From: Nicotiana tabacum
Lineage: Eukaryota; Streptophyta; Magnoliopsida; Solanales; Solanaceae
Direction: 5' to 3'
DNA length: 64,000 nucleotides
Assembly: GCF_000715075.1 (NCBI RefSeq)
Contig: NC_134095.1
Coordinates: 55,858,419-55,922,418, forward strand
Below the pieces are notes generated by a model, which saw only the letters and a list, made by a program, of their open reading frames with translations, had not been told where the DNA came from and did not search any database. The stretch's first letter is position 1. Every line of letters begins with the position of its first letter. Made by a program: the position numbers and the translations under genes. Positions 1-64,000 of this stretch are shown one piece after another.

Positions 1-1500
1 CCACATAACCTTCTGTTCCTTCTAGGAGAGTGAGCACTGGCGCGAATGTCAATCAATTTTTTAGCTCCTGAAAACTTCGTTAACAAGTGTCAGACCACTG
101 GAACTTAGTAGCTTTCTGTGTTAACTTAGTCAATGGTGCTGATATAGAGGAAAATCCTTCTACAAATCACCTATAGTATCCTGCTAGCCCTAGGAAGCTG
201 CGGACTTCTGATGGTGTTATAGGTCTCGGCCAATTCTTTACTGCATCGATTTTTTGAGTGTCGACACTAATACCCTCGTCGAATATCACATGGCCAAGGG
301 ATGCTACTAAGTTCAACCATAATTCACATTTGGAGAGCTTATCATATAACTTGCAATCCTGAAGCGTCTGTAGTACTATCCACAAGTGGCCCGCACGTTC
401 TGCCTCCGAATGAGAATACACTAGAATGTCATCAATGAATAATATCACAAACACATCAAGATAGGGCCTGAATACAGTATTCATGAGATCTATAAAAGTT
501 GATGGGGCAATTTGTTAGCCCGAACGACATCACCAAGAACTCAAAGTGCCCATATCTTGTTCGAAAGGCCGTCTTTAGAATATCATTCTCCTTAACCCTC
601 ACCTAATGATACCCTGAACGTAAGTAAATCTTGGAGAAATACTTGGCACCCTAGAGTTGGTCAAATAGGTCGTCAATCCTTGGAAGTGGATACTTGTTCT
701 TTATAGTTAACTTATTCAACTGTTGATAATCGATACACATCCTTAATGACCCGTCTTTCTTCCGCACGAACAATACTAGCGCACCCCATGGTGAAGTGCT
801 AGGCCTAATGAAGCCCTTATCCAGCAAGTCCTTCAATTGCGCCTTCAACTCTCGCAATTCTGCCGGGGCCATTCCGTATGGAGGGATAGAGATCTGTTGA
901 GCATCAGGCAACACATCAATGCTAAACTTAATCTCCCTTTCAGGAGGAAGGCCTAGGAGTTCATCTGGGAAAACATCTGGAAATTCATTGATGACGGGGA
1001 TTAATTGTAGAGTAGGCGGCTTCGCCTCCACATCCCTAACGCGAACGAGATGATAAATGTAACCTTTTGAGATCCTTAAGACAGGAAATAAACCTACCTT
1101 TCGGCGTATCAATGTTCCCCTTCCATTCAATGATGGGTTCACCAGGAAACTAAAACCTAACCATCTTCGTACGACAGTCAACATTTGCATAGCATGAGGC
1201 CAACCAGTCCATTCCCATTATCACATCGAAATCAACCATTTCTAACTCAAATAAATTCGTCGAGGTTTGACGACTACAATTCATCTCTGTTCAACCTCTA
1301 TATACCCTTCTAGCAATCACAGAAACTCCTATCAGAGTAGATACCGCAAGTGGTTTACTTATCAATTCAGGTTCAACGCCAAACTTATTAGCCATAAAGG
1401 GTGTAACATATGATAATATAGATCCCGGATCAATCAGCGCATATACATCATAAGAAAACACAGACAATATACCTGTAACAACATCTGGAGACGACTCGAG
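1..1500 (-). pseudogene. C1 pol remnant: protease and reverse transcriptase
   Basis: Would encode the protease and reverse transcriptase that copy the element RNA. Visible in order on the minus strand: the aspartic protease site LIDPGSILSYVTP near 1398-1440, the RT fingers and palm in 651-1190 (motifs [23 protein letters not shown] and [10 protein letters not shown]), and the catalytic box FIDDILVYS near 410-436 followed by the FLGLAGYYR thumb motif. The start of RNase H is readable at 1-180. Stops and frame changes separate 484 from 651, and further stops lie in 1-160, so it cannot make a working polyprotein. The family call is safe; the broken state is seen directly. Confidence 0.85.
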
Positions 1501-2254
1501 ATCCTGTCGACCTACTAGAGAATAGGTTTGATTTTGACCACCCCTCAAACTTGGCACTGCACCTCTACCTCTACCACGACCCGTCGACTGCTGAAAACCC
1601 CGTGCTGGAGGTCGAACTAATGAGGAAAAACCAGACATAGATCCAGTTAGCTGAGCCATCCCACCACCTCCTCTGTTAGGATAATCCCGCATCGTATGGT
1701 TAAGCTGTCCGCAAGAATAGCATGCATCAGAACCTCGACCGCATAGTACAAAGTGGGCCTTTCCGCACTAATCACAACGTGGTGTTAAGGGTCTCGTCTG
1801 ACTAGTATCCCTATGATATTGCGAGCCTAATGCCTGCGAACTCTGACCTGGACCAGAATAGGTAAATCTATCATATCGAGGCCTCTGAAACTGTGGAGGA
1901 GCACTAGCTATAGGTGGTGCCGAACTCCTCGAAGACGTGGGCCTGACATTGCCTCTGAAGTCATCAGAATACCCTGTAAATCTCGCCCTCTTATGCTGGC
2001 CCCTATCCTGCTCCCTATCTGCTCTTTGCTGGCGCTTATGATCCTCTAAGGTCTGGGCATAATTCTAAATACGGGAAATATTCATGCATTCCGCCAAGGA
2101 GGCTGTCGTGCACTCAGAGGCGGACATACAGTAGTCCTTGAGGGGTCACGTGAACCTGTTAACTTCGACAAAAACTATGTATATACATAGCTGTATATAC
2201 ATTGGTGACTCCTTAAATATTTTTCTTGGCCCCCTCATTAATAAAAATTATGCC

Positions 2255-2318
2255 TGGAGCAATGGTCCGCTTCTAAGCGTAAGACCTGCTCCTTGTCACT
2301 CGACACGGGTTCGAAACC
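2255..2318 (+). other. tRNA-like A box and B box inside the hAT leader
   Basis: TGGAGCAATGG (2255-2265) resembles a pol III A box, and GGTTCGAAACC (2308-2318) is a perfect-looking B box inside a GGGTTCGAAACCC stem. The spacing of about 53 bases is slightly long for a tRNA. No convincing acceptor or anticodon stem was found, so this is not called a tRNA gene. It may be a captured tRNA-derived SINE head. Confidence 0.35.
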
Positions 2319-3128
2319 CGCTTGCTACAATATTTTTTTATATTTGTTTTACTTAGTACAATAGTACTATTTATTAGTCACTAGTCAAGTTGACTAATTA
2401 ATAATTTTTTATTTCACCTATTCTCAATTCAATTATATTTTGAACTTTTAATAATTAAATAATAGTATTCAAAAGCCCCAATTCCCAAAAGCCCCAATTG
2501 GCAGTCCCCTTCTCGGCTTCCCCAGTTCTTCTTCTTCACTTCTTTCGTTCTTCCTCAATCAAAAATCAAAGCTCGCCTCTACCAGTCCACCTCCATCACT
2601 TCTCACTTCAAAATAGAGAACCCTTCTTCCTCAATCTCTGGTTAGTACTTCTCTTACTTTGAAACTTATTTTTATTTGTAACTTAAAGCTTCTCTTACTT
2701 TAAAACTCTCTGTTGATTTTCTTTTTAGTTGAAGAATTTTTTAGAGGGACTTGAGTTTGATTTTATCGGGTGACTGGCTGCTGGCCTTGTTAGTAGAACA
2801 AGAACAAACATTTCTTATTCTTATCTTTGATCCAGTTATTTGATGATAAGGAGAAAAATCTACTCCTTGAGTGGAAATATTTTTTAGAATTCTTTTTCCT
2901 TTTTTACTGAAGATATCTTTATCCAACATATTCTTTTTAATTTTTATCCCATAAAATGGCTGCACAAAAGAGTTGTGGTATTAGATTCAATAAGTTGAAG
3001 TATTTGTTTTATTCTTGATAAAAGGGGTGTGATTGCTCTATTGATATTGTGTTTGTTTGTATTCTTGACAGACTCTTAAATTTAATGGACTCATTTTTTG
3101 TAGGAAGTTCTTGTTCTTATGAATTGAG

Positions 3129-4179
3129 ATGGATGTATTTTTGACAAAGTTTAATTCTTCTCTACCGAGTTCTACTCTTAGAAACAATTCCTCCCATCTT
3201 ATAGATGAGTATGATGTGAGAAATTACTCAATCTTGATCCTGGAGAGAGAGTACCCATTGATAAATATAGTCCTAGAATACGGGATGAAGTAAGAAGACA
3301 CTACATTCAAAATGGACCTTGCCAACCGGTTGATCATAAGTTTCCTAAAACTTTATTCGGTAATAAAATGCGTCAATTTAGTTCGGGTTGGTTTAAAGGT
3401 TCGTATTCTAGATGGTTGGAGTATAGTGTGAGGAAAGATGCCGCATTTTGTTTACAAAGGAAATGTTGCAACAAATGAGAGAGGAAGGATGGAAATCATT
3501 AATGGATGAAGTCTCTTTGTTTTGTGCTGAACATGACATTTTGGTGCCCAATATGGAAGAATTCTATATTCCTGGAAAGTCAAAGCGTAGGCCTTCTAGT
3601 GTTACTTATTCACATCACTTACGTGTTGAGCTTTTTAATACATTGATTGATTTGCAACTTCAGGAGCTTAAAAATCGTTTTGATGTTGTCAATGGTAACT
3701 TGCTTCTTGGTATGGCTAGCTTGAATCCAGCTAATTCGTTTGCTAATTTTGATAAGGAAAGAATAATGACATTGGTCAAGTATTATCCAGATGAGTTTGG
3801 TGAATTGAAGCTTCGAGATCTTAGTCACCAACTTGACACTTTCATATGGCACATGAAACATGGTGACCGTAGATTCTCGGATTTGAAAGGAATCGGTGAT
3901 TCGGCAAAAGCGTTGGTTGAAGCAAATCTTGTGGAGACATATTCACTTGTTTATTTACTTGTGAAGTTGACTCTAATTTTACCTGTCGTGACTGCAACGG
4001 TAGAAAGAGCATTCTCATCCATGAAGTACATCAAGGATGAATTGCGTAGTCGTATTGGTGATGCATTTTTAAATGATTGTTTAGTTTGTTACTTTAAAAA
4101 AGAAGTATTTGCAAATATAAGCAATGATGTTATTATTGACCGTTTTCAGAGTATGAGAACGCGTCGAGTTCAAGTATAA
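3129..4179 (+). pseudogene. hAT transposase, zinc finger joined to dimerisation domain
   Basis: Remnant of a hAT transposase of the TTF/ZMYM1-like type. An ATG at 3129 opens MDVFLTKFNSSLPSS; after a frameshift near 3235 a TTF-type zinc-finger region follows (RIRDEVRRHYIQNGPCQP, SGWFKGSYSRWLEYS). It then jumps at about 3450 into the C-terminal part. The open frame 3448-4179 (243 aa) ends in a clear hAT dimerisation domain: LPVVTATVERAFSSMKYIK, then LRSRIGDAFLNDCLVCYF. Intact proteins of this family are about 700-800 aa, so the RNase H-like catalytic core is largely missing, which points to an internal deletion. It could be mobilised only by a relative, and its own product is unlikely to be active. 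Confidence 0.8.
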
Positions 4180-5476
4180 GTGGATGATGTACTTTTGTTA
4201 TATTAGTATCAATTAAAGATATTCTATAATATTGAAGTTTGTATTTTGATTTAAGTTGTGCCATCTTTAGTTCTCTTTTTGGGACAACAATAGATTACTG
4301 TTGTATGTCACGAATTGAGGCCACTAAGCTTGTTTTATATTTTAAAGTTTATTCCAGTTTAGTTCATGTGTGTGCAAGGATGTGCAAGATATTTTTTTTG
4401 GAATACTTATTTTAAAATTTGTGTTAGTAGGTCAATTTGGGAGTATGATGAAGTTGAAGTTTGTGTTCGCAGGTCAATTGAGTAATTCACTCTAACGATA
4501 ATGGTTCCCCCGTCATTCTCAAATCCTGGGTCCGCCTCTGCGTGCACTCATTTATTATATGTGGTCCTAACCCGTTCACGAACAGATGCACCTATCGCTC
4601 ATCTCGGCCACCATATGGGGATCATACCTTGCTAAAGAATCAAACTGCATACTGTACTCTCGCACACTCATATTACCTTGTCTAAGGTTCTAGAACTTAT
4701 CGGCTTTAGATTGTCGTATCTCAACAGACAAGTAGTGATGAAGAAAGGCCTCAGAAAACTACTTCCACACAGCTAGAGGAGCGTTCGGACTCTTGGATCT
4801 CTCCCAACTATCATACCATAAAACCACTAAATCCCGTAACCGATAAGAATCCAACTCTACTGCCTCTGTATCACTAGCATCCATAACCCGTAGTGTATGA
4901 TGAACCTGATCAATAAAAGTCTGCGGGTCCTCCTTGGGGTCTGATCTGGTAAACACTGGAGGGTCTAGATTAATAAAATCACGAACTCCCGTACTAACCG
5001 GTTTGTCAACAACACCAGTATTTTGCCTCTAAGCCTGAGTAGCTACCAAGCTAGTCAACAACTGCACCGCACTCCGTATATCCTGGTCTGTAGTGCCAGA
5101 CGAAGGAACTGGTGGTGCTGGGTGCCTCTTAATATCCTCAGGAGGAGACGGAGTAGATGAGGTATGAGATGACATCTCACTCTGAGCCTCACTTTAGCAT
5201 GCTCTAGCTTGGGGCACCTGACTGGTACCCTCTCCCGTAGTTGTATCAAGTCGTCTACTAATCGCGTGCTTCCTAGTCGAAGGCATCACTGAAAGAAAAC
5301 AAGATGAATATTAGAGACAAACACTTACGACTCAACTCTACGCACGATCTAGATTCAGGAAGAAGGTAACAACCCTAGATGTCATGTAGCCTCCTGATTA
5401 TAAATGTGGCGTGCTACACATCCATAATCAAGACTCTACTAGACACGGCTCATAGACAACCCCTACGACAGACTTT

Positions 5477-5487
5477 CTCTAATACCA
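5477..5487 (-). promoter_or_regulatory. C1 primer binding site, tRNA-iMet type
   Basis: On the minus strand this reads TGGTATTAGAG, one mismatch from the plant initiator tRNA-Met site TGGTATCAGAG. It sits four bases inside the 5' LTR edge at 5492, which fixes the orientation of C1 and the PBS-side LTR boundary. Confidence 0.75.
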
Positions 5488-6205
5488 AGTTTGTCACGAC
5501 CCAAACTGGAGGGTCATGACTAGCACCCGGGCCATAATTTCCCAGCACCAACGTACATTTTATCTAACCTTCCTTATTATCTTTAAGGGCCGACAAGATC
5601 CATATAAATGGTAGACATGGATCATGAACAACCAACAATTAAAGATAATGGCATAAACCTACATAACATGGGATGACCAGACAACTAAGAAACTATATAT
5701 AAGGTATGAGCTACTACACTGCCATGAAAGACTATACAACAAAATTCAGCCGACAAGGCATACCAAACTATACATGAGTCCATACCTGTCTATGAGCCTT
5801 TAAAGGAACATAAGTGCTGCAACATTGCCGGAAGAAGGCCCCGACATACCCATGATGTCTATAACAAATATGCATACCAAGACCACGACAAGTCCGGAGA
5901 AAGGATCTCGCCAATAATCGCTGAACTGGGCAGCCTACTGTGGTGGAGGAGCTGCGTCTACCCATCTATCAGGACCTGCAGAATGACATGCGACGTTCAC
6001 AAATAAAAAGGACATCAGTACGAATAAAGTACCGAGTATGTAAGGCAGGGAACCATAAGTATGAACAATAATGTAAAGAAGGATAGAGAATATACAACCT
6101 GTAACACCTGGGTACCTTTGAGGGCTACTAACATGAAATGCATGATATATACATAAAATTTTAAAACATACGCCTCTGTGGGCATCATCATCATCATCAT
6201 ATCAT

Positions 6206-6355
6206 ACCCGGCCGTAATAGGCTCGATAAAAATATACATGACCATCATAAGTCTCGGTAGAATCGTACTCGGCCATGTGGAGCTCGGTAAAACCCGACTG
6301 ATCAGTGGTTGCACAATAGGTGCCGTACTCGACCGTCTATAGCGCAGCTCAGTAG
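6206..6355. repeat. Short tandem array in the C1 LTR, about 61-bp units
   Basis: Three imperfect units start near 6206, 6267 and 6327, each opening with a form of ACTCGGCCGT and containing GGCTCGATAAA or GAGCTCGGTAAA. The array starts about 714 bases from the PBS-side LTR edge, close to the offset of different arrays in C2 and C3. Confidence 0.6.
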
Positions 6356-6519
<164 letters not shown>

Positions 6520-9500
6520 TCATTGGAATAATATTCTGAACCTTTTGGAGTGACGTAAGCTCGGTATCCTTTGTACACGTTATTAGGACTAACTCTTCAT
6601 CATGAATCTTATAAGAATCAGGAAGTACCAACAACATTGATAACATAAGAATAAGAGAAGCAACATCAACATCAACATCAATCGCTCCATAAGAAGGGAA
6701 ACAATGTAAGTACTGCTAGCTTCTAAGAGTAGAGTATCTTTGGAAGCTCGTTCATTACATTATGTACAATCGGAGTTGTGCAAAAGAAGAAAAGGGATAG
6801 TCTCACATACCTTGTATATACTGACCAACCTCAAGCTATGCAAATTTCATAACTCCTTAGTCTACAATAAGAGAAATGACACTATCATTATTGTTTAGGC
6901 GTCGTAACTATTATGTATCGACCACAACCTATTTTACGAGGAAACAGACAGCACCTCCCCTATTTATATGGCTTTCCACAAGTCAAAACAATCACCAAAC
7001 AGCACAAACAACATCAGTAATAATCATATTGAGCCTCCCAAAATAGTTCACCAACCAACAACACTACTACCAAGCCTTTTGATATATATTTCACAAGTTC
7101 TAGCTTCAACGACTTAGCCGCAACTTAGATAATCTTAAATACATGTAGAGTAAGAGATTCCTTACCTTTAAAGAGAAAGAACAACTCCAATTTGACCTAA
7201 ACTATCCATGAAATATCCCTCCAATGTTGCCACAAGAACAAGGAATCGAAACTAGCAATCAATTAGGGTTTTTCGGCACTAGAATCACTTTAGAAGACTT
7301 GAAATCACCTAGGGTTGATATCAAAAACTTGAAGGAGTATTCACAGAACATAAAACACTTAAAAAACCTCACACAAGATCTTGAACAATACAAAAATGAG
7401 CAACAACAAGAAGAACAAGAAACTTACTAGCACCACGGGATTCCAGACACTTGATTTGTGTTGTTTGCCCTTTGTTTGGGTCTTGGATCATGAGAAAAAC
7501 TTGAGAGAATGTTTTTAGGATTCTAAAGTATGAATATACTGAAAAAATGACTTAAAACGGGTTGAGGCATCTTTTATATATATCCATATGTCTTAATTCG
7601 CCTATGTGCGCCCCATAGAGAGCTGTTTGGCGCAATCTCGTGAAAATGTGAATATCTCTCTACTCCAAAATTGTATCGATGAACGCTTTAATGAGTTGGA
7701 AACTAGACTTATATATATTCAATTTGGTATATAGATCACTCCATAGTTCTAAGTAAATAGGGAGAAAAGCTTAGTAATAGTTGACCTAAAGTTAAAGTAA
7801 AATTATGAACCTAAGTTGCGACAACTTTTGTCGACTTTTGTTTCATAACTCGTTTGACTTCAAAACTTATGATACGGATATTATATGATTCAAATAACTT
7901 AAAACACGACCTTTTGAGTATATTGAGCACCTCTAGGTTTACCCGAAAATACGTGTTACAAAATCCTTGATTCGTTTAACTTTTAATACTTGTTAACCAC
8001 CCTTATACACCCTTGTATAATTGAATACCAATAGGATTAACTTCTTATCATCTTAAAGATAATCTCTTCATATATTTACATCGACTACCTTACGGCATGA
8101 ACTAATGTACGAGAATATGGGTTGTAATATTAAAACTTGCATAAATGTTCATACGAAATAAAAATTCATGCAATACTGGAGCAAAAGGTGTCTTTATTCA
8201 TAATAAACATGCCGAAGCAGATCAGATACAAAAGTTAGAAAAAGAAAGGAAAAGCTAAACTGTTGCATCCCCGAAACTCGGAGGAAGGGAAGTGTTCGCG
8301 CCCCCAAGGGAAGTGGGTAAATTCGCTGATGGCTCAACATCTTGGCCCTCATCAATTTGGCTTGAACATTTTCGCCTTCTGTTTCCTATTCAGTTCCCAA
8401 AGTTCGGAATCGGAACCAGAAGAACCGGAAGCATCAGGCCTTGCCGGGAGACCCCTTTTAGTAGCTGACTCAAGCTCACAGGCCTTAGCGATTTTTGCAT
8501 CAAAGTCAATTATACCCGCTTTAGCATCTTCCAAGGTTTTTCTCTTTATGTTGTACATAATATAAGTTTTCTCAACAACGAGGGAAGCCGCTCAGTGCTT
8601 AAGTTCTTCTTTGAGTTGGGTAACCTCGACAGAAAGGTTTTCCCTACGGATCTAATGGATTTAAGGCTAACATCGAGGTCACAGACAGTTGAGCTAAAAA
8701 TCCTATTATGCTCAATAGTCTTCCTATACTTCTCCTCCTTGGGCGCATTTCACCCCCGCAGCAACAAGCTCTTCAGTTTTGGAGTTCAAGGCTGCCTCTA
8801 AATTGGTCAATCTCTCAGCGGAGGCACCCTCGCGATCGGTTGTAGTAAGAACGACACTATGGACTTCAGTCCATTTGGCATTAGCCTCATCAAATTGAAC
8901 CCTCAGCGGACCAATCTCTTGGATAAAGGTTTCCACTTCTTGCTCTATTTGCTGTAAACGAGTCTCCAACGCAACAACCTCGACAACTTTGTCTTCCAAT
9001 TTTGAGAGGCAAGAAGCAATTTTCTCCCGCTCGACCAAATTTTGATCCTGTGCTGAGGTAAGTTCTTCTTTTACCGAATCAACCTTAGTAGGCCCTCGAA
9101 AGCAAGGAAATTGGCCTATAAAACAAAAAAGACAAACTCAGGATGTTTTCTGTCAAAGACAAAAGAAATGACAAAAAAATGAAGAATGTACCATTGCGGC
9201 ATTGTGCATGGCATTGTTCAACAAGCACTCTCACAAGAGAGCTTGTATATTCTCCTAGTCTTTTTCTGAAGCCAAAGGCTTTAGATAGTTAGCAAGTTCC
9301 ACCGGTCGGGATAGCAAATTGCATCCAGTGGAGACCGAGAGAGTAACGCTCTTCCTCCATTACGGATCTTCTGGGGGGAGCATAGTTTTGTCCCAAATTC
9401 CCATGAACTGGGGACTGGGGGAGAAAAACACCCTCTTCTCGGGCAGATACAACCGGCATAAGTGATATGGCAGTTGCTGGTGGAAGAGTTGGTGAAGGTG

Positions 9501-10129
9501 GAGATGATGTAGCAGTTGCTGGTGTTGGTGAAGATGGAGATGAAACTGATGGGGTTGAAGGGTGAGAAGCAACTCTGACAAACGTAGTGCTGGTTGTTGG
9601 TTGCTCGTCAACCAAAGACGTAAAGGACCCGGTACTCAGCCTCAAAATATAGAGCGCAGCGACTGGGATCCGGAAGCGAGAGTTGGCATTTTCCACCATT
9701 TCATTCTCCCCCGAGAGCGCCGAGACATCGTCCTCGGTTGGTGTAACTAACTCAACAAATTAAGCAGTCTGTTGAGTTGAGAAAGGTCGTCGTCTTCTAT
9801 GTAGATAAGATCCATCCTCGCTAGCTTCTCTATCATCATCAATTATCACAGTGTCTATGGCCGGCCCGGCCGAAGGGCTCCTCACCACAACTTCAGGAGA
9901 CAACTCGGGGGCACCATTATTTGCCCTTTTATTCTCTCCCTCAGCCATGGAGGAACGCCTTCTTTTTGGTTGCTTGTTCTCCGGCGGGGGACTACGAGAA
10001 GAAGCACTTACACCTGAAGCAGGCCTGGAGACACCTGTCTGTGAAAAGCTTTTTGTAGCAGCCTCATCACATTAGTAGGATCAACTAAAATATCCTCCTT
10101 GGGGATGACAATTGAGTCCTGGTGTAGAC

Positions 10130-10203
10130 CTATATTCAATAGGAGAGAAGAATTAGATAACTTTCTCATAAGAAAAAGTAAGGACATGATGAGTTAAACT
10201 TAC
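10130..10203 (-). other. Predicted intron 2 of the Tat-A antisense gene
   Basis: 74 nt with donor GTAAGTTTAA and acceptor GAATATAG on the minus strand. It follows a K-Y-G-W-K stretch and a Gly codon split after the first base, matching the second intron of Tat-B. Confidence 0.55.
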
Positions 10204-10335
10204 CATGATTTTTGGCCTTCCACCCATATTTCAGGGACAACGTTTTCCACTAGCGGGTTTCAGGCATAGTAACGTCCAAAATTTTCTGAACCCATTGGTC
10301 CAAGGCCTCAACCCTATGGAGAACCCACCAAGGCA

Positions 10336-10415
10336 CTGAGGTAGATAAAGAAAAAAAAGTTAATAATGATGAGAAAATGATCTTTAACAAGAATAGAAGC
10401 AAATTGTATACTTAC
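10336..10415 (-). other. Predicted intron 1 of the Tat-A antisense gene
   Basis: 80 nt with minus-strand donor GTAAGTATAC and acceptor CTACCTCAG after a pyrimidine-rich tract. It splits a codon after its first base, right after Trp-Asn-Leu-Thr. The same place and phase is used by intron 1 of Tat-B. Confidence 0.65.
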
Positions 10416-12161
10416 GAGTGAGATTCCATAATTCAGGGAAGGAAGGCGCCGAGGCCAGGATGATGTCACTAGTGGCAACGGAAACAATTGTTTCATCCAC
10501 CCACAATCGTTATCATCATCCATGCTGGATAGAAATGCATGGTGGCCTCGCTTGTTGAAGTTGATCATCCCCCCACGGAAGATCTTAGGGGAATAAAGGT
10601 TCATCACATGAGCTGAAGATACATCCTCCCCCATTTCCTAGAACAGGCGCCGAAGGCAAGAAGTCATCCTCCACACGGAGGGACTCACCTATGCCAAACA
10701 CACTTGGTAGTGGAGGCAAAACTCCTCAATGACAGAGTCAAGCTCTACACTCAGAGAAAATGTCCCCAAAGTGAAGGGATACATATAGAAGTACGTAAAA
10801 TCCTTCTTGGGTAAGGTTCTCCGCTCTGCCAGGTTTGGAGCGATAATGTCTAAATCCTGGCACCGAAAATCTTCCTTAAGCAGGAATGATGGAAGGGCAG
10901 ATGGAAGAAGGATATCTGCTAACGGCCCATGTACGAGGCCTAACATAAGGAAATTTCTCTTCGAAGTCTTTTGTTGTGATAAGACTTCTAAGGATGATGG
11001 TGCTCACTATTGGAGGAGTGGCGTCCTCGGATTTGTTTTTGTTCTTTGAGGAACTGGTATTTTTTTTGAAGAAGAAGTCATTGTATGGTATGGAAGAAGG
11101 AAAAGCTTTTCTCGTTTGAAGAGAGTTGAAGAAAAAAATATCAGTTGAATGAAGAGAGTTTGAGAAAGTTTAGAGAATTATGGAGTATGAATGAAAGAGG
11201 TTGATGCGTAAGTAAAGGTTTAGGCGGTTAAATTTATGGCCATGATTACCTCGATAACTGGCAAAAGTTATGTTGAATTGTGGGATGACGTGTGTTCGGG
11301 GCATTAAATGCGGAGAGACGTGCGTCTAATCAACCATCAGAAGCTTTTCAGAGGGAATCAGAGTAATGCCCGCCAAAAAGAATGTTTCTACCAACTTTCC
11401 GATAACACAAAGTTATGTCATCGGAAAGCAGGATGACTATCTGTATATAGTAAAATATGCTATGTGTCACGACCCGGACTTCCCCCCTTCGGGAGTCGTG
11501 ATGGCGCCTACTAGTGTAAGCTAGGAAAATCAATTATTTTACCCTTTTCATTTTTAATCCATTAACATTTATAAATAGCAGAAATTAATAGAGCGGAAGA
11601 ATGAAAATGTAACAATTTTAGCTAATAACAATACGAATCCATAACATAAACTACCCAGAACTGGTGTCACAATCTCACGGACTGTCTAAGAAAAATACAA
11701 ATAAAGTCTGAACAAAAAAGTACATGTATGTCTCTGAAATAGTAAAGAACAGATGAAAACTAGATAGGGAGGGGACACCAAGGCCTGCGGACGCCTACAG
11801 GACTACCTCGGTCTCTTTATGGACTGAAGGGAGCAACCCCTAGCTAAGGTCCGTATGCTCCAGTACCAGAATCTGCACAAAAGAGCGCAGAGTGTAGTAT
11901 CAGCACAACCGACCCCATGTGTTGGTAAGTGTCGATCCTAACCTCGGCGAAGTTGTGACGAGGCTAGGACACCACAACCAAACAACCTGTAGCTAAACAA
12001 TATCTAACAGAATAACAGTAATAAAAGCAATTCAAAAGTAACGGGGAAAGGGTAACATGCTATGGGGAAAACATTAATATAATGAATCACAGTAGTAGTG
12101 GAATAAGAAAATTAAGGAACTTGAACCGAAACGACAAGAAATCAAAATAAACAGGCAATAA

Positions 12162-12455
12162 GTGCACGACATCACCCTTCGTGCTTTTACTCTCAATCCT
12201 CACCAATGCAATCAAGTAATGAAAATGTGCGCGGCATCACCCTTCGTGCTTTATCTCTCTTCCTCACCATATATGTATTAGAAATGTGCATGGCATCACC
12301 CTTCGTGCTTTATCTCTCTTCCTCACCATATGCATCAATATCAATATAAATGTACACGGCATCACCCTTCGTGCTTTATCACTCTTTCCTCACCAAATGC
12401 ATAAATATGAATGTGCACGGCATCACCCTTCGTGCTTTATCACTCTTTCCTTATC
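12162..12455. repeat. Tandem array in the C2 3' LTR, 59-66-bp units
   Basis: Five units starting near 12162, 12227, 12286, 12352 and 12413, each with a form of GTGCACGGCATCACCCTTCG followed by TGCTTTATC and CTCACCA. Each unit can form a small stem between GCACG and CGTGC. The same array is present in the other LTR. Confidence 0.9.
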
Positions 12456-13056
12456 CAAACAATAGCAACAATAGTTTCCCGGCAAGGGAATCAACAACAA
12501 GAATAAATACATCCCGGCAAAGAAATCAACAGTAAGATTAAGTACGTCTCAGCAAGGGAATCAGCTATAACCAAACTTGTACCAACACTTAACTTCACAA
12601 TCAAAACCTCAACTGGAGCCAATGCTCAACAATAAACAAATACCACGAGTTAATCATAGGTCTTGCTCAACACGGAGAATCAACAATTTAGGCAATTTTA
12701 GTACTTATTAAGAAATACAACAATTACAATTTAAGACTCACGGGCATGCTTGACACCAACGTATAGATACTTGTCACCACACCTATATGTCGTATACTAC
12801 ACTAGCACATAGCAAATAAGGCATAATACCTATTCCCTCAAGCTAAGGTTAGACCAAACACTTACCTCGAACTTCCACGGCCAACTCAAGCCTCAAACGC
12901 CGCTTTTCCTTTAGAATTCGCCTCCAAATTACTTGGATAAACACTTTTGGGATGAATTTGTGTGAAGAAAACTGCCTCTAGGCCTTGGGAGTTCGAAAAT
13001 ATGGAGTAAATGGGTTCTGCCCGATTTTTTTGGTTCTGTTTTTAAAATAATTGGGC

Positions 13057-13395
13057 ATGCCTTCATCGCGTTCGCGATGGGCTTGTCGCATTCGCGATGG
13101 GTCAGGCCCAGATGGCCATCGCATTCGCATTCAAAGGCTTGCGTTCATGGAGCTTCAGCTCCTCAAGCCTTCGCGTTCGCGGTCAGGTGGCCGCATTCGC
13201 ATAGAACAATTTGATATCGCTCCCCCAGGCCCACGAAACCTACGCATTCGCGAGAGCCTGAACATGTTCGCGAAGGTTAACTCCCCCCACAGCTTCGCGT
13301 TCGCGTCCTTAGCTCCGCGTTCGCGAAGAACAAACTGGCAGTGGAGGAAACATGCCTTACGCGTTCGCGAGAGCCTGAACGCGAACGCGAAGAGC
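13057..13395. repeat. CpG-rich GCGTTCGCG cluster in the C2 3' LTR
   Basis: Many near-palindromic copies of CGCGTTCGCGA or CGCATTCGCGA within about 340 bp, far richer in CpG than the AT-rich surroundings. An open frame across it (13051-13440) is likely fortuitous. The homologous cluster lies at 20960-21290. Confidence 0.85.
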
Positions 13396-14159
13396 GAAAT
13401 CTCTATGCACCTAAGACAACAAAACCTGCAACTTTTCTAAGGGTAAAAACATCCTGAAACCTATCCGAAACTTGCCCGAGCCCTTAGGGCTCCAAACCAA
13501 ACATGCATACTAACTCAAAAACATCATATGGACTTACTCGTGCGATCAAATTGCCAAATTAACATCTCAAACTACGAGTTTAGCATCAAAATCAAAGAAA
13601 AATCTCCATAACTCTCAAGTTCAAATTTTAACAATCGAGGGTCCGATTCACGTCATATCAAATCCGTTTCTTACCAAATTTTACAGGCTCAACCTAAATA
13701 CCATACAAGTCTCGGGCTCCAGAACCAAAATACGGGCTTAATACCATCAATTTCAAACACATTTAAATTTCCAAAAACTCTTAAAATTTCAATTAAACAA
13801 TTTTCTTCAAAAATTCATTTCTAGGGCTTGGGACCTTAGAGTTGGATTCCGGGCATACGCCCAAGTCCCATATTTATTTCGGGTCCGGTTCCGGGTCCGT
13901 TTACCCAAAATGTTGACCGAAGTCAGCTTAAATTTAATTTTAAAGGCCAAATTAGCATTTTTATCAAATTTTCACATAAAAGCATTCCGGTTATATGTCC
14001 AGACCATGCACGCAAATCGAGGTGAGATAAAAGGGGGTTTTTAAGGCCTCAAAACATAGAATTGACCCAAAAATCAAGTGATGGCCTTTTGGGAAAGGTC
14101 ATCACATCCTCCACCTCTAAAACAATTTTTCGTCATCGAACGAACATAGAAAAGAAGTA

Positions 14160-17100
14160 CCTGAGTTGGGGAAAAGATGGGGATATCAGCTTCGCATATC
14201 GGACTCTTAGGTAGCTGCCTCGGCAGGCTGACCTCTCCACTGAACACGAAATGAATGGAACTTCTTCGATCTCAACTGACGAACCTGCCGGTCTAGAATA
14301 GCTACCGGCTCCTCCTCATAGGTCAAATCCTTGTCCAACTCGACAGTGCTGAATTCTAACACGTGAGATGGATCGCCATGATACTTCCGAAGCATGGACA
14401 TATGAAATACTGGGTGCACATCTGATAAACGCAGCGGCAACGCAAGTCTATAAGCCACCTCTCCCACTCGATCAAAAATCTCAAAAGGACCAATGAACCT
14501 AGGGCTTAGCTTGCCCTTCTTCCCAAATCTCATCACGCCCTTCATGGGCGACACCCGGAGCAACACCCGCTCTCCGACCATAAATGCCACATTAGGAACC
14601 TTGCGGTCGGCATAGCTCTTCTACCTGTACTGAGCTGTACGAAGCCTATCCTGAATGATCTTCACCTTGTCCAAGGCATCCTACACTAGATCTGTACCTA
14701 ACAACCGAGCCTTTTCCGGTTCAAACCATCCAACCGACGATCGACACCACCTACCATATAAAGTCTCATAGGGAGCCATCTGGATGCTAGACTGGTAGCT
14801 ATTGTTGTATGAAAACTCTACTAAAAGCAAGAACTGATCCCACGAACCTCCAAAGTCCATAACACAAACTCGGAGCATATTCTCCAAAATCTGAATAGTA
14901 CACTTGGATTGTCCGTCCGTCTGGGGATGAAATGTTGTGCTCAACTCGACCCATGTGCCCAACTAACGCTGAACTGCCATCCAAAAATGCAAGGTAAAAT
15001 GCGTACCTCAATCAGATATGATAGACTCGGGCACACTATGAAGACGAACAATCTCCCGAATATAGATCTCAGCTAACCTCTCAGAAGAATAGGAGACTGC
15101 CACAGGAATGAAATGCGCTGACTTGGTCAGCCTATCAACAATGACCTACACTGCATCGAACTTCCTCTGGGTCTATAGGAGTCCGACAACAAAGTCCATA
15201 GTGATCCGCTCCCACTTCCACTCAGGAATCTCAATCTTCTGAAATAAACCACCAGGTTTCTGATGCTCGTACTTTACCTGTTGACAATTCAAACACCAAG
15301 CTACATAGGCAACAATGTCCTTCTTCATACTCCTCCACCAATAATGCTGCCGCAAATACTGATACATCTTAGCGGTGCATGGATGAATAGAATACCGGTG
15401 GGAACTATGGGCCTCCTCTAGAATCAACTCACAAAGCCCATCCACATTAGGCACACAAATACGACCCTGCATCCTCAAAACTCCATCATCTCCAACTGTA
15501 ACCTGCTTGGGACCTCCGTGCCGCACCATGTCTCTAAGGACAAGCAAATAAGGATCAACATACTGCCGATGTCGGATATGCTCAAATAATGAAGAATGAG
15601 CGAATGTGCAAGCTAGCACACGGCTGGGCTCAAAAACATCCAACCTCATGATCCGATTGGCCAAAGCTTAAACATCCAAAGCAAGCGGTCTCTCACCGGC
15701 TAAAATATACGCAAGGCTGCCCATACTGGCTAACTTCCTACTTAATGCATCAGTCACTACATTGGCCTTTCCCGGATGATACAAGATGGTAATATCATAG
15801 CCTTTCAACATTTCCAACCACCTCCTCTACCTCAAATTTAGCTCATTCTGCTTGAACAAGTATTGCAATCTCTTGTGATCCGTGAACACCTCACACGACA
15901 CACAATATAAATAATGCCTCCAAATCTTCAGCGCGTGAACAATGGCTGCTAACTCCAAATCATGAACTAGATAATTCTTCTCATGGATCTTCAACTGTCG
16001 CGAAGCATATACAATAACCTTGCCATTCTGCATCAACACCGCACCAAGTCCAATACACGATGCATCACAATATACTGTATATGGTCCTGAACCTGTGGGC
16101 AAAACCAACACCGACGCCTTAGTCAAAGCTGTCTTGAGCTTCTGGAAGCTCGCCTCACACTCGTCCGACCACCTGAACTAGGCACCCTTCTGGGTCAACT
16201 TGGTCATCGGGGCTGCAATAGATGAAAACTCCTCCACAAACCGACGGTAATAGCCCGCCAAACCCAAGAAACTCCGAATATCTGTAGTTGATGGGGGTCT
16301 AGGCTAGTCCTTGACTGCCTTTATCTTCTTTGAATCTACCTAAATACCCTCAGCTGATACAACATGACCCTAAAATGCAACCGAACTCAACCAAAACTCA
16401 CACTTCGAAAACTTAGCATACAACTGACTATCCCTTAGAGTTTGAAGAACGACTTGAAGATGTTGCTCGTGCTCCTCCCGGCTGTAGGAGTAAATCAAAA
16501 TATCATCAGTGAAGACAATCATGAAGGAATCCAAATAAGGCTTGAACACTCAGTTCATCAAGTCCATTGTCACGACCCAGATTTGTCAACCCGAATGACA
16601 TCACTAAGAACTCATAATGCATGTACCGAGTGCGAAAAGCCATCTTAGGGACATTAGACGCACTGATCCTCAACTGATGGTAGCCATATCTCAAATCAAT
16701 CTTAGTAAACACTTGAGCACCCTGAAGCGGATCAAACAAATCATCAATACTCGGCAATGGATACTTGTTCTTGATGGTGACTTTGTTTAACTGTCGATAA
16801 TCTATACACATCTTCATCGACCCATCATTCTTTTTAACAAACAACACTGGCGCACCCCAAGACGAGACACTCGGTCTAATAAAGCCTTTATCCAACAAGT
16901 CCTACAACCGTTCTTTCAATTTTTTCAACTCTGGTGGGGCCATACGATATGGCGGAATAGAAATGGGCTAAGTGCCCGGAGCCAAATCAATACAAAAGTC
17001 AATATCCCTGTCGGGTGGCACACCTGGCAGGTCTGAAGGAAATACCTCTAGAAACTCACGAACAACTGGCACAGAATCCATAGAAGGAACCTCAGCACTG

Positions 17101-17560
17101 GAATCACGAACATATGCCAAATAGGCCAAACATCCCTTATCAACCATACACCGAGCCTTCATTTATGAGATAACCCAGCTAGTAGAATGACCAAGAGTCC
17201 CTCTCCACTCCAAACGAGGCAACCCCGGTAATGCTAAGGTCATGGTCTTGGAATGAAAATCCAATATAGCATGATATGGGGATAACAAATCCATCCCCAT
17301 AATGACATCGAAATCTACCATGTCGAGAAGTAGGAGATCCACATGGGTCTCAAGACCCCGAATAACAACCATGTAAGCACGATAAATACGATCTACCACA
17401 ATAGAATCACCCACCGGTGTAGATACATATACAGGAGCACTCAAAGAATCACGAGGCACAACCAGATAAGGGGCAAATAAGATGATACATAAGAATATGT
17501 GGACCCTAGATCAAATAGGATTAAGGCATCTTTACTGCACACTGAAATCGTACTTGTGAT
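14160..17560 (-). pseudogene. C2 pol remnant: PR, RT, RNase H, integrase, chromodomain
   Basis: Domains in order on the minus strand: protease LFDLGSTYSYVS near 17490-17530 (Pro of the usual DPGS is Leu) and IMGMDLLSPYHAILD; RT 16898-16506 with [10 protein letters not shown] and [10 protein letters not shown]; the catalytic box FTDDILIYS near 16500 (usually FIDD); RNase H 16126-15827 with YTVYCDAS and [12 protein letters not shown]; the integrase zinc module 15664-15173; integrase core with HPQTDGQS (14962-14681); and a chromodomain ending near 14190. The integrase core SDRGT is broken by a TGA at 15008-15010 in place of CGA. Frame breaks at about 16570, 16330 and 14630 add to this. It is inactive as it stands. 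Confidence 0.88.
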
Positions 17561-19150
17561 AATTGCATCGGAGGCCTCAGCCTCAGGTCTGCCTGGCATA
17601 GCATAACATCGGGGCTGGGCCTCACCACTCTGAACTACATCCCTAGGACAACCTCCTACTGGTTGGCCTCCACCTCTAGCTGCCTGACCTCTACCTCTAG
17701 TGGCCTAGCCTCCACCTTTAACACATCTACCCCTACTCCTAGTTGGTTGAGCGGGTGGTGGAACACCCGGTGCTGGGACCATAGCACGAGAACCCTGGTG
17801 TTGAGAACTGCTCAAGGATCTAGGGAAAAACCTAGCAATATGCCTCGTATCACCACAAGTATAGCAAGACTTGGGCTGCTGAGACTGCTGACCCTGAAAC
17901 TGACCCTGATGACCTGGATAACCACCCTGAAAATTCTTGAGCAGAGGTGCACTGATAGGAGCTGGTGGTGCACTGTAGGGAAACTTATCAGAATACTGCA
18001 TGTGAGAACCACGACCACCTGGAGCACTGTGAGAAACCTAAAGTGCTGACTGGAATGGCCTAAGAGGATGGCCTATACCAAAAGAATCCCTACCTCTAGA
18101 CGAGGCACCACTGAATCTGCCTGAATGATGAGGCCTCTTATCGGACCCTTAACCGCTCCCTTGAGCCAAAACCATCTCAACTCTCTTGGCCACATTGGCC
18201 GCATCCTAAAACAAAATCTCGACACCTGTCTCCTTAGCCATCTGTAGTCTAATAGGCTGAGCGAGTCCCTTAATAAACCTCCTCACACTCTCTCTCGGTG
18301 GGGAGTATCAGAAGAGCATGACGAGCCAAATCAATAAACTTTGTCTCGTACTGGGTGACGGTCATAGAACCTTACTAGAGACGCTCGAACCGCCTGCGGT
18401 ACTTCTCTCTCTGAGTTACAGGAAGAAACTTCTCGAGAAATAGCTGCGAGAACTGGTCTCCAGTGAGAGCTGGTGATCCAATTGGTCTATCCAAACAATA
18501 GTCTCTCCACCATTTCTTGGCGGAACCTGACAGAATGAAAGCAGCAAAGTCTACCCCATTGTCCACTATCCCCATGTTCCAAAGAACCTCATGGAAGCTG
18601 TCTAAGTAGTCCTGGGGATCCTCTGAAGGTGTACCACCATAAGTAGTAAGGAACAGCTTGGTGAACCTATCCAACCTCCACAAAGCATCGACAGACATAA
18701 CTGCTCCATCACCAGTCTGAGCTACTACACCCGGCTGAACTACTCCAACTGGCTGAGTTGTTGGAGTCTGAAACTGGGGAGCCATCTGCTTTGGAGTGCG
18801 GGTAGCGAGAGTCTGTGCTCCTCCCCTAGCCTGAGAGACGGTTGGTGCTACAGGAAGTAAGCCTGCCTAAGTGACACTCTCCATAAGGCCCACTAGACGG
18901 ACTAGAGCATCCTGGAGTATTGGGTAAGCAATGAACCCCTCTGCAACCTGAGTTGGCCTACTAGAACTGTCTAGGCCGGAACCTCATCATCAAACTCTAC
19001 CTGAGGCTCTGTCGCTGGTGCTGTTGTTCTAGGCTGAGCTTTGCCCCTGCATCGGCCCCTAGCACGACCTTCCCCTCTGCCCTTCATAGGTGTTGCTGCT
19101 TGGGGTTCGGGCTGCTGATCGACGGATGAAGAAGCACGTGTTCTCGCCAT
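17560..19150 (-). pseudogene. C2 gag remnant
   Basis: Structural gene of C2. Start taken at 19150 (MARTRASSSVDQQPEPQ), soon after the primer site. The central gag domain is open at 18785-18375 (LDRFTKLFLTTYGGTPSEDP, then KKWWRDYCLDRP and FLEKFLPVTQREKYRRRFE). The nucleocapsid region (18001-17705) is rich in Gln, Pro and Ser and has one zinc knuckle, CYTCGDTRHIARFF, whose last zinc ligand is Phe instead of Cys. In-frame stops upstream of 18785 and downstream of 18375 break the gene. Confidence 0.82.
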
Positions 19151-19332
19151 CTACGAAAGAACATAGTAGAAGTTCAATTAGCATTAAGAAACCAAACCGC
19201 ACGACAGAGAAGAATAGAAGTGAAACAGTTCCTAACTCTGTAGCCTCTAGGGGATAAGCACAGACGTCTCTGTACCGATTCCTCAGACTCTACCAAGCTT
19301 GTCCGTGAGTTGTGAGACCTAAGCAACCTAGA

Positions 19333-19344
19333 GCTCTGAAACCA
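19333..19344 (-). promoter_or_regulatory. C2 primer binding site, tRNA-iMet type
   Basis: Reads TGGTTTCAGAGC on the minus strand, one mismatch from TGGTATCAGAGC, three bases inside the LTR edge at 19348. Confidence 0.85.
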
Positions 19345-20060
19345 ACTTGTCATGACCCGGACTTCCCGCCCTAGGGAGTCGTGATGGCACCAACTAGTGT
19401 AAGCTAGGCAAGCCAATTATTTTACCCTTTTCATTTTTAATCCAATAACAATTATAAATTAACATTTATAAACAGCAGAAATTAATAGAGCGGAAGAATG
19501 AAATTGTAACAATTTTAGCTAATAACAATGCAAATCTATAACATAAACTACCCAGAACTGGTGTCACAATCTCACGGACTGTCTAAGAAAAATACAAATA
19601 AAGTCTGAACAAGAAAGTACATGTCTGTCTCTGAAATAGTAAAGAACAGAAGAAAACAAGATAGGGAGGGGACACCAAGGCCTACGGACGCTTGCAGGAC
19701 TACCTCGGGTCTCCTGGTGGATTGAAGGCAGCAACCCCTAGCTAAGGTCTGTATGCTCCAGTACCGGGATCTGCACAAAAGAGCGCAAAATGTAGTATCA
19801 GCACAACCGACCCTATGTGATGGTAAGTGTCGAGCCTAACCTTGGCGAAGTAAGTGACGAGGCTAGGACACCACAACCAAAAAACCTATAGCTAAACAGT
19901 ATCTAACAGAATAACAGTAATAAAAGCAATTCAAAAGTAATGGGGAAAGGGTAACATGCTATGGGGGAAACATTAACATAATGAATCACAGTAGTAGTGG
20001 AATAAGAGAATTAAGGAACTTGAACCGAAGCGTCAAGAAATCAAAATAAACAGGCAATAA

Positions 20061-20355
20061 GTGCACGACATCACCCTTCGTGCTTTTACTCTCAATCCTC
20101 ACCAATGCAATCAAGTAATGAAAATGTGCACGGCATCACCCTTCGTGCTTTATCTCTCTTCCTCACCATATATGTAATAGAAATATGCATGGCATTACCC
20201 TTCGTGCTTTATCTCTCTTCCTCGCCATATGCATCAATATCAATGAAAATGTACACGACATCATCCTTCGTGATTTATCACTCTTTCCTCACCAAATGCA
20301 TAAATATGAATGTGCATGGCATCACCCTTCGTACTTTATTACTCTTTCCTCACCC
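20061..20355. repeat. Tandem array in the C2 5' LTR
   Basis: Five units at about 20061, 20126, 20185, 20251 and 20312, matching the array of the 3' LTR unit by unit. It starts 713 bases from the PBS-side LTR edge. Confidence 0.9.
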
Positions 20356-20959
20356 AAACAATAGCAACAACAATTTCCCGGCAAGGAAATCAACAACAAG
20401 AATAAACACATCCCGGCAAAGGAATCAACAGTTAGATTAAGTACGTCCCGTCAAGGGAATCACCTATAACCAAACTTGTACCAACACTTAACTTAACAAT
20501 CAAAACCTCAACTGGAGCCAATGCTCAACAATAAACAAATACCATGAGTTAATCATAGGTCTTGCTCAACACGAAGAATCAGCAATTTAGGCAATTTTAG
20601 TACATATTAAGAAATACAACAATCATAATTTAAGACTCACGGGCATGCTTGACACCGACGTATAGATACTCGTCACCACACTTATACATCGTATACTACA
20701 CTAGCACATAGCAAATAAGGCACAATACCTATTCCCTCAAGCTACGGTTAGACCAAACACTTACCTCAAACTTCCACGGCCAACTCAAGCCTCAAACACC
20801 GCTTTTCCTATAGAATTCGCCTCCAAATTACTTGCATCAACACTTTGGGGATGAATTGGTGTGAAGAAAATTGCCTCTAGGCCTTGGGAGTTCGAAAATG
20901 TGGAGCAAATGGGTTCTGCCCGATTATTTTGGTTCTGTTTTTAAAATAACTGGGCAGGC

Positions 20960-21290
20960 CTTCATCGCGTTGGTGATGGGTTAGGCCAGATGGACATCGT
21001 GTTCGCGTTCAAAGGCTCACATTTTTCGCAGAGCTTCAGCTCCTCAAGCCTTCGCGTTCACGGTCAGGTGGCCACATTCGCATAGAACAATTTGAAATCC
21101 CTCCCCAAGGCCCACTAACCCTACGCGTTCGCGAGAGCCTGAACGCGTTCGCGAAGGGTAACTCCCCCCACAACTTCGCGTTCGCGTCCTGAGCTTCGCT
21201 TTCACGAAGAACAAATTGCCACCGGAGGAAACTTGCCTTACGCATTTGCGAGTGAAGCCACGCGAACGCGAAGAGCAAAATCTCTGTGCA
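20960..21290. repeat. CpG-rich GCGTTCGCG cluster in the C2 5' LTR
   Basis: Same cluster as at 13057-13395, with several CpG sites changed to TpG or CpA (for example CACATT where the partner has CGCATT). This is the expected decay of methylated cytosines. Confidence 0.85.
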
Positions 21291-22290
21291 CCTGAGACAG
21301 CTAAACCTGCAACTTTTCTAAGGGTAAAAACAACTCGAAGCCTATCCGAAACTCACCCGAGCCCTCGGGGCTCCAAACCAAACATGCATACTAAGTCAAA
21401 AACATCATATGGACTTACTCGTATGATCAAATCGCCAAATTAACATCTCAAACTACGAGTTTAGCATCAAAATCAAAGAAAACTCTCCATAACTCTCAAG
21501 TTCAAATTTTAACAACCGAGGGTCTGATTCACGTCATATCAAGTCCGTTTCTTACCAAGTTTTACAGGCTCAACCTAAATACCATATAAGAGTTGTACCA
21601 GGCTTCAGAACCAAAATACGGTCTTGATACTATCAATTTCAAACACATTTAAATTTCCAAAAACTCTTAAAATTTCAGTTAAACAAGTTTCTTCAAAAAT
21701 TCATTTCTCGGGCTTGGCACCTCGGAGTTCGATTCCGGGCATACGCCCAAGTCCTATATTTTTCTACGGACCCTCTGGGTCCGTCAAATCACGGGTCCAG
21801 GTCCGGGTCCGTTTACCCAAAATGTTGACCAAAGTCAACTTAAATTCAATTTTAAAGGTCAAATTAGCATTTTTATCAAATTTCCACATAAAAGCATTCC
21901 AGATATATGTCTGGACCATGCACGCAAATCGAGGTGAGATAAAAGGAGGTTTTTAAGGCCTCAAAATATATAATTGACCCGAAAATCAAGTGATGACTTT
22001 TTGGGTCATCACACTATGCTAAGTGGTTGCATAAGAGAATGACATGTGGATCTGATAGCAGAGGATAGTTAGAACCGAAGACAACTGCTCCATTTGTCAA
22101 TGACACTCTTAAAGATGCAATAAATACATGACACATGATAGCATTTAATAGAGAATATTGCACAGCATTTAGTACACTGCCCGTTATAAAGAAATTATTG
22201 TTTATGCTCACCGTTACACATTCTTCAATGACCCTCATAATTGACATTAAAGAAGGGCATGATCCTAGGACCTTATTCCCTAGGTACAAC

Positions 22291-22298
22291 TATAAATA
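22291..22298 (+). promoter_or_regulatory. TATA box of the Tat-A LTR
   Basis: TATAAATA preceded by TAGGTACAAC and followed by GTGGGCTC, a typical plant LTR core promoter position about 280 bases before the LTR end. Its upstream region is cut by C2, so it is probably inactive. Confidence 0.55.
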
Positions 22299-22572
22299 GT
22301 GGGCTCTACTATCATTGTAAAGGACATGAATTTTCTGACAAACTTATGCTATAACCGATTCAAAGCTTTATACCATTTTATCTTCTTACTCCTTGATTTT
22401 ATTGATGTTGTGTCCGGAAGCCCTGCTCCCGAATTATTGATTTTACTATTTTGTCTTTGTTTCAAGGCTAAGTATTGTATATTTCTTCAATTATTTTATT
22501 ATTTCAGGATCGAATTAATTCACTTGTCTAGAAACCACGTATAAATTTAACTGTACCATTTTACGGGTAAAC

Positions 22573-22775
22573 ACTCTACTCCATCAGCAGCATATGTAAC
22601 AAGGAACTTTTATTTTTTCTTAAAAAAATTTGGGATCGCCTGAAATATAGTAATGAGAGTATCGGATATATAGGATACTTCCAAAAAGAATCATATGAAA
22701 CCAAAAGAAACAAGGAATGAGTAATGTAATAATTAAGATTTAAGACTAACAGGCTAACATCCCTATGGGTTTATC
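22573..22775. other. Non-repetitive AT-rich sequence between Tat-A and the possible exon
   Basis: No coding, repeat or RNA signal was seen. It may be host sequence predating the insertions. Confidence 0.5.
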
Positions 22776-22904
22776 TTAACTTAGTGAAAGGACGATGGAA
22801 TCATCAGTGACATCGATCCTAGAATTAAGTTTATCAATAAGACCCTTAAGCTTGTCGGCATCAGAATTGCAAGTGAACACAATTTTTGATGGAAAGGTAT
22901 AATC
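22776..22904 (-). pseudogene. Possible last exon of a host gene, cut off by Tat-B
   Basis: A 43-codon stretch reads DYTFPSKIVFTCNSDADKLK then GLIDKLNSRIDVTDDSIVLS and stops with TAA. Directly upstream on the minus strand is an AG acceptor at 22905-22906 inside ATTAG, and the Tat-B target duplication CTAAT (22905-22909) overlaps it. The composition looks protein-like, with a balanced mix and no simple repeats, but I do not recognise the family and no upstream exon is visible beyond Tat-B. It may be a gene fragment or chance. Confidence 0.3.
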
Positions 22905-22909
22905 CTAAT

Positions 22910-23664
22910 TGTATTGGTCAAAATCTGACTGATGCGGTCAAGCTGACCAACATCCCATCCAAGTAGAAAGGCAGTGAAAGACGACATGGTCTATTCCACA
23001 TCCAGCACTCTCGATACCCGTCGACTCAGAAGGAACAACCTTTAGAGGACAACCAAGGAAGACATAGTGTGAGACAACGTCGGATCAAGTATATAGCAAA
23101 AGTCCCAAGACTATATATAGTAGGAGAAAACCTTCGGTTAGGCGGACGGTTCTCCACTTCTTCCTCTCTCCTTAGTTCTCTCTTCTGTAATCTTCATAAT
23201 GAAAAGAAAAACGAAGCAATCTCCAAAACAGTGTTGACTGGTGTGCTTTTTGATGTAACCGGGGGGTTGGAACCAAAGAAAGACTGTACCCGGCGTCCCT
23301 TCCTCTCATCAGGCAGCTATCTCGAGCTCATTGAACACTAACTTTCTTCTTTTTCTTTTCTAATCATCGAAATTATCTCAATTGTGGTGCCCGGTGACAC
23401 AGTAAAGGTTGAACCATCAACAACTCTGAGTGCCCCAGTCTTAAGTTCCTATCAACTAAGCATGTAAAACAACTTCCCCATTGATTAATGGGAGCCACAA
23501 TGAAGAGATTCAATAAGATTGATTACCTCTATTTCATCTCATGCACTATTTTTTTCTTCAATTAGCTCATTGATATGGAATTTATTATGTTTAACTAAGA
23601 TTTACCCCTTCATTTTCTTTAATTGATTTATTCAAAAAGGTTCCCATATCTATTGAGTCAAACA
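22910..23664 (+). repeat. Tat-B 5' LTR
   Basis: 755 bp, from TGTATTGGTC to GAGTCAAACA. It includes a TATA box (CTATATATAG, 23111-23120) followed by a pyrimidine-rich leader. Compared with the 3' LTR it has an extra block of about 190-230 bp between 23228 and 23465. Confidence 0.93.
23112..23119 (+). promoter_or_regulatory. TATA box of the Tat-B 5' LTR
   Basis: TATATATA in the context CCAAGACTATATATAGTAGG, repeated at the homologous place in the 3' LTR near 29630. It is the likely sense promoter of the element. Confidence 0.6.
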
Positions 23665-23685
23665 ATTTTGCGCCGTCTGTGGGGA
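23665..23685 (+). promoter_or_regulatory. Tat-B primer binding site
   Basis: Begins immediately after the LTR terminal CA and reads GCGCCGTCTGTGGGGA at its core. The usual Tat-like form starts TTGGCGCC; here TTTTGCGCC suggests one altered base. Confidence 0.75.
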
Positions 23686-23861
23686 TTTCTTAGTGAAATT
23701 TCCTAGTCTCTTCTAGATCAAAGACAAGAAACACGATTACCTACCGAAAAGAGCGCTAAGGCAAAGCCCAACCCACGCAGGGCAAAGGCGCAGCATAGGA
23801 GGGGAAAGAGAGTTGAATATAGTCACCAAATTTTGGAATCATTGCCCCATCAACCGTCGAA

Positions 23862-24240
23862 ATGCCAGACAAAACGAGCAACGTTACAAACCTACTCTCA
23901 TTCACCGATTCATCTGAATGGGGTAAGGAAAGTATCATTTTAACTCACCTTCTGCTCTTTGCTCAAGCAGGAACACAAGTGTCGCACGGGCGAGCGAGCA
24001 AAGAAACATCTCAATCAGAGAACGGGAAACTACTACCAGACAACCCAAGCATCACACTAGGAAACCTCCAGGCCGGAAGGCCAGAATCAGACAAGGAAAC
24101 TCTAATGTGTGTGCAAAACGAACATAAGCAAAACAACAACGTTTCGTACTCTCCGACATTAAACTCTCTGATGCGAACAATATCAGGCAAACTAGGACTC
24201 CCCCAGAGGATGCCTGATTCTCCAAAAACTGGGACTAACA
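23862..24240 (+). pseudogene. Tat-B gag, N-terminal stub
   Basis: An open frame starting MPDKTSNVTNLLSF on the sense strand, about 180 bases after the primer site, where gag should start. After some 125 codons it runs into the tandem array and no matrix/capsid core, zinc knuckle, protease or RT follows. This fits a deletion of nearly all gag-pol. The assignment rests on position and on a typical Tat gag opening, so it is moderate. Confidence 0.5.
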
Positions 24241-26010
24241 ACGGGATACTATTTCGATAAGTTCGAAATAACGCCCTTTAAGGCCAAGGGCCTTCGCCAA
24301 AGAGAAGAGTTCGACCTCGATCGAACGATGACGAGTTAACATTTCGACAAGTTCGAAATAACACCCTTTAAAGCCAAGGGCCTTCGCCAAAGAGAAGAGT
24401 TCGATCTTGATCGAACGACGATGGGTTAATATTTCGACAAGGTCAAAATAACACCCTTTAAGGCCAAAGGCCTTCGCCAAAGAGAAGAGTTCGACCTCGA
24501 TCGAATGACGACGGGTTAATATTTCAACAAGTTTGAAATAACACCCTTTAAGGCCAAGGGCCTTCGCCAAAGAGAAGAGTTCGACCTCGATCGAACAACG
24601 ACGGGTTAACACTTCGTCAAGTTCGAAATAACACCTTTTAAGGCCAAAGGCCTTCGCCAAAGAGAGGAGTTCGACCTCGATCAATCGACGACGGTTAACA
24701 TGTCGACAAGTTCGAAATAACACCCTTTAAGGCCAAAGACCTTCACCAAAGAGAAAAGTTTGACCTCGATCGAATTACGACGAGTTAACATTTCGACAAG
24801 TTTGAAATAACACCATTTAAGGCCAAGGGCCTTCGCCAAAGAGAAGAGTTCGATCTCGATCGAATAACGGTGGGTTAACATTTCAACAAGTTCTAAATAA
24901 CACCCTTTAAGGCCAAGGGCCTTCGCCAAAGAGAAGAGTTCGACCTCGATCGAACGACGACGGGTTAACATTTCGACAAGTTCGAAACAACACCCTTTAA
25001 GGCCAAGGGCCTTCGCAAAAGATAAGAGTTCGACCTCGATCGAACGACGATGGGTTAACATTTCTACAAGTTCGAAATAACACCCTTTAAGGCCAAGGGC
25101 CTTCGCCAAAGAGAAAAGTTCGACCTTGATCGAACGACACGGGTTACTATTTCGATAAGTTCAAAATAACACCCTTTAAGGCCAAGGGCCTTCGCCAAAG
25201 AGAAAAGTTCGACCCCGATCAAACGACGACGGGTTAACATGTTGACAAGTTCGAAATAACACCCTTTAAGGCCAAAGGCCTTCACCAAAAGTGAAGGGTT
25301 TGATCTCGATCGAGCGATGACATGTTAACATTTTGACAAGTTCGAAATAACACCCTTTAAGGCCAAGGGCCTTCGCCAAAGAGAAGAGTTCAACCTCGAT
25401 CGAACGACAATGGGTTAACATTTTGACAAGTTCGAAATAACACCCTTTAAGGCCAATGGCCTTCGCCAAAGAGAAAAGTTCGACCTCGATCGAATGACGA
25501 CGGGTTAACATTTCAACAAGTTCTAAATAATACCCTTTAAGGCCAACGGCCTTCGCCAAAGATAAGAGTTCGACCTTGATCGAACAACGACAGGTTAACA
25601 AGTCGACAAGTTCAAAATAACACCTTTTAAGGCCAAGGGCCTTCTCTAAAGGGAAGAGTTCGACCTCAATCGAACAACGACGGGTTAACATTTCGACAAG
25701 TTCGAAATAACACCCTTTAAGGCCAAGGGACTTCGCCAAAGAGAAGAGTTCGGCCTCGATCGAATGACGACGGGTTAACATTTCAAAAAATTTGAAATAA
25801 CACCCTTGAAGGACAAGGGCCTTCACCAAAAATAAGAGTTCGACCTCGATCGAGCGGCGACGGGTTACTATTTCGATAACTTCGAAATAACACCCTTAAA
25901 GGCCAAGAGCCTTCGCCAAAAAGAAGAGTTCAATCTTGATCGAACAACGACGGGTTGATATTTCGACAAAAGTTCAAAATCACACCCTCAAGGCCATGAG
26001 CCATCGCCGA
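24229..26010. repeat. 90-bp tandem array, about 20 units
   Basis: Units repeat every 90 bases with few indels (ACACCCTTTAAGGCC recurs at 24361, 24451, 24541 and so on). Each unit contains the inverted repeat AAGGCCAAGGGCCTT and the palindromic TCGATCGA. Because 90 is a multiple of three, the minus strand stays open over long runs and gives a 30-residue repeat with GCYFELVEMLTRRRSIEVEL then FSLAKALGLK. The last units near 25980 are degenerate. Tat/Ogre elements are known to carry tandem arrays in this 3' region that can seed satellites. Confidence 0.97.
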
Positions 26011-28014
26011 AGAGAAAATTCAAAATATTCCTAAGGCCAAGAACCGTCAGAAAATATAAAGGGAAAGAAAGACAGGGACTCGCCATACGGGAATCTACCT
26101 CGCACCAAAGTCACGAAAAGCAAGAGCAAAGATAAAGTGCAAAGCAAATAACAATGAAAAATTCTTCTTTATACAAAGTCACTGTGCAAATAGTCGCAGA
26201 TTACATACGGCCCAAGCCAACGATAAAAAAGGAGAAAGAAACAACGATGACCGACAACAAATATAAAAAAACAAAAAATAGACAAAGACAGCATTCTTTC
26301 ACTCATCGTTATCATCGCCACCATCTCCAGGAAATCCTCCCTCATCATTTGCGCCCTCATCGGCCTCCGGAGTCGCAGAGTCATAACCACAATTGACAGG
26401 AGCCTTTCGCACCTTTGCCCGTGCTCCTTCATATGCGGCCTGAGAAACATTGCCCACCTCCCACAAACTCTTGTATATATCCCACTGGGCTTTAGCATGA
26501 ACCCAAAGCTCGTGCAAGTGGTGGGGGACAGCAACGGAGGAAGACTCGATTTGAGCCAACAGTTGCTCCTTTTCAGCCTCCAAAGCGGAAACTCGATCCC
26601 CCAATACCGACGCTTCTCGATCGATCTCACCAATGCATTCATCAAGCCTCGCTTCACTTAGTGTGTCGTCGTCCTTTCCGATTCCTACTCGGATTGGAGG
26701 ACACGAATAGTATTCTCCAGGGTCGTCGCCATTGCCGTAGCTGAGGACCAGGTACTCTCGATGCTCTCCAACCTGGCAACCTTTCTCTCCAACTCGGCCA
26801 ACTTTCCCATCCACTTCGCACTCATCACCTCAACCTTGATAAGATTTTGATCCAATTCAGCCTGCATTGACCTCAGTCTCCCCTGCAAATAGTCACACTC
26901 TGTAGCTACCCCCTTGCCCAACTCAAGCTCTTCGTCCTTCAGGTGAAGTTGCTCCTCGAGCACACTATTTCTACGAACGGCCTCCATCAACTACTAGTCT
27001 CTCTTCTCCAATTCCTCATCGAGGGATCGAGCACCAGGATTTTCCCTCAACCGCTAGTGTATCTCATGGCACTTGTTGCGATAGAGTCGATACTTCTCCA
27101 ACATCTTCAAGAAAATCTTGGCCCGAATGTCGGCCCTGCGCATACTCTCCATTTCCACCATGTACATCTGAAAAATGACAATATAGGTTAAAGACATATC
27201 AACAAGAAAAATGAGAGAAGTATAAAAGAAAAGTGCAACGTACTCTCAAGCCCATAACGGCCACCTCATTCATCAAATTGATATCAAGTACGTTTCAGAG
27301 AGCCTAGTTCTTGGCAGTGGAGCACAAAATACCGAACTGTGGCATCTGATCCTCCGTGTCCCCCAGGAGATTAACATCCGAAGAGATCTCAAGAATACGG
27401 ACCGGGCCACCCGCACGAACTACCGAGTGGGTAATACCCTCTTCAAACATCCTAACATCATCAAGATCGAGGTCCGACTCGGATTCATAGTCGTCGACCA
27501 CAACACCCTTTCCTCTTTCAGCAGCTGAGGAGGAAGCACGAACAGGTACGGAGGATGGGGTACGTCTGAAACCACAACGGCGACCTCAGAAATCTAGCCC
27601 CCCATCATGGCAGGTTGTTGATCAACGACAGTGGCAGGAATCTCCATCGACGGGGCAGATATGATGGTTGGATCTATCTCTACGGGTGGAGTGGTATCAA
27701 TCCCCGCCCCAGATCCTATCAAGGGAGAGTCGTCCAGGTGTATTACAATTGGAGGGGTTGTCTCGAATTCCACTAGCCGCCTCTTGGATGGCACTTCTTC
27801 TTCCTTAGCACGAGGAGATTTACCCATCAGATGAGCGACACGAGTCTGGACCTCAGTCTGAGAAGTGGCCGTTGCAGAAATAATCACAGTCGCAGACTCA
27901 ATTGAAGTCGCCCCTAACAAAGACCGAGCGGTAGGTGTTGCAGCAGGGCAAGCAGATGATGCCCGCTGACGAAAAGCTAATGGAGGATCCCTTGCTCTCT
28001 GCACTCTCCCTGGC

Positions 28015-28083
28015 CTTGACAAATAGCACATAAGAAACAAACTAAAAAGAGAGGAAAAATAGCAAACAGAAATGACATCTCAC
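28015..28083 (-). other. Predicted intron 2 of the Tat-B antisense gene
   Basis: 69 nt with donor GTGAGATGTC and acceptor CTATTTGTCAAG on the minus strand. It removes a hydrophobic run that would otherwise look like a membrane segment, and joins FGRKPLMG to the Pro/Ala/Ser-rich linker. Confidence 0.6.
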
Positions 28084-28235
28084 CCATAAGGGGCTTGCGC
28101 CCAAATTTTTCATAAAAGGCCGACCATGTGCGTACCCCCGCCCTATGGGGAAGGATGGAACTCACGCACTTGCGGATACCTTCAACAAATGGAGGGGGAA
28201 ACTTCTCAGTTGCAGAGACATAATAGGGTTTAGTA

Positions 28236-28288
28236 CTGTAACAAAAAGTGATCGGGCATCTCACCGACTAAAAACAAAAGAAACTTAC
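28236..28288 (-). other. Predicted intron 1 of the Tat-B antisense gene
   Basis: 53 nt with donor GTAAGTTTCT and acceptor TTTTTGTTACAG on the minus strand, splitting a codon after its first base right after Trp-Asn-Phe-Ala. This is shorter than most plant introns. Tat-A has an 80-nt intron at the same place and phase. Confidence 0.6.
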
Positions 28289-29108
28289 GTGCAAAGTTCC
28301 ACTTCTCAAGGAACCCCGTTGGATCCGCCACAATGTGCTTGGTCCGCACATAGAAATAGTTCTCGTAGAAATGACGGTTAGCCATGTCATCCATTTTTAC
28401 CACCAGACTCTTCGACCCCCGAGGACGCATGTGAATTATCATGTCGCGAATAAGTTGAGGGGCGAAAATATTGAGCATGTGATCCAAAGTGATCTCACGA
28501 CTGGCGAGTTCTGCAAATTTGAGCAACATAAGGAACAGCTTGTACATGTACGGCAAAAGTTGGGCAGGACATACCTCGTAAAAACAGCAGAAATCTACCA
28601 CCGGGAGAGGGAGAGGAAGTGTGTATCCAATAAGAAAGGGGTAGGCGTAGAACATGCAGTACCCAGGACGGTCAAACCGCCGGCCGCATGTCAACGTAAC
28701 TGGGGATTCCCCACCTAGCTTTCAACTCTGCAATGTCTTTTTCTTTTATAATAGAGGGGACAAGTTCCGGCTCTACCCTAGCACGACTGCAGAAGTCAGT
28801 CCATTCTCTCCTAGAACGAGGCAAGATCTCAGCTACCGACGGGACCTCCTCATCTTCCACCACTTCTACTCCTTCGGTGGCCAGAACAACATTTTCAGGC
28901 ACCGGAATTGTGACAGAGAGATCAGTGCGAGAAGAATCACCAGCCATTTTGTCAAGATGGTGTGGCAAAAAGACAATGGAAAGGAAGGATGAAAGTTTTC
29001 AGTCAACTGGGGGCGAATGAAAATTCGGAGTATGAGGAAGAAGTATATTCGCAAAATTATTTCAAGCAAAGGGCAAAGAAGTGTGTCAATCGAGTGATGT
29101 GTTCCCAC

Positions 29109-29116
29109 TATTTATA
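29109..29116 (-). promoter_or_regulatory. TATA box for the Tat-B antisense gene
   Basis: The minus strand reads TCTTATAAATAGTGGGAACAC, giving TATAAATA about 162 bases upstream of the antisense ATG at 28947. It lies outside the LTR. In Tat-A a weaker ATAAATTT sits at 11230-11237, about 150 bases upstream of that ATG. Confidence 0.55.
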
Positions 29117-29428
29117 AGAGACATAAATCCCCCAAGCACAAAACCCAAGAGTCGCCAATCAAATCTGATAGGGCACAAAACATTTTGATTCCCCAGGAAC
29201 ATGTGTCATAATGGCGACAACCACGAAACAACGCTTCAATACCAAATGGTGTTTCGGTTCCGAAACAGTCGCAACGGTCCAAGAATAACGAAAGAGCGTC
29301 GTCATCTCACTTGAAACCTAAGAAGCATAACCAAGGAACAAGTAGTTAGAATTCTCTCAAATTCGTAGCAATCATGATCTGTCTGCCTGGCCCGACAGGG
29401 GACGACCCCGACAGACGGAGGGACTAAC

Positions 29429-29954
29429 TGTATTGGTCAAAATCTGATCGATGCGGTCAAGCAGACCAACATCCCGTCCAGGAGGCAAGGCAGCGAAAGA
29501 CTACATGGTCTATTCCACATCCAGCAGTCTCGATACCCTTTAAGTTAGAAGGAACAACGTTTAGAGGACGACCAAGGCAGACATAGTGTGTGAGAGCGTC
29601 AGACCAAGTAAATAGCAAAATTCCCATAACTATATATAGTAGGAGAAAACATTCGGTTAGGGGGACGGTTCTCCACTTCTTCCTCTCTCCTTAGTTCTCT
29701 CTTCTGTAATCTTCACAATGAAAAGAAGAACGACGCAATCTCCAAAAAAGCATATAAAAAAACCTTCCCAATTGATTAATGGGAGCCACAATGAAGAGAT
29801 TCAATAAGATTGATTACCTCTATTTCATCTAATGCACTACTTTTTTCTTCAATTAGCTCATTGATCTGGAATTTATTATGTATAACTAAGGTTTACCTCT
29901 TCATGTTCTTTAATTGATTTATTCAAAAAGTTCCCATATCTTTTGAGTCAAATA
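29429..29954 (+). repeat. Tat-B 3' LTR
   Basis: 526 bp from TGTATTGGTC to GTCAAATA. Apart from one internal deletion relative to the 5' LTR it is closely similar. The terminal CA is mutated to TA. The purine-rich ACGGAGGGA just upstream is the likely polypurine tract. Confidence 0.92.
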
Positions 29955-29959
29955 CTAAT

Positions 29960-30128
29960 TCCTTAGGGGATGATGGAGTATTTTAAGGGATTTTTTAAAT
30001 TGGAATGAGAGATAGTCTTGTCCTTAAAATGTGAGATTTGTTTAATAGTACATGATGATTTTCAAAATTGAATAAATTTCTATAAAGTAGACATACAAGG
30101 TAACATAAATATTTTAAATGTGTATGGA
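29960..30128. other. Short AT-rich spacer between Tat-B and C3
   Basis: About 170 bases with no coding or repeat signal. It is probably older host DNA and is bordered by the target duplications of both elements. Confidence 0.5.
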
Positions 30129-30133
30129 GTTAA

Positions 30134-31089
30134 TGTCACGACCCCGGTTCGCCCTCCATGAACCATCGTGACGGCACCTAGTCTCTGCGGTCCCGCTTTT
30201 GCGGAACACGGGTCGCATCTGGGACTTCTCACTTAAAACCAATCTTCCGCATCTGCGACTCCCCATCTGCAGATGCGGTACCACTCTTGCGGAAATCTTA
30301 CCGCTTCTGCGGTCCCTACTAAACTTCGTCATTTCCGCTTCTGCGATAGATTCGTCGCTTCTGCGGCTTCGCACCTGTGGTCCCACACTCGCAGGTGCAG
30401 TTATGACAGAAGAACAGCTGAAGCTGCAACTCCAAATTTCCAAAAATATTTCCGTCAACCATCCGAGATCATCCCGAGTCCCCCAGGACCTCAACCAAAC
30501 CTACCAACATATCCCATAACTTCATTCAAACTTGTTCCAACCTTCAGAACGCTCAAAACAATATCAAAACACCTATTTTTTTATCGAATTCAAGCCTAAG
30601 AATTCCAAAAACTCTAAAAATACGCTTTCGATCAAAAAGTCTACCAAACCTCATCCGAATGACCTGAAATTTTGCACACACGTCACATTCAACACTGCGG
30701 AGCTACTCAAACTTCCGGAATTCCATTCCGACCCTCGGATCAAAATCTCACTATCGAACCGAAAACTTCAAAATTCGACCTTTCGGCATTTCAAGCCTAA
30801 ATTAGCTACGGTCCTCCAAAACACAATCCGAACACGCCCCTAAGCCCGAAATCACCCAACCGAGCTAACGGAACCATCAAATTTTCATTCCGAGGTTGTA
30901 TTTATACTGTTCTAACTACGGTCAACTTTCCAACACTTAAGCTCTCATTTAGGGACTAAGTGTCCCAAAACTCTCCGAAACTCAAAACCGAACATCCCGG
31001 CAAGTCAAAATAGCAGAAATAAACATGGGGAAAGCAATTAATAGAGGATCGGGACATAAATTCTTAAGACGACCGGCCAGATCGTCACA
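30134..31089 (-). repeat. C3 3' LTR, internally deleted
   Basis: From TGTCACGACCCCGG to GATCGTCACA. After about 45 bases shared with the 5' LTR it jumps to a CpG-rich stretch (30184-30405) of CGCTTCTGCGG-type motifs, then from about 30450 follows the 5' LTR again to its end. It lacks the tandem array of the other LTR. The purine tract GTAGGAGGA lies at 31090-31098 on the minus strand. Confidence 0.92.
30184..30405. repeat. CpG-rich CGCTTCTGCGG cluster in the C3 3' LTR
   Basis: About ten near-palindromic motifs of the form CCGCTTCTGCGG or GCATCTGCG in about 220 bp. It resembles in kind, though not in sequence, the GCGTTCGCG cluster of C2. Confidence 0.75.
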
Positions 31090-31169
31090 TCCTCCTACAT
31101 TTAAACATTCACTCGTCCTCGAACGAGCATAAAGACATACCTGAAGTAGTGAAAAGATGAGGGTAACGG

Positions 31170-34100
31170 CTGCACATATCCTACTCGATCTCCCAGGTCG
31201 CCTCCTCGACCAGCTGACCCCGCCACTAAACCTTTACTGATGCAATGTTCTTTGATCTCAGCTTTCTTACCTGCCTATCCAATATAGCCATTGGCTCCTC
31301 AACATAGGATAGATCCTTGTCCAACTGGACTGGACTGATCTGAAATCCAACACGTGCGACGGATCACCGTGATACCTCTGAAGCATCGAAACATGAAATA
31401 CCGGACGAACTCCTTCCAGGCTGGGAGGTAAGGCAAGATCATAAGCAACCTCCCCAACATGCCTCAATATCTCAAAAGGGCCAATAAACCTCGTACTCAA
31501 CTTTCCCTTTTTCCCAAATCTCATAACGCCCTTCATAGGCAAAACCCGAAGCAGAACCCTCTCTCCAACCATATAGGAAACATCACGAACCTTCTGGTCT
31601 GCGTAACTCTTCTGTCTGGACTGGGCTGTACGGAGTCTATCCTGAATCACCTTGACCTTCTCCAAAGCATCCTAAACCAAGTCTGTTCCTAATAATCTAG
31701 CCTCACCCGGCTCAAACCAACCCACCGGGGATCTACACCACCTACCATATAAAGCCTCGTATGGATGCCATCTAAATGCTGGACTGATAGCTGTTGTTGT
31801 AAGCAAACTCTGCCAATGGCAAGAACTGATCCCAAGACCCTCCAAACTCAATCACATACGCACAGAGAATATCATCAAGAATCTGAATAGTGTGTTTGGA
31901 CTGTCCATCCGTCTGAGGGTGAAATGTTATACTCAACTCCACCCGAGTACCCAACTCATGCTGAACGGCTCTCCAAAAATGTGATATGAACTGAGTACCT
32001 CTATCTGAAATGATGGAAACCGGAATACCATGCAGACGAATAATCTCCCGGATATAGATCTCCACCAACCGCTCCGAGGAATAAGTAGTACATACAAGAA
32101 TAAAGTGAGTGGACTTGGTCAGCCGATCCACAATCACCCGAATGGCATCGAACTTTCTCAAAGTCCATGGGAGCCTAACTACAAAGTCCATGGTGATCCG
32201 CTCGCACTTCCACTCCGGAATCTATATCTGCTGAAGTAACCTACCCGGTCTCTGGTGCTCATACTTCACCTGCTGATAGTTGAGGCACCGAGCTACAAAT
32301 CCAACTATATATTTCTTCATCCGTCTCCACTAGTAGTGTTGCCTCAAATCCTGATACATCTTCGCGGCACCCGGATGAATGGAATACCTCGAGCTATGGG
32401 TCTCCTCTAGAATCAACTCTCAAAGCCCATCTACATTGGGTACGCAAATCTGACCCTGCATCCTCAATACACCATCATCACCAATAGCCACATCTCTGGT
32501 ATCACCGTGCTGAACCTTGTCCTTGAGGACAAGCAAGTGAGGGTCATCATACTGCCACTCCCTGATACGATCAAATAAAGAAGACCGAGAAATCACGCAA
32601 GCTAGAACCCGACTGGGCTCCGAAAGATCCAATCTCACAAACTTGTTGGCTAAGGTCTGAACATCCATCGCCATAGGCCTCTCTGATACTGGTAAAGAAG
32701 CCAAACTCCCCAAACTCTCTGCCTGGCAACTCAAAGCATTGGTCACCACATTGGCCTTGCCCGGGTGATACAGAATAGTGATATCATAGTCCTTCAGCAA
32801 CTCTAACCACCTCATCTAGCGCAAATTTAGATCCTTTTGCTTGAACAGGTGTTGCAAGCTCCGATGGTCAGTATAAATCTCATAAGGCACACCATATAAA
32901 TAATGGCGCCAGATCTTCAAGGCGTGAACAATGGCAGCTAACTCAAGGTCATGGACCGGATAATTCTTCTCATGTACCTTCAACTGTATGGACGCGTAGG
33001 CAATCACTGTATTGTCCTGCATCAACACCACTCTGAGGCCAATCCTCGAGGCATCACAATAAACCGTATAAGACCCTGAACCTGTAAGCAGTATCAAAAT
33101 TGGGGTTGTAGTCAAAGCTATCTTGAGCTTTTGAAAGCTCGCCTCACACTCCTCCTCCACTGGAACGGAGCACCCTTCTAGGTCATTCTGGTCATAGGGC
33201 TGTAATCGATGAAAACCCCTCAACAAAACGGCAGTAGTAACCTGCCAAGCCAAGGAAATTGCGGATGTCTGTAGCTAAGGATGTTATGGGCCAACTCTGC
33301 ATGGCCTTTATCTTCTTCGGATCCACCTGAATACCCTCACTCGACACCACGTGGCCTAAGAATGCCATTGAATCCAACCAAAACTCACATTTCGAGAACT
33401 TAGCATATAACTTCTTCTCTCTCAGAGTCTGAAGCACAGTCCTCTGGTGTTGCTCATGATTTTTCCGACTCCGGGAATACACTAGAATATCATCAATAAA
33501 GACAATGACGAACGAGTCAAGATACGGCCGGAACACACTGTGTATCAAATGCATAAAGGTTGTCGGGGCATTGGTCAGCCCAAATGACATAACAAGGAAC
33601 TCATAATGACTATACCGAGTCTGAAAGCAGTCTTCGGGATATCTGGGTCCCGAATCTTCAACTGATGGTAACCTGAGCGCAAGTCAATCTTAGTAAACAC
33701 TCGTGCGCCCTGAAGTTGGTCAAATAGATCATCAATACAAGGTAAAGGATAACGGTTCTTCATTGTAACCTTGTTCAGCTGGCGATAATCAATACACATA
33801 CGCATAGAACCATCCTTTTTCTTCACAAACAAGACAGGAGCACCCCAAGGCGATACACTGGGCCGAATAAAACCCTTATCAAGTAATTCTTGTAACTGAT
33901 CCTTCAACTCAGGAGGAGCCATACGTACGGAGGAATAGAAATGGGCTGAGTGCCCGGTAACAGATCAATGCCAAAATCAATATCTCTATCAGGCGGCATG
34001 CCCAGAAGATCAGCTGGAAACACATCGGGAAAATCCCGTACTACTAGGACTGAATCAACTGAAGGGGTATCAACACTGACATCTCTCACATAAGCCAAAT

Positions 34101-34530
34101 ACGCGTCACACCCCTTCTCAACCATACACTGAGCTTTAAGAAAAGAAATAACTCTACTGGGAGTGTGATCTAAAGTACCCCTCCACTCAACAAGCGGTAC
34201 ACCTGGCATAGCCAGTGTCACAGTTTTGGTGTGACAATCAAGAATAGCATAATGGGGCGACAACCAGTCCATGCCCAAGATAATATCAAAATCTACCATG
34301 CTGAGCAATAATAAATCGGCTCTGGTCTCAAAACCACTAAGAGCAACCAAACACGACCGATAGATGTGGTCCACAACAAGAGAATCTCCCACAAGAGTAG
34401 AAATATAAACAGGGGAACTCAAAGAATCCTGAGGTACACCCAAATACGGAGCAAAATAAAAAGACACATAAGAGTAAGTGGATCCTGGATCGAATAGAAC
34501 CGATGCATCTCTGTGACAAACCAATATAAT
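31170..34530 (-). pseudogene. C3 pol remnant: PR, RT, RNase H, integrase, chromodomain
   Basis: Protease with an intact LFDPGSTYSYVS at 34500-34460 and ILGMDWLSPHYAILDC (frame 34524-33904); RT 33922-33192 with [22 protein letters not shown] and the catalytic FIDDILVYS near 33490; RNase H 33253-32816 with YTVYCDAS and [12 protein letters not shown]; integrase zinc region and core (32815-31772) with DFVVRLPWTL, SDRGTQF and HPQTDGQSK; then the C-terminal part with VGERVLLRVLPMKG (31665-31267) and a chromodomain near 31250-31180 ending WRGQLVEEATWE. Breaks: a one-base shift between the two RT frames near 33590, a stop between RNase H and integrase at 32816, and TAG for CAG in the chromodomain. 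All catalytic motifs checked are present. Confidence 0.9.
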
Positions 34531-35940
34531 ACATGTGATGATAGAATCGGAGGTAACAACCTCGGTACAGGCATGAAGGGCATAGTATCTGGCCTGGCCT
34601 CCCCCTCTAGGGCGACCTCTACCTCCCCAACCTCCACCTCTAGCTGGCTAAGCAGGTGGGGTAGCAACTGGAGATGTAACCATGGCCTGAGAACTCTGCG
34701 GGGCACGTTGTGGCTGAGAAGTCTGTGGAGGTGCACCCTCCCCCCCCCCAAGTCTAGGGCAATTCCTCACCATATGGTGTGTGTCACCACACTCAAAACA
34801 AGCTCTGGGAGGACGTGGTGGCTATGACAAGCTCGGGCCAGGTCTACTGGACTGACCTCTGAAAGCACCCCGCACAAGAAGCGTCCTAGATACCGGAGGT
34901 ACATAATAAGGCTCGTGAGGTCTAGGAGGAGCTGGAATACCACTGGCTGCTAGAAGAGCTGAATGAATAGGGCGACTCATATAACCCCTACCATGACGAC
35001 CTGTTGCTGGGACACGAGCACCAGAAAAATGGCCCGACTCTCGAGACCTCTCAGCCTCCCTCTCCTCTCTCTCCCTAGCATGCATACCCTCAATCCTCCT
35101 AGCAATGCTCACTACCTGCTAATAAGAAATATCCATCTCCAACTCATGAGCCATGCTAGACCTAATGTTGGGAATAAAGCCCTCAATAAACCGGCGAACC
35201 CTCTCGCGAACAGTAGAAACCAAAGTTGGTGCATGCCTACCCAAACTGGTATAACGGACAGCATACTCTGAGACAGTCATAGAACCCTGGTGCAAATGCT
35301 CAAACTCTGCGCGCCATGCGTCCCTGAGGCTCTGAGGAACATACTCTCTCAGGAATAGATCTGAAAACTGAGTCCAAGTCAGTGAAGCACCCTCATCCGG
35401 ACTGTCTAACTCATAGGTGTGCCACCACTCATAGGTGGCTCCTCGAAGCTGGAAAGTAGTGAAGGAAACCCCGCTCGATCCTGATATACCCATGGTACGG
35501 AGAATGCGGTAGCACTCATCTAGAAATCCCAGAGCATCATCCGATGCTAGACAACTGAAAATAGGAGGCTTGTACTTCTTGAACCTCTCAAGCCTAAGCT
35601 GCTCATCCTCGGAAGCTGCTACCCTGTCCTCGGGCTGATCTCGGACTGCAAGTTGTACATGAATAATCTCACGGACCTGCTCAACATGCACTCGCTGCTC
35701 AGGAGTGCGGGCGGTGGGAGTCTATGCTCCTCCCCCGACCTGAGATATAGTTGTAGGCGTATCAGGTGCCTGTTCTCTGGCTGGAACTGCTGGTGGTACC
35801 TCGGTGGCAGCTCGTGCAAGTGCTCTGGCTGCACCATGTGCGCGTCCTCGGCCTCTACCCCGGCCCCGGACCCGGCCTCTAACGGCTGCAGTAGGGACCA
35901 CGGTTGCCTGATCATCTCGGGTAGCGCATGTCCTCATCAT
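34530..35940 (-). pseudogene. C3 gag remnant
   Basis: Starts at 35940 (MMRTCATRDDQ), followed by an Arg/Gly-rich stretch. The capsid-like core is open at 35691-35119 (LERFKKYKPPIFSCLASDDA, then LRGATYEWWHTYELDSPDEG and VSEYAVRYTSLGRHAP). A stop at 35116 separates it from the basic region 35112-34822. The zinc knuckle CFECGDTHHMVRNC near 34755-34800 has the full CCHC set, unlike those of C1 and C2. Confidence 0.85.
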
Positions 35941-36128
35941 CTATGAGAGAATAGAAGACAGAAGTTTAGAATTGTGATATCCATAATATCGCACGACAAG
36001 GAAATCAAATGAAGTGGAAATTTTCCTAACAGTTACATAGCCTCTCGTAGATAAGTACAAACGTCTCTGTACCAATCAGCGAGACTCTAATAAACCGGCT
36101 TGTGATTCATGACTCCTATGAACCTAGA

Positions 36129-36140
36129 GCTCTGATACCA
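36129..36140 (-). promoter_or_regulatory. C3 primer binding site, tRNA-iMet
   Basis: TGGTATCAGAGC on the minus strand, a perfect 12-base match to the classical plant initiator tRNA-Met site, three bases inside the LTR edge at 36144. Confidence 0.93.
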
Positions 36141-36143
36141 ACT

Positions 36144-38056
36144 TGTCACGACACCGGTTCGCCCTCCGTGAACCATTGTGACGGCACCTAGCCTCTACGA
36201 CTAAGTAAGCCTAAATTGCGGAAAATAAACCAAATTGCAGAAATTAAACGATTTAAGATAGAATTAGAGTGATAAAAAAGTGTTTAATAGTGCCGCTCGG
36301 CATACACAATATTTAACTCTCCAACCAATACATACTTCCAAGACCCGAAAACCCATGAATCATAAGCTAAGGATATTACATAGTGTTCTAACTCCAGAAT
36401 AGTCTAAAACAAGTAAATACAGAAGGGCTATAACTACAAGAGAGAATAGAGAAAGACTCATCGGTCTGCGGACGCGGCAGATATACCTCGAAGTCTCCGA
36501 AGGGTCGCCTCGCCTCAAGGATGGTAAGTCTGAGTCAAGGTACCTGGATCTGCACATGAAAAACATGCGCAGAAAGGGCATGAGTACACCACAGCGGTAC
36601 TCAGTAAGTGCCAAGCCTAACCTCGGCCGAGTAATGACGAGGAAGGTCAGGGCCCTACTGAGATTAAATAAAGTATAAAGTTCGATAGTGTAGAACAGAG
36701 CAGTATAAATAAGTACAACAGTAAAAGTAACAAAAGATAGAAAGGACAACAGCAACTATGCAAAGGCAAGGTAAGCACAGAAAGAAAATACAGCTCAACA
36801 CCAAATCGTAACCATCGGGGATCTCCCAGGATACCGTCCTGTAGTCCCACATATACATATCCAATAGTTTCTCCTGGGATACCATCCCGTAATCCAACTC
36901 ATAGTGCATGGGGATCTACCAGAATCCCGTTCCGTAGTCCCAAAATGTAAATACCCAGTATTGGGGGAATCTACCGAGTGCAGTCTCGTAGTTCCATATA
37001 ACTGTACAGGGGGATCTACCGGAATCCCACATCCGTAGTCCCAAATATAAACAAACAAGGGGGAGCTACTGGAATCTCATATCTGTAGTCCCAATGTAAA
37101 TACACAGTAGCAATAGGAAATTTCTCAGAAAGGTCAAATTCCATATCAAGTTTAGCATGATGCACAGAATTCAGGTAAGGCAATTTGAGTAAATAAGGCA
37201 ATTAAATCACTTAGACATGTTTTTCCTAAGCTATCAACAGGCTTAATAGTGCAAGTAATAAACAGGAAAGAAAACATACTAGTAATTACTTAATGAAAAA
37301 TCGGATTTCCAACAATTAGCACAAGTACGCACTCGTCACCACACGTACAAGGCATTTCAATTATCAACAATACCAAATCCTAAGGGGAAGGTCCCCCACA
37401 CAAGGTTTCAAAAGTCTTTCTGTCAACCATCCGAAATTATCTTGAGGCCCCCGGGAGCTCAATCAAACCTACCAACATATCCCATAACTTCATTCAAACT
37501 TGTTCCAACCTTCGGAACGCTCAAAACAACATCAAAAACCCTATTTTTCATCGGATTCAAGCCTAAGAATTCCAAAAACTCTAAAAATACGCTTTCGGTC
37601 AAAATGTCTATCAAACCTCGTCCGAATGACCTGAAATTTTGCACACACGTCACATTCAATACTACGGAGCTACTCAAACTTCCGGAATTCCATTCCGACC
37701 CTCGAATCAAAATCTCAATTTCGAACCGGAAACTTCAAAATTCGATCTTTCGGCATTTCAAACCTAAATTAGCTACGGACCTCCAAAACACAATCCGAAC
37801 ACGCCCCTAAGCTTGAAATCACCCAACAGAGCTAACGGAACCATCGGATTTCCATTCCGAGGATGTCTTCACACTGTTCCAACTACGGTCAACTTTCCAA
37901 CACTTAAGCTCTTATTTAGGGACTAAGTGTCCCAAAACTCTCCGAAACTCAAAACCAAATATCCCGGCAAGTCAAAATAGCAGAAATAAACTCGGGGAAA
38001 ACAGTTAATAGGGAATCGAGGCGTAAATTCTTAAGACGACCGGCCGGGTCATCACA
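36144..38056 (-). repeat. C3 5' LTR, partly deleted
   Basis: From TGTCACGACACCGG to GGGTCATCACA. It holds a six-unit tandem array (36817-37110) and lacks the CpG-rich cluster found in its partner. From about 37425 to the end it closely matches 30455-31089. Confidence 0.92.
36817..37110. repeat. Tandem array in the C3 5' LTR, about 50-bp units
   Basis: Six imperfect units near 36817, 36866, 36910, 36964, 37010 and 37060, each with GGGATCTACCGGAATCCC- and CCGTAGTCCC-like parts. It starts about 673 bases from the PBS-side edge. Confidence 0.85.
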
Positions 38057-38061
38057 GTTAA

Positions 38062-38500
38062 ATGGTGTTTGGGGTGGGCATACTGCGTAGATCTCTCTTT
38101 TTAAGAGTCTATTTTTTTGGTATTTGGCATTTGATAGCCTAAATATGTATATTCAAGTGTATAACTTAACAATAATAATATTGCTTGTATATCACAGTGT
38201 ACAATACATAATAATGTGTATATTAAAATTTATATCACAACTTTATTTTTCTTCTTTATATATATCAAAATGTATATCACAAGTTTATTTTCCTTCTTTA
38301 TATATCTTAGTGTATAACACATATGTAAATACCTTATTTTGTATATTATAGTATATAACACAATAATAATGTGTATATTAAAATGTGTATTATAACGTTA
38401 TTTTCTTTCTTTGTATGTATCAAAATTTTATTTTTCTTTTGTGTATATATTTCCTTGTTTTGTATATCCCACTTGAAAAATACTAACTTGCTGATCAAAA
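38062..38500. repeat. AT-rich region with irregular TGTATATCACA repeats
   Basis: Between about 38130 and 38470, phrases such as GTGTATATTAAAATGT, TATATCACA and TTTTTCTTCTTTATATAT recur about four to five times at irregular spacing. No coding potential was seen. It is probably a degraded tandem repeat. Confidence 0.5.
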
Positions 38501-39576
38501 GAGAATGCTAAGCAATGGAAAAGCCATGCGCACCGCCCCATCTTGCTAAAAATGTTAAAGAACTATGTTTTCCGGGAACTCATCGGAGTTCACACGTTTC
38601 CTCTAATTCAAGTTCCCGGAGAATAAAAATTCCATTATTGGATGAATTAAATGAAGGCATTTCGCCTTCAAAAATTTGTAAACTCTGAAGAAGAGTACTA
38701 CTTGCGAATATGCACAGATTTCAACTTCTATGAATTTTGTGGGGGTTATAAATAGAATTTTATTTAAGGTGAATATCTATATTTTAGAGAGATTTTAGGG
38801 ATTATACTTGGTGGCTAAATCATTCTTTCCCTATAAATAGAGAGGTCATATTCTATTATAATTCATCCCAAAACCAATAAGAATTCTCTTTCCTACTTTT
38901 CTTTGCAATACTCTTCTTGTGCTTTTATTATTTTATAACACGTTTACCACCACCAGACTCTAACCAATTAAGTAGAAACTTTAGGATTGGGCATAATGAT
39001 TGTCAATTGTTTCATAAACTTCCTTCATGACTAAATTCTGAATTTAAGATAAGTATTTTACTTTATTTTCTCTTTTAAATTCTTGAAATTCTATAATTTG
39101 ATTTTAAATACAAGCAAAGACAATAAACTTTGATTATAACTTTAATAGAGTTTGCAAGAAATTATAATCACTCAAAGTGGTAAAATTTCTATATCTTGCC
39201 ATGATCAAATTCATGTATGATTGTGAGCACATGAAGTGGAAACCCGTCCCATTAAATTTGCTTCATTCTCATTCCCTTAAGAAAATGTGATAGCAGTATG
39301 TGATACGTCTGAAAGAAGATAAAATTATTGCTATGAATGTATCAATGGATGTAGACGTGGCAATAGACGAAATTATAATCGTCATCATTGTGGTAATGAA
39401 AAATAATAAGGATTCTCAAAATAATCCTTCACTTTGTGAAAATAATATTTCTCATCGATTTAGCATGAGATTTTGTAAAACACATATAGATGATTATTGT
39501 CCATTCATGATGTGAATGTGACCACACGTGGTTTATGAATATATATTCATTCTTAGAAGAATATGAGCGAGTCTTG
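38500..39576 (+). mobile_element. Degenerate copia-like remnant
   Basis: A TATAAATAG box at 38832-38840 is followed by a leader ending TTATAACACG near 38935, a layout like that of some Solanaceae Ty1/copia LTRs. At 39340-39400 one frame reads RGRGNRRNYNRHHCGNEK, like the Arg/Gly-rich tail of copia gag, then stops follow. Recognition is from memory and weak. The fragment ends abruptly at the Ogre left LTR. Confidence 0.4.
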
Positions 39577-42500
39577 TGTCGCACCTCCTTTTTGCCGCGC
39601 CCGCGGGGCGCGTGGGGAGTTTTCTCCAATTAAAGGACAGTCGAAACGGGATTTATTTAGTTATTTCAGAGTCGCCACCTGGGAATTTTAAGGCGTCCCA
39701 AGTCACCAATTTCAATCCCTGAATCGAGGAGAATATGACTCTGTTTATTATTCTGCGAACCAGAAATCCTGAGTAAGGAATTCTGTTAATCCGGAAGAAG
39801 GTGTTAGGCATTTCCGAATTCCGTGGTTCTAGCACGGTCGCTTAACTGTTTTTATTATTGGCTTAATTATCTTGATTTTTATTAAATATATTGATGTTGC
39901 ATGATTTTTGCTACCGCTTATACTTACTGTGTTTGAGGACCCTTCTTTGAATCGAATTACGCGTACGTATATTCGTGTTTTAAAAAAAATTGCGGACTTG
40001 TGTCACGCGTACGTGTACACAATAACTTTTGATAATATATTTATTAAGCAATCATTTTTCAAAATTGTGTCGAATCAAGAATATTTGTTTTTCTTGAATA
40101 GTGAACCGTACATCTCGGGTTTTTATGAAATTGATTTGACGCCTTTGGAAAAATCCTTTTATTAAATATTCGTTCGAAATTGCGCGTACGCATAATCCGA
40201 ATTTTTACTTTTAAAAATATAATCAGGGTACGCGAACGTATCCCTAATTGCGCAAAATATTTGTAATGGTTTAGGGATTTTCCACAAATTGTTTATTATA
40301 ATTATGTATTTCTTTTATGTGAAAATCATGAGAAACTCCTATTTAGAGGCCTATAAATTCTTTGAAAAGAATTCGCAATCTATTAAAGATTGTTCGTCGA
40401 TTATGATTTCCGAATATAAGTTATATTCATTCCAACTATTCAAATTCAAAGAACAGAATAAAAATATGATTAATACTATTTTTAAACAAATATGACATAT
40501 ATATATATATATATATGCCAAAGAATAAATTGCATATGAAACTGAAAATAAATTATTCATAAAGGAAGGAAATATTTTCCGAGAATTTTCATTATTTACT
40601 TAATGCAAATTCTATTTTTAATTATCATTGATGTAAAGTGTGGCAATTTATGTTTGTACATCTCTTTTCATTCTCATATACTCGCTTTTAATCTAATAGG
40701 CCTAATTATTTGGTCACTTTGTTTTATGAAGATAGATAAGCATCGAATTTATAGAAAGGGAATTATTATACAAGTTAATTCAACAAAGTTACCTTACATG
40801 CAACCTAACTGTTTGGCGTAAACATTCATAACGTTTTAACATTATGATGAGCTATACCAACTTACTTTACTCATATGATTATACATGTCATCATACCATA
40901 TAATAACTTATACCAATCTTAAACAAAATCATATTTGTTACAAGATATTCTACTAATGTAACTTCTTAATCTTTACATTTAGCTAATGGTATTATGGGAT
41001 GTAATCAATGGCCCATTTTTATGCCTTACTCCCTGTTTTGACAATTCACATATATCTATACCAATGAGATTTCGGAATGGCTAACATTATTACAAAAACT
41101 TTATATGAATTTCAAAATAAGACAATTTAACTCATAGCTATCAAATTGAATTCACTACTAGTTAACTAACATAAAAAATGAAATTAAAACTAATGAACTT
41201 GGACAATTGGAAAATAGCATTTCAATTCTAGCTTCATTGATGAGTCATGTTGAATCTCTTTCCAATATAGAATTTAAAAAGATATGTACCTGGAAATGGA
41301 GGTAGAAGAAGTAAGTTTCAACAGTTGCAGCAGTAACAAAAACAGCGAAATACCAGTATTCCCACAGATTTGAGCAATAATAAGATCCAAAGAAAACAGA
41401 TACACAGTACAGTTATTTTTTAACTGGACACTTCAGATGTTAACTGAATCAGTGAAACCAAGTAAGGTTGAACAGATTCAACAAAAGAACAATATTTCAA
41501 ATTTCAATTTCTTTTCAGTTTCAAATTCCCATTTTTCTGATTTTTTTTTTCTGTTTCTATTGTTGTATATCTGTGTGTGTGTGTGTGACTGCCCTTTTGT
41601 TCCCTTTCTGTTTCTTTTTCCTCTCCTAAAATCTCTCAAACTCTCTTCTTCTGAAAACTGCCCCTATTCTCTGGAAAAAAAACTCTCTCTTTTCCCTCTT
41701 AGAACTCTCTTTTTTTTTTCTCTAAGGTCTCTTCAAGACTCCCTTAAGGTCTGTCCAGCCCCTGTATTTATACAGGGCTGGTTGCACCTTTTTCATGGTG
41801 GCTGGACCCTTTTTCCCTTTAAAAATTAAAAAGTTTCCATTAAAAACTACTTTTTAATACTTTATGTGATCCTAACATGATTTTCAGCAGCCCCATTATC
41901 CCTTGTTCCCCCTTTATTACTTAAATATAGCCATTAACATTACATTATAATACACTAGCACTAACACCCCGTTCTTTACTGTTTCATTCCCAGAAATGCC
42001 CCTGACCTACTGTAATTACTGAAAAATCAGAACATACTGCAAAACAGATTCTAAAATCTGTATAAACTTAACTACCTTTCTGATTTACAGCTATAACCAA
42101 TCCTATTAACCTCCTAACACAATTGTATTTGACCAACTTTTGTAAACTTGAATTCAAATTGGACATTACAACAATATTACACTGAATTCAGAACTAACAT
42201 CATAACAACATATTACTGAAATTATCATAACAATTCAGACTGGATTTAACATTGAACCAAAATTCAACACACACAGGATCATTGTCAATCCTGACAATGC
42301 CCTGAAACTTTAATGTTCAAACAATATCATATATACAACACTCATTATGACAGATTCATATAAACCAGGATGATTTAACTGACGAGTATTAGTTAAAAAC
42401 GATTATCTACAATATCTGTCAACAAACAGTACATAATAACAGAAAACAGATTGTTTCAATTAGTATTATTATGAATGAGAATTCATAATATAACTAATCG

Positions 42501-42751
42501 ACGAACTTAATCGAGTCGATTGCTTACATTATAAATATTCACAACCAACAGAATTAATTTCATATTTGACCATATATACGGGCATGAGACAAAGATGACA
42601 GAATTAATCAAATAAAATCATGAAAAATTAACAAGCTATTAAGACAGACAACAATACACGTAGAATACACAAAGAAATAGAAAATACCTCTGAATCTTCA
42701 ATTAGACTCGAACTCAACTCGGCTTTCGGATTTTTTGTTTGAAATCAAACA

Positions 42752-42797
42752 GACCTTAGTCGAAGTATTTTCCACTGAAAATACTTCGACTAAGGTC
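42752..42797 (-). other. Perfect 21-bp hairpin in the Ogre left LTR
   Basis: Arms 42752-42772 and 42777-42797 are exact reverse complements around the loop CACT. A counterpart with a different sequence but the same fold lies at 60208-60253. It falls about 570 bases downstream of the TATA box, in the transcribed part. Confidence 0.9.
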
Positions 42798-43367
42798 GAT
42801 TAAACCTCAATCCTTTAATCAATTTGGACAAAAATCCAGAAGTTTGGTATTTCTAGGTTTCCTGAAGGTTCGATTTGGGGCTTAATCATTTCTGGTTAGA
42901 TTCGAGGGAAACCAAGTACGACACAGGGGTGAGGGAAGCCTAGGGGTTATTTGGTGTCACTTTGGAACAGATCTGGATAATTTTTGTTTGGCTCGAATCT
43001 TCAAAAGAAGATTCGAGAAGCTCTGAAGTGATTCGAGCCAAACTAACTTCAGATCCATAACAAGGGTTGTTAGGGGAAGCCGTGGTGTTAATTTGGGGCT
43101 GATTGGTTGAGATCAGGTTTTCAGGCCAACCTTCGATTTAAGATTCGAAGGGTTGGGGCCTGATTCGAAGGAATCTAAGGTCATATTTGTGTAGAGGACG
43201 TTCAGAGGGTTCTGGGGTGTCAAGGTGGTGACCGACGGCGTTGATGCCGCCGAGTTTCAGGCGAAGGGGAATAGGGGCGGCTAGGGTTAGGGGTCTGTTT
43301 GGAACGATGATGAACAGGAGCGGAGAGGGGGGTGTTTAGTTAGGGGGCCGGGTAAAGGATTATGGGT

Positions 43368-43376
43368 TTATATAGG
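43368..43376 (-). promoter_or_regulatory. TATA box of the Ogre left LTR
   Basis: Minus strand reads CCCCTATATAAACCC. The right LTR has CATATATAAG at the homologous place (60701-60712). Confidence 0.55.
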
Positions 43377-43439
43377 GGAATGGTGGGTGGATATTGACCG
43401 TTGGATTAGGCTGGATGGATGGCTGAGATCTATTCACTT

Positions 43440-43595
43440 AACCAAACGGTGTCGTTTGGTTTAAGTTAGGGGGACGGGTTGAACCGGGTATTGGATCGGG
43501 TAAGGGTCTTGGGTTAGGGTGATGAAATCTTGGCCGTTGGATGGACTTAATCCAACGGCCCTTGATGAGAGGTGACCAAACGACGTCGTTTGGTC
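43440..43595. promoter_or_regulatory. Cluster of palindromes upstream of the Ogre TATA box
   Basis: Three palindromes within 156 bp: AACCAAACG/CGTTTGGTT arms (43440-43461), GGCCGTTGGAT/ATCCAACGGCC arms (43532-43560), and a perfect 22-bp palindrome with core CAAACGACGTCGTTTG (43574-43595). The GACGTC core is a known bZIP-type site. The right LTR keeps AACGACGTCGTT at 60914-60925 and related motifs near 60783 and 60997. Confidence 0.6.
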
Positions 43596-44224
43596 TTAGC
43601 TTGGGACTGGACCGGACAGGCTGTTTGGATTGGGCTGAGGAAGTGTAATTTGATTTGGGCCTGGATTTTAAATCCAGGTCCGATTTTCCCATTCTATTTT
43701 ATTTTATTTTCTAATTTTATTATTAATAAAAAAATCCTAATAAAATTACAAAACAATTTTTAACCTTACACAAGATATTAATTACTTCATAACAACTATT
43801 TAACACATAGTCAAAACATTAATTACACAGTAAAAAAATAGAACGAATGCATATTTTTTGTGATTTTATTTAAATTATCTCTTAAACGCATAATTAAATC
43901 CTATATGCATGCAATATGTATTTTATTTTATTTTTTCATTTTATTATGACAAAATAAACTTTTACGGACATAACACAAATATTTAACACCACGCAAATTC
44001 AAAAATTACACAGTAAAAGAAATTTATTTTATTTTTGATTTATTTTTGGAGTAGTTTTAGTTAAGGCAAAAATCACGTGCTCACAGCTGCCCCTCTTTGT
44101 GCGGAAATTCGAAGAATTTTCGTGCAAAGATAAAGTGAGCGGATACGAGCGATTTTTGCCCGTTCGAATACTCCGTGGGAAGCATTTTTGAAAGATTTGA
44201 CCGAACCTCTGCTTCAAAGGTTTC

Positions 44225-44263
44225 CTACATATCCTTGGCTATAAAGGAATCAGGTCAGTGTAG
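44225..44263 (-). other. Two-stem structural motif, copy 1
   Basis: Plus strand: outer arm CTACA (44225-44229), TA, inner arm TCCTT (44232-44236), loop, inner arm AAGGA (44244-44248), ATCAGGTCAG, outer arm TGTAG (44259-44263). It lies between the left LTR and the 42-bp array. The same plan with other stem bases occurs at 46076 and 53759. Confidence 0.7.
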
Positions 44264-44634
44264 TTCGGGAATTTTTGGGTAGCTGGGACTACCGTGGGAC
44301 TGTGATGTTACTGCTGCTTCGTGCCGTTTTTTACTGCTTGCTGACCTCCTTATTACACCTTACTTCCAAGGTAATACAAAAATTAAACTAGATTATGGTA
44401 CAGGAATTAAAAATCTTATCTAGATCATGCCCTTGCGTTTCTTGTTGTCTTGATATCTTGGTGAATCTTGGGCATTTGGCTTATTCTGTATTCCCTTTGG
44501 AACTCTTGTTGTTTCTTGCTGGGGATTCTGTTGGACTCCTCTGCTTTATTGATTCTAAGTATGCTCCTTTTTCATGTGAGCGGGCTTTAGATTTCAACAT
44601 TTCAATTCCCTCGTTCTTCAGGTGGGTGCCTTGA

Positions 44635-45770
44635 CTGTTTCTTTTCTTTCTTCATCCTCATTCTCCAGGTGGACGCCTGACTTCTTCAATTCTTCATCCT
44701 CATTCTCCAGGTGGACGCCTGATTTCTTCAATTTCTTTATCCTCATTCTCCAGGTGGACGCCTGACTTCTTTAATTCTTCATCCTCATTCTTCAGGTGGA
44801 CGCCTGATTTTTTTTAATTCTTCATCCTCATTCTCCAGGTGGACGCCTGACTTCTTCTTTTCTTTGTCCTCATTCTCCAGGTGGACGCCTGACTTCTTCA
44901 ATTCTTCATCCTCATTCTCCAGGTGGACGCCTGACTTCTTTAATTTCTTTATCCTCATTCTCCAGGTGGACGCCTGACTTCTTTTTAACTTCTTCATCCT
45001 CATTCTCCAGGTGGACGCCTGACTTCTTCAATTCTTCATCCTCATTCTCCAGGTGGACGCCTGACTTCTTCAATTCTTCATCCTCATTCTCTAGGTGGAC
45101 GCCTGACTTCTTCTTTTCTCATCCTCATTCTCCAGGTGGACGCCTGACTTCTTTAATTCTTCATCCTCATTCTCCAGGTGGACGCCTGACTTCTTTAATT
45201 CTTCATCCTCATTCTCCAGGTGGACGCCTGACTTCTTCTTTTCTTTGCCCTCATTCTCCAGGTGGACGCCTGACTTCTTCTTCTCTTTGTCCTCATTCTC
45301 CAGGTGGACGCCTGACTTCTTCAATTCTTCATCCTCATTCTCCAGGTGGATGCCTGACTTCTTTAATTCTTCATCCTCATTCTCCAGGTGGACGCCTGAC
45401 TTCTTTAATTCTCATCCTCATTCTCCAGGTGGACGCCTGACTTCTTTAATTTCTTTATCCTCATTCTCCAGGTGGACGCCTGACTTCTTTTTAATTTTTC
45501 TATCCTCATTCTCCAGGTGGACGCCTGACTTCTTCTTAAATTCTTATCCTCATTCTCCAGGTGGACGCCTGACTTCTTTAATTCTTCATCCTCATTCTCC
45601 AGGTGGACGCCTGACTTCTTCTTTTCTTTGTCCTCATTCTCCAGGTGGACGCCTGACTTCTTCTTCTCTTTGTCCTCATTCTCCAGGTGGACGCCTGACT
45701 TCTGTAATTTTCATCCTCATTCTTCAGGTGGACGCCTGACTTCTTCTTTTTCTCATCCTCATTCTCCAGG
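44635..45770. repeat. 42-bp tandem array, about 27 units, cut by the gap
   Basis: Each unit contains CATTCTCCAGGTGGACGCCT followed by GACTTCTT and a short T-rich part; spacing is 40-46 bp, most often 42. The minus strand stays open in runs and gives a 14-residue repeat, EDEELKKSGVHLEN. The array stops at the N run, so its true length is unknown. Its place downstream of pol is where Ogre elements carry variable tandem repeats. Confidence 0.97.
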
Positions 45771-45970
45771 NNNNNNNNNNNNNNNNNNNNNNNNNNNNNN
45801 NNNNNNNNNNNNNNNNNNNNNNNNNNNNNNNNNNNNNNNNNNNNNNNNNNNNNNNNNNNNNNNNNNNNNNNNNNNNNNNNNNNNNNNNNNNNNNNNNNNN
45901 NNNNNNNNNNNNNNNNNNNNNNNNNNNNNNNNNNNNNNNNNNNNNNNNNNNNNNNNNNNNNNNNNNNNNN
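45771..45970. other. Assembly gap, 200 N
   Basis: Exactly 200 unknown bases directly following the tandem array. A round number suggests a fixed-size scaffold gap, so the real distance and even the correctness of the join are unknown. Confidence 0.97.
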
Positions 45971-46075
45971 TATACTTATGTTGCGCTATGTGCGTTACGC
46001 ACGCTTTACGCACACTATGTACATTATGCATCGTATATCCACTATGATGCATACTATGACCGAGCCGTGAGGCGC

Positions 46076-46111
46076 CTACGTATCCTCTTTGAGGAATCAG
46101 GTCAAACGTAG
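46076..46111 (-). other. Two-stem structural motif, copy 2
   Basis: Plus strand: CTACG (46076-46080), TA, TCCTC (46083-46087), loop TTT, GAGGA (46091-46095), ATCAGGTCAAA, CGTAG (46107-46111). It lies about 225 bases downstream of the pol stop codon. Confidence 0.75.
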
Positions 46112-46333
46112 TTCCCACGATTTTGTATTTCTTATGATTTTATCTTCTTCTTTTTTTATGTCCTTTCCATTAGTGATTCCAAAAGAGGGGTATGAAAGAA
46201 TTACTTAAGGCTCAAAGGGGGAAGCAAGGGTTAAACAGTGTTTGGATAGAAGAAAGAATTGCCTCCGTCATCTCATTATCCAACAAATGCCAAATACAAA
46301 CAAATAAACCAAAAATTGCCATAATTAAAGAAA

Positions 46334-49300
46334 TTACGCATAATATCTCTTGATTGCATCTGAATTGATAGCCATGTCGACACATCTACCCTCGACATCT
46401 GTCAAACACAGAGCGCCGTTGGACAATACTCTGGTCACGATATAAGGCCCTTGCCAATTTGGGGCGAATTTGCCTTTTGCCTCGACCTGATGTGGGAGGA
46501 TCTTCTTTAACACCTGCTGCCCTACCTCAAACTTCCTGGGGCGCACCTTCTTGTTATATGCTCTTGCCATTCTCTTCTGATACAGTTGACCATGGCACAC
46601 TACTGCCAATCTTTTCTCATCCATCAGGCTCAACCGTTCCAATCGAGCTTTTACCCATTCATCATCATCAATCCCGGCTTCAGTGACAATTCGGAGGGAC
46701 GGAATTTCGACCTCCGCCGGTATCACGGCCTCAGTTCCGTATACCAACAAATAAGGAGTTGTGCCTATGGAGGTCCGGACGGTAGTGCGGTACCCCAATA
46801 AAGCAAAGGGTAATTTCTCGTGCCATTGTCTGGACCCTTCCACCATTTTTCGCAGTATCTTCTTGATATTCTTATTGGCTGCTTCGACTGCTCCATTCAC
46901 CTTGGGACGATATGGGGTGGAATTGCGGTGTGTAATCTTGAATTGTTGGCATACCTCTTTCATCAGGCTGCTATTAAGATTCGCACCGTTATCCGTGATG
47001 ATCACTTTTGGGATCCCAAATCTGCAGATGATATGGGAGTGAACAAAGTCCGCCACTGCCTTCTTGGTTACCGATTTGAAGGTTTTAGCCTCAACCCATT
47101 TGGTGAAGTAATCAATGGTCACTAGAATGAACCTGTGACCGTTGGATGCTGCTGGCTCGATGGGCCCAATGACATCCATGCCCCATGCCACAAACGGCCA
47201 AGGTGCTGACATCGTATGTAACTCTGTTGGCGGAGAATGAATCAAATCTCCATGTATCTGGCACTGATGGCATTTCCTCACAAAAGTGATACAGTCGCGT
47301 TCCATGGTGAGCCAATAACACCCTGTTCGAAGGATCTTTCTTGCCAATACATATCCGCTCATGTGCGGTCCGCAAACTCCCGCATGTACCTCTTCCATAA
47401 CCGTCATCGCTTGACTGGCATCTATGCATCTCAACAATCCCAAATCCGGGGTTCTTTTGTACAATACTCCTCCGCTGAGGAAGAAACCATTCGACAAACG
47501 CCGAAGGGCTCTTTTTTGGTCTCCAGAGGCATGTTCTGGATATATCCCCATTCTGAGGTATTCCTTGATATCATGAAACCAGGGTTCGCCATCTACTTCT
47601 TCTTCTATGGCATTGCAGTAGGCGTGCTGATCACGGACCTGGATGTGCAGAGGATCAACATACATTTTGTCAGGGTGGTGCAGCATTGAGGCTAAGGTGG
47701 CCAAGGCATCCGCAACTTCATTGTGAACTCTCGGGATGTGTTTGAACTTCACCGATCGAAATTGCTTGCTCAGATCATGCAAACATTGTCGGTATGGTAT
47801 GAGCTTTAGGTCTCGTGTTTCCCATTCACCCTGAATTTGATGCACCAAGAGGTCCGAGTCTCCCAAGACCAAGACGTCCTGGACATCCATGTCAGCAGCC
47901 AAGCGCAGACCCAGAATGCAAGACTCATATTCGACCATATTGTTGGTGCAATAGAAGCGTAGTTGAGCCGTAACAGGATAATGCCGTCCTGTTTCAGAAA
48001 TGAGTACTGCTCCTATTCCAACCCCTTTTGCGTTTGCAGCTCCATCGAAGAAAAGCTTCCAACCCGGTTCCTCAGGTAATTCCAAATCATTCGTATGCAA
48101 CACCTCTTCGTCAGGAAAATACGTTCTTAAGGGCTCGTATTTTTCATCAACGGGATTCTCTGCCAAATGGTCTGCCAGTGCCTGGGCTTTCATGGCCGTC
48201 CTCGTTACGTAGATGATATCAAATTCTGTGAGCAGAATTTGCCATTTTGCTAACCTTCCCGTGGGCATAGGTTTCTGAAAGATATACTTCAACGGGTCCA
48301 AACGGGATATGAGATAAGTAGTGTATGAAGACAGGTAGTGCTTCAACTTCTGAGCTACCCAAGTCAGGGCGCAGCATGTTTTCTCGAGTTGAGTGTACTT
48401 GACCTCATGTACTGTGAATTTCTTGCTAAGATAGTAGATGGCCTGCTCCTTCCTTCCTGTGTCATCATGTTGCCCCAGTACACAACCAAATGAATTTTCC
48501 AAGACCGTCAGGTAAAGGATTAGGGGTTTCCCGGGCTTAGGTGGGACCAATATGGGTGGATTAGACAGATACCCTTTGATTTGGTCGAAGGCCTCCTGAC
48601 ACTCTGCTGTCCAACCTACCGCAACATCCTTTCTCAGCAGCCGAAATATGGGCTCACAAGTTGCTGTGAGTTGAGCGATGAACCTGCTGATGTAATTGAG
48701 TCTACCCAGCAAACTCATTACCTCTGTTTTGTTCCTTGGCGGTGGCAAATCGCGGATGGATTCAATTTTGGATGGGTCTAATTCAATCCCCCGTCGACTG
48801 ACGATGAATCCTAGCAACTTTCCTGATGGAACCCCGAATGCGCATTTGGCCGGGTTAAGCTTGATATCATACCTCCGGAGTCTTTGGAAAAATCTCCTTA
48901 GGTCTGCTACATGGTCCTCCTGACGCCAAGATTTGATGATCACATCATCGACGTACACCTCTATTTCTTTGTGTATCATGTCATGAAACACAGCAGTCAT
49001 TGCTCGCATGTACGTTGCCCCGGCGTTCTTTAATCCGAACGGCATTACCCGATAGCAGTAGGTTCCCCACGGCGTAATAAACACTGTCTTCTCAGCATCC
49101 TCTTCGTCCATTAGGATCTGATGATAACCCGCATAGCAATCCACAAAGGATCCGATCTCGCGCCCAGCGCAATTGTCGATCAGGATATGAATGTTAGGTA
49201 GCGGAAAATTGTCCTTGGGACTTGCTTTGTTGAGGTTGCGGTAGTCGACGCACACCCTGATTTTTCCATCTTTCTTTGGGACTGGTACCACATTGGCCAA

Positions 49301-49811
49301 CCACTCGGGATATCGAGTGACCCGAATGACCTTCGATTGCAACTGCTTGATCACTTCTTCTTTGATTTTTACACTCATTTCTGTTTTAAATTTCCTTAGT
49401 TTTTGCTTGACCGGAGGGTATGCCGGGTCAGTGGGTAGTTTGTGAACCACTAAATTGGTGCTCAATCCAGGCATATCATCATAGGACCATGCAAAAACAT
49501 CTTTGAATTCCCTGAGAGTTTCGATCAATTCTGTTTTGACATTTGGCTCAATGTGGATGCTAATTTTGGTCTCTTGGATGTTATCAGCGTCTCCTAGGTT
49601 CACAGCCTCAGTGTCATTTAGGTTAGGCTTGGGTTTCTCTTCAAATTGGCACAGTTCTCGGTTTATTTCTTCGAAGGCTTCCCCTTCGTCACATTCGGAT
49701 TCATTATCCCAAACGACCTCTTGCATCATTGAGTCAGATTCAGATTGATTTATTAGGCTAGGTCGAAGATCCGCTGTGCATGCCATGTCATTAGGACCAG
49801 TAAAAAGAGAA
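46334..49811 (-). CDS. pol: Ogre pol: RT, two RNase H domains, integrase
   Basis: Copies the element RNA and inserts the DNA. The open frame runs 49834-46334 (1,166 codons); the exon is taken to begin at 49811 after a predicted intron. Residue numbers are for the open frame. RT: VRVTRYPEW-like region near 170, CVDYRNLNKA near 195, MPFGLKNAGATY near 264, catalytic YVDD at 294-297. The first RNase H (about 435-545) lacks the usual catalytic Asp, reading LYLTVLENSFG. A second RNase H (about 592-715) keeps FFDGAAN, MVEYE, LGDSD and NEVADALA, as known for the Tat/Ogre lineage. Integrase: zinc module ending CHQCQ near 855, then catalytic Asp in MDVIG (887), Asp in TDNGA (948) and Glu in VEAANK (984). 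No stop interrupts it. This is the most intact gene in the window. Confidence 0.95.
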
Positions 49812-49993
49812 CTGTTCAGAAAGAAAAAGAACAAAACAAGAAATTAAAATGGGACAAAAGAAAAGAACTTTATTAAATTTGCAAGATAAAAAGGGTTCAC
49901 ACTTTTTACAAAACGAAAGTAAAATTGGGATCACACCCTTGAATACTCCGATCAAACAAACAAACAAACAAAACATTAATCAAAGCCTACTAC
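49812..49993 (-). other. Predicted intron between Ogre protease and pol
   Basis: 182 nt. Donor TTG|GTAGTAGGC at 49993 overlaps the protease stop codon; the acceptor is the pyrimidine-rich TTTCTTTCTGAACAG ending at 49812. Removal joins protease and RT in one frame and deletes the stop. An intron here is established for Ogre elements in legumes. Confidence 0.8.
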
Positions 49994-51660
49994 CAAGACT
50001 CCCCTCGGACAGGAAGAGGAGTAACCGTCCAATTGTTGGTCTTGGCCTCAGGCCCCACAAATTGTATCTCTGCTCTGTTGGAACCTTCTCCAGCTTCCAC
50101 CATACTGACATCCGCAAATAGCCTCTCCAAACTCTGATTCAGGTCTTCATTTATACCGATCAAAGGTCTTCGAATCTTTGGGATCGCTGACCCCTTGGTA
50201 CTAGCTTTAACAAAAGACCTTGAGAGTCGTGGCACTGGTTTAGGCAGAGACCAGACCCTCTTCTTCATTTTTCGCGCTTGCTTCCTGTCTGCTGCGGTTG
50301 GTTTGAACCCCAACCCGAAAGTTTCCAGATTCTTAGGAAGGGAGACAGGTTGGACTATCCCTTGAAGTTCAACTCCTAGGCCTTTTCCCGGCACAAACCC
50401 ATTACCCAGCATTTCTGATACCATCATGACTGTTGCGGCAGCCACCCTAGGGTGCGGAATGATTTCTCCTTCAGAAATTTTGTCGGCCGACCCTGTATCG
50501 AGAATCTGGTAGACCCAGGGACCCTTGTCATCAGTGGTCTCTATGAAAGGCACAATGGTTCCGCCCATGGTGCGTGTTGTATCCTCGCCGTGCAACACGA
50601 CCTCTTGTCTTTCCCACTCGAACTTCACTGTCTGATGTAGGGTGGAAGGCACCGCTTTAGCTGCGTGAATCCAGGGTCGTCCTAACAGCAAGTTGTAAGA
50701 TACCGTGGCGTCCAATACCTGGAATTCCATGGTAAACAGGACCGGGCCAATGGTTAGTTCAAGCACAACATCCCCCACAGTGGCTGTTCCGTTTCCGTCA
50801 AACCCCCGGACACAGATGCTGTTCTCCCGGATTCTTCCACGGTCAACCTTTAATTGGTCCAGGGTGGATAATGGACAAATATTGGCGCTTGAGCCGTTAT
50901 CCACCAATACTCGAGTTACTACCGAGTCTTCACATTTGACAGCTAGGTATAGAGCTTTGTTATGCTCCGTACCTTCCACCGGCAGGTCATCATCTGAGAA
51001 TGTTACCCTGTTCACCTCGAAAATCTTGCTGGCAATGGTTTCCAGGTGGTTTACAGAAATCTCACTGGGTACATGGGCCTCGTTCAATATCTTTAACAGG
51101 GCCCGGCGATGTTCCTCGGAATGGAGGAGTAATGACAATAGTGAGATCTGGGCAGGCGTTTTTCTCAGCTGCTCAACCACAGAATAGTCTTGCACTTTCA
51201 TCTTCCTCAGGAAGTCTTCAGCCTCTTCTTCTGACACTGGCTTCTTGGTTGCCACTGGGTTGGTTTTCCTTAACTCCACCGGAGCAAAACATCGACCTGA
51301 TCGAGTCAGCCCTTGTGCTTCACAACTGACTTCTTCCACCTGTTTTCCTTGGTACGTCACCACTGCTTTTTCATATTTCCAGGGCACAGCCCTGCTGTCA
51401 AGCATTGGCAGTTGGACCACCGGCTTTATGGTCACCCGTTCTCCACATACCCCTTTCAACATGACTGCCGGTGTGGGCAGGATCCCTGGTATTACCAACT
51501 TGCTTGGCTCGGGTTTGCTTGCTATGACGGACGGGCTCTTCCCCCATATTACTACCGGCTTGACGCCTTTTTCCTGCGACTGTACATTTGTTCCTCCACT
51601 GGTTAAGACTTCTTTTGGGGCAGCTGGATCATCATCAATGTTTGTGAGGGTTTTCTTAAT
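49990..51660 (-). CDS. pro: Ogre protease with G-patch-like tail
   Basis: Processes the polyprotein. The frame is open from about 51660 to the stop at 49990; the first Met is at 51498 (MVIPGILPTPAVMLKG), but the frame is more naturally a continuation of gag. The aspartic protease site VLVDNGSSANICPLSTL is near residue 198 and YNLLLGRPWIH near 268. Near residues 358-395 a glycine-rich segment, NGFVPGKGLGVELQ then FGLGFKPTAAD, looks like a G-patch domain, known beside protease in some retroelements. A basic stretch (RKQARKMKKRVW) follows. A one-base frame change separates it from gag, and its 3' end runs into the predicted intron. Confidence 0.85.
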   Translation of the reverse strand: MKKTLTNIDDDPAAPKEVLTSGGTNVQSQEKGVKPVVIWGKSPSVIASKPEPSKLVIPGILPTPAVMLKGVCGERVTIKPVVQLPMLDSRAVPWKYEKAVVTYQGKQVEEVSCEAQGLTRSGRCFAPVELRKTNPVATKKPVSEEEAEDFLRKMKVQDYSVVEQLRKTPAQISLLSLLLHSEEHRRALLKILNEAHVPSEISVNHLETIASKIFEVNRVTFSDDDLPVEGTEHNKALYLAVKCEDSVVTRVLVDNGSSANICPLSTLDQLKVDRGRIRENSICVRGFDGNGTATVGDVVLELTIGPVLFTMEFQVLDATVSYNLLLGRPWIHAAKAVPSTLHQTVKFEWERQEVVLHGEDTTRTMGGTIVPFIETTDDKGPWVYQILDTGSADKISEGEIIPHPRVAAATVMMVSEMLGNGFVPGKGLGVELQGIVQPVSLPKNLETFGLGFKPTAADRKQARKMKKRVWSLPKPVPRLSRSFVKASTKGSAIPKIRRPLIGINEDLNQSLERLFADVSMVEAGEGSNRAEIQFVGPEAKTNNWTVTPLPVRGESW

Positions 51661-53447
51661 TCTCCTCCCTCACACACCAACTCAATCATGTGAGTTTCGT
51701 GGTGCGCTGGCAGTGGGTTTTGGTTGATGTTGGGAGCCTCCGGTGTCTGGACCTCGATCTTATTGGTGTCAATAAGATCCTGTATGGCATGCCTTAACTT
51801 CCAGCACTTCTCGGTGTCGTGCCCGAGCATCCCTGAACAGTATTCACAACTGATTGAACGATCCAAATTCTGAGGCGGGGGATTTGGTTCCCGAGTATGG
51901 ACAGGACTAACCAAACCTAATTTCCGCAGCTTGTGGAACACAGCGGTGTAGGTTTCTCCCAGTTCGGTGAAGGTTCTTTGCTTCCGCAACCTGTCATTTC
52001 TGGCATCTGGATTTCCCCGGAAACCTGCCCCTGAAGGATTTCTATATGCCCTTGGTGGAGGGCAAGTGTTTTGTGGTGGTGCATATATGTTCTGGGGAGC
52101 CGGTGCGCGCCATTGTGGGCGAACCGGAGGCTGAGTGTATACCTGGGCTTGGTGTACGGAACAATGTGGTTCTCGAGGTGGATAGAAATTTTGTGGTGGG
52201 TTGTATGGGTAGTTTGACCTGTGAGGCCTGGGTTGGTTGTAGTGCGGCCTGCCAGCCCTGGACCAACTGCCTGCCTCGATCGCGGCAACCTCTTCTTTCT
52301 TTCTTCTTAACGCACCTCCCGTGCCGCTTTGAATAGCCTGGGTTGTGACCTTAAGTGCCGAATAGTTTACGATCTTGTCCGACCTCAAACCTTCTTCTAT
52401 CATGACCCCTATTTTGACCACCTCGTTGAAAGATTTTCCAACCGTTGTCACCAAGTGACCAAAGTAGGTTGGATCCAATGTCTGCAAAAAGTAGTCTACC
52501 ATCTCTCCCTCTCTCATGGGAGGATCGACCCTAGCTGCTTGTTCTCTCCAGCGGAACCCGAACTCGCGGAAACTTTCCCCGGGTTTCTTCCCAGTTCTCA
52601 GTAACGTGAGACGGTCAGGAACTATCTCCAGATTGTACTGGAAATGACCTGCAAAAGCCTGCGCCAGGTCATCCCACGTGTACCACCTGCTGAAATCCTG
52701 CCTAGTATACCATTCCAGTGCAGATCCGCTCAGACTTTGGCCGAAATAAGCTATCAAAAGCTCATCCTTGCCTCCTGCCCCTCTCATTTTGCTACAGAAT
52801 CCCCGCAAATGTGCCATGGGATCATCGTGCCCTTCATATAAATCAAACTTGGGCATCTTGAACCCAGCCGGGAGTTGGACATCTGGGAAAGGGCACAGAT
52901 CTTTGTATGCCACGCTGACTTGATTGCCCAACCCGTGCAAGTTCCTGAAGGACTGCTCCAGGCTTTTGAACTTTCTTAACACTTCATCCTGTTCAGGGGC
53001 CTTAACCGGCTTCTCAACCTCTGCCGGTATTTCTAAATGGGGATTGTAAGCCTGTGGTTCCGGTGCGTGGAATGTAGGCTCAGGGGGATAGTATTGTGTA
53101 TCGTGAGCCTGAAACAATGGCTCACTGGTCGTTCGCTGCAAAGGGGCTGATGCAGGTCCCACAAAAATGGGGATATTGGGTGTTGGGAGAGGTTGATGGG
53201 GTGGTGGAGCTTGGGAATCATGAGGGCTTCTTTCTTGATGATAGAGGGGATTTGGGCGGCTTGTGGAAGGGCCAGAGTGAGGGTACTCCGGCACGTGTCC
53301 CAGTGTCTCAGGGCTCTTTTGCGTTTTGGCCAGGGCTAGCTGCATTGCATGCATCTCTAGTCCCATCCTTTCAATCTTTTCCATTGCCTCTTTTAGCAAC
53401 TGGCTCATCGGCCTTTCTTCCTCATTACTATTCTCTGAAGTAGTCAT
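51603..53447 (-). CDS. gag: Ogre gag
   Basis: Capsid/nucleocapsid precursor, 614 codons. Start at 53447 (MTTSENSNEEERPMSQ). The first 60 residues can form a short helix or coiled coil (LLKEAMEKIERMGLEMHAM); a Pro/His-rich linker follows; the retrotransposon gag core lies at about 190-360 (MPKFDLYEGHDDPMAHLRGF, then SALEWYTRQDFSRWYTW and FREFGFRWREQAARV). A Tyr/Pro-rich region precedes a zinc knuckle, CEYCSGMLGHDTEKCW, near residue 550, with five instead of four residues before His. The last dozen residues are out of frame relative to protease: a one-base shift near 51655 brings the stop at 51603. Confidence 0.93.
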   Translation of the reverse strand: MTTSENSNEEERPMSQLLKEAMEKIERMGLEMHAMQLALAKTQKSPETLGHVPEYPHSGPSTSRPNPLYHQERSPHDSQAPPPHQPLPTPNIPIFVGPASAPLQRTTSEPLFQAHDTQYYPPEPTFHAPEPQAYNPHLEIPAEVEKPVKAPEQDEVLRKFKSLEQSFRNLHGLGNQVSVAYKDLCPFPDVQLPAGFKMPKFDLYEGHDDPMAHLRGFCSKMRGAGGKDELLIAYFGQSLSGSALEWYTRQDFSRWYTWDDLAQAFAGHFQYNLEIVPDRLTLLRTGKKPGESFREFGFRWREQAARVDPPMREGEMVDYFLQTLDPTYFGHLVTTVGKSFNEVVKIGVMIEEGLRSDKIVNYSALKVTTQAIQSGTGGALRRKKEEVAAIEAGSWSRAGRPHYNQPRPHRSNYPYNPPQNFYPPREPHCSVHQAQVYTQPPVRPQWRAPAPQNIYAPPQNTCPPPRAYRNPSGAGFRGNPDARNDRLRKQRTFTELGETYTAVFHKLRKLGLVSPVHTREPNPPPQNLDRSISCEYCSGMLGHDTEKCWKLRHAIQDLIDTNKIEVQTPEAPNINQNPLPAHHETHMIELVCEGGELRKPSQTLMMIQLPQKKS

Positions 53448-53758
53448 GCTTGTTGCTACTGGTCCTTTGGATCTGGTTTGGTATGAATGTGTTGCCAGAA
53501 TTCTTTAACAACTAACTGTCTGGTATCAGACAACAACAAACTTTGTTAGTGTTAGAGCTTAACAGATTTGATCATAACACATAGAGGATGCAGTGCACCT
53601 AGGCAGTTAATCGTTTCTACATGCTTTGCCTCAAACAACATACGTCATCCCGGTTTGCTCATTCATCCCTTTTTTTTAAAGTACTTTGGGAAACCCTGTG
53701 TTTTATTTTGTATTTTTATTTTTATTTATTAAAAGCGGTCGAATCTTATGGGGATTGC

Positions 53759-53797
53759 CTACGTATCACGTCCCCGCGTGAATCAGACCAGGCGTAG
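53759..53797 (-). other. Two-stem structural motif, copy 3
   Basis: Plus strand: CTACG (53759-53763), TA, TCACG (53766-53770), loop, CGTGA (53777-53781), ATCAGACCAGG, CGTAG (53793-53797). It sits in the 540-base spacer between ORF1 and gag, roughly 195 bases after the ORF1 stop. Confidence 0.75.
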
Positions 53798-53990
53798 TTC
53801 TGCCTTAAAGTAAAGAAACACACAATTCTTGTGAAATCATTGAATTCATTCTCAAAATTTTGCTATTACAAATTACATCAAGCAAGGAATAGCAATAGTA
53901 CAGACTCCACGGTTTTAAAATCGGTTTAACGAAAAAGAAAACAACATATGGAAAAACAACCAAAGCCAAATAAACAGGACTTGACCAAAA

Positions 53991-56035
53991 CTAATTCTCC
54001 AATTTAAGGGGCCGCGAGGCATCATCCGGCCTTTTCGCGGCTCTAGGTGTAAGGTCTCTTTGCAAACTCTTCAACTCGTTCATAATCCGGCGGACGCAGC
54101 CCATGATGGAAACAAGGAGGGTCTTCCGAGGTGTTCGCTCATATGCCAAGCATTTCATGTAGATGTAATGCCCTATTTCATCAATCCTTCCCTGGATGTT
54201 GTCCCTTTCTGTGAACAAATGCCTTATCTGTTGGTTCTTCAATCCCAGTGTTTGCGCATTGTTGGCAAGCTGATCCTGGAACATCTCCATTTGCCTTTCC
54301 ATTCTGGTCATTGCATCGTAATATTGCCTTCTGTCGGCTTGGGCATTTCGTGTTTGCTTGAGGATCCTTTCTCGAAGAGAGGCATTCGTTTCCCTTAATG
54401 TCCCGATGCTCAGTTCATACTCCCTTATGACTTGTTGCAGGCGCTGCCTCCGAGCCATCGCACCCTTTGCCCACTTGGTTCGCAATTTTGCTGTGCTGGC
54501 CCTGGCTTTTTCCAAATCTTCCTGGCATTCCGCAACCTGATCTTTTAACCCTGCTATCAATCTTTTATCTGCCCGGCTTCCTAGCTGGCTATTAGCCTCT
54601 TTTTTCATTCTCCGGATCTGAGCTTTGAGGATCTCGCCTTCTCTGATTAACTTGTTCTTTTCTCCCTTGTGGGCAGCAGACTGTAATTGGCACTCAAACT
54701 TCATATCCTGAACTTGTTGCTTCAGTTTGCCTGCTTTGACAAGATATTCCTGCTCTTTGGCCAACCAGCCCCACTGTTCTTGTGAAGATTTGGCAAATTC
54801 TTGCAGGTGAGGTCTTTTGGTCGGTCTTCCAGATGATGTCTCCCCTTTGTACCAGGCCTGATACCCGGGCGAAACTTCCCCTTTTGCCCGATTCATTACA
54901 CAAGTATTTGCTTCTAAGTATTGACATTGGCTCCAAATTTGACGAACCCTTGCTTCAGGAAACTGGCCGTCGGGACTGATCTCGATTACCTGGATGCTCA
55001 GATCCTCATCTTTCGGCACTATCTGATACCTCCCAAGTTGCCTTAAAACCCGATGCGGCGCGTATGGTTGAATACTTTTAAGTCCCATTAAGAGAAAATG
55101 GGGCCTGGCTGCTGGCATGTATATGACTTCGTCGATCGGTAGCCACCCTAGCGCCCACTGTATTTGACTGGCGTTGAGGGTATGGAAATATGAGGTCCAT
55201 GCTATAACTCCTTCTGGTAGGTAGGTTTCATCAACTCTGGTATAGAACTCCTCTATGCAGGTCTTTCCAGCGGATCCATGGCTCAGAAACTGGGCTCGGT
55301 GACATAGGTGTTCGATCATCCACATTTGCAACAACAAATTGCAACCCTCGAAAAAGCTTCCTCCGGCTTTGCAAGAAGTGAGTGCCCGGAATATATCAGA
55401 TACTATCATGGGCGCCAACGTACTATCACTCCGTGTGAGCAACGTACTGACGACCCCTGCTATCTTTATGTCAATATTCCCATCTTTTCTTGGGAATACT
55501 AGTAGTCCTAAGAAAGTTATCATGAAAGCAATTCGTCTATGTTCTTCCCACTTTTGGCGATTACCTTTGCTGCACAACTGGTTTTCTGGCTTGTCGAATC
55601 CTCCTATGTGACCATATCTTTGATATATGAAACTCATGCTGCAAAAACTTTTGCCAAGTCAGGGTTATGAATTGTTCTGACTATCTTTAAGGAGTCCAGG
55701 AACCGGTGTACTGCTACAGCTCTTGGAGCAATCAGATATTTGTGCCTCAGAGGAGTCTCAGTGCTGCCGATATACCCTGCTATTTCTTCTAAAGTTGGGG
55801 TAAGTTCAAAATCTGAGAAACGGAAGACATTGTGCGCAGGATCCCAGTGGGGGACTAGTGCCCTTATGATATCTCCTCGTGGCCTGATATCCAACAAACT
55901 CGTGAGGCCTTTCAGATACTTCTTGATTTCGTCATGCCCCTCTTTGCCCAAATCATTCCACCAGAGCCGCAATTGGAGGGGAATTTTATTCATGATTGAA
56001 AAGGGTTCATTCGGAATCGTGCTCATTCTGCACAT
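53991..56035 (-). CDS. Ogre ORF1 protein, frameshifted
   Basis: Extra protein encoded upstream of gag, a mark of Ogre elements; its function is unknown. Two frames, 56035-55634 (133 codons) and 55637-53991 (548 codons), overlap as ATGA, most simply explained by a one-base indel in a single ORF of about 680 residues. The N-terminal part (LRLWWNDLGKEGHDEIKKYL, VPHWDPAHNVFRFSDFELTP, TLEEIAGYIGS) resembles the DUF7745-type plant mobile domain, from memory. From about residue 285 of the longer frame to 500 it is a long coiled coil rich in Gln, Lys, Glu and Arg. Start taken at 56035; another Met lies at 56002. Confidence 0.8.
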
Positions 56036-56286
56036 TTATTAATAAGATTTTAACAAACGACACTTATCCTGATAAAAACAAAAATATATGCGATTTTTTG
56101 TGAATTTTGAATTTTCGTATATATATATAAAAACTTTCTAAAGAAGTCAATAACGGAAAATATTTTGGATTTTTGTTTTGAAAACTGGGAGCCTGAAAGG
56201 ACTTTTCTAGACCTTTAGCAAGATAAATACTTTTGCCACAAATAAGGATATATATACATTTTGAAGTAAAGCAAAACTTTTGAATT

Positions 56287-56327
<41 letters not shown>

Positions 56328-57148
56328 TTTGCAACAAATAATAAAAGTAAAGACAACACAAGACTCTTTTTTATTATTATTTTCATAAAAAAAACCATTT
56401 TAAAAATAAGATCTTTTTTTTTTGATTTTTTATGACAAGACAAACTCTATATTTCTATTGATATTTTTTTTTTTTTTTTTTGAAAAAAAACCGAACAACG
56501 ACTTCTTTTTTTTCAAAATTTTGGCAGAGTTTTGACAGTAAACAATCAATTCCTAACCGTTATTTCCCTTTTTTTTCACAATATTCCAAATATTCAAACA
56601 CCGGTCAGCATGCGGGCATGAGACAAATAAATGCACGGAAAACAATAGGATGCGTCAGAATGGCCTTTTCATATCAGGTTGCTAGTCCTAGACGGACCCA
56701 ACCCCTGTGTTGAGTCCCCTAAGTCATATGCAACATGATGCAAATAAGCGTTCCTACTAGGGATCCGGCATGAAGTCACGTTATTCTATGTTCAAAACTT
56801 GGGTCGGTGTTCTAGACAGTGTACCCGAACGGACAACTCGAGTTGAGGAAGGAGCTCCTTTCCGGGAACCAAAAGGCCAGCCGGCTTAGAAACTTTCCGA
56901 ACCTCTTTTATTTAGGGTATGACACTAACAGAATAGGGAGTCTCAACCAGTGAGCACATCCCCGGAGGTAAGAAGAGAAAGGTTTCGGCACAGTTTATAT
57001 ACAGTTCAAATAATATCAAAGCGGTAAAAGCAGCATTTAGCACATTAGGCTCAGGACATGTAATAATCAGATAATAAATAAAGCCAAATAATAACAATTA
57101 TTCTAAGCTCGAATTCTTAACCCTGAACCAGTGGTTCTGGGTTATAGT
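56036..57148 (-). other. Ogre 5' leader between primer site and ORF1
   Basis: About 1.1 kb without a credible gene. It contains poly-T and AT runs, including an (AT)n microsatellite at 56291-56320, and unrelated short frames. As the leader of the genomic RNA it may hold packaging signals; none can be named from sequence alone. Confidence 0.6.
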
Positions 57149-57166
57149 TCCCCAGCAGAGTCGCCA
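57149..57166 (-). promoter_or_regulatory. Ogre primer binding site
   Basis: TGGCGACTCTGCTGGGGA on the minus strand, four bases inside the LTR edge at 57171. This form is common in Ogre/Tat elements and differs from the iMet type used by C1-C3. Confidence 0.85.
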
Positions 57167-57170
57167 GAGC

Positions 57171-60100
57171 TGTCACACCTCCTTTTGCCGCGCCCGAGGG
57201 GCGCAGGGGGAGTTTTTTTCCAATTAAAGGACAATCGAAACGGGATTGGTTTAATTATTTCAGAGTCGCCACTTGGGAGATTTAGGGTGTCCCAAGTCAC
57301 CAATTTTAATCCCGAATCGAGGAAAAGAATGACTCTATATCATGGTCTGCGTACCAGAAATACGGATAAGGAATTCTGTTAACCCGGGAGAAGGTGTTAG
57401 GCATTCCCGAGTTCCGTGGTTCTAGCACGGTCGCTCCACTGTTATATTCGGCTTGATTATCTGATCTTATACAAGTGTGAACTTATGTGCAAAATTTAAC
57501 TTTTAACCGCTTTTATCATTTACTGTTTTTATCAAGAATTGCAACGTTGTGAAAACATATCTTGAATCACGTTGCATCAATGCACCCGTGATTGTTGACA
57601 TATTTTGACTCGGCTGAGATTTGGATTTGGGTCACATAAATGTGCACCCGAATTAAGGAGAGTAAATTATTAAGACGTGCCTAAAGCAACTAGCGTATTT
57701 GTTGTTTTGGGTAAGGCCGAAAAGTTCGCTAAACGACCTGTCCCGAATTCTAAGTGTTTTAATATATATACAGTTGGAGGGCCCCGTAGTTGTGTACATT
57801 TTTTATTTGGCGAGGCTCATCTCAAGTTTTTTTTTTAAAATGAAACTGCAACGTCATGGACACGCATCTCGAACCACGTCACAATCAATGTACCCGTGAT
57901 TAGAAACACATTTCGACTCCGTTGAGAATTGGATTTGGGTCACATAAATGCGCACCCGAGTTTAAGAAGGTAAGATTTATTAAGGCGCGTCCTAAAGAGT
58001 CTAACGTATTGTTATTTTTAGGAGAGTTGTGAGATTTGCTAAACAACCCGTCCTGGAACCTAGATGCTTTGATAATACACATTTAAACAAGGGCCCCGCG
58101 TCTGTGCGTTTTGTTTATTTTCATCGAGGCTCATCTCGTTCTTTTTTTTTTTTTTTTTTAAAAGGATATCCTATAACACCTACGTTTCTCGTCGTGTTTG
58201 TCTTTATCAATTGAAAACAGTAGATAGTCCTAATTAATTAAATGCTTGCAAGTTGTTTGTAATGACATTCAGAAAAGCTAAAAAAAATTCAGAAATGAGG
58301 TTGTATGTACAGTCAGCCGAACAAACAATTATAGGCCCAAATCCAGCCCATGCGTGATAGGCCAGACCTGGGCCTCTGCCTGTTCTACGCGGGCCTACTT
58401 GGTTTGCTTCGATTTGGGCTCGACCTTCATGAGGTTGAGGCCCTGAACTGATTCTTTGTTTTGTGAAATGAGTTTATCAATTTATGTGACAATATGGCAA
58501 AAGGAGAAAGAACTTTAACTAAAACGGATAGCTTTCCTATTTGGCCTACATTAGAGAATATACTACACCATCAGACTAAGTCTGAAATACAACTTATTAC
58601 ACTGGGCATATTTTCACCTAGCAGTATACATACAAGGCTAGCATTCGTTAACCTACATTGATATGCTTAGTATGTAGGCTGCTTCTATTGTCCAAACAAA
58701 AATGTAACTATTTCATGACATTCAGAGTAACAGTTCATGTACATATATAAAAAAACAATCTGCAGGTCCTCTCTTTTGCATTCATGCTCAAACTTTCAGT
58801 TACATTTGTGGTATTAATTGTGTACCAGGTATGGAGGACAAAGAAGGAAGGAATGGTCAGCTGGGCAGTATGCAGTAAACACAGCAACAACAGATACACA
58901 GCAACAACACAGCAACAACCAACTGAACCAAGTGTTTTCCACAGCCACAGACAACCAACAATATCTCCCAGAATACAAGGACTAGCAGATAGTCGAAACC
59001 GAGCCAGCAATCCCAGGAAAGAGTAAGGAAATAACAGTAGTAACTGAGGGTTCAAATGCAGTAAAACTAACAGTTCAACAACCAACAACCAACTCAGCCA
59101 ATGCAAGCAACAGAACTTGGCCAAGACAGCTTTGACCAATATGCACTCTTGTACAACTTTCAGGCAGTGTTTGGTTACAATGTCTATTGGAAACTACCTT
59201 GTGTTTACGCTATTGTGATTTGGGACTCACTAGACCTCTCTTCAGACTAAAGTTTTTTTCTTTCTGAAGACTCAAAAGTCCAGCCCTCTTTAAGTTATCA
59301 AAATGGCTTATTTATAAGCCGAAAACCAGTGCAGTTAAGCTGCCTTTTTTTGCTGCAACTTGCAGCCTGCCCATACTCTTTAAAGCCCATGCCTAAGCAT
59401 CTTTTGGTGTCAGCCCCCTTTATTCCCACGCCTGGTTTTGTTTAATCAGGAGTTATGGGCATCATTTTTTATTCAATTTAAGTCCCATACTCTTATGTCT
59501 TGTTCCCCATTGGCATTAATTTAATCCCAAATTAGTACCCTACTTGTCAGCTCATTTAAACTAATCATTTTTGTTCTTTGCAAACCCCAGACTACCCCTG
59601 TTAAACCCTGGTTATCACTGTCTTGACCCTTTGCAGCATCAGGGCATTTTTGAACTGATGAAAGTTCAAATTCAGGACTGCCTAGACTGAACCTTTCAGT
59701 CATTTTTCAATGCAAACAAACTATTTCAAACAATGCTGGGGCCTTCAATCAGTGGCAAAGTATCAATTAGTCATGCGACATTATTAGCTCGTTTGATTCA
59801 TTAGTTATAGAAACTAATCAACGACATTTATCGAGTCGACTATACTAATTATAGCAGGTAATAATCAGTCGCTCACATAAACAATATGTTCAGGGACTTA
59901 AAGGGCATCAGACAATTTTGTGTTCAATTACTGGGAACCTATATAAGTTTATTCATTTGACGACTAATCTAATCGAACATGTTCATCACAGAATACATTC
60001 AAATCATACACAGAAAACAATTGACCAAATAAAAGGTCTTTACAGAGATGAAAGAAATCCAAAAAAAAATAACAAAATAACAACCAAACACAAAGAGATA

Positions 60101-61463
60101 TGCTGACAACTTATTTAGAAATAAAACAAAAGAAAGGAAAACTTACCAAAATGTTTAAATCAAACAGACCCAAATCTGATTCAACTTCGAATTTTTGAGG
60201 CCGAACAAACTTTAATCAGGGTGTTCTCACATGAGAACACCTTGATTAAGGTCTATTAGACCTCAAACCCATGTCAAAACTGGCCGGGTTCCCCAGGTGC
60301 ATGTGTTTAAAGTTCTGGATTTCCAGATCTGGATTTTTAGGAGTTGTGGGTAGATTCGGACCAAACCAAGCTTGGTTTTGTCACGAGGAAGGTCAGGGGA
60401 GTGTCTGGTATGAAGATGGGATGGTTTGGCATAGATCCGGGTTCGACTCAAATCTTCAAATGAAGATTCGAGACGAACGGAAGTGATTCGAGGCTCGTGG
60501 TTAGTGGATTTGTGTTCAGGACAGTGAGGTGGTCCTAGGGTGTTCAGGAGGTGGCCACCGGCGTCCATGCCGCCGGTTTTAATGGCGAGGGATACTGGGG
60601 CGGCTGCTAGGGTTCGAGGATGAGAAGGGGCTGTGTTTAGGACGAGGGTGTACAGTGGGGAAGGTGGGGTTTGGTTTGGGGGGCGTGGGGTGTAATGGAG
60701 AACTTATATATGTATTGAGGATTTAGATCCTGGCCGTTGGATCAAGTGAGATCTATGGCCAGGATCCATCCACTTAGGAAAGACGGTGTCGTTTGGGCGT
60801 GATGGTGGGTGAGACCGGGTAAAGGGCATGGATCGGGCCATGTTGACGGGTTTAGAGGAGGGCCTGGATCCGTTGGATCAATGGGGTTGGATGGCTTAGA
60901 TCATCTTGCCTGAAACGACGTCGTTGAGGCGAGTTGAACAGCCTGATCTGGACCGTTCGTTTGAATCAGATCAACGGCTTTGGTAGGGATGCCGATACGG
61001 CGTCGTTTGAGTCCGTGTTTGGGCAGGCTTGTTTTAGACTGGATCAGAGTGCTGGTTTGGGCCTGTTTTATTTCATTTCTTTTGGGCCCAAACCGGTTTT
61101 CCCTCACTCTTTTACTTTTCTTCTTTTTTTTTTTAATAATAATAAATAAAATAGTGAAATTAAAATCAACAACACTGTGACATTTCCACATAATTATCAC
61201 AAAATATTTAAGTAAGTTAAACCACAACCTAGAACGAACGACGCACATATATTCATATTTTTGAATTTTCTTTTAACGACACATATACTTTATATATATA
61301 TATATTTTTTTGTATTTTCGTTTGATAATGACTAGATGCAAAATGGACAGACCCACAAACACATGTCACGGACAGATCGAAAAATTGTACAGCGAAACCA
61401 TTTGTCACTATTTTTATTTTCTTTTGGAGCGATTGTCCGTAAAGCAAAAATCACGTGCTTACA
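57171..61463 (-). repeat. Ogre right (5') LTR
   Basis: About 4.3 kb, plus-strand ends TGTCACACCTCC and GTGCTTACA. It is strongly similar to the left LTR near both ends but only loosely in the interior. Minus-strand TATA box near 60704-60711; palindromic ACGTCG motifs at 60783, 60914 and 60997; hairpin at 60208-60253. Confidence 0.88.
60208..60253 (-). other. Hairpin in the Ogre right LTR
   Basis: Arms 60208-60228 and 60233-60253 around the loop ACAT pair at 20 of 21 positions, with two G-T wobbles and one mismatch at the base. It is in the same place as the perfect hairpin of the left LTR. Confidence 0.85.
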
Positions 61464-63831
61464 TACATGATAGCTCCCACTGCACTAGCGTATGGGATCC
61501 TACTCATGCTTTCTCTCTCTTCAGGTGTTTTAGGACAATCCTCCCTACTGAGAGTAATTCCAGTGCCCATCGGTAGATAGCCTCTTTTGGAATTATCCAT
61601 GTTATACCTCTTTAAGATGGTATCAATGTACAAAGACTGGGAAAGTCCAAGTAGCTTCCTAGATCTATCTCTATAGATCTTTATTCCTAATATATAAGCT
61701 GCTTCTCCCAAGTCTTTCATGGAGAATTGTTCAGATAGCCAAATCTTGGTACTTTGCAATGCCTGTATGTCATTCCCTATGAGCAATATATCATCAACAT
61801 ACAACAATAAGAATATAATTGTGCTCCCACTAACCTTTTTGTACACAGAAGGTTCTTCGCCACATATAACAAAATTGAACTTTGCAATTGTCTTGTTAAA
61901 GCGAATATTCCAATTTCAAGAAGCTTGCTTTAGTCCATAAATGGATCTTTGTAGCTTGCAAATCTTATTATGATCATGCGGATATGTGAAACTTTCAGGT
62001 TGTCATGTACACATCCTCTTCTAGCTCACCATTAAGGAAACTGTTTTCATATCCATTTGCCATATTTCATTGTCAGAACCTTGTGTCGCCTCTTCATAGG
62101 TCTTGGAGTCATCATCATTATGATCAACCTCATTTGATACATCATCTTGTACCATTAGATTTGATCTAGTTGGTACATGACGTTATCGTGTAGACCTTCT
62201 AAGAGATTCTTGTACAACTTGCTCACTTGTGCTGGATTTTGTTGTTGTTCAATTTGGTTTGGAACTGGTTCATTAACCTGTTCTTGAACTACGTTTAGTT
62301 CTTGAACTTCAGCCGTTGAAGATGGAAACTTCCTTGTCAACTTCAAAACATCCAATAAAGGTTCTTCAACTTGTGTCTTATGATCTTGATTTTGTGTTGA
62401 TTCATTAGTTTCTTGAACTTAATCAAGTTTTATTTCTTCACTATAATTTCCTTCTAAAAGAAATTCCCTTTCTAAAAGGGTTGTTCCTCTAGCCACAAAT
62501 ACTTTATAGTCAGAAGGGTGATAGAAATAATATCCTATTATTTCCTTGGGATACCCAATGAACCTACACCTATCAGATCTCGAGTCAAGTTTATCAGACT
62601 GCAGTATGTTCCCATAAGGTGGACAACCCCAAACTTTAATGTGTTTAAGGTTAGGCTTACGTCCTTTCCATATCTCATGTGGTGTAGTAGAGACTGACTT
62701 AGTGAGAACTTTATTAAGTAAGTATGTTGTTGCTTCCAAAGCATATCCCATAAATTTATTCAAAGATCAGTGAACCCCATCATAGTTCTCACCATATCTA
62801 ATAAGGTTCGATTTCTCCTTTCAGACACACCATTGTGTTGTGGTGTTCCTGGAGGTGTCCACTGTGAGAGAATCTCATTCTCTTTGAGATACCTAGTAAA
62901 ATATTCACTAAGATATTCTCCACCTCTATAAAACCTTAGTACTTTGATACTTTTACCAGTCTGCTTCTCAACTTCACTACGGAACCTTTTGAACATTTCA
63001 AAAGATTCAGACTTGTGTTTCATAAGATACACAAATCCATATCTTGACATATCATCAGTGAAGGCGATGAAGTAAGAATACTCACCTCTAACTTGAATTT
63101 TCATGGGCCCACAAACATCTATATGAATTAGTCCCAATAATTTATAAGCTCTTTCTCCACTTCCAGTAAATGGAGATTTGGTCATTTTTCCTTTGAGACA
63201 AGATTCACAAGTTGGATATGATTCAAAATCATACTTGTCAAGGTACCCTTCCTTGTACAACTTGTTAATTCTTTTCTCTCCAATATGACCAAGCCTATAA
63301 TGCCAAAGGTATGTATGATTTACAAGATCATCTCTTTTCCTCTTAAGACTTGAAACATGCATAATCGAATTAGCATTCACATTAGGTAAGACATAAACAT
63401 CATGTTGGAGATAGTCCTTCACGTATAAATTATCATCATAATTAATAGAGCAAATACCATTGCCTATAATAAAGTAAACAAACTAACATTTTCATTTCCT
63501 TTCCTTTTCTTTTCTTTTTTTTTTCTTTCTTTTTTTTAAAACAGATACTCTATGAGAAATTATCAAGGAAAAACCCTAAAAGAGAAAAATATTTTTTCTT
63601 GACTCTTTTTTTTATGAAAGAAATCTAAAGAATAAACCATAGAAAACATTTTGAATCTTCATTTGATATCTTGATGCAAGATTTCGAAGCAAGCAAGGAA
63701 AAATACAAAACAGAATGTTTTTGGATTTCAATTTTGATTGCCTAAAGGAAAAATTCTAATGATAAACAAAAGATAAAGTATGTTTTTTATGTACAATATC
63801 CTAAATTTCTAATGAAAATAAAAAGAATTTT
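61464..63831 (-). pseudogene. Copia pol remnant: integrase and RT
   Basis: Ty1/copia polyprotein on the minus strand. 63422-62760: the GAG-pre-integrase zinc module (HLWHYRLGHIGEKRINKLY, CESCLKGKM) and integrase core with IDVCGPM, a changed FYRGGEY (usually DRGGEY) and TPQHNGVSERRNRTL. 62763-62419: integrase C-terminal part (KVWGCPPYGN, CRFIGYP). 62355-62155: variable linker. The RT part at 61975-61464 has CKLQRSIYGLKQAS followed by a stop, then LLLYVDDILLIGND, LSEQFSMKDLGEAAYILGIK and RIPYASAVGAIMYV, where it is cut by the Ogre LTR. The first half of RT is missing. From 63480 to 63831 only T-rich and A-rich sequence is seen. Confidence 0.88.
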
Positions 63832-64000
63832 TGTCACGACCCCAACCCTGGCCGTGATGGCGCCCAACACAAAGGCAAGCCCGACCAACTAACATCTCAC
63901 AACCTCTTTCTTTATAATTCAATACCAATTTTCGGGATTTAATACCAATTTAATATAAATAGAAGTATGAATTTAACAGATGAAATGTGCGGAAACCATA
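63832..64000 (-). repeat. Start of another chromovirus LTR (C4), cut by the window end
   Basis: Starts TGTCACGACCCC and has GCCGTGATGGCGCC at about the place where C2 has GTCGTGATGGCGCC. It is thus the PBS-side edge of a related minus-orientation LTR, inserted in or beside the copia remnant. The rest lies outside the window. Confidence 0.75.

Follow-up and report, generated by a model that had tools for sequence, protein, structure and literature searches.

The window (the whole 64-kb stretch of DNA analysed here) carries an Ogre-type LTR retrotransposon with all of its ORFs on the minus strand (Table 1). Two features expected of an Ogre were found. An extra ORF upstream of gag contains a plant mobile domain (57.2 bits in ORF1 against a cut-off of 34.9), as does 57% of Ogre elements according to the available text of PMC6317226. 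Furthermore, pol encodes an additional RNase H domain (RVT_3, aa 596-714) between RT_RNaseH (434-538) and rve (882-977); Retand, too, has an additional domain between RNase H and integrase. A gap of 155 nt separates the ORF at 49990-51498 from the pol ORF; in Ogre, a spliced intron lies between the gag-pro and RT ORFs.

Table 1. Retrotransposon features and motif copies in the 64-kb window, in window coordinates.
Feature	Position	Strand	Remarks
5′ LTR	57171-61463	-	strongly diverged from 3′ LTR
ORF1	53991-56035	-	two overlapping ORFs (55634-56035 and 53991-55637); plant mobile domain and DUF7745
Copy C (65 nt)	53736-53800	-	between ORF1 and gag
Copy C helices	P1 53793-53797/53759-53763; PK 53786-53790/53736-53740; P2 53777-53781/53766-53770; P4 53753-53756/53742-53745		
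gag ORF	51603-53447	-	Retrotrans_gag match slightly under Pfam cut-off
ORF between gag and pol	49990-51498	-	Ogre protease place; only a sub-cut-off G-patch match
pol ORF	46334-49834	-	reverse transcriptase, RNase H, second RNase H-like domain, integrase
Copy B (58 nt)	46057-46114	-	219 nt past pol stop
Copy B helices	P1 46107-46111/46076-46080; PK 46100-46104/46057-46061; P2 46091-46095/46083-46087; P4 46071-46073/46064-46066		
200-N gap	45771-45970		borders period-42 array
Tandem array, period 42	44648-45770	.	between copies B and A; ends at 200-N gap
Copy A (69 nt)	44198-44266	-	112 nt ahead of 3′ LTR
Copy A helices	P1 44259-44263/44225-44229; PK 44253-44257/44198-44202; P2 44244-44248/44232-44236; P4 44218-44222/44204-44208		
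Polypurine tract AAAGAGGGGCAGC	44086-44098	-	immediately before 3′ LTR; named by inspection
3′ LTR	39577-44085	-	ends from inspection and LTR comparison

A preliminary description of this DNA had reported three copies of a short two-stem structure within the element, and all three are present with the stems and positions given there. The pattern GAACTACR-N(0-6)-GRYCTGATTC matches only these three places in the window (mean of 0.00 matches in 100 dinucleotide shuffles), and covariance models built from the three copies, which recover them by construction, returned nothing else up to E = 10. Because the element is encoded on the minus strand, its RNA is the reverse complement of the window, and along it the copies come in the opposite order to that first listed: the copy at 53.8 kb lies behind ORF1, that at 46.1 kb behind pol, and that at 44.2 kb ahead of the 3′ LTR. 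The two stems, P1 and P2, stand, but the unit is longer than described (58-69 nt), as it also includes a hairpin (P4) and a helix (PK) in which the conserved GRYC pairs with a strand further downstream to give a pseudoknot; strand, P4, pseudoknot and the additional 5′-leader copy of related elements had all been missed.

The predicted strand order is P1-PK-P2-P1′-P4-PK′. Alternatively, the fold may be viewed as a three-way junction of PK, P2 and P4 into which the 5′ flank pairs back; the nearly invariant unpaired letters GAA, UGAU, UA and G would then be the likely tertiary core. In this prediction P1 and PK would form simultaneously. The three copies have ordinary nested folding energies (z of -1.84, -0.29 and -0.28), and PK by itself, scored on these three copies, was reached by 733-1393 of 40,000 shuffles. 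A different pseudoknot, from the P2 loop to downstream sequence, was rejected, with pairing found in copy C only.

The 5′ half of the motif has 41,961 exact copies in the 4.0-Gb genome from which the window comes, compared with none for a reversed-pattern control. Covariation was scored in samples of 67 distinct copies, of 59 copies largely overlapping with these, and of 39 copies obtained with an independent pattern from 14 contigs. Pairing was retained in 98.0% of 935 cells (76 of them double-change cells), 95.6% of 824 cells and 93.2% of 503 cells, respectively, and in each sample none of 500 shuffles matched the observed paired cells, double-change cells or covariation score. Two coarser measures were less discriminating: the number of pairs with any double change did not beat the shuffles in the 67-copy (465/500) and 39-copy (171/500) samples, nor did the number of pair types clearly do so in the 59-copy (20/500) and 39-copy (40/500) samples. 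Across 125 distinct copies, 568 of 620 PK pair cells were formed (shuffles: mean 502, maximum 523). The inner four PK pairs occur in five Watson-Crick states and are complete in 104 of 124 copies, an inner pair being absent from the other 20 partly because of alignment ends. P4 was present in 112 of the 125 copies and in at most 38 in shuffles. Thus, P1, P2 and PK covary and P4 occurs far above chance. In addition, G.U outnumbers A.C (33 versus 13 in P1, PK and P2 of the 67-copy sample; 48 versus 21 in PK overall), the bias that folding of the sense RNA should leave. Because the base pairs covary over 125 distinct genomic copies, the prediction that the sense RNA folds into one conserved pseudoknot is well supported. 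The compensating stem changes first noticed in three copies are borne out in these genomic copies, and the lack of covariation that was to speak against them was not seen.

Copies numbering in the tens of thousands might point to a tiny mobile repeat, or to chance similarity, and an offset repeat, CAAAAAT, indeed flanks copy A, with short AT-rich repeats around copy C. However, copy B has no flanking repeat, the changes are compensating, and place and orientation within the element are fixed, which makes this explanation extremely improbable. The random scatter outside Ogre elements that the preliminary description had named as a refutation was likewise not observed in the part of the genome sampled: there, neighbouring copies mostly share a strand (39 of 45 within 15 kb), follow one order and ride with the element.

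No family among the 4227 in Rfam matched the window at gathering score, and permissive scans with each of the three copies yielded no more than Lnt (E = 0.57) and TtnuCD31 (E = 8.1). No real copy was found in the viral contigs scanned (partner half in 0 of 87 stretches in the first scan) or in one scan of prokaryote contigs, and a protein search with the antisense frame through copy B gave no match. In the hammerhead core, CTGAT continues with GA; CTGAT is present in the motif, but the next letters are TC, and this candidate was dropped. The strand order does coincide with that of the HDV ribozyme (P1-P2-P3-P1′-P4-P2′), so a self-cleaving ribozyme was considered. The motif's P1, however, is shorter and begins with C, copy B is too tight for a P1.1 helix, and an Rfam match is absent. 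The letter before PK′, where HDV-like ribozymes have their invariant catalytic C (J4/2), varies: of the 122 copies with a letter there (the other 3 of 125 have gaps), 112 carry C, 8 carry U and 2 carry A. We consider a ribozyme very improbable. The open-access literature searched, including text searches for pieces of the motif, yielded no description of it, nor did the available parts of PMC3305785, PMC12786077, PMC6317226 and PMC11963269. A potato primer with 10 matching letters (available text of PMC11397162) was taken as chance.

At the loci examined, the sites of the copies on the coding strand are fixed: one separates ORF1 from gag, another lies behind pol, and a third comes ahead of the polypurine tract. 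C places follow ORF1 in 11 of 12 cases; B places lie behind pol in 9 of 12 cases, and those of D, a further type of copy, in all 3. The relatives examined have another copy in the 5′ leader, which the element in the window lacks; its subfamily has lost it. At the leader and pre-gag sites, each place has its own sequence type. The earlier statement that copies sit at the ends of coding blocks holds after ORF1, after pol and before the polypurine tract; the leader copies precede every ORF.

A purine tract, GGGGCAG, lies downstream of 12/17 A, 7/12 B and 3/3 D places and could suggest a part in reverse transcription, through plus-strand priming or template switching. Against this, none of 12 C and none of 12 leader copies has GGGGCAG within 400 nt, and such a role appears quite unlikely. 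Still less probable is translational control of the next ORF, a role raised in the preliminary description, by internal entry or reinitiation; RNA processing and packaging, also raised there, may still apply. Leader and C copies do precede ORF1 and gag, respectively; at the loci examined, however, no sense coding match of the element was found after B, D or A copies, which disfavours translation of a next ORF at the after-pol and pre-polypurine-tract sites.

That the motif acts in cis is well supported. It has been kept at three loci without detectable pol, and its retention at B places without pol argues that it is not there only for protecting pol expression. As to function, we infer, tentatively, that the predicted pseudoknot may well obstruct RNA decay at coding-block borders. 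The knot would stall a 5′-to-3′ exonuclease, which in plants is XRN4, and/or would keep nonsense-mediated decay from acting at the ORF1 and pol stop codons, and the very long multi-ORF transcript would thereby survive for translation and reverse transcription. Stop-codon shielding does not cover all sites, because leader copies lie before all ORFs and A copies past a long array.

Known decay-resistant RNAs offer partial parallels. The helices of the xrRNA-like three-way junction with its 5′ flank paired in covary, the fold itself being a prediction. The pseudoknot of dianthovirus-type xrRNAs starts from a hairpin loop, whereas that of the motif starts in an internal loop, with loop pairing only in copy C. 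The predicted fold has two stacked stems, a pseudoknot and fixed unpaired letters in common with them, and plant-virus xrRNAs are likewise located in intergenic regions and 3′ UTRs (PMC6299227, available text). Flaviviral class 1a xrRNAs have a pseudoknotted three-way junction of the kind predicted here and often occur in serial copies (PMC8571300, available text), but their flank-junction helix is 1-2 bp compared with 5 bp in the motif. The second pseudoknot they need, from hairpin loop to 3′ sequence, is not consistently seen: copy A could form it with 6 bp (105 of 2000 shuffles did as well), B and C only with a chance-level 3 bp. Stability elements of the Rous sarcoma virus (RSV) type protect RNA from nonsense-mediated decay. 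The RSV element sits after the gag stop, and the pol and src UTRs can act too, in the part of PMC2925335 available; it is, however, at least 155 nt long, of other sequence and has one main site. Like it, the motif follows the stop codon of a retroelement and is itself followed by a very long untranslated region, a position shared by C, B and D copies but not by leader and A copies.

Two serious rivals stand beside the decay barrier, which we favour; each of them is unlikely when judged singly. Retroviral packaging signals lie in leader and pre-gag regions, and the leader and pre-gag copies match these usual places. As a putative packaging or dimerisation signal, the knots would be bound by Gag, which would thereby pick out the element's RNA; on so long a molecule, multiple binding sites would provide avidity. 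Retention of the motif at places with gag and no detectable pol is what RNAs mobilised in trans would show. Packaging would, however, have no need of the copies behind pol and beside the polypurine tract. With the same probability, the knot might be a putative nuclear export element that recruits mRNA export machinery for unspliced, intron-containing Ogre RNA, in the manner of the mouse MusD MTE and the IAP RTE. Ogre RNA is only partly spliced (PMC6317226, available text), the MTE is described as relying on a pseudoknot and kissing loops for export through NXF1 (PMC12786077), and copies between pol and the LTR persist without pol. The MTE and RTE are structured cis elements of LTR retrotransposon RNA, as is predicted for the motif; they are likened here by description. 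Yet one copy should suffice for export, and further copies with their own sequence types lie before ORF1 and before gag; moreover, MTE and RTE belong to animal elements, and the review from which this comparison comes, as far as its available text goes, reports no plant counterpart and finds no export data on plant LTR retrotransposons (PMC12786077).

If the motif does act as a decay barrier, a bolder version, which we regard as rather doubtful, is that giant plant retrotransposons use a new RNA fold, occurring tens of thousands of times in a single genome, as punctuation, with serial decay blocks bracketing coding blocks; the fold would then be the first class of exonuclease-resistant RNA from a cellular retrotransposon. 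The motif, which is short (∼65 nt), very abundant and absent from Rfam, bears on how an RNA of Ogre length, multi-ORF and with its intron in part retained, survives, leaves the nucleus and is packaged. Being independent of coding sequence, it can also serve as a marker to detect and classify Ogre/Tat elements, derivatives that have lost genes among them.

The coordinates of the three motif copies in the preliminary description were confirmed. Its strand and order were wrong: the Ogre-type element and all its ORFs lie on the minus strand, so that the RNA sense is the reverse complement (Table). Along the RNA, copy C (53.8 kb) comes first, 190 nt past the ORF1 stop, followed by copy B (46.1 kb), 219 nt past the pol stop, and copy A (44.2 kb), 112 nt ahead of the LTR. 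The sequence pattern matched the window three times against a mean expectation of 0.00, and a scan of the window with covariance models returned these three copies and no others.

Features of the Ogre-type element and its surroundings in the window
Feature	Coordinates	Strand	Remarks
LTR	57171-61463		
ORF1	56035-53991	minus	two overlapping ORFs; plant mobile domain and DUF7745
Motif copy C	53759-53797	minus	
gag	53447-51603	minus	match just below Pfam's cut-off
ORF at protease position	51498-49990	minus	
pol	49834-46334	minus	reverse transcriptase, two RNase H regions, integrase
Motif copy B	46076-46111	minus	
Gap	45771-45970		200 N, between copies B and A
Motif copy A	44225-44263	minus	
Polypurine tract	44098-44086	minus	directly before the 3′ LTR at 44085
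3′ LTR	39577-44085		
Repeat copies	22905-23662, 29424-29952		89–94% alike, flanking the tandem array
Tandem array	24235-26023		units of ∼90 bp; minus-strand frames open

No protease domain was named in the Pfam matches of this element, and the window copy is probably decayed, because gag and the next ORF are in different frames (49990-53447). Its LTRs align in four blocks only (85% over 298 and 52 nt, 66–67% over two longer blocks) and no matching target duplication was seen. For these reasons, and because of the gap, two different insertions may have been joined at the scaffold gap, one supplying the left part (copy A and 3′ LTR) and the other the right part; the order C, B, A on one strand does occur in close relatives.

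In the sense RNA, the two stems noted previously, P1 and P2, are joined by a hairpin, P4, and a pseudoknot helix, PK. Each copy reads GAA, CUACR (P1), 1–2 nt, UGRYC and UGAU with hairpin P2; after P2 come UA, YGUAG (P1′), G, hairpin P4, 2 nt and the partner of UGRYC (PK′). The PK strands are UGACC/GGUCA in copies A and B and UGGUC/GACCG in copy C, which thus shows compensating change at two pairs and U·G in place of one U-A. Aligned by hand, the window copies had standard pairs in 57/57 cells (one base pair in one copy each), both sides being changed in 8 of 18 aligned pairs; a MAFFT alignment gave 40/40 cells and 5 pairs, equalled by 4/500 shuffles. When the downstream 40 nt were shuffled, PK alone arose in 733 or 1393 of 40,000 trials, depending on the criterion, and PK combined with an in-register P4 arose twice in 40,000 under either; joint column shuffles yielded 414 or 1217 and 0 or 1, respectively, the P4 rule for these tests having been fixed only after the copies had been inspected. 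Nested folding energies of the three copies were ordinary.

Exact matches to the 5′ half number 21,208 plus 20,753 in the source genome (4.0 Gb, 700 contigs), against 0 for the control pattern read backwards. A first sample comprised 88 of the 100 matches listed, all on contig 1 (8 3-kb loci and 80 short stretches); all but one (L162) of these 88 matched the model end to end, giving 67 distinct sequences with the window copies. P1, PK and P2 were paired in 98.0% of 935 cells, with both bases changed together in 76 (double-change cells). Cells paired, double-change cells and covariation score were each equalled by 0/500 shuffles, and sliding the partners by 1–3 columns lowered pairing to 24.6–35.0%; a count of the pairs showing a double change at all was uninformative (465/500 shuffles). 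A pattern-free model search of 40 six-kb loci chosen around 5′-half matches found 63 copies (44 fitting the strict pattern, 59 distinct), with 95.6% of 824 cells paired and 112 double-change cells (0/500 shuffles). An independent sample of 40, hand-picked for variety from 14 contigs, was taken from 89 genome matches to CTGATCC-N(2-30)-GATACGTAGG, a pattern that does not constrain the P1 5′ strand or the PK 3′ strand. All 40 matched the model over its full length; of 503 cells, 93.2% were paired and 66 were double-change cells (0/500 shuffles).

Across 125 distinct copies, 124 had letters in both PK strands, and 568 of their 620 PK cells were paired (2000 shuffles: mean 502, maximum 523). All five pairs formed in 82/124 and the inner four in 104/124, with inner states GACC/GGUC (50), GGUC/GACC (17), GGUU/AACC (6), GAUC/GAUC (5) and GGCC/GGCC (1) plus G·U intermediates. 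PK failed in 52 cells; the outermost pair was weakest (16/38 in the independent sample, 11/59 in the six-kb loci), and the alignment truncates some leader copies at PK′. P4 was present in 112/125 (1000 shuffles: mean 24.8, maximum 38). The unpaired GAA (120/125), UGAU (123), UA (125) and G (124) were near-fixed, partly because the search patterns contain the same letters. G·U outnumbered A·C by 33 to 13 (P1, PK and P2, first sample) and 48 to 21 (PK, overall), counts from related and hence non-independent copies; this excess favours the sense RNA as the folding strand.

We assigned copies in 48 loci (44 places, L234–L237 duplicating L132, L134, L139 and L135, respectively) to classes by motif letters and then checked them against protein matches, which were present in 32/48 loci and never antisense to a motif copy. 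At 11/12 C places an ORF1 match ends 171–277 nt upstream and a gag match lies downstream (exception, L239). B copies follow a pol match by 167–333 nt in 9/12 places, the remaining 3 being preceded by a gag match without a pol match; D copies lie 33–37 nt past a pol 48–62% identical to the window's (3/3). GGGGCAG lies 149–178 nt downstream of A copies in 12/17 places and is followed by an LTR-like TGT start in the five places inspected. In all ten C loci that have ORF1 and extend far enough upstream, a leader copy precedes the ORF1 match by 480–875 nt; none was found in the window leader or in a 93% identical leader (L300). Among the 100 matches listed, 39/45 neighbours within 15 kb shared a strand, and 34 of these 39 steps ran from C to B or A, or from B to A. 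A polypurine-tract-like GGGGCAG box also lies 97–195 nt downstream of B (L137, L238, L242–L244, L247, L248) and D copies (L134, L139, L249), an arrangement resembling two occurrences of a 'motif plus tract' module.

By tblastn, in which a missing match falls short of proving a gene absent, leader, C and B copies persist in L240 with a gag fragment and without ORF1 or pol matches, L241 and L237 keep the B copy after gag without a pol match, and L239 keeps motif copies without any protein match. These four are apparent derivatives that retain the motif.

Compared with known RNAs, the motif lacks a consistent second pseudoknot of the flaviviral xrRNA type, varies at the HDV catalytic position and has no Rfam match; by these comparisons it does not belong to these classes. 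In searches of an open library we recognised no description of it; an earlier one is possible, for example in subscription Ogre papers.

The copies keep a fixed place and one orientation, show compensating changes and persist where coding matches are missing, all of which points to an RNA element acting in cis. Sequence types are specific to the site, which suggests that every copy is important where it sits. Nuclear export and packaging are strong rival roles. We favour, by analogy, a proposed barrier against RNA decay: plant-virus xrRNAs sit at intergenic and 3′-UTR sites (PMC6299227), flaviviral xrRNAs join a three-way junction with pseudoknots (PMC8571300), and retroviral RNA requires a stability element after gag (PMC2925335), as in Rous sarcoma virus.
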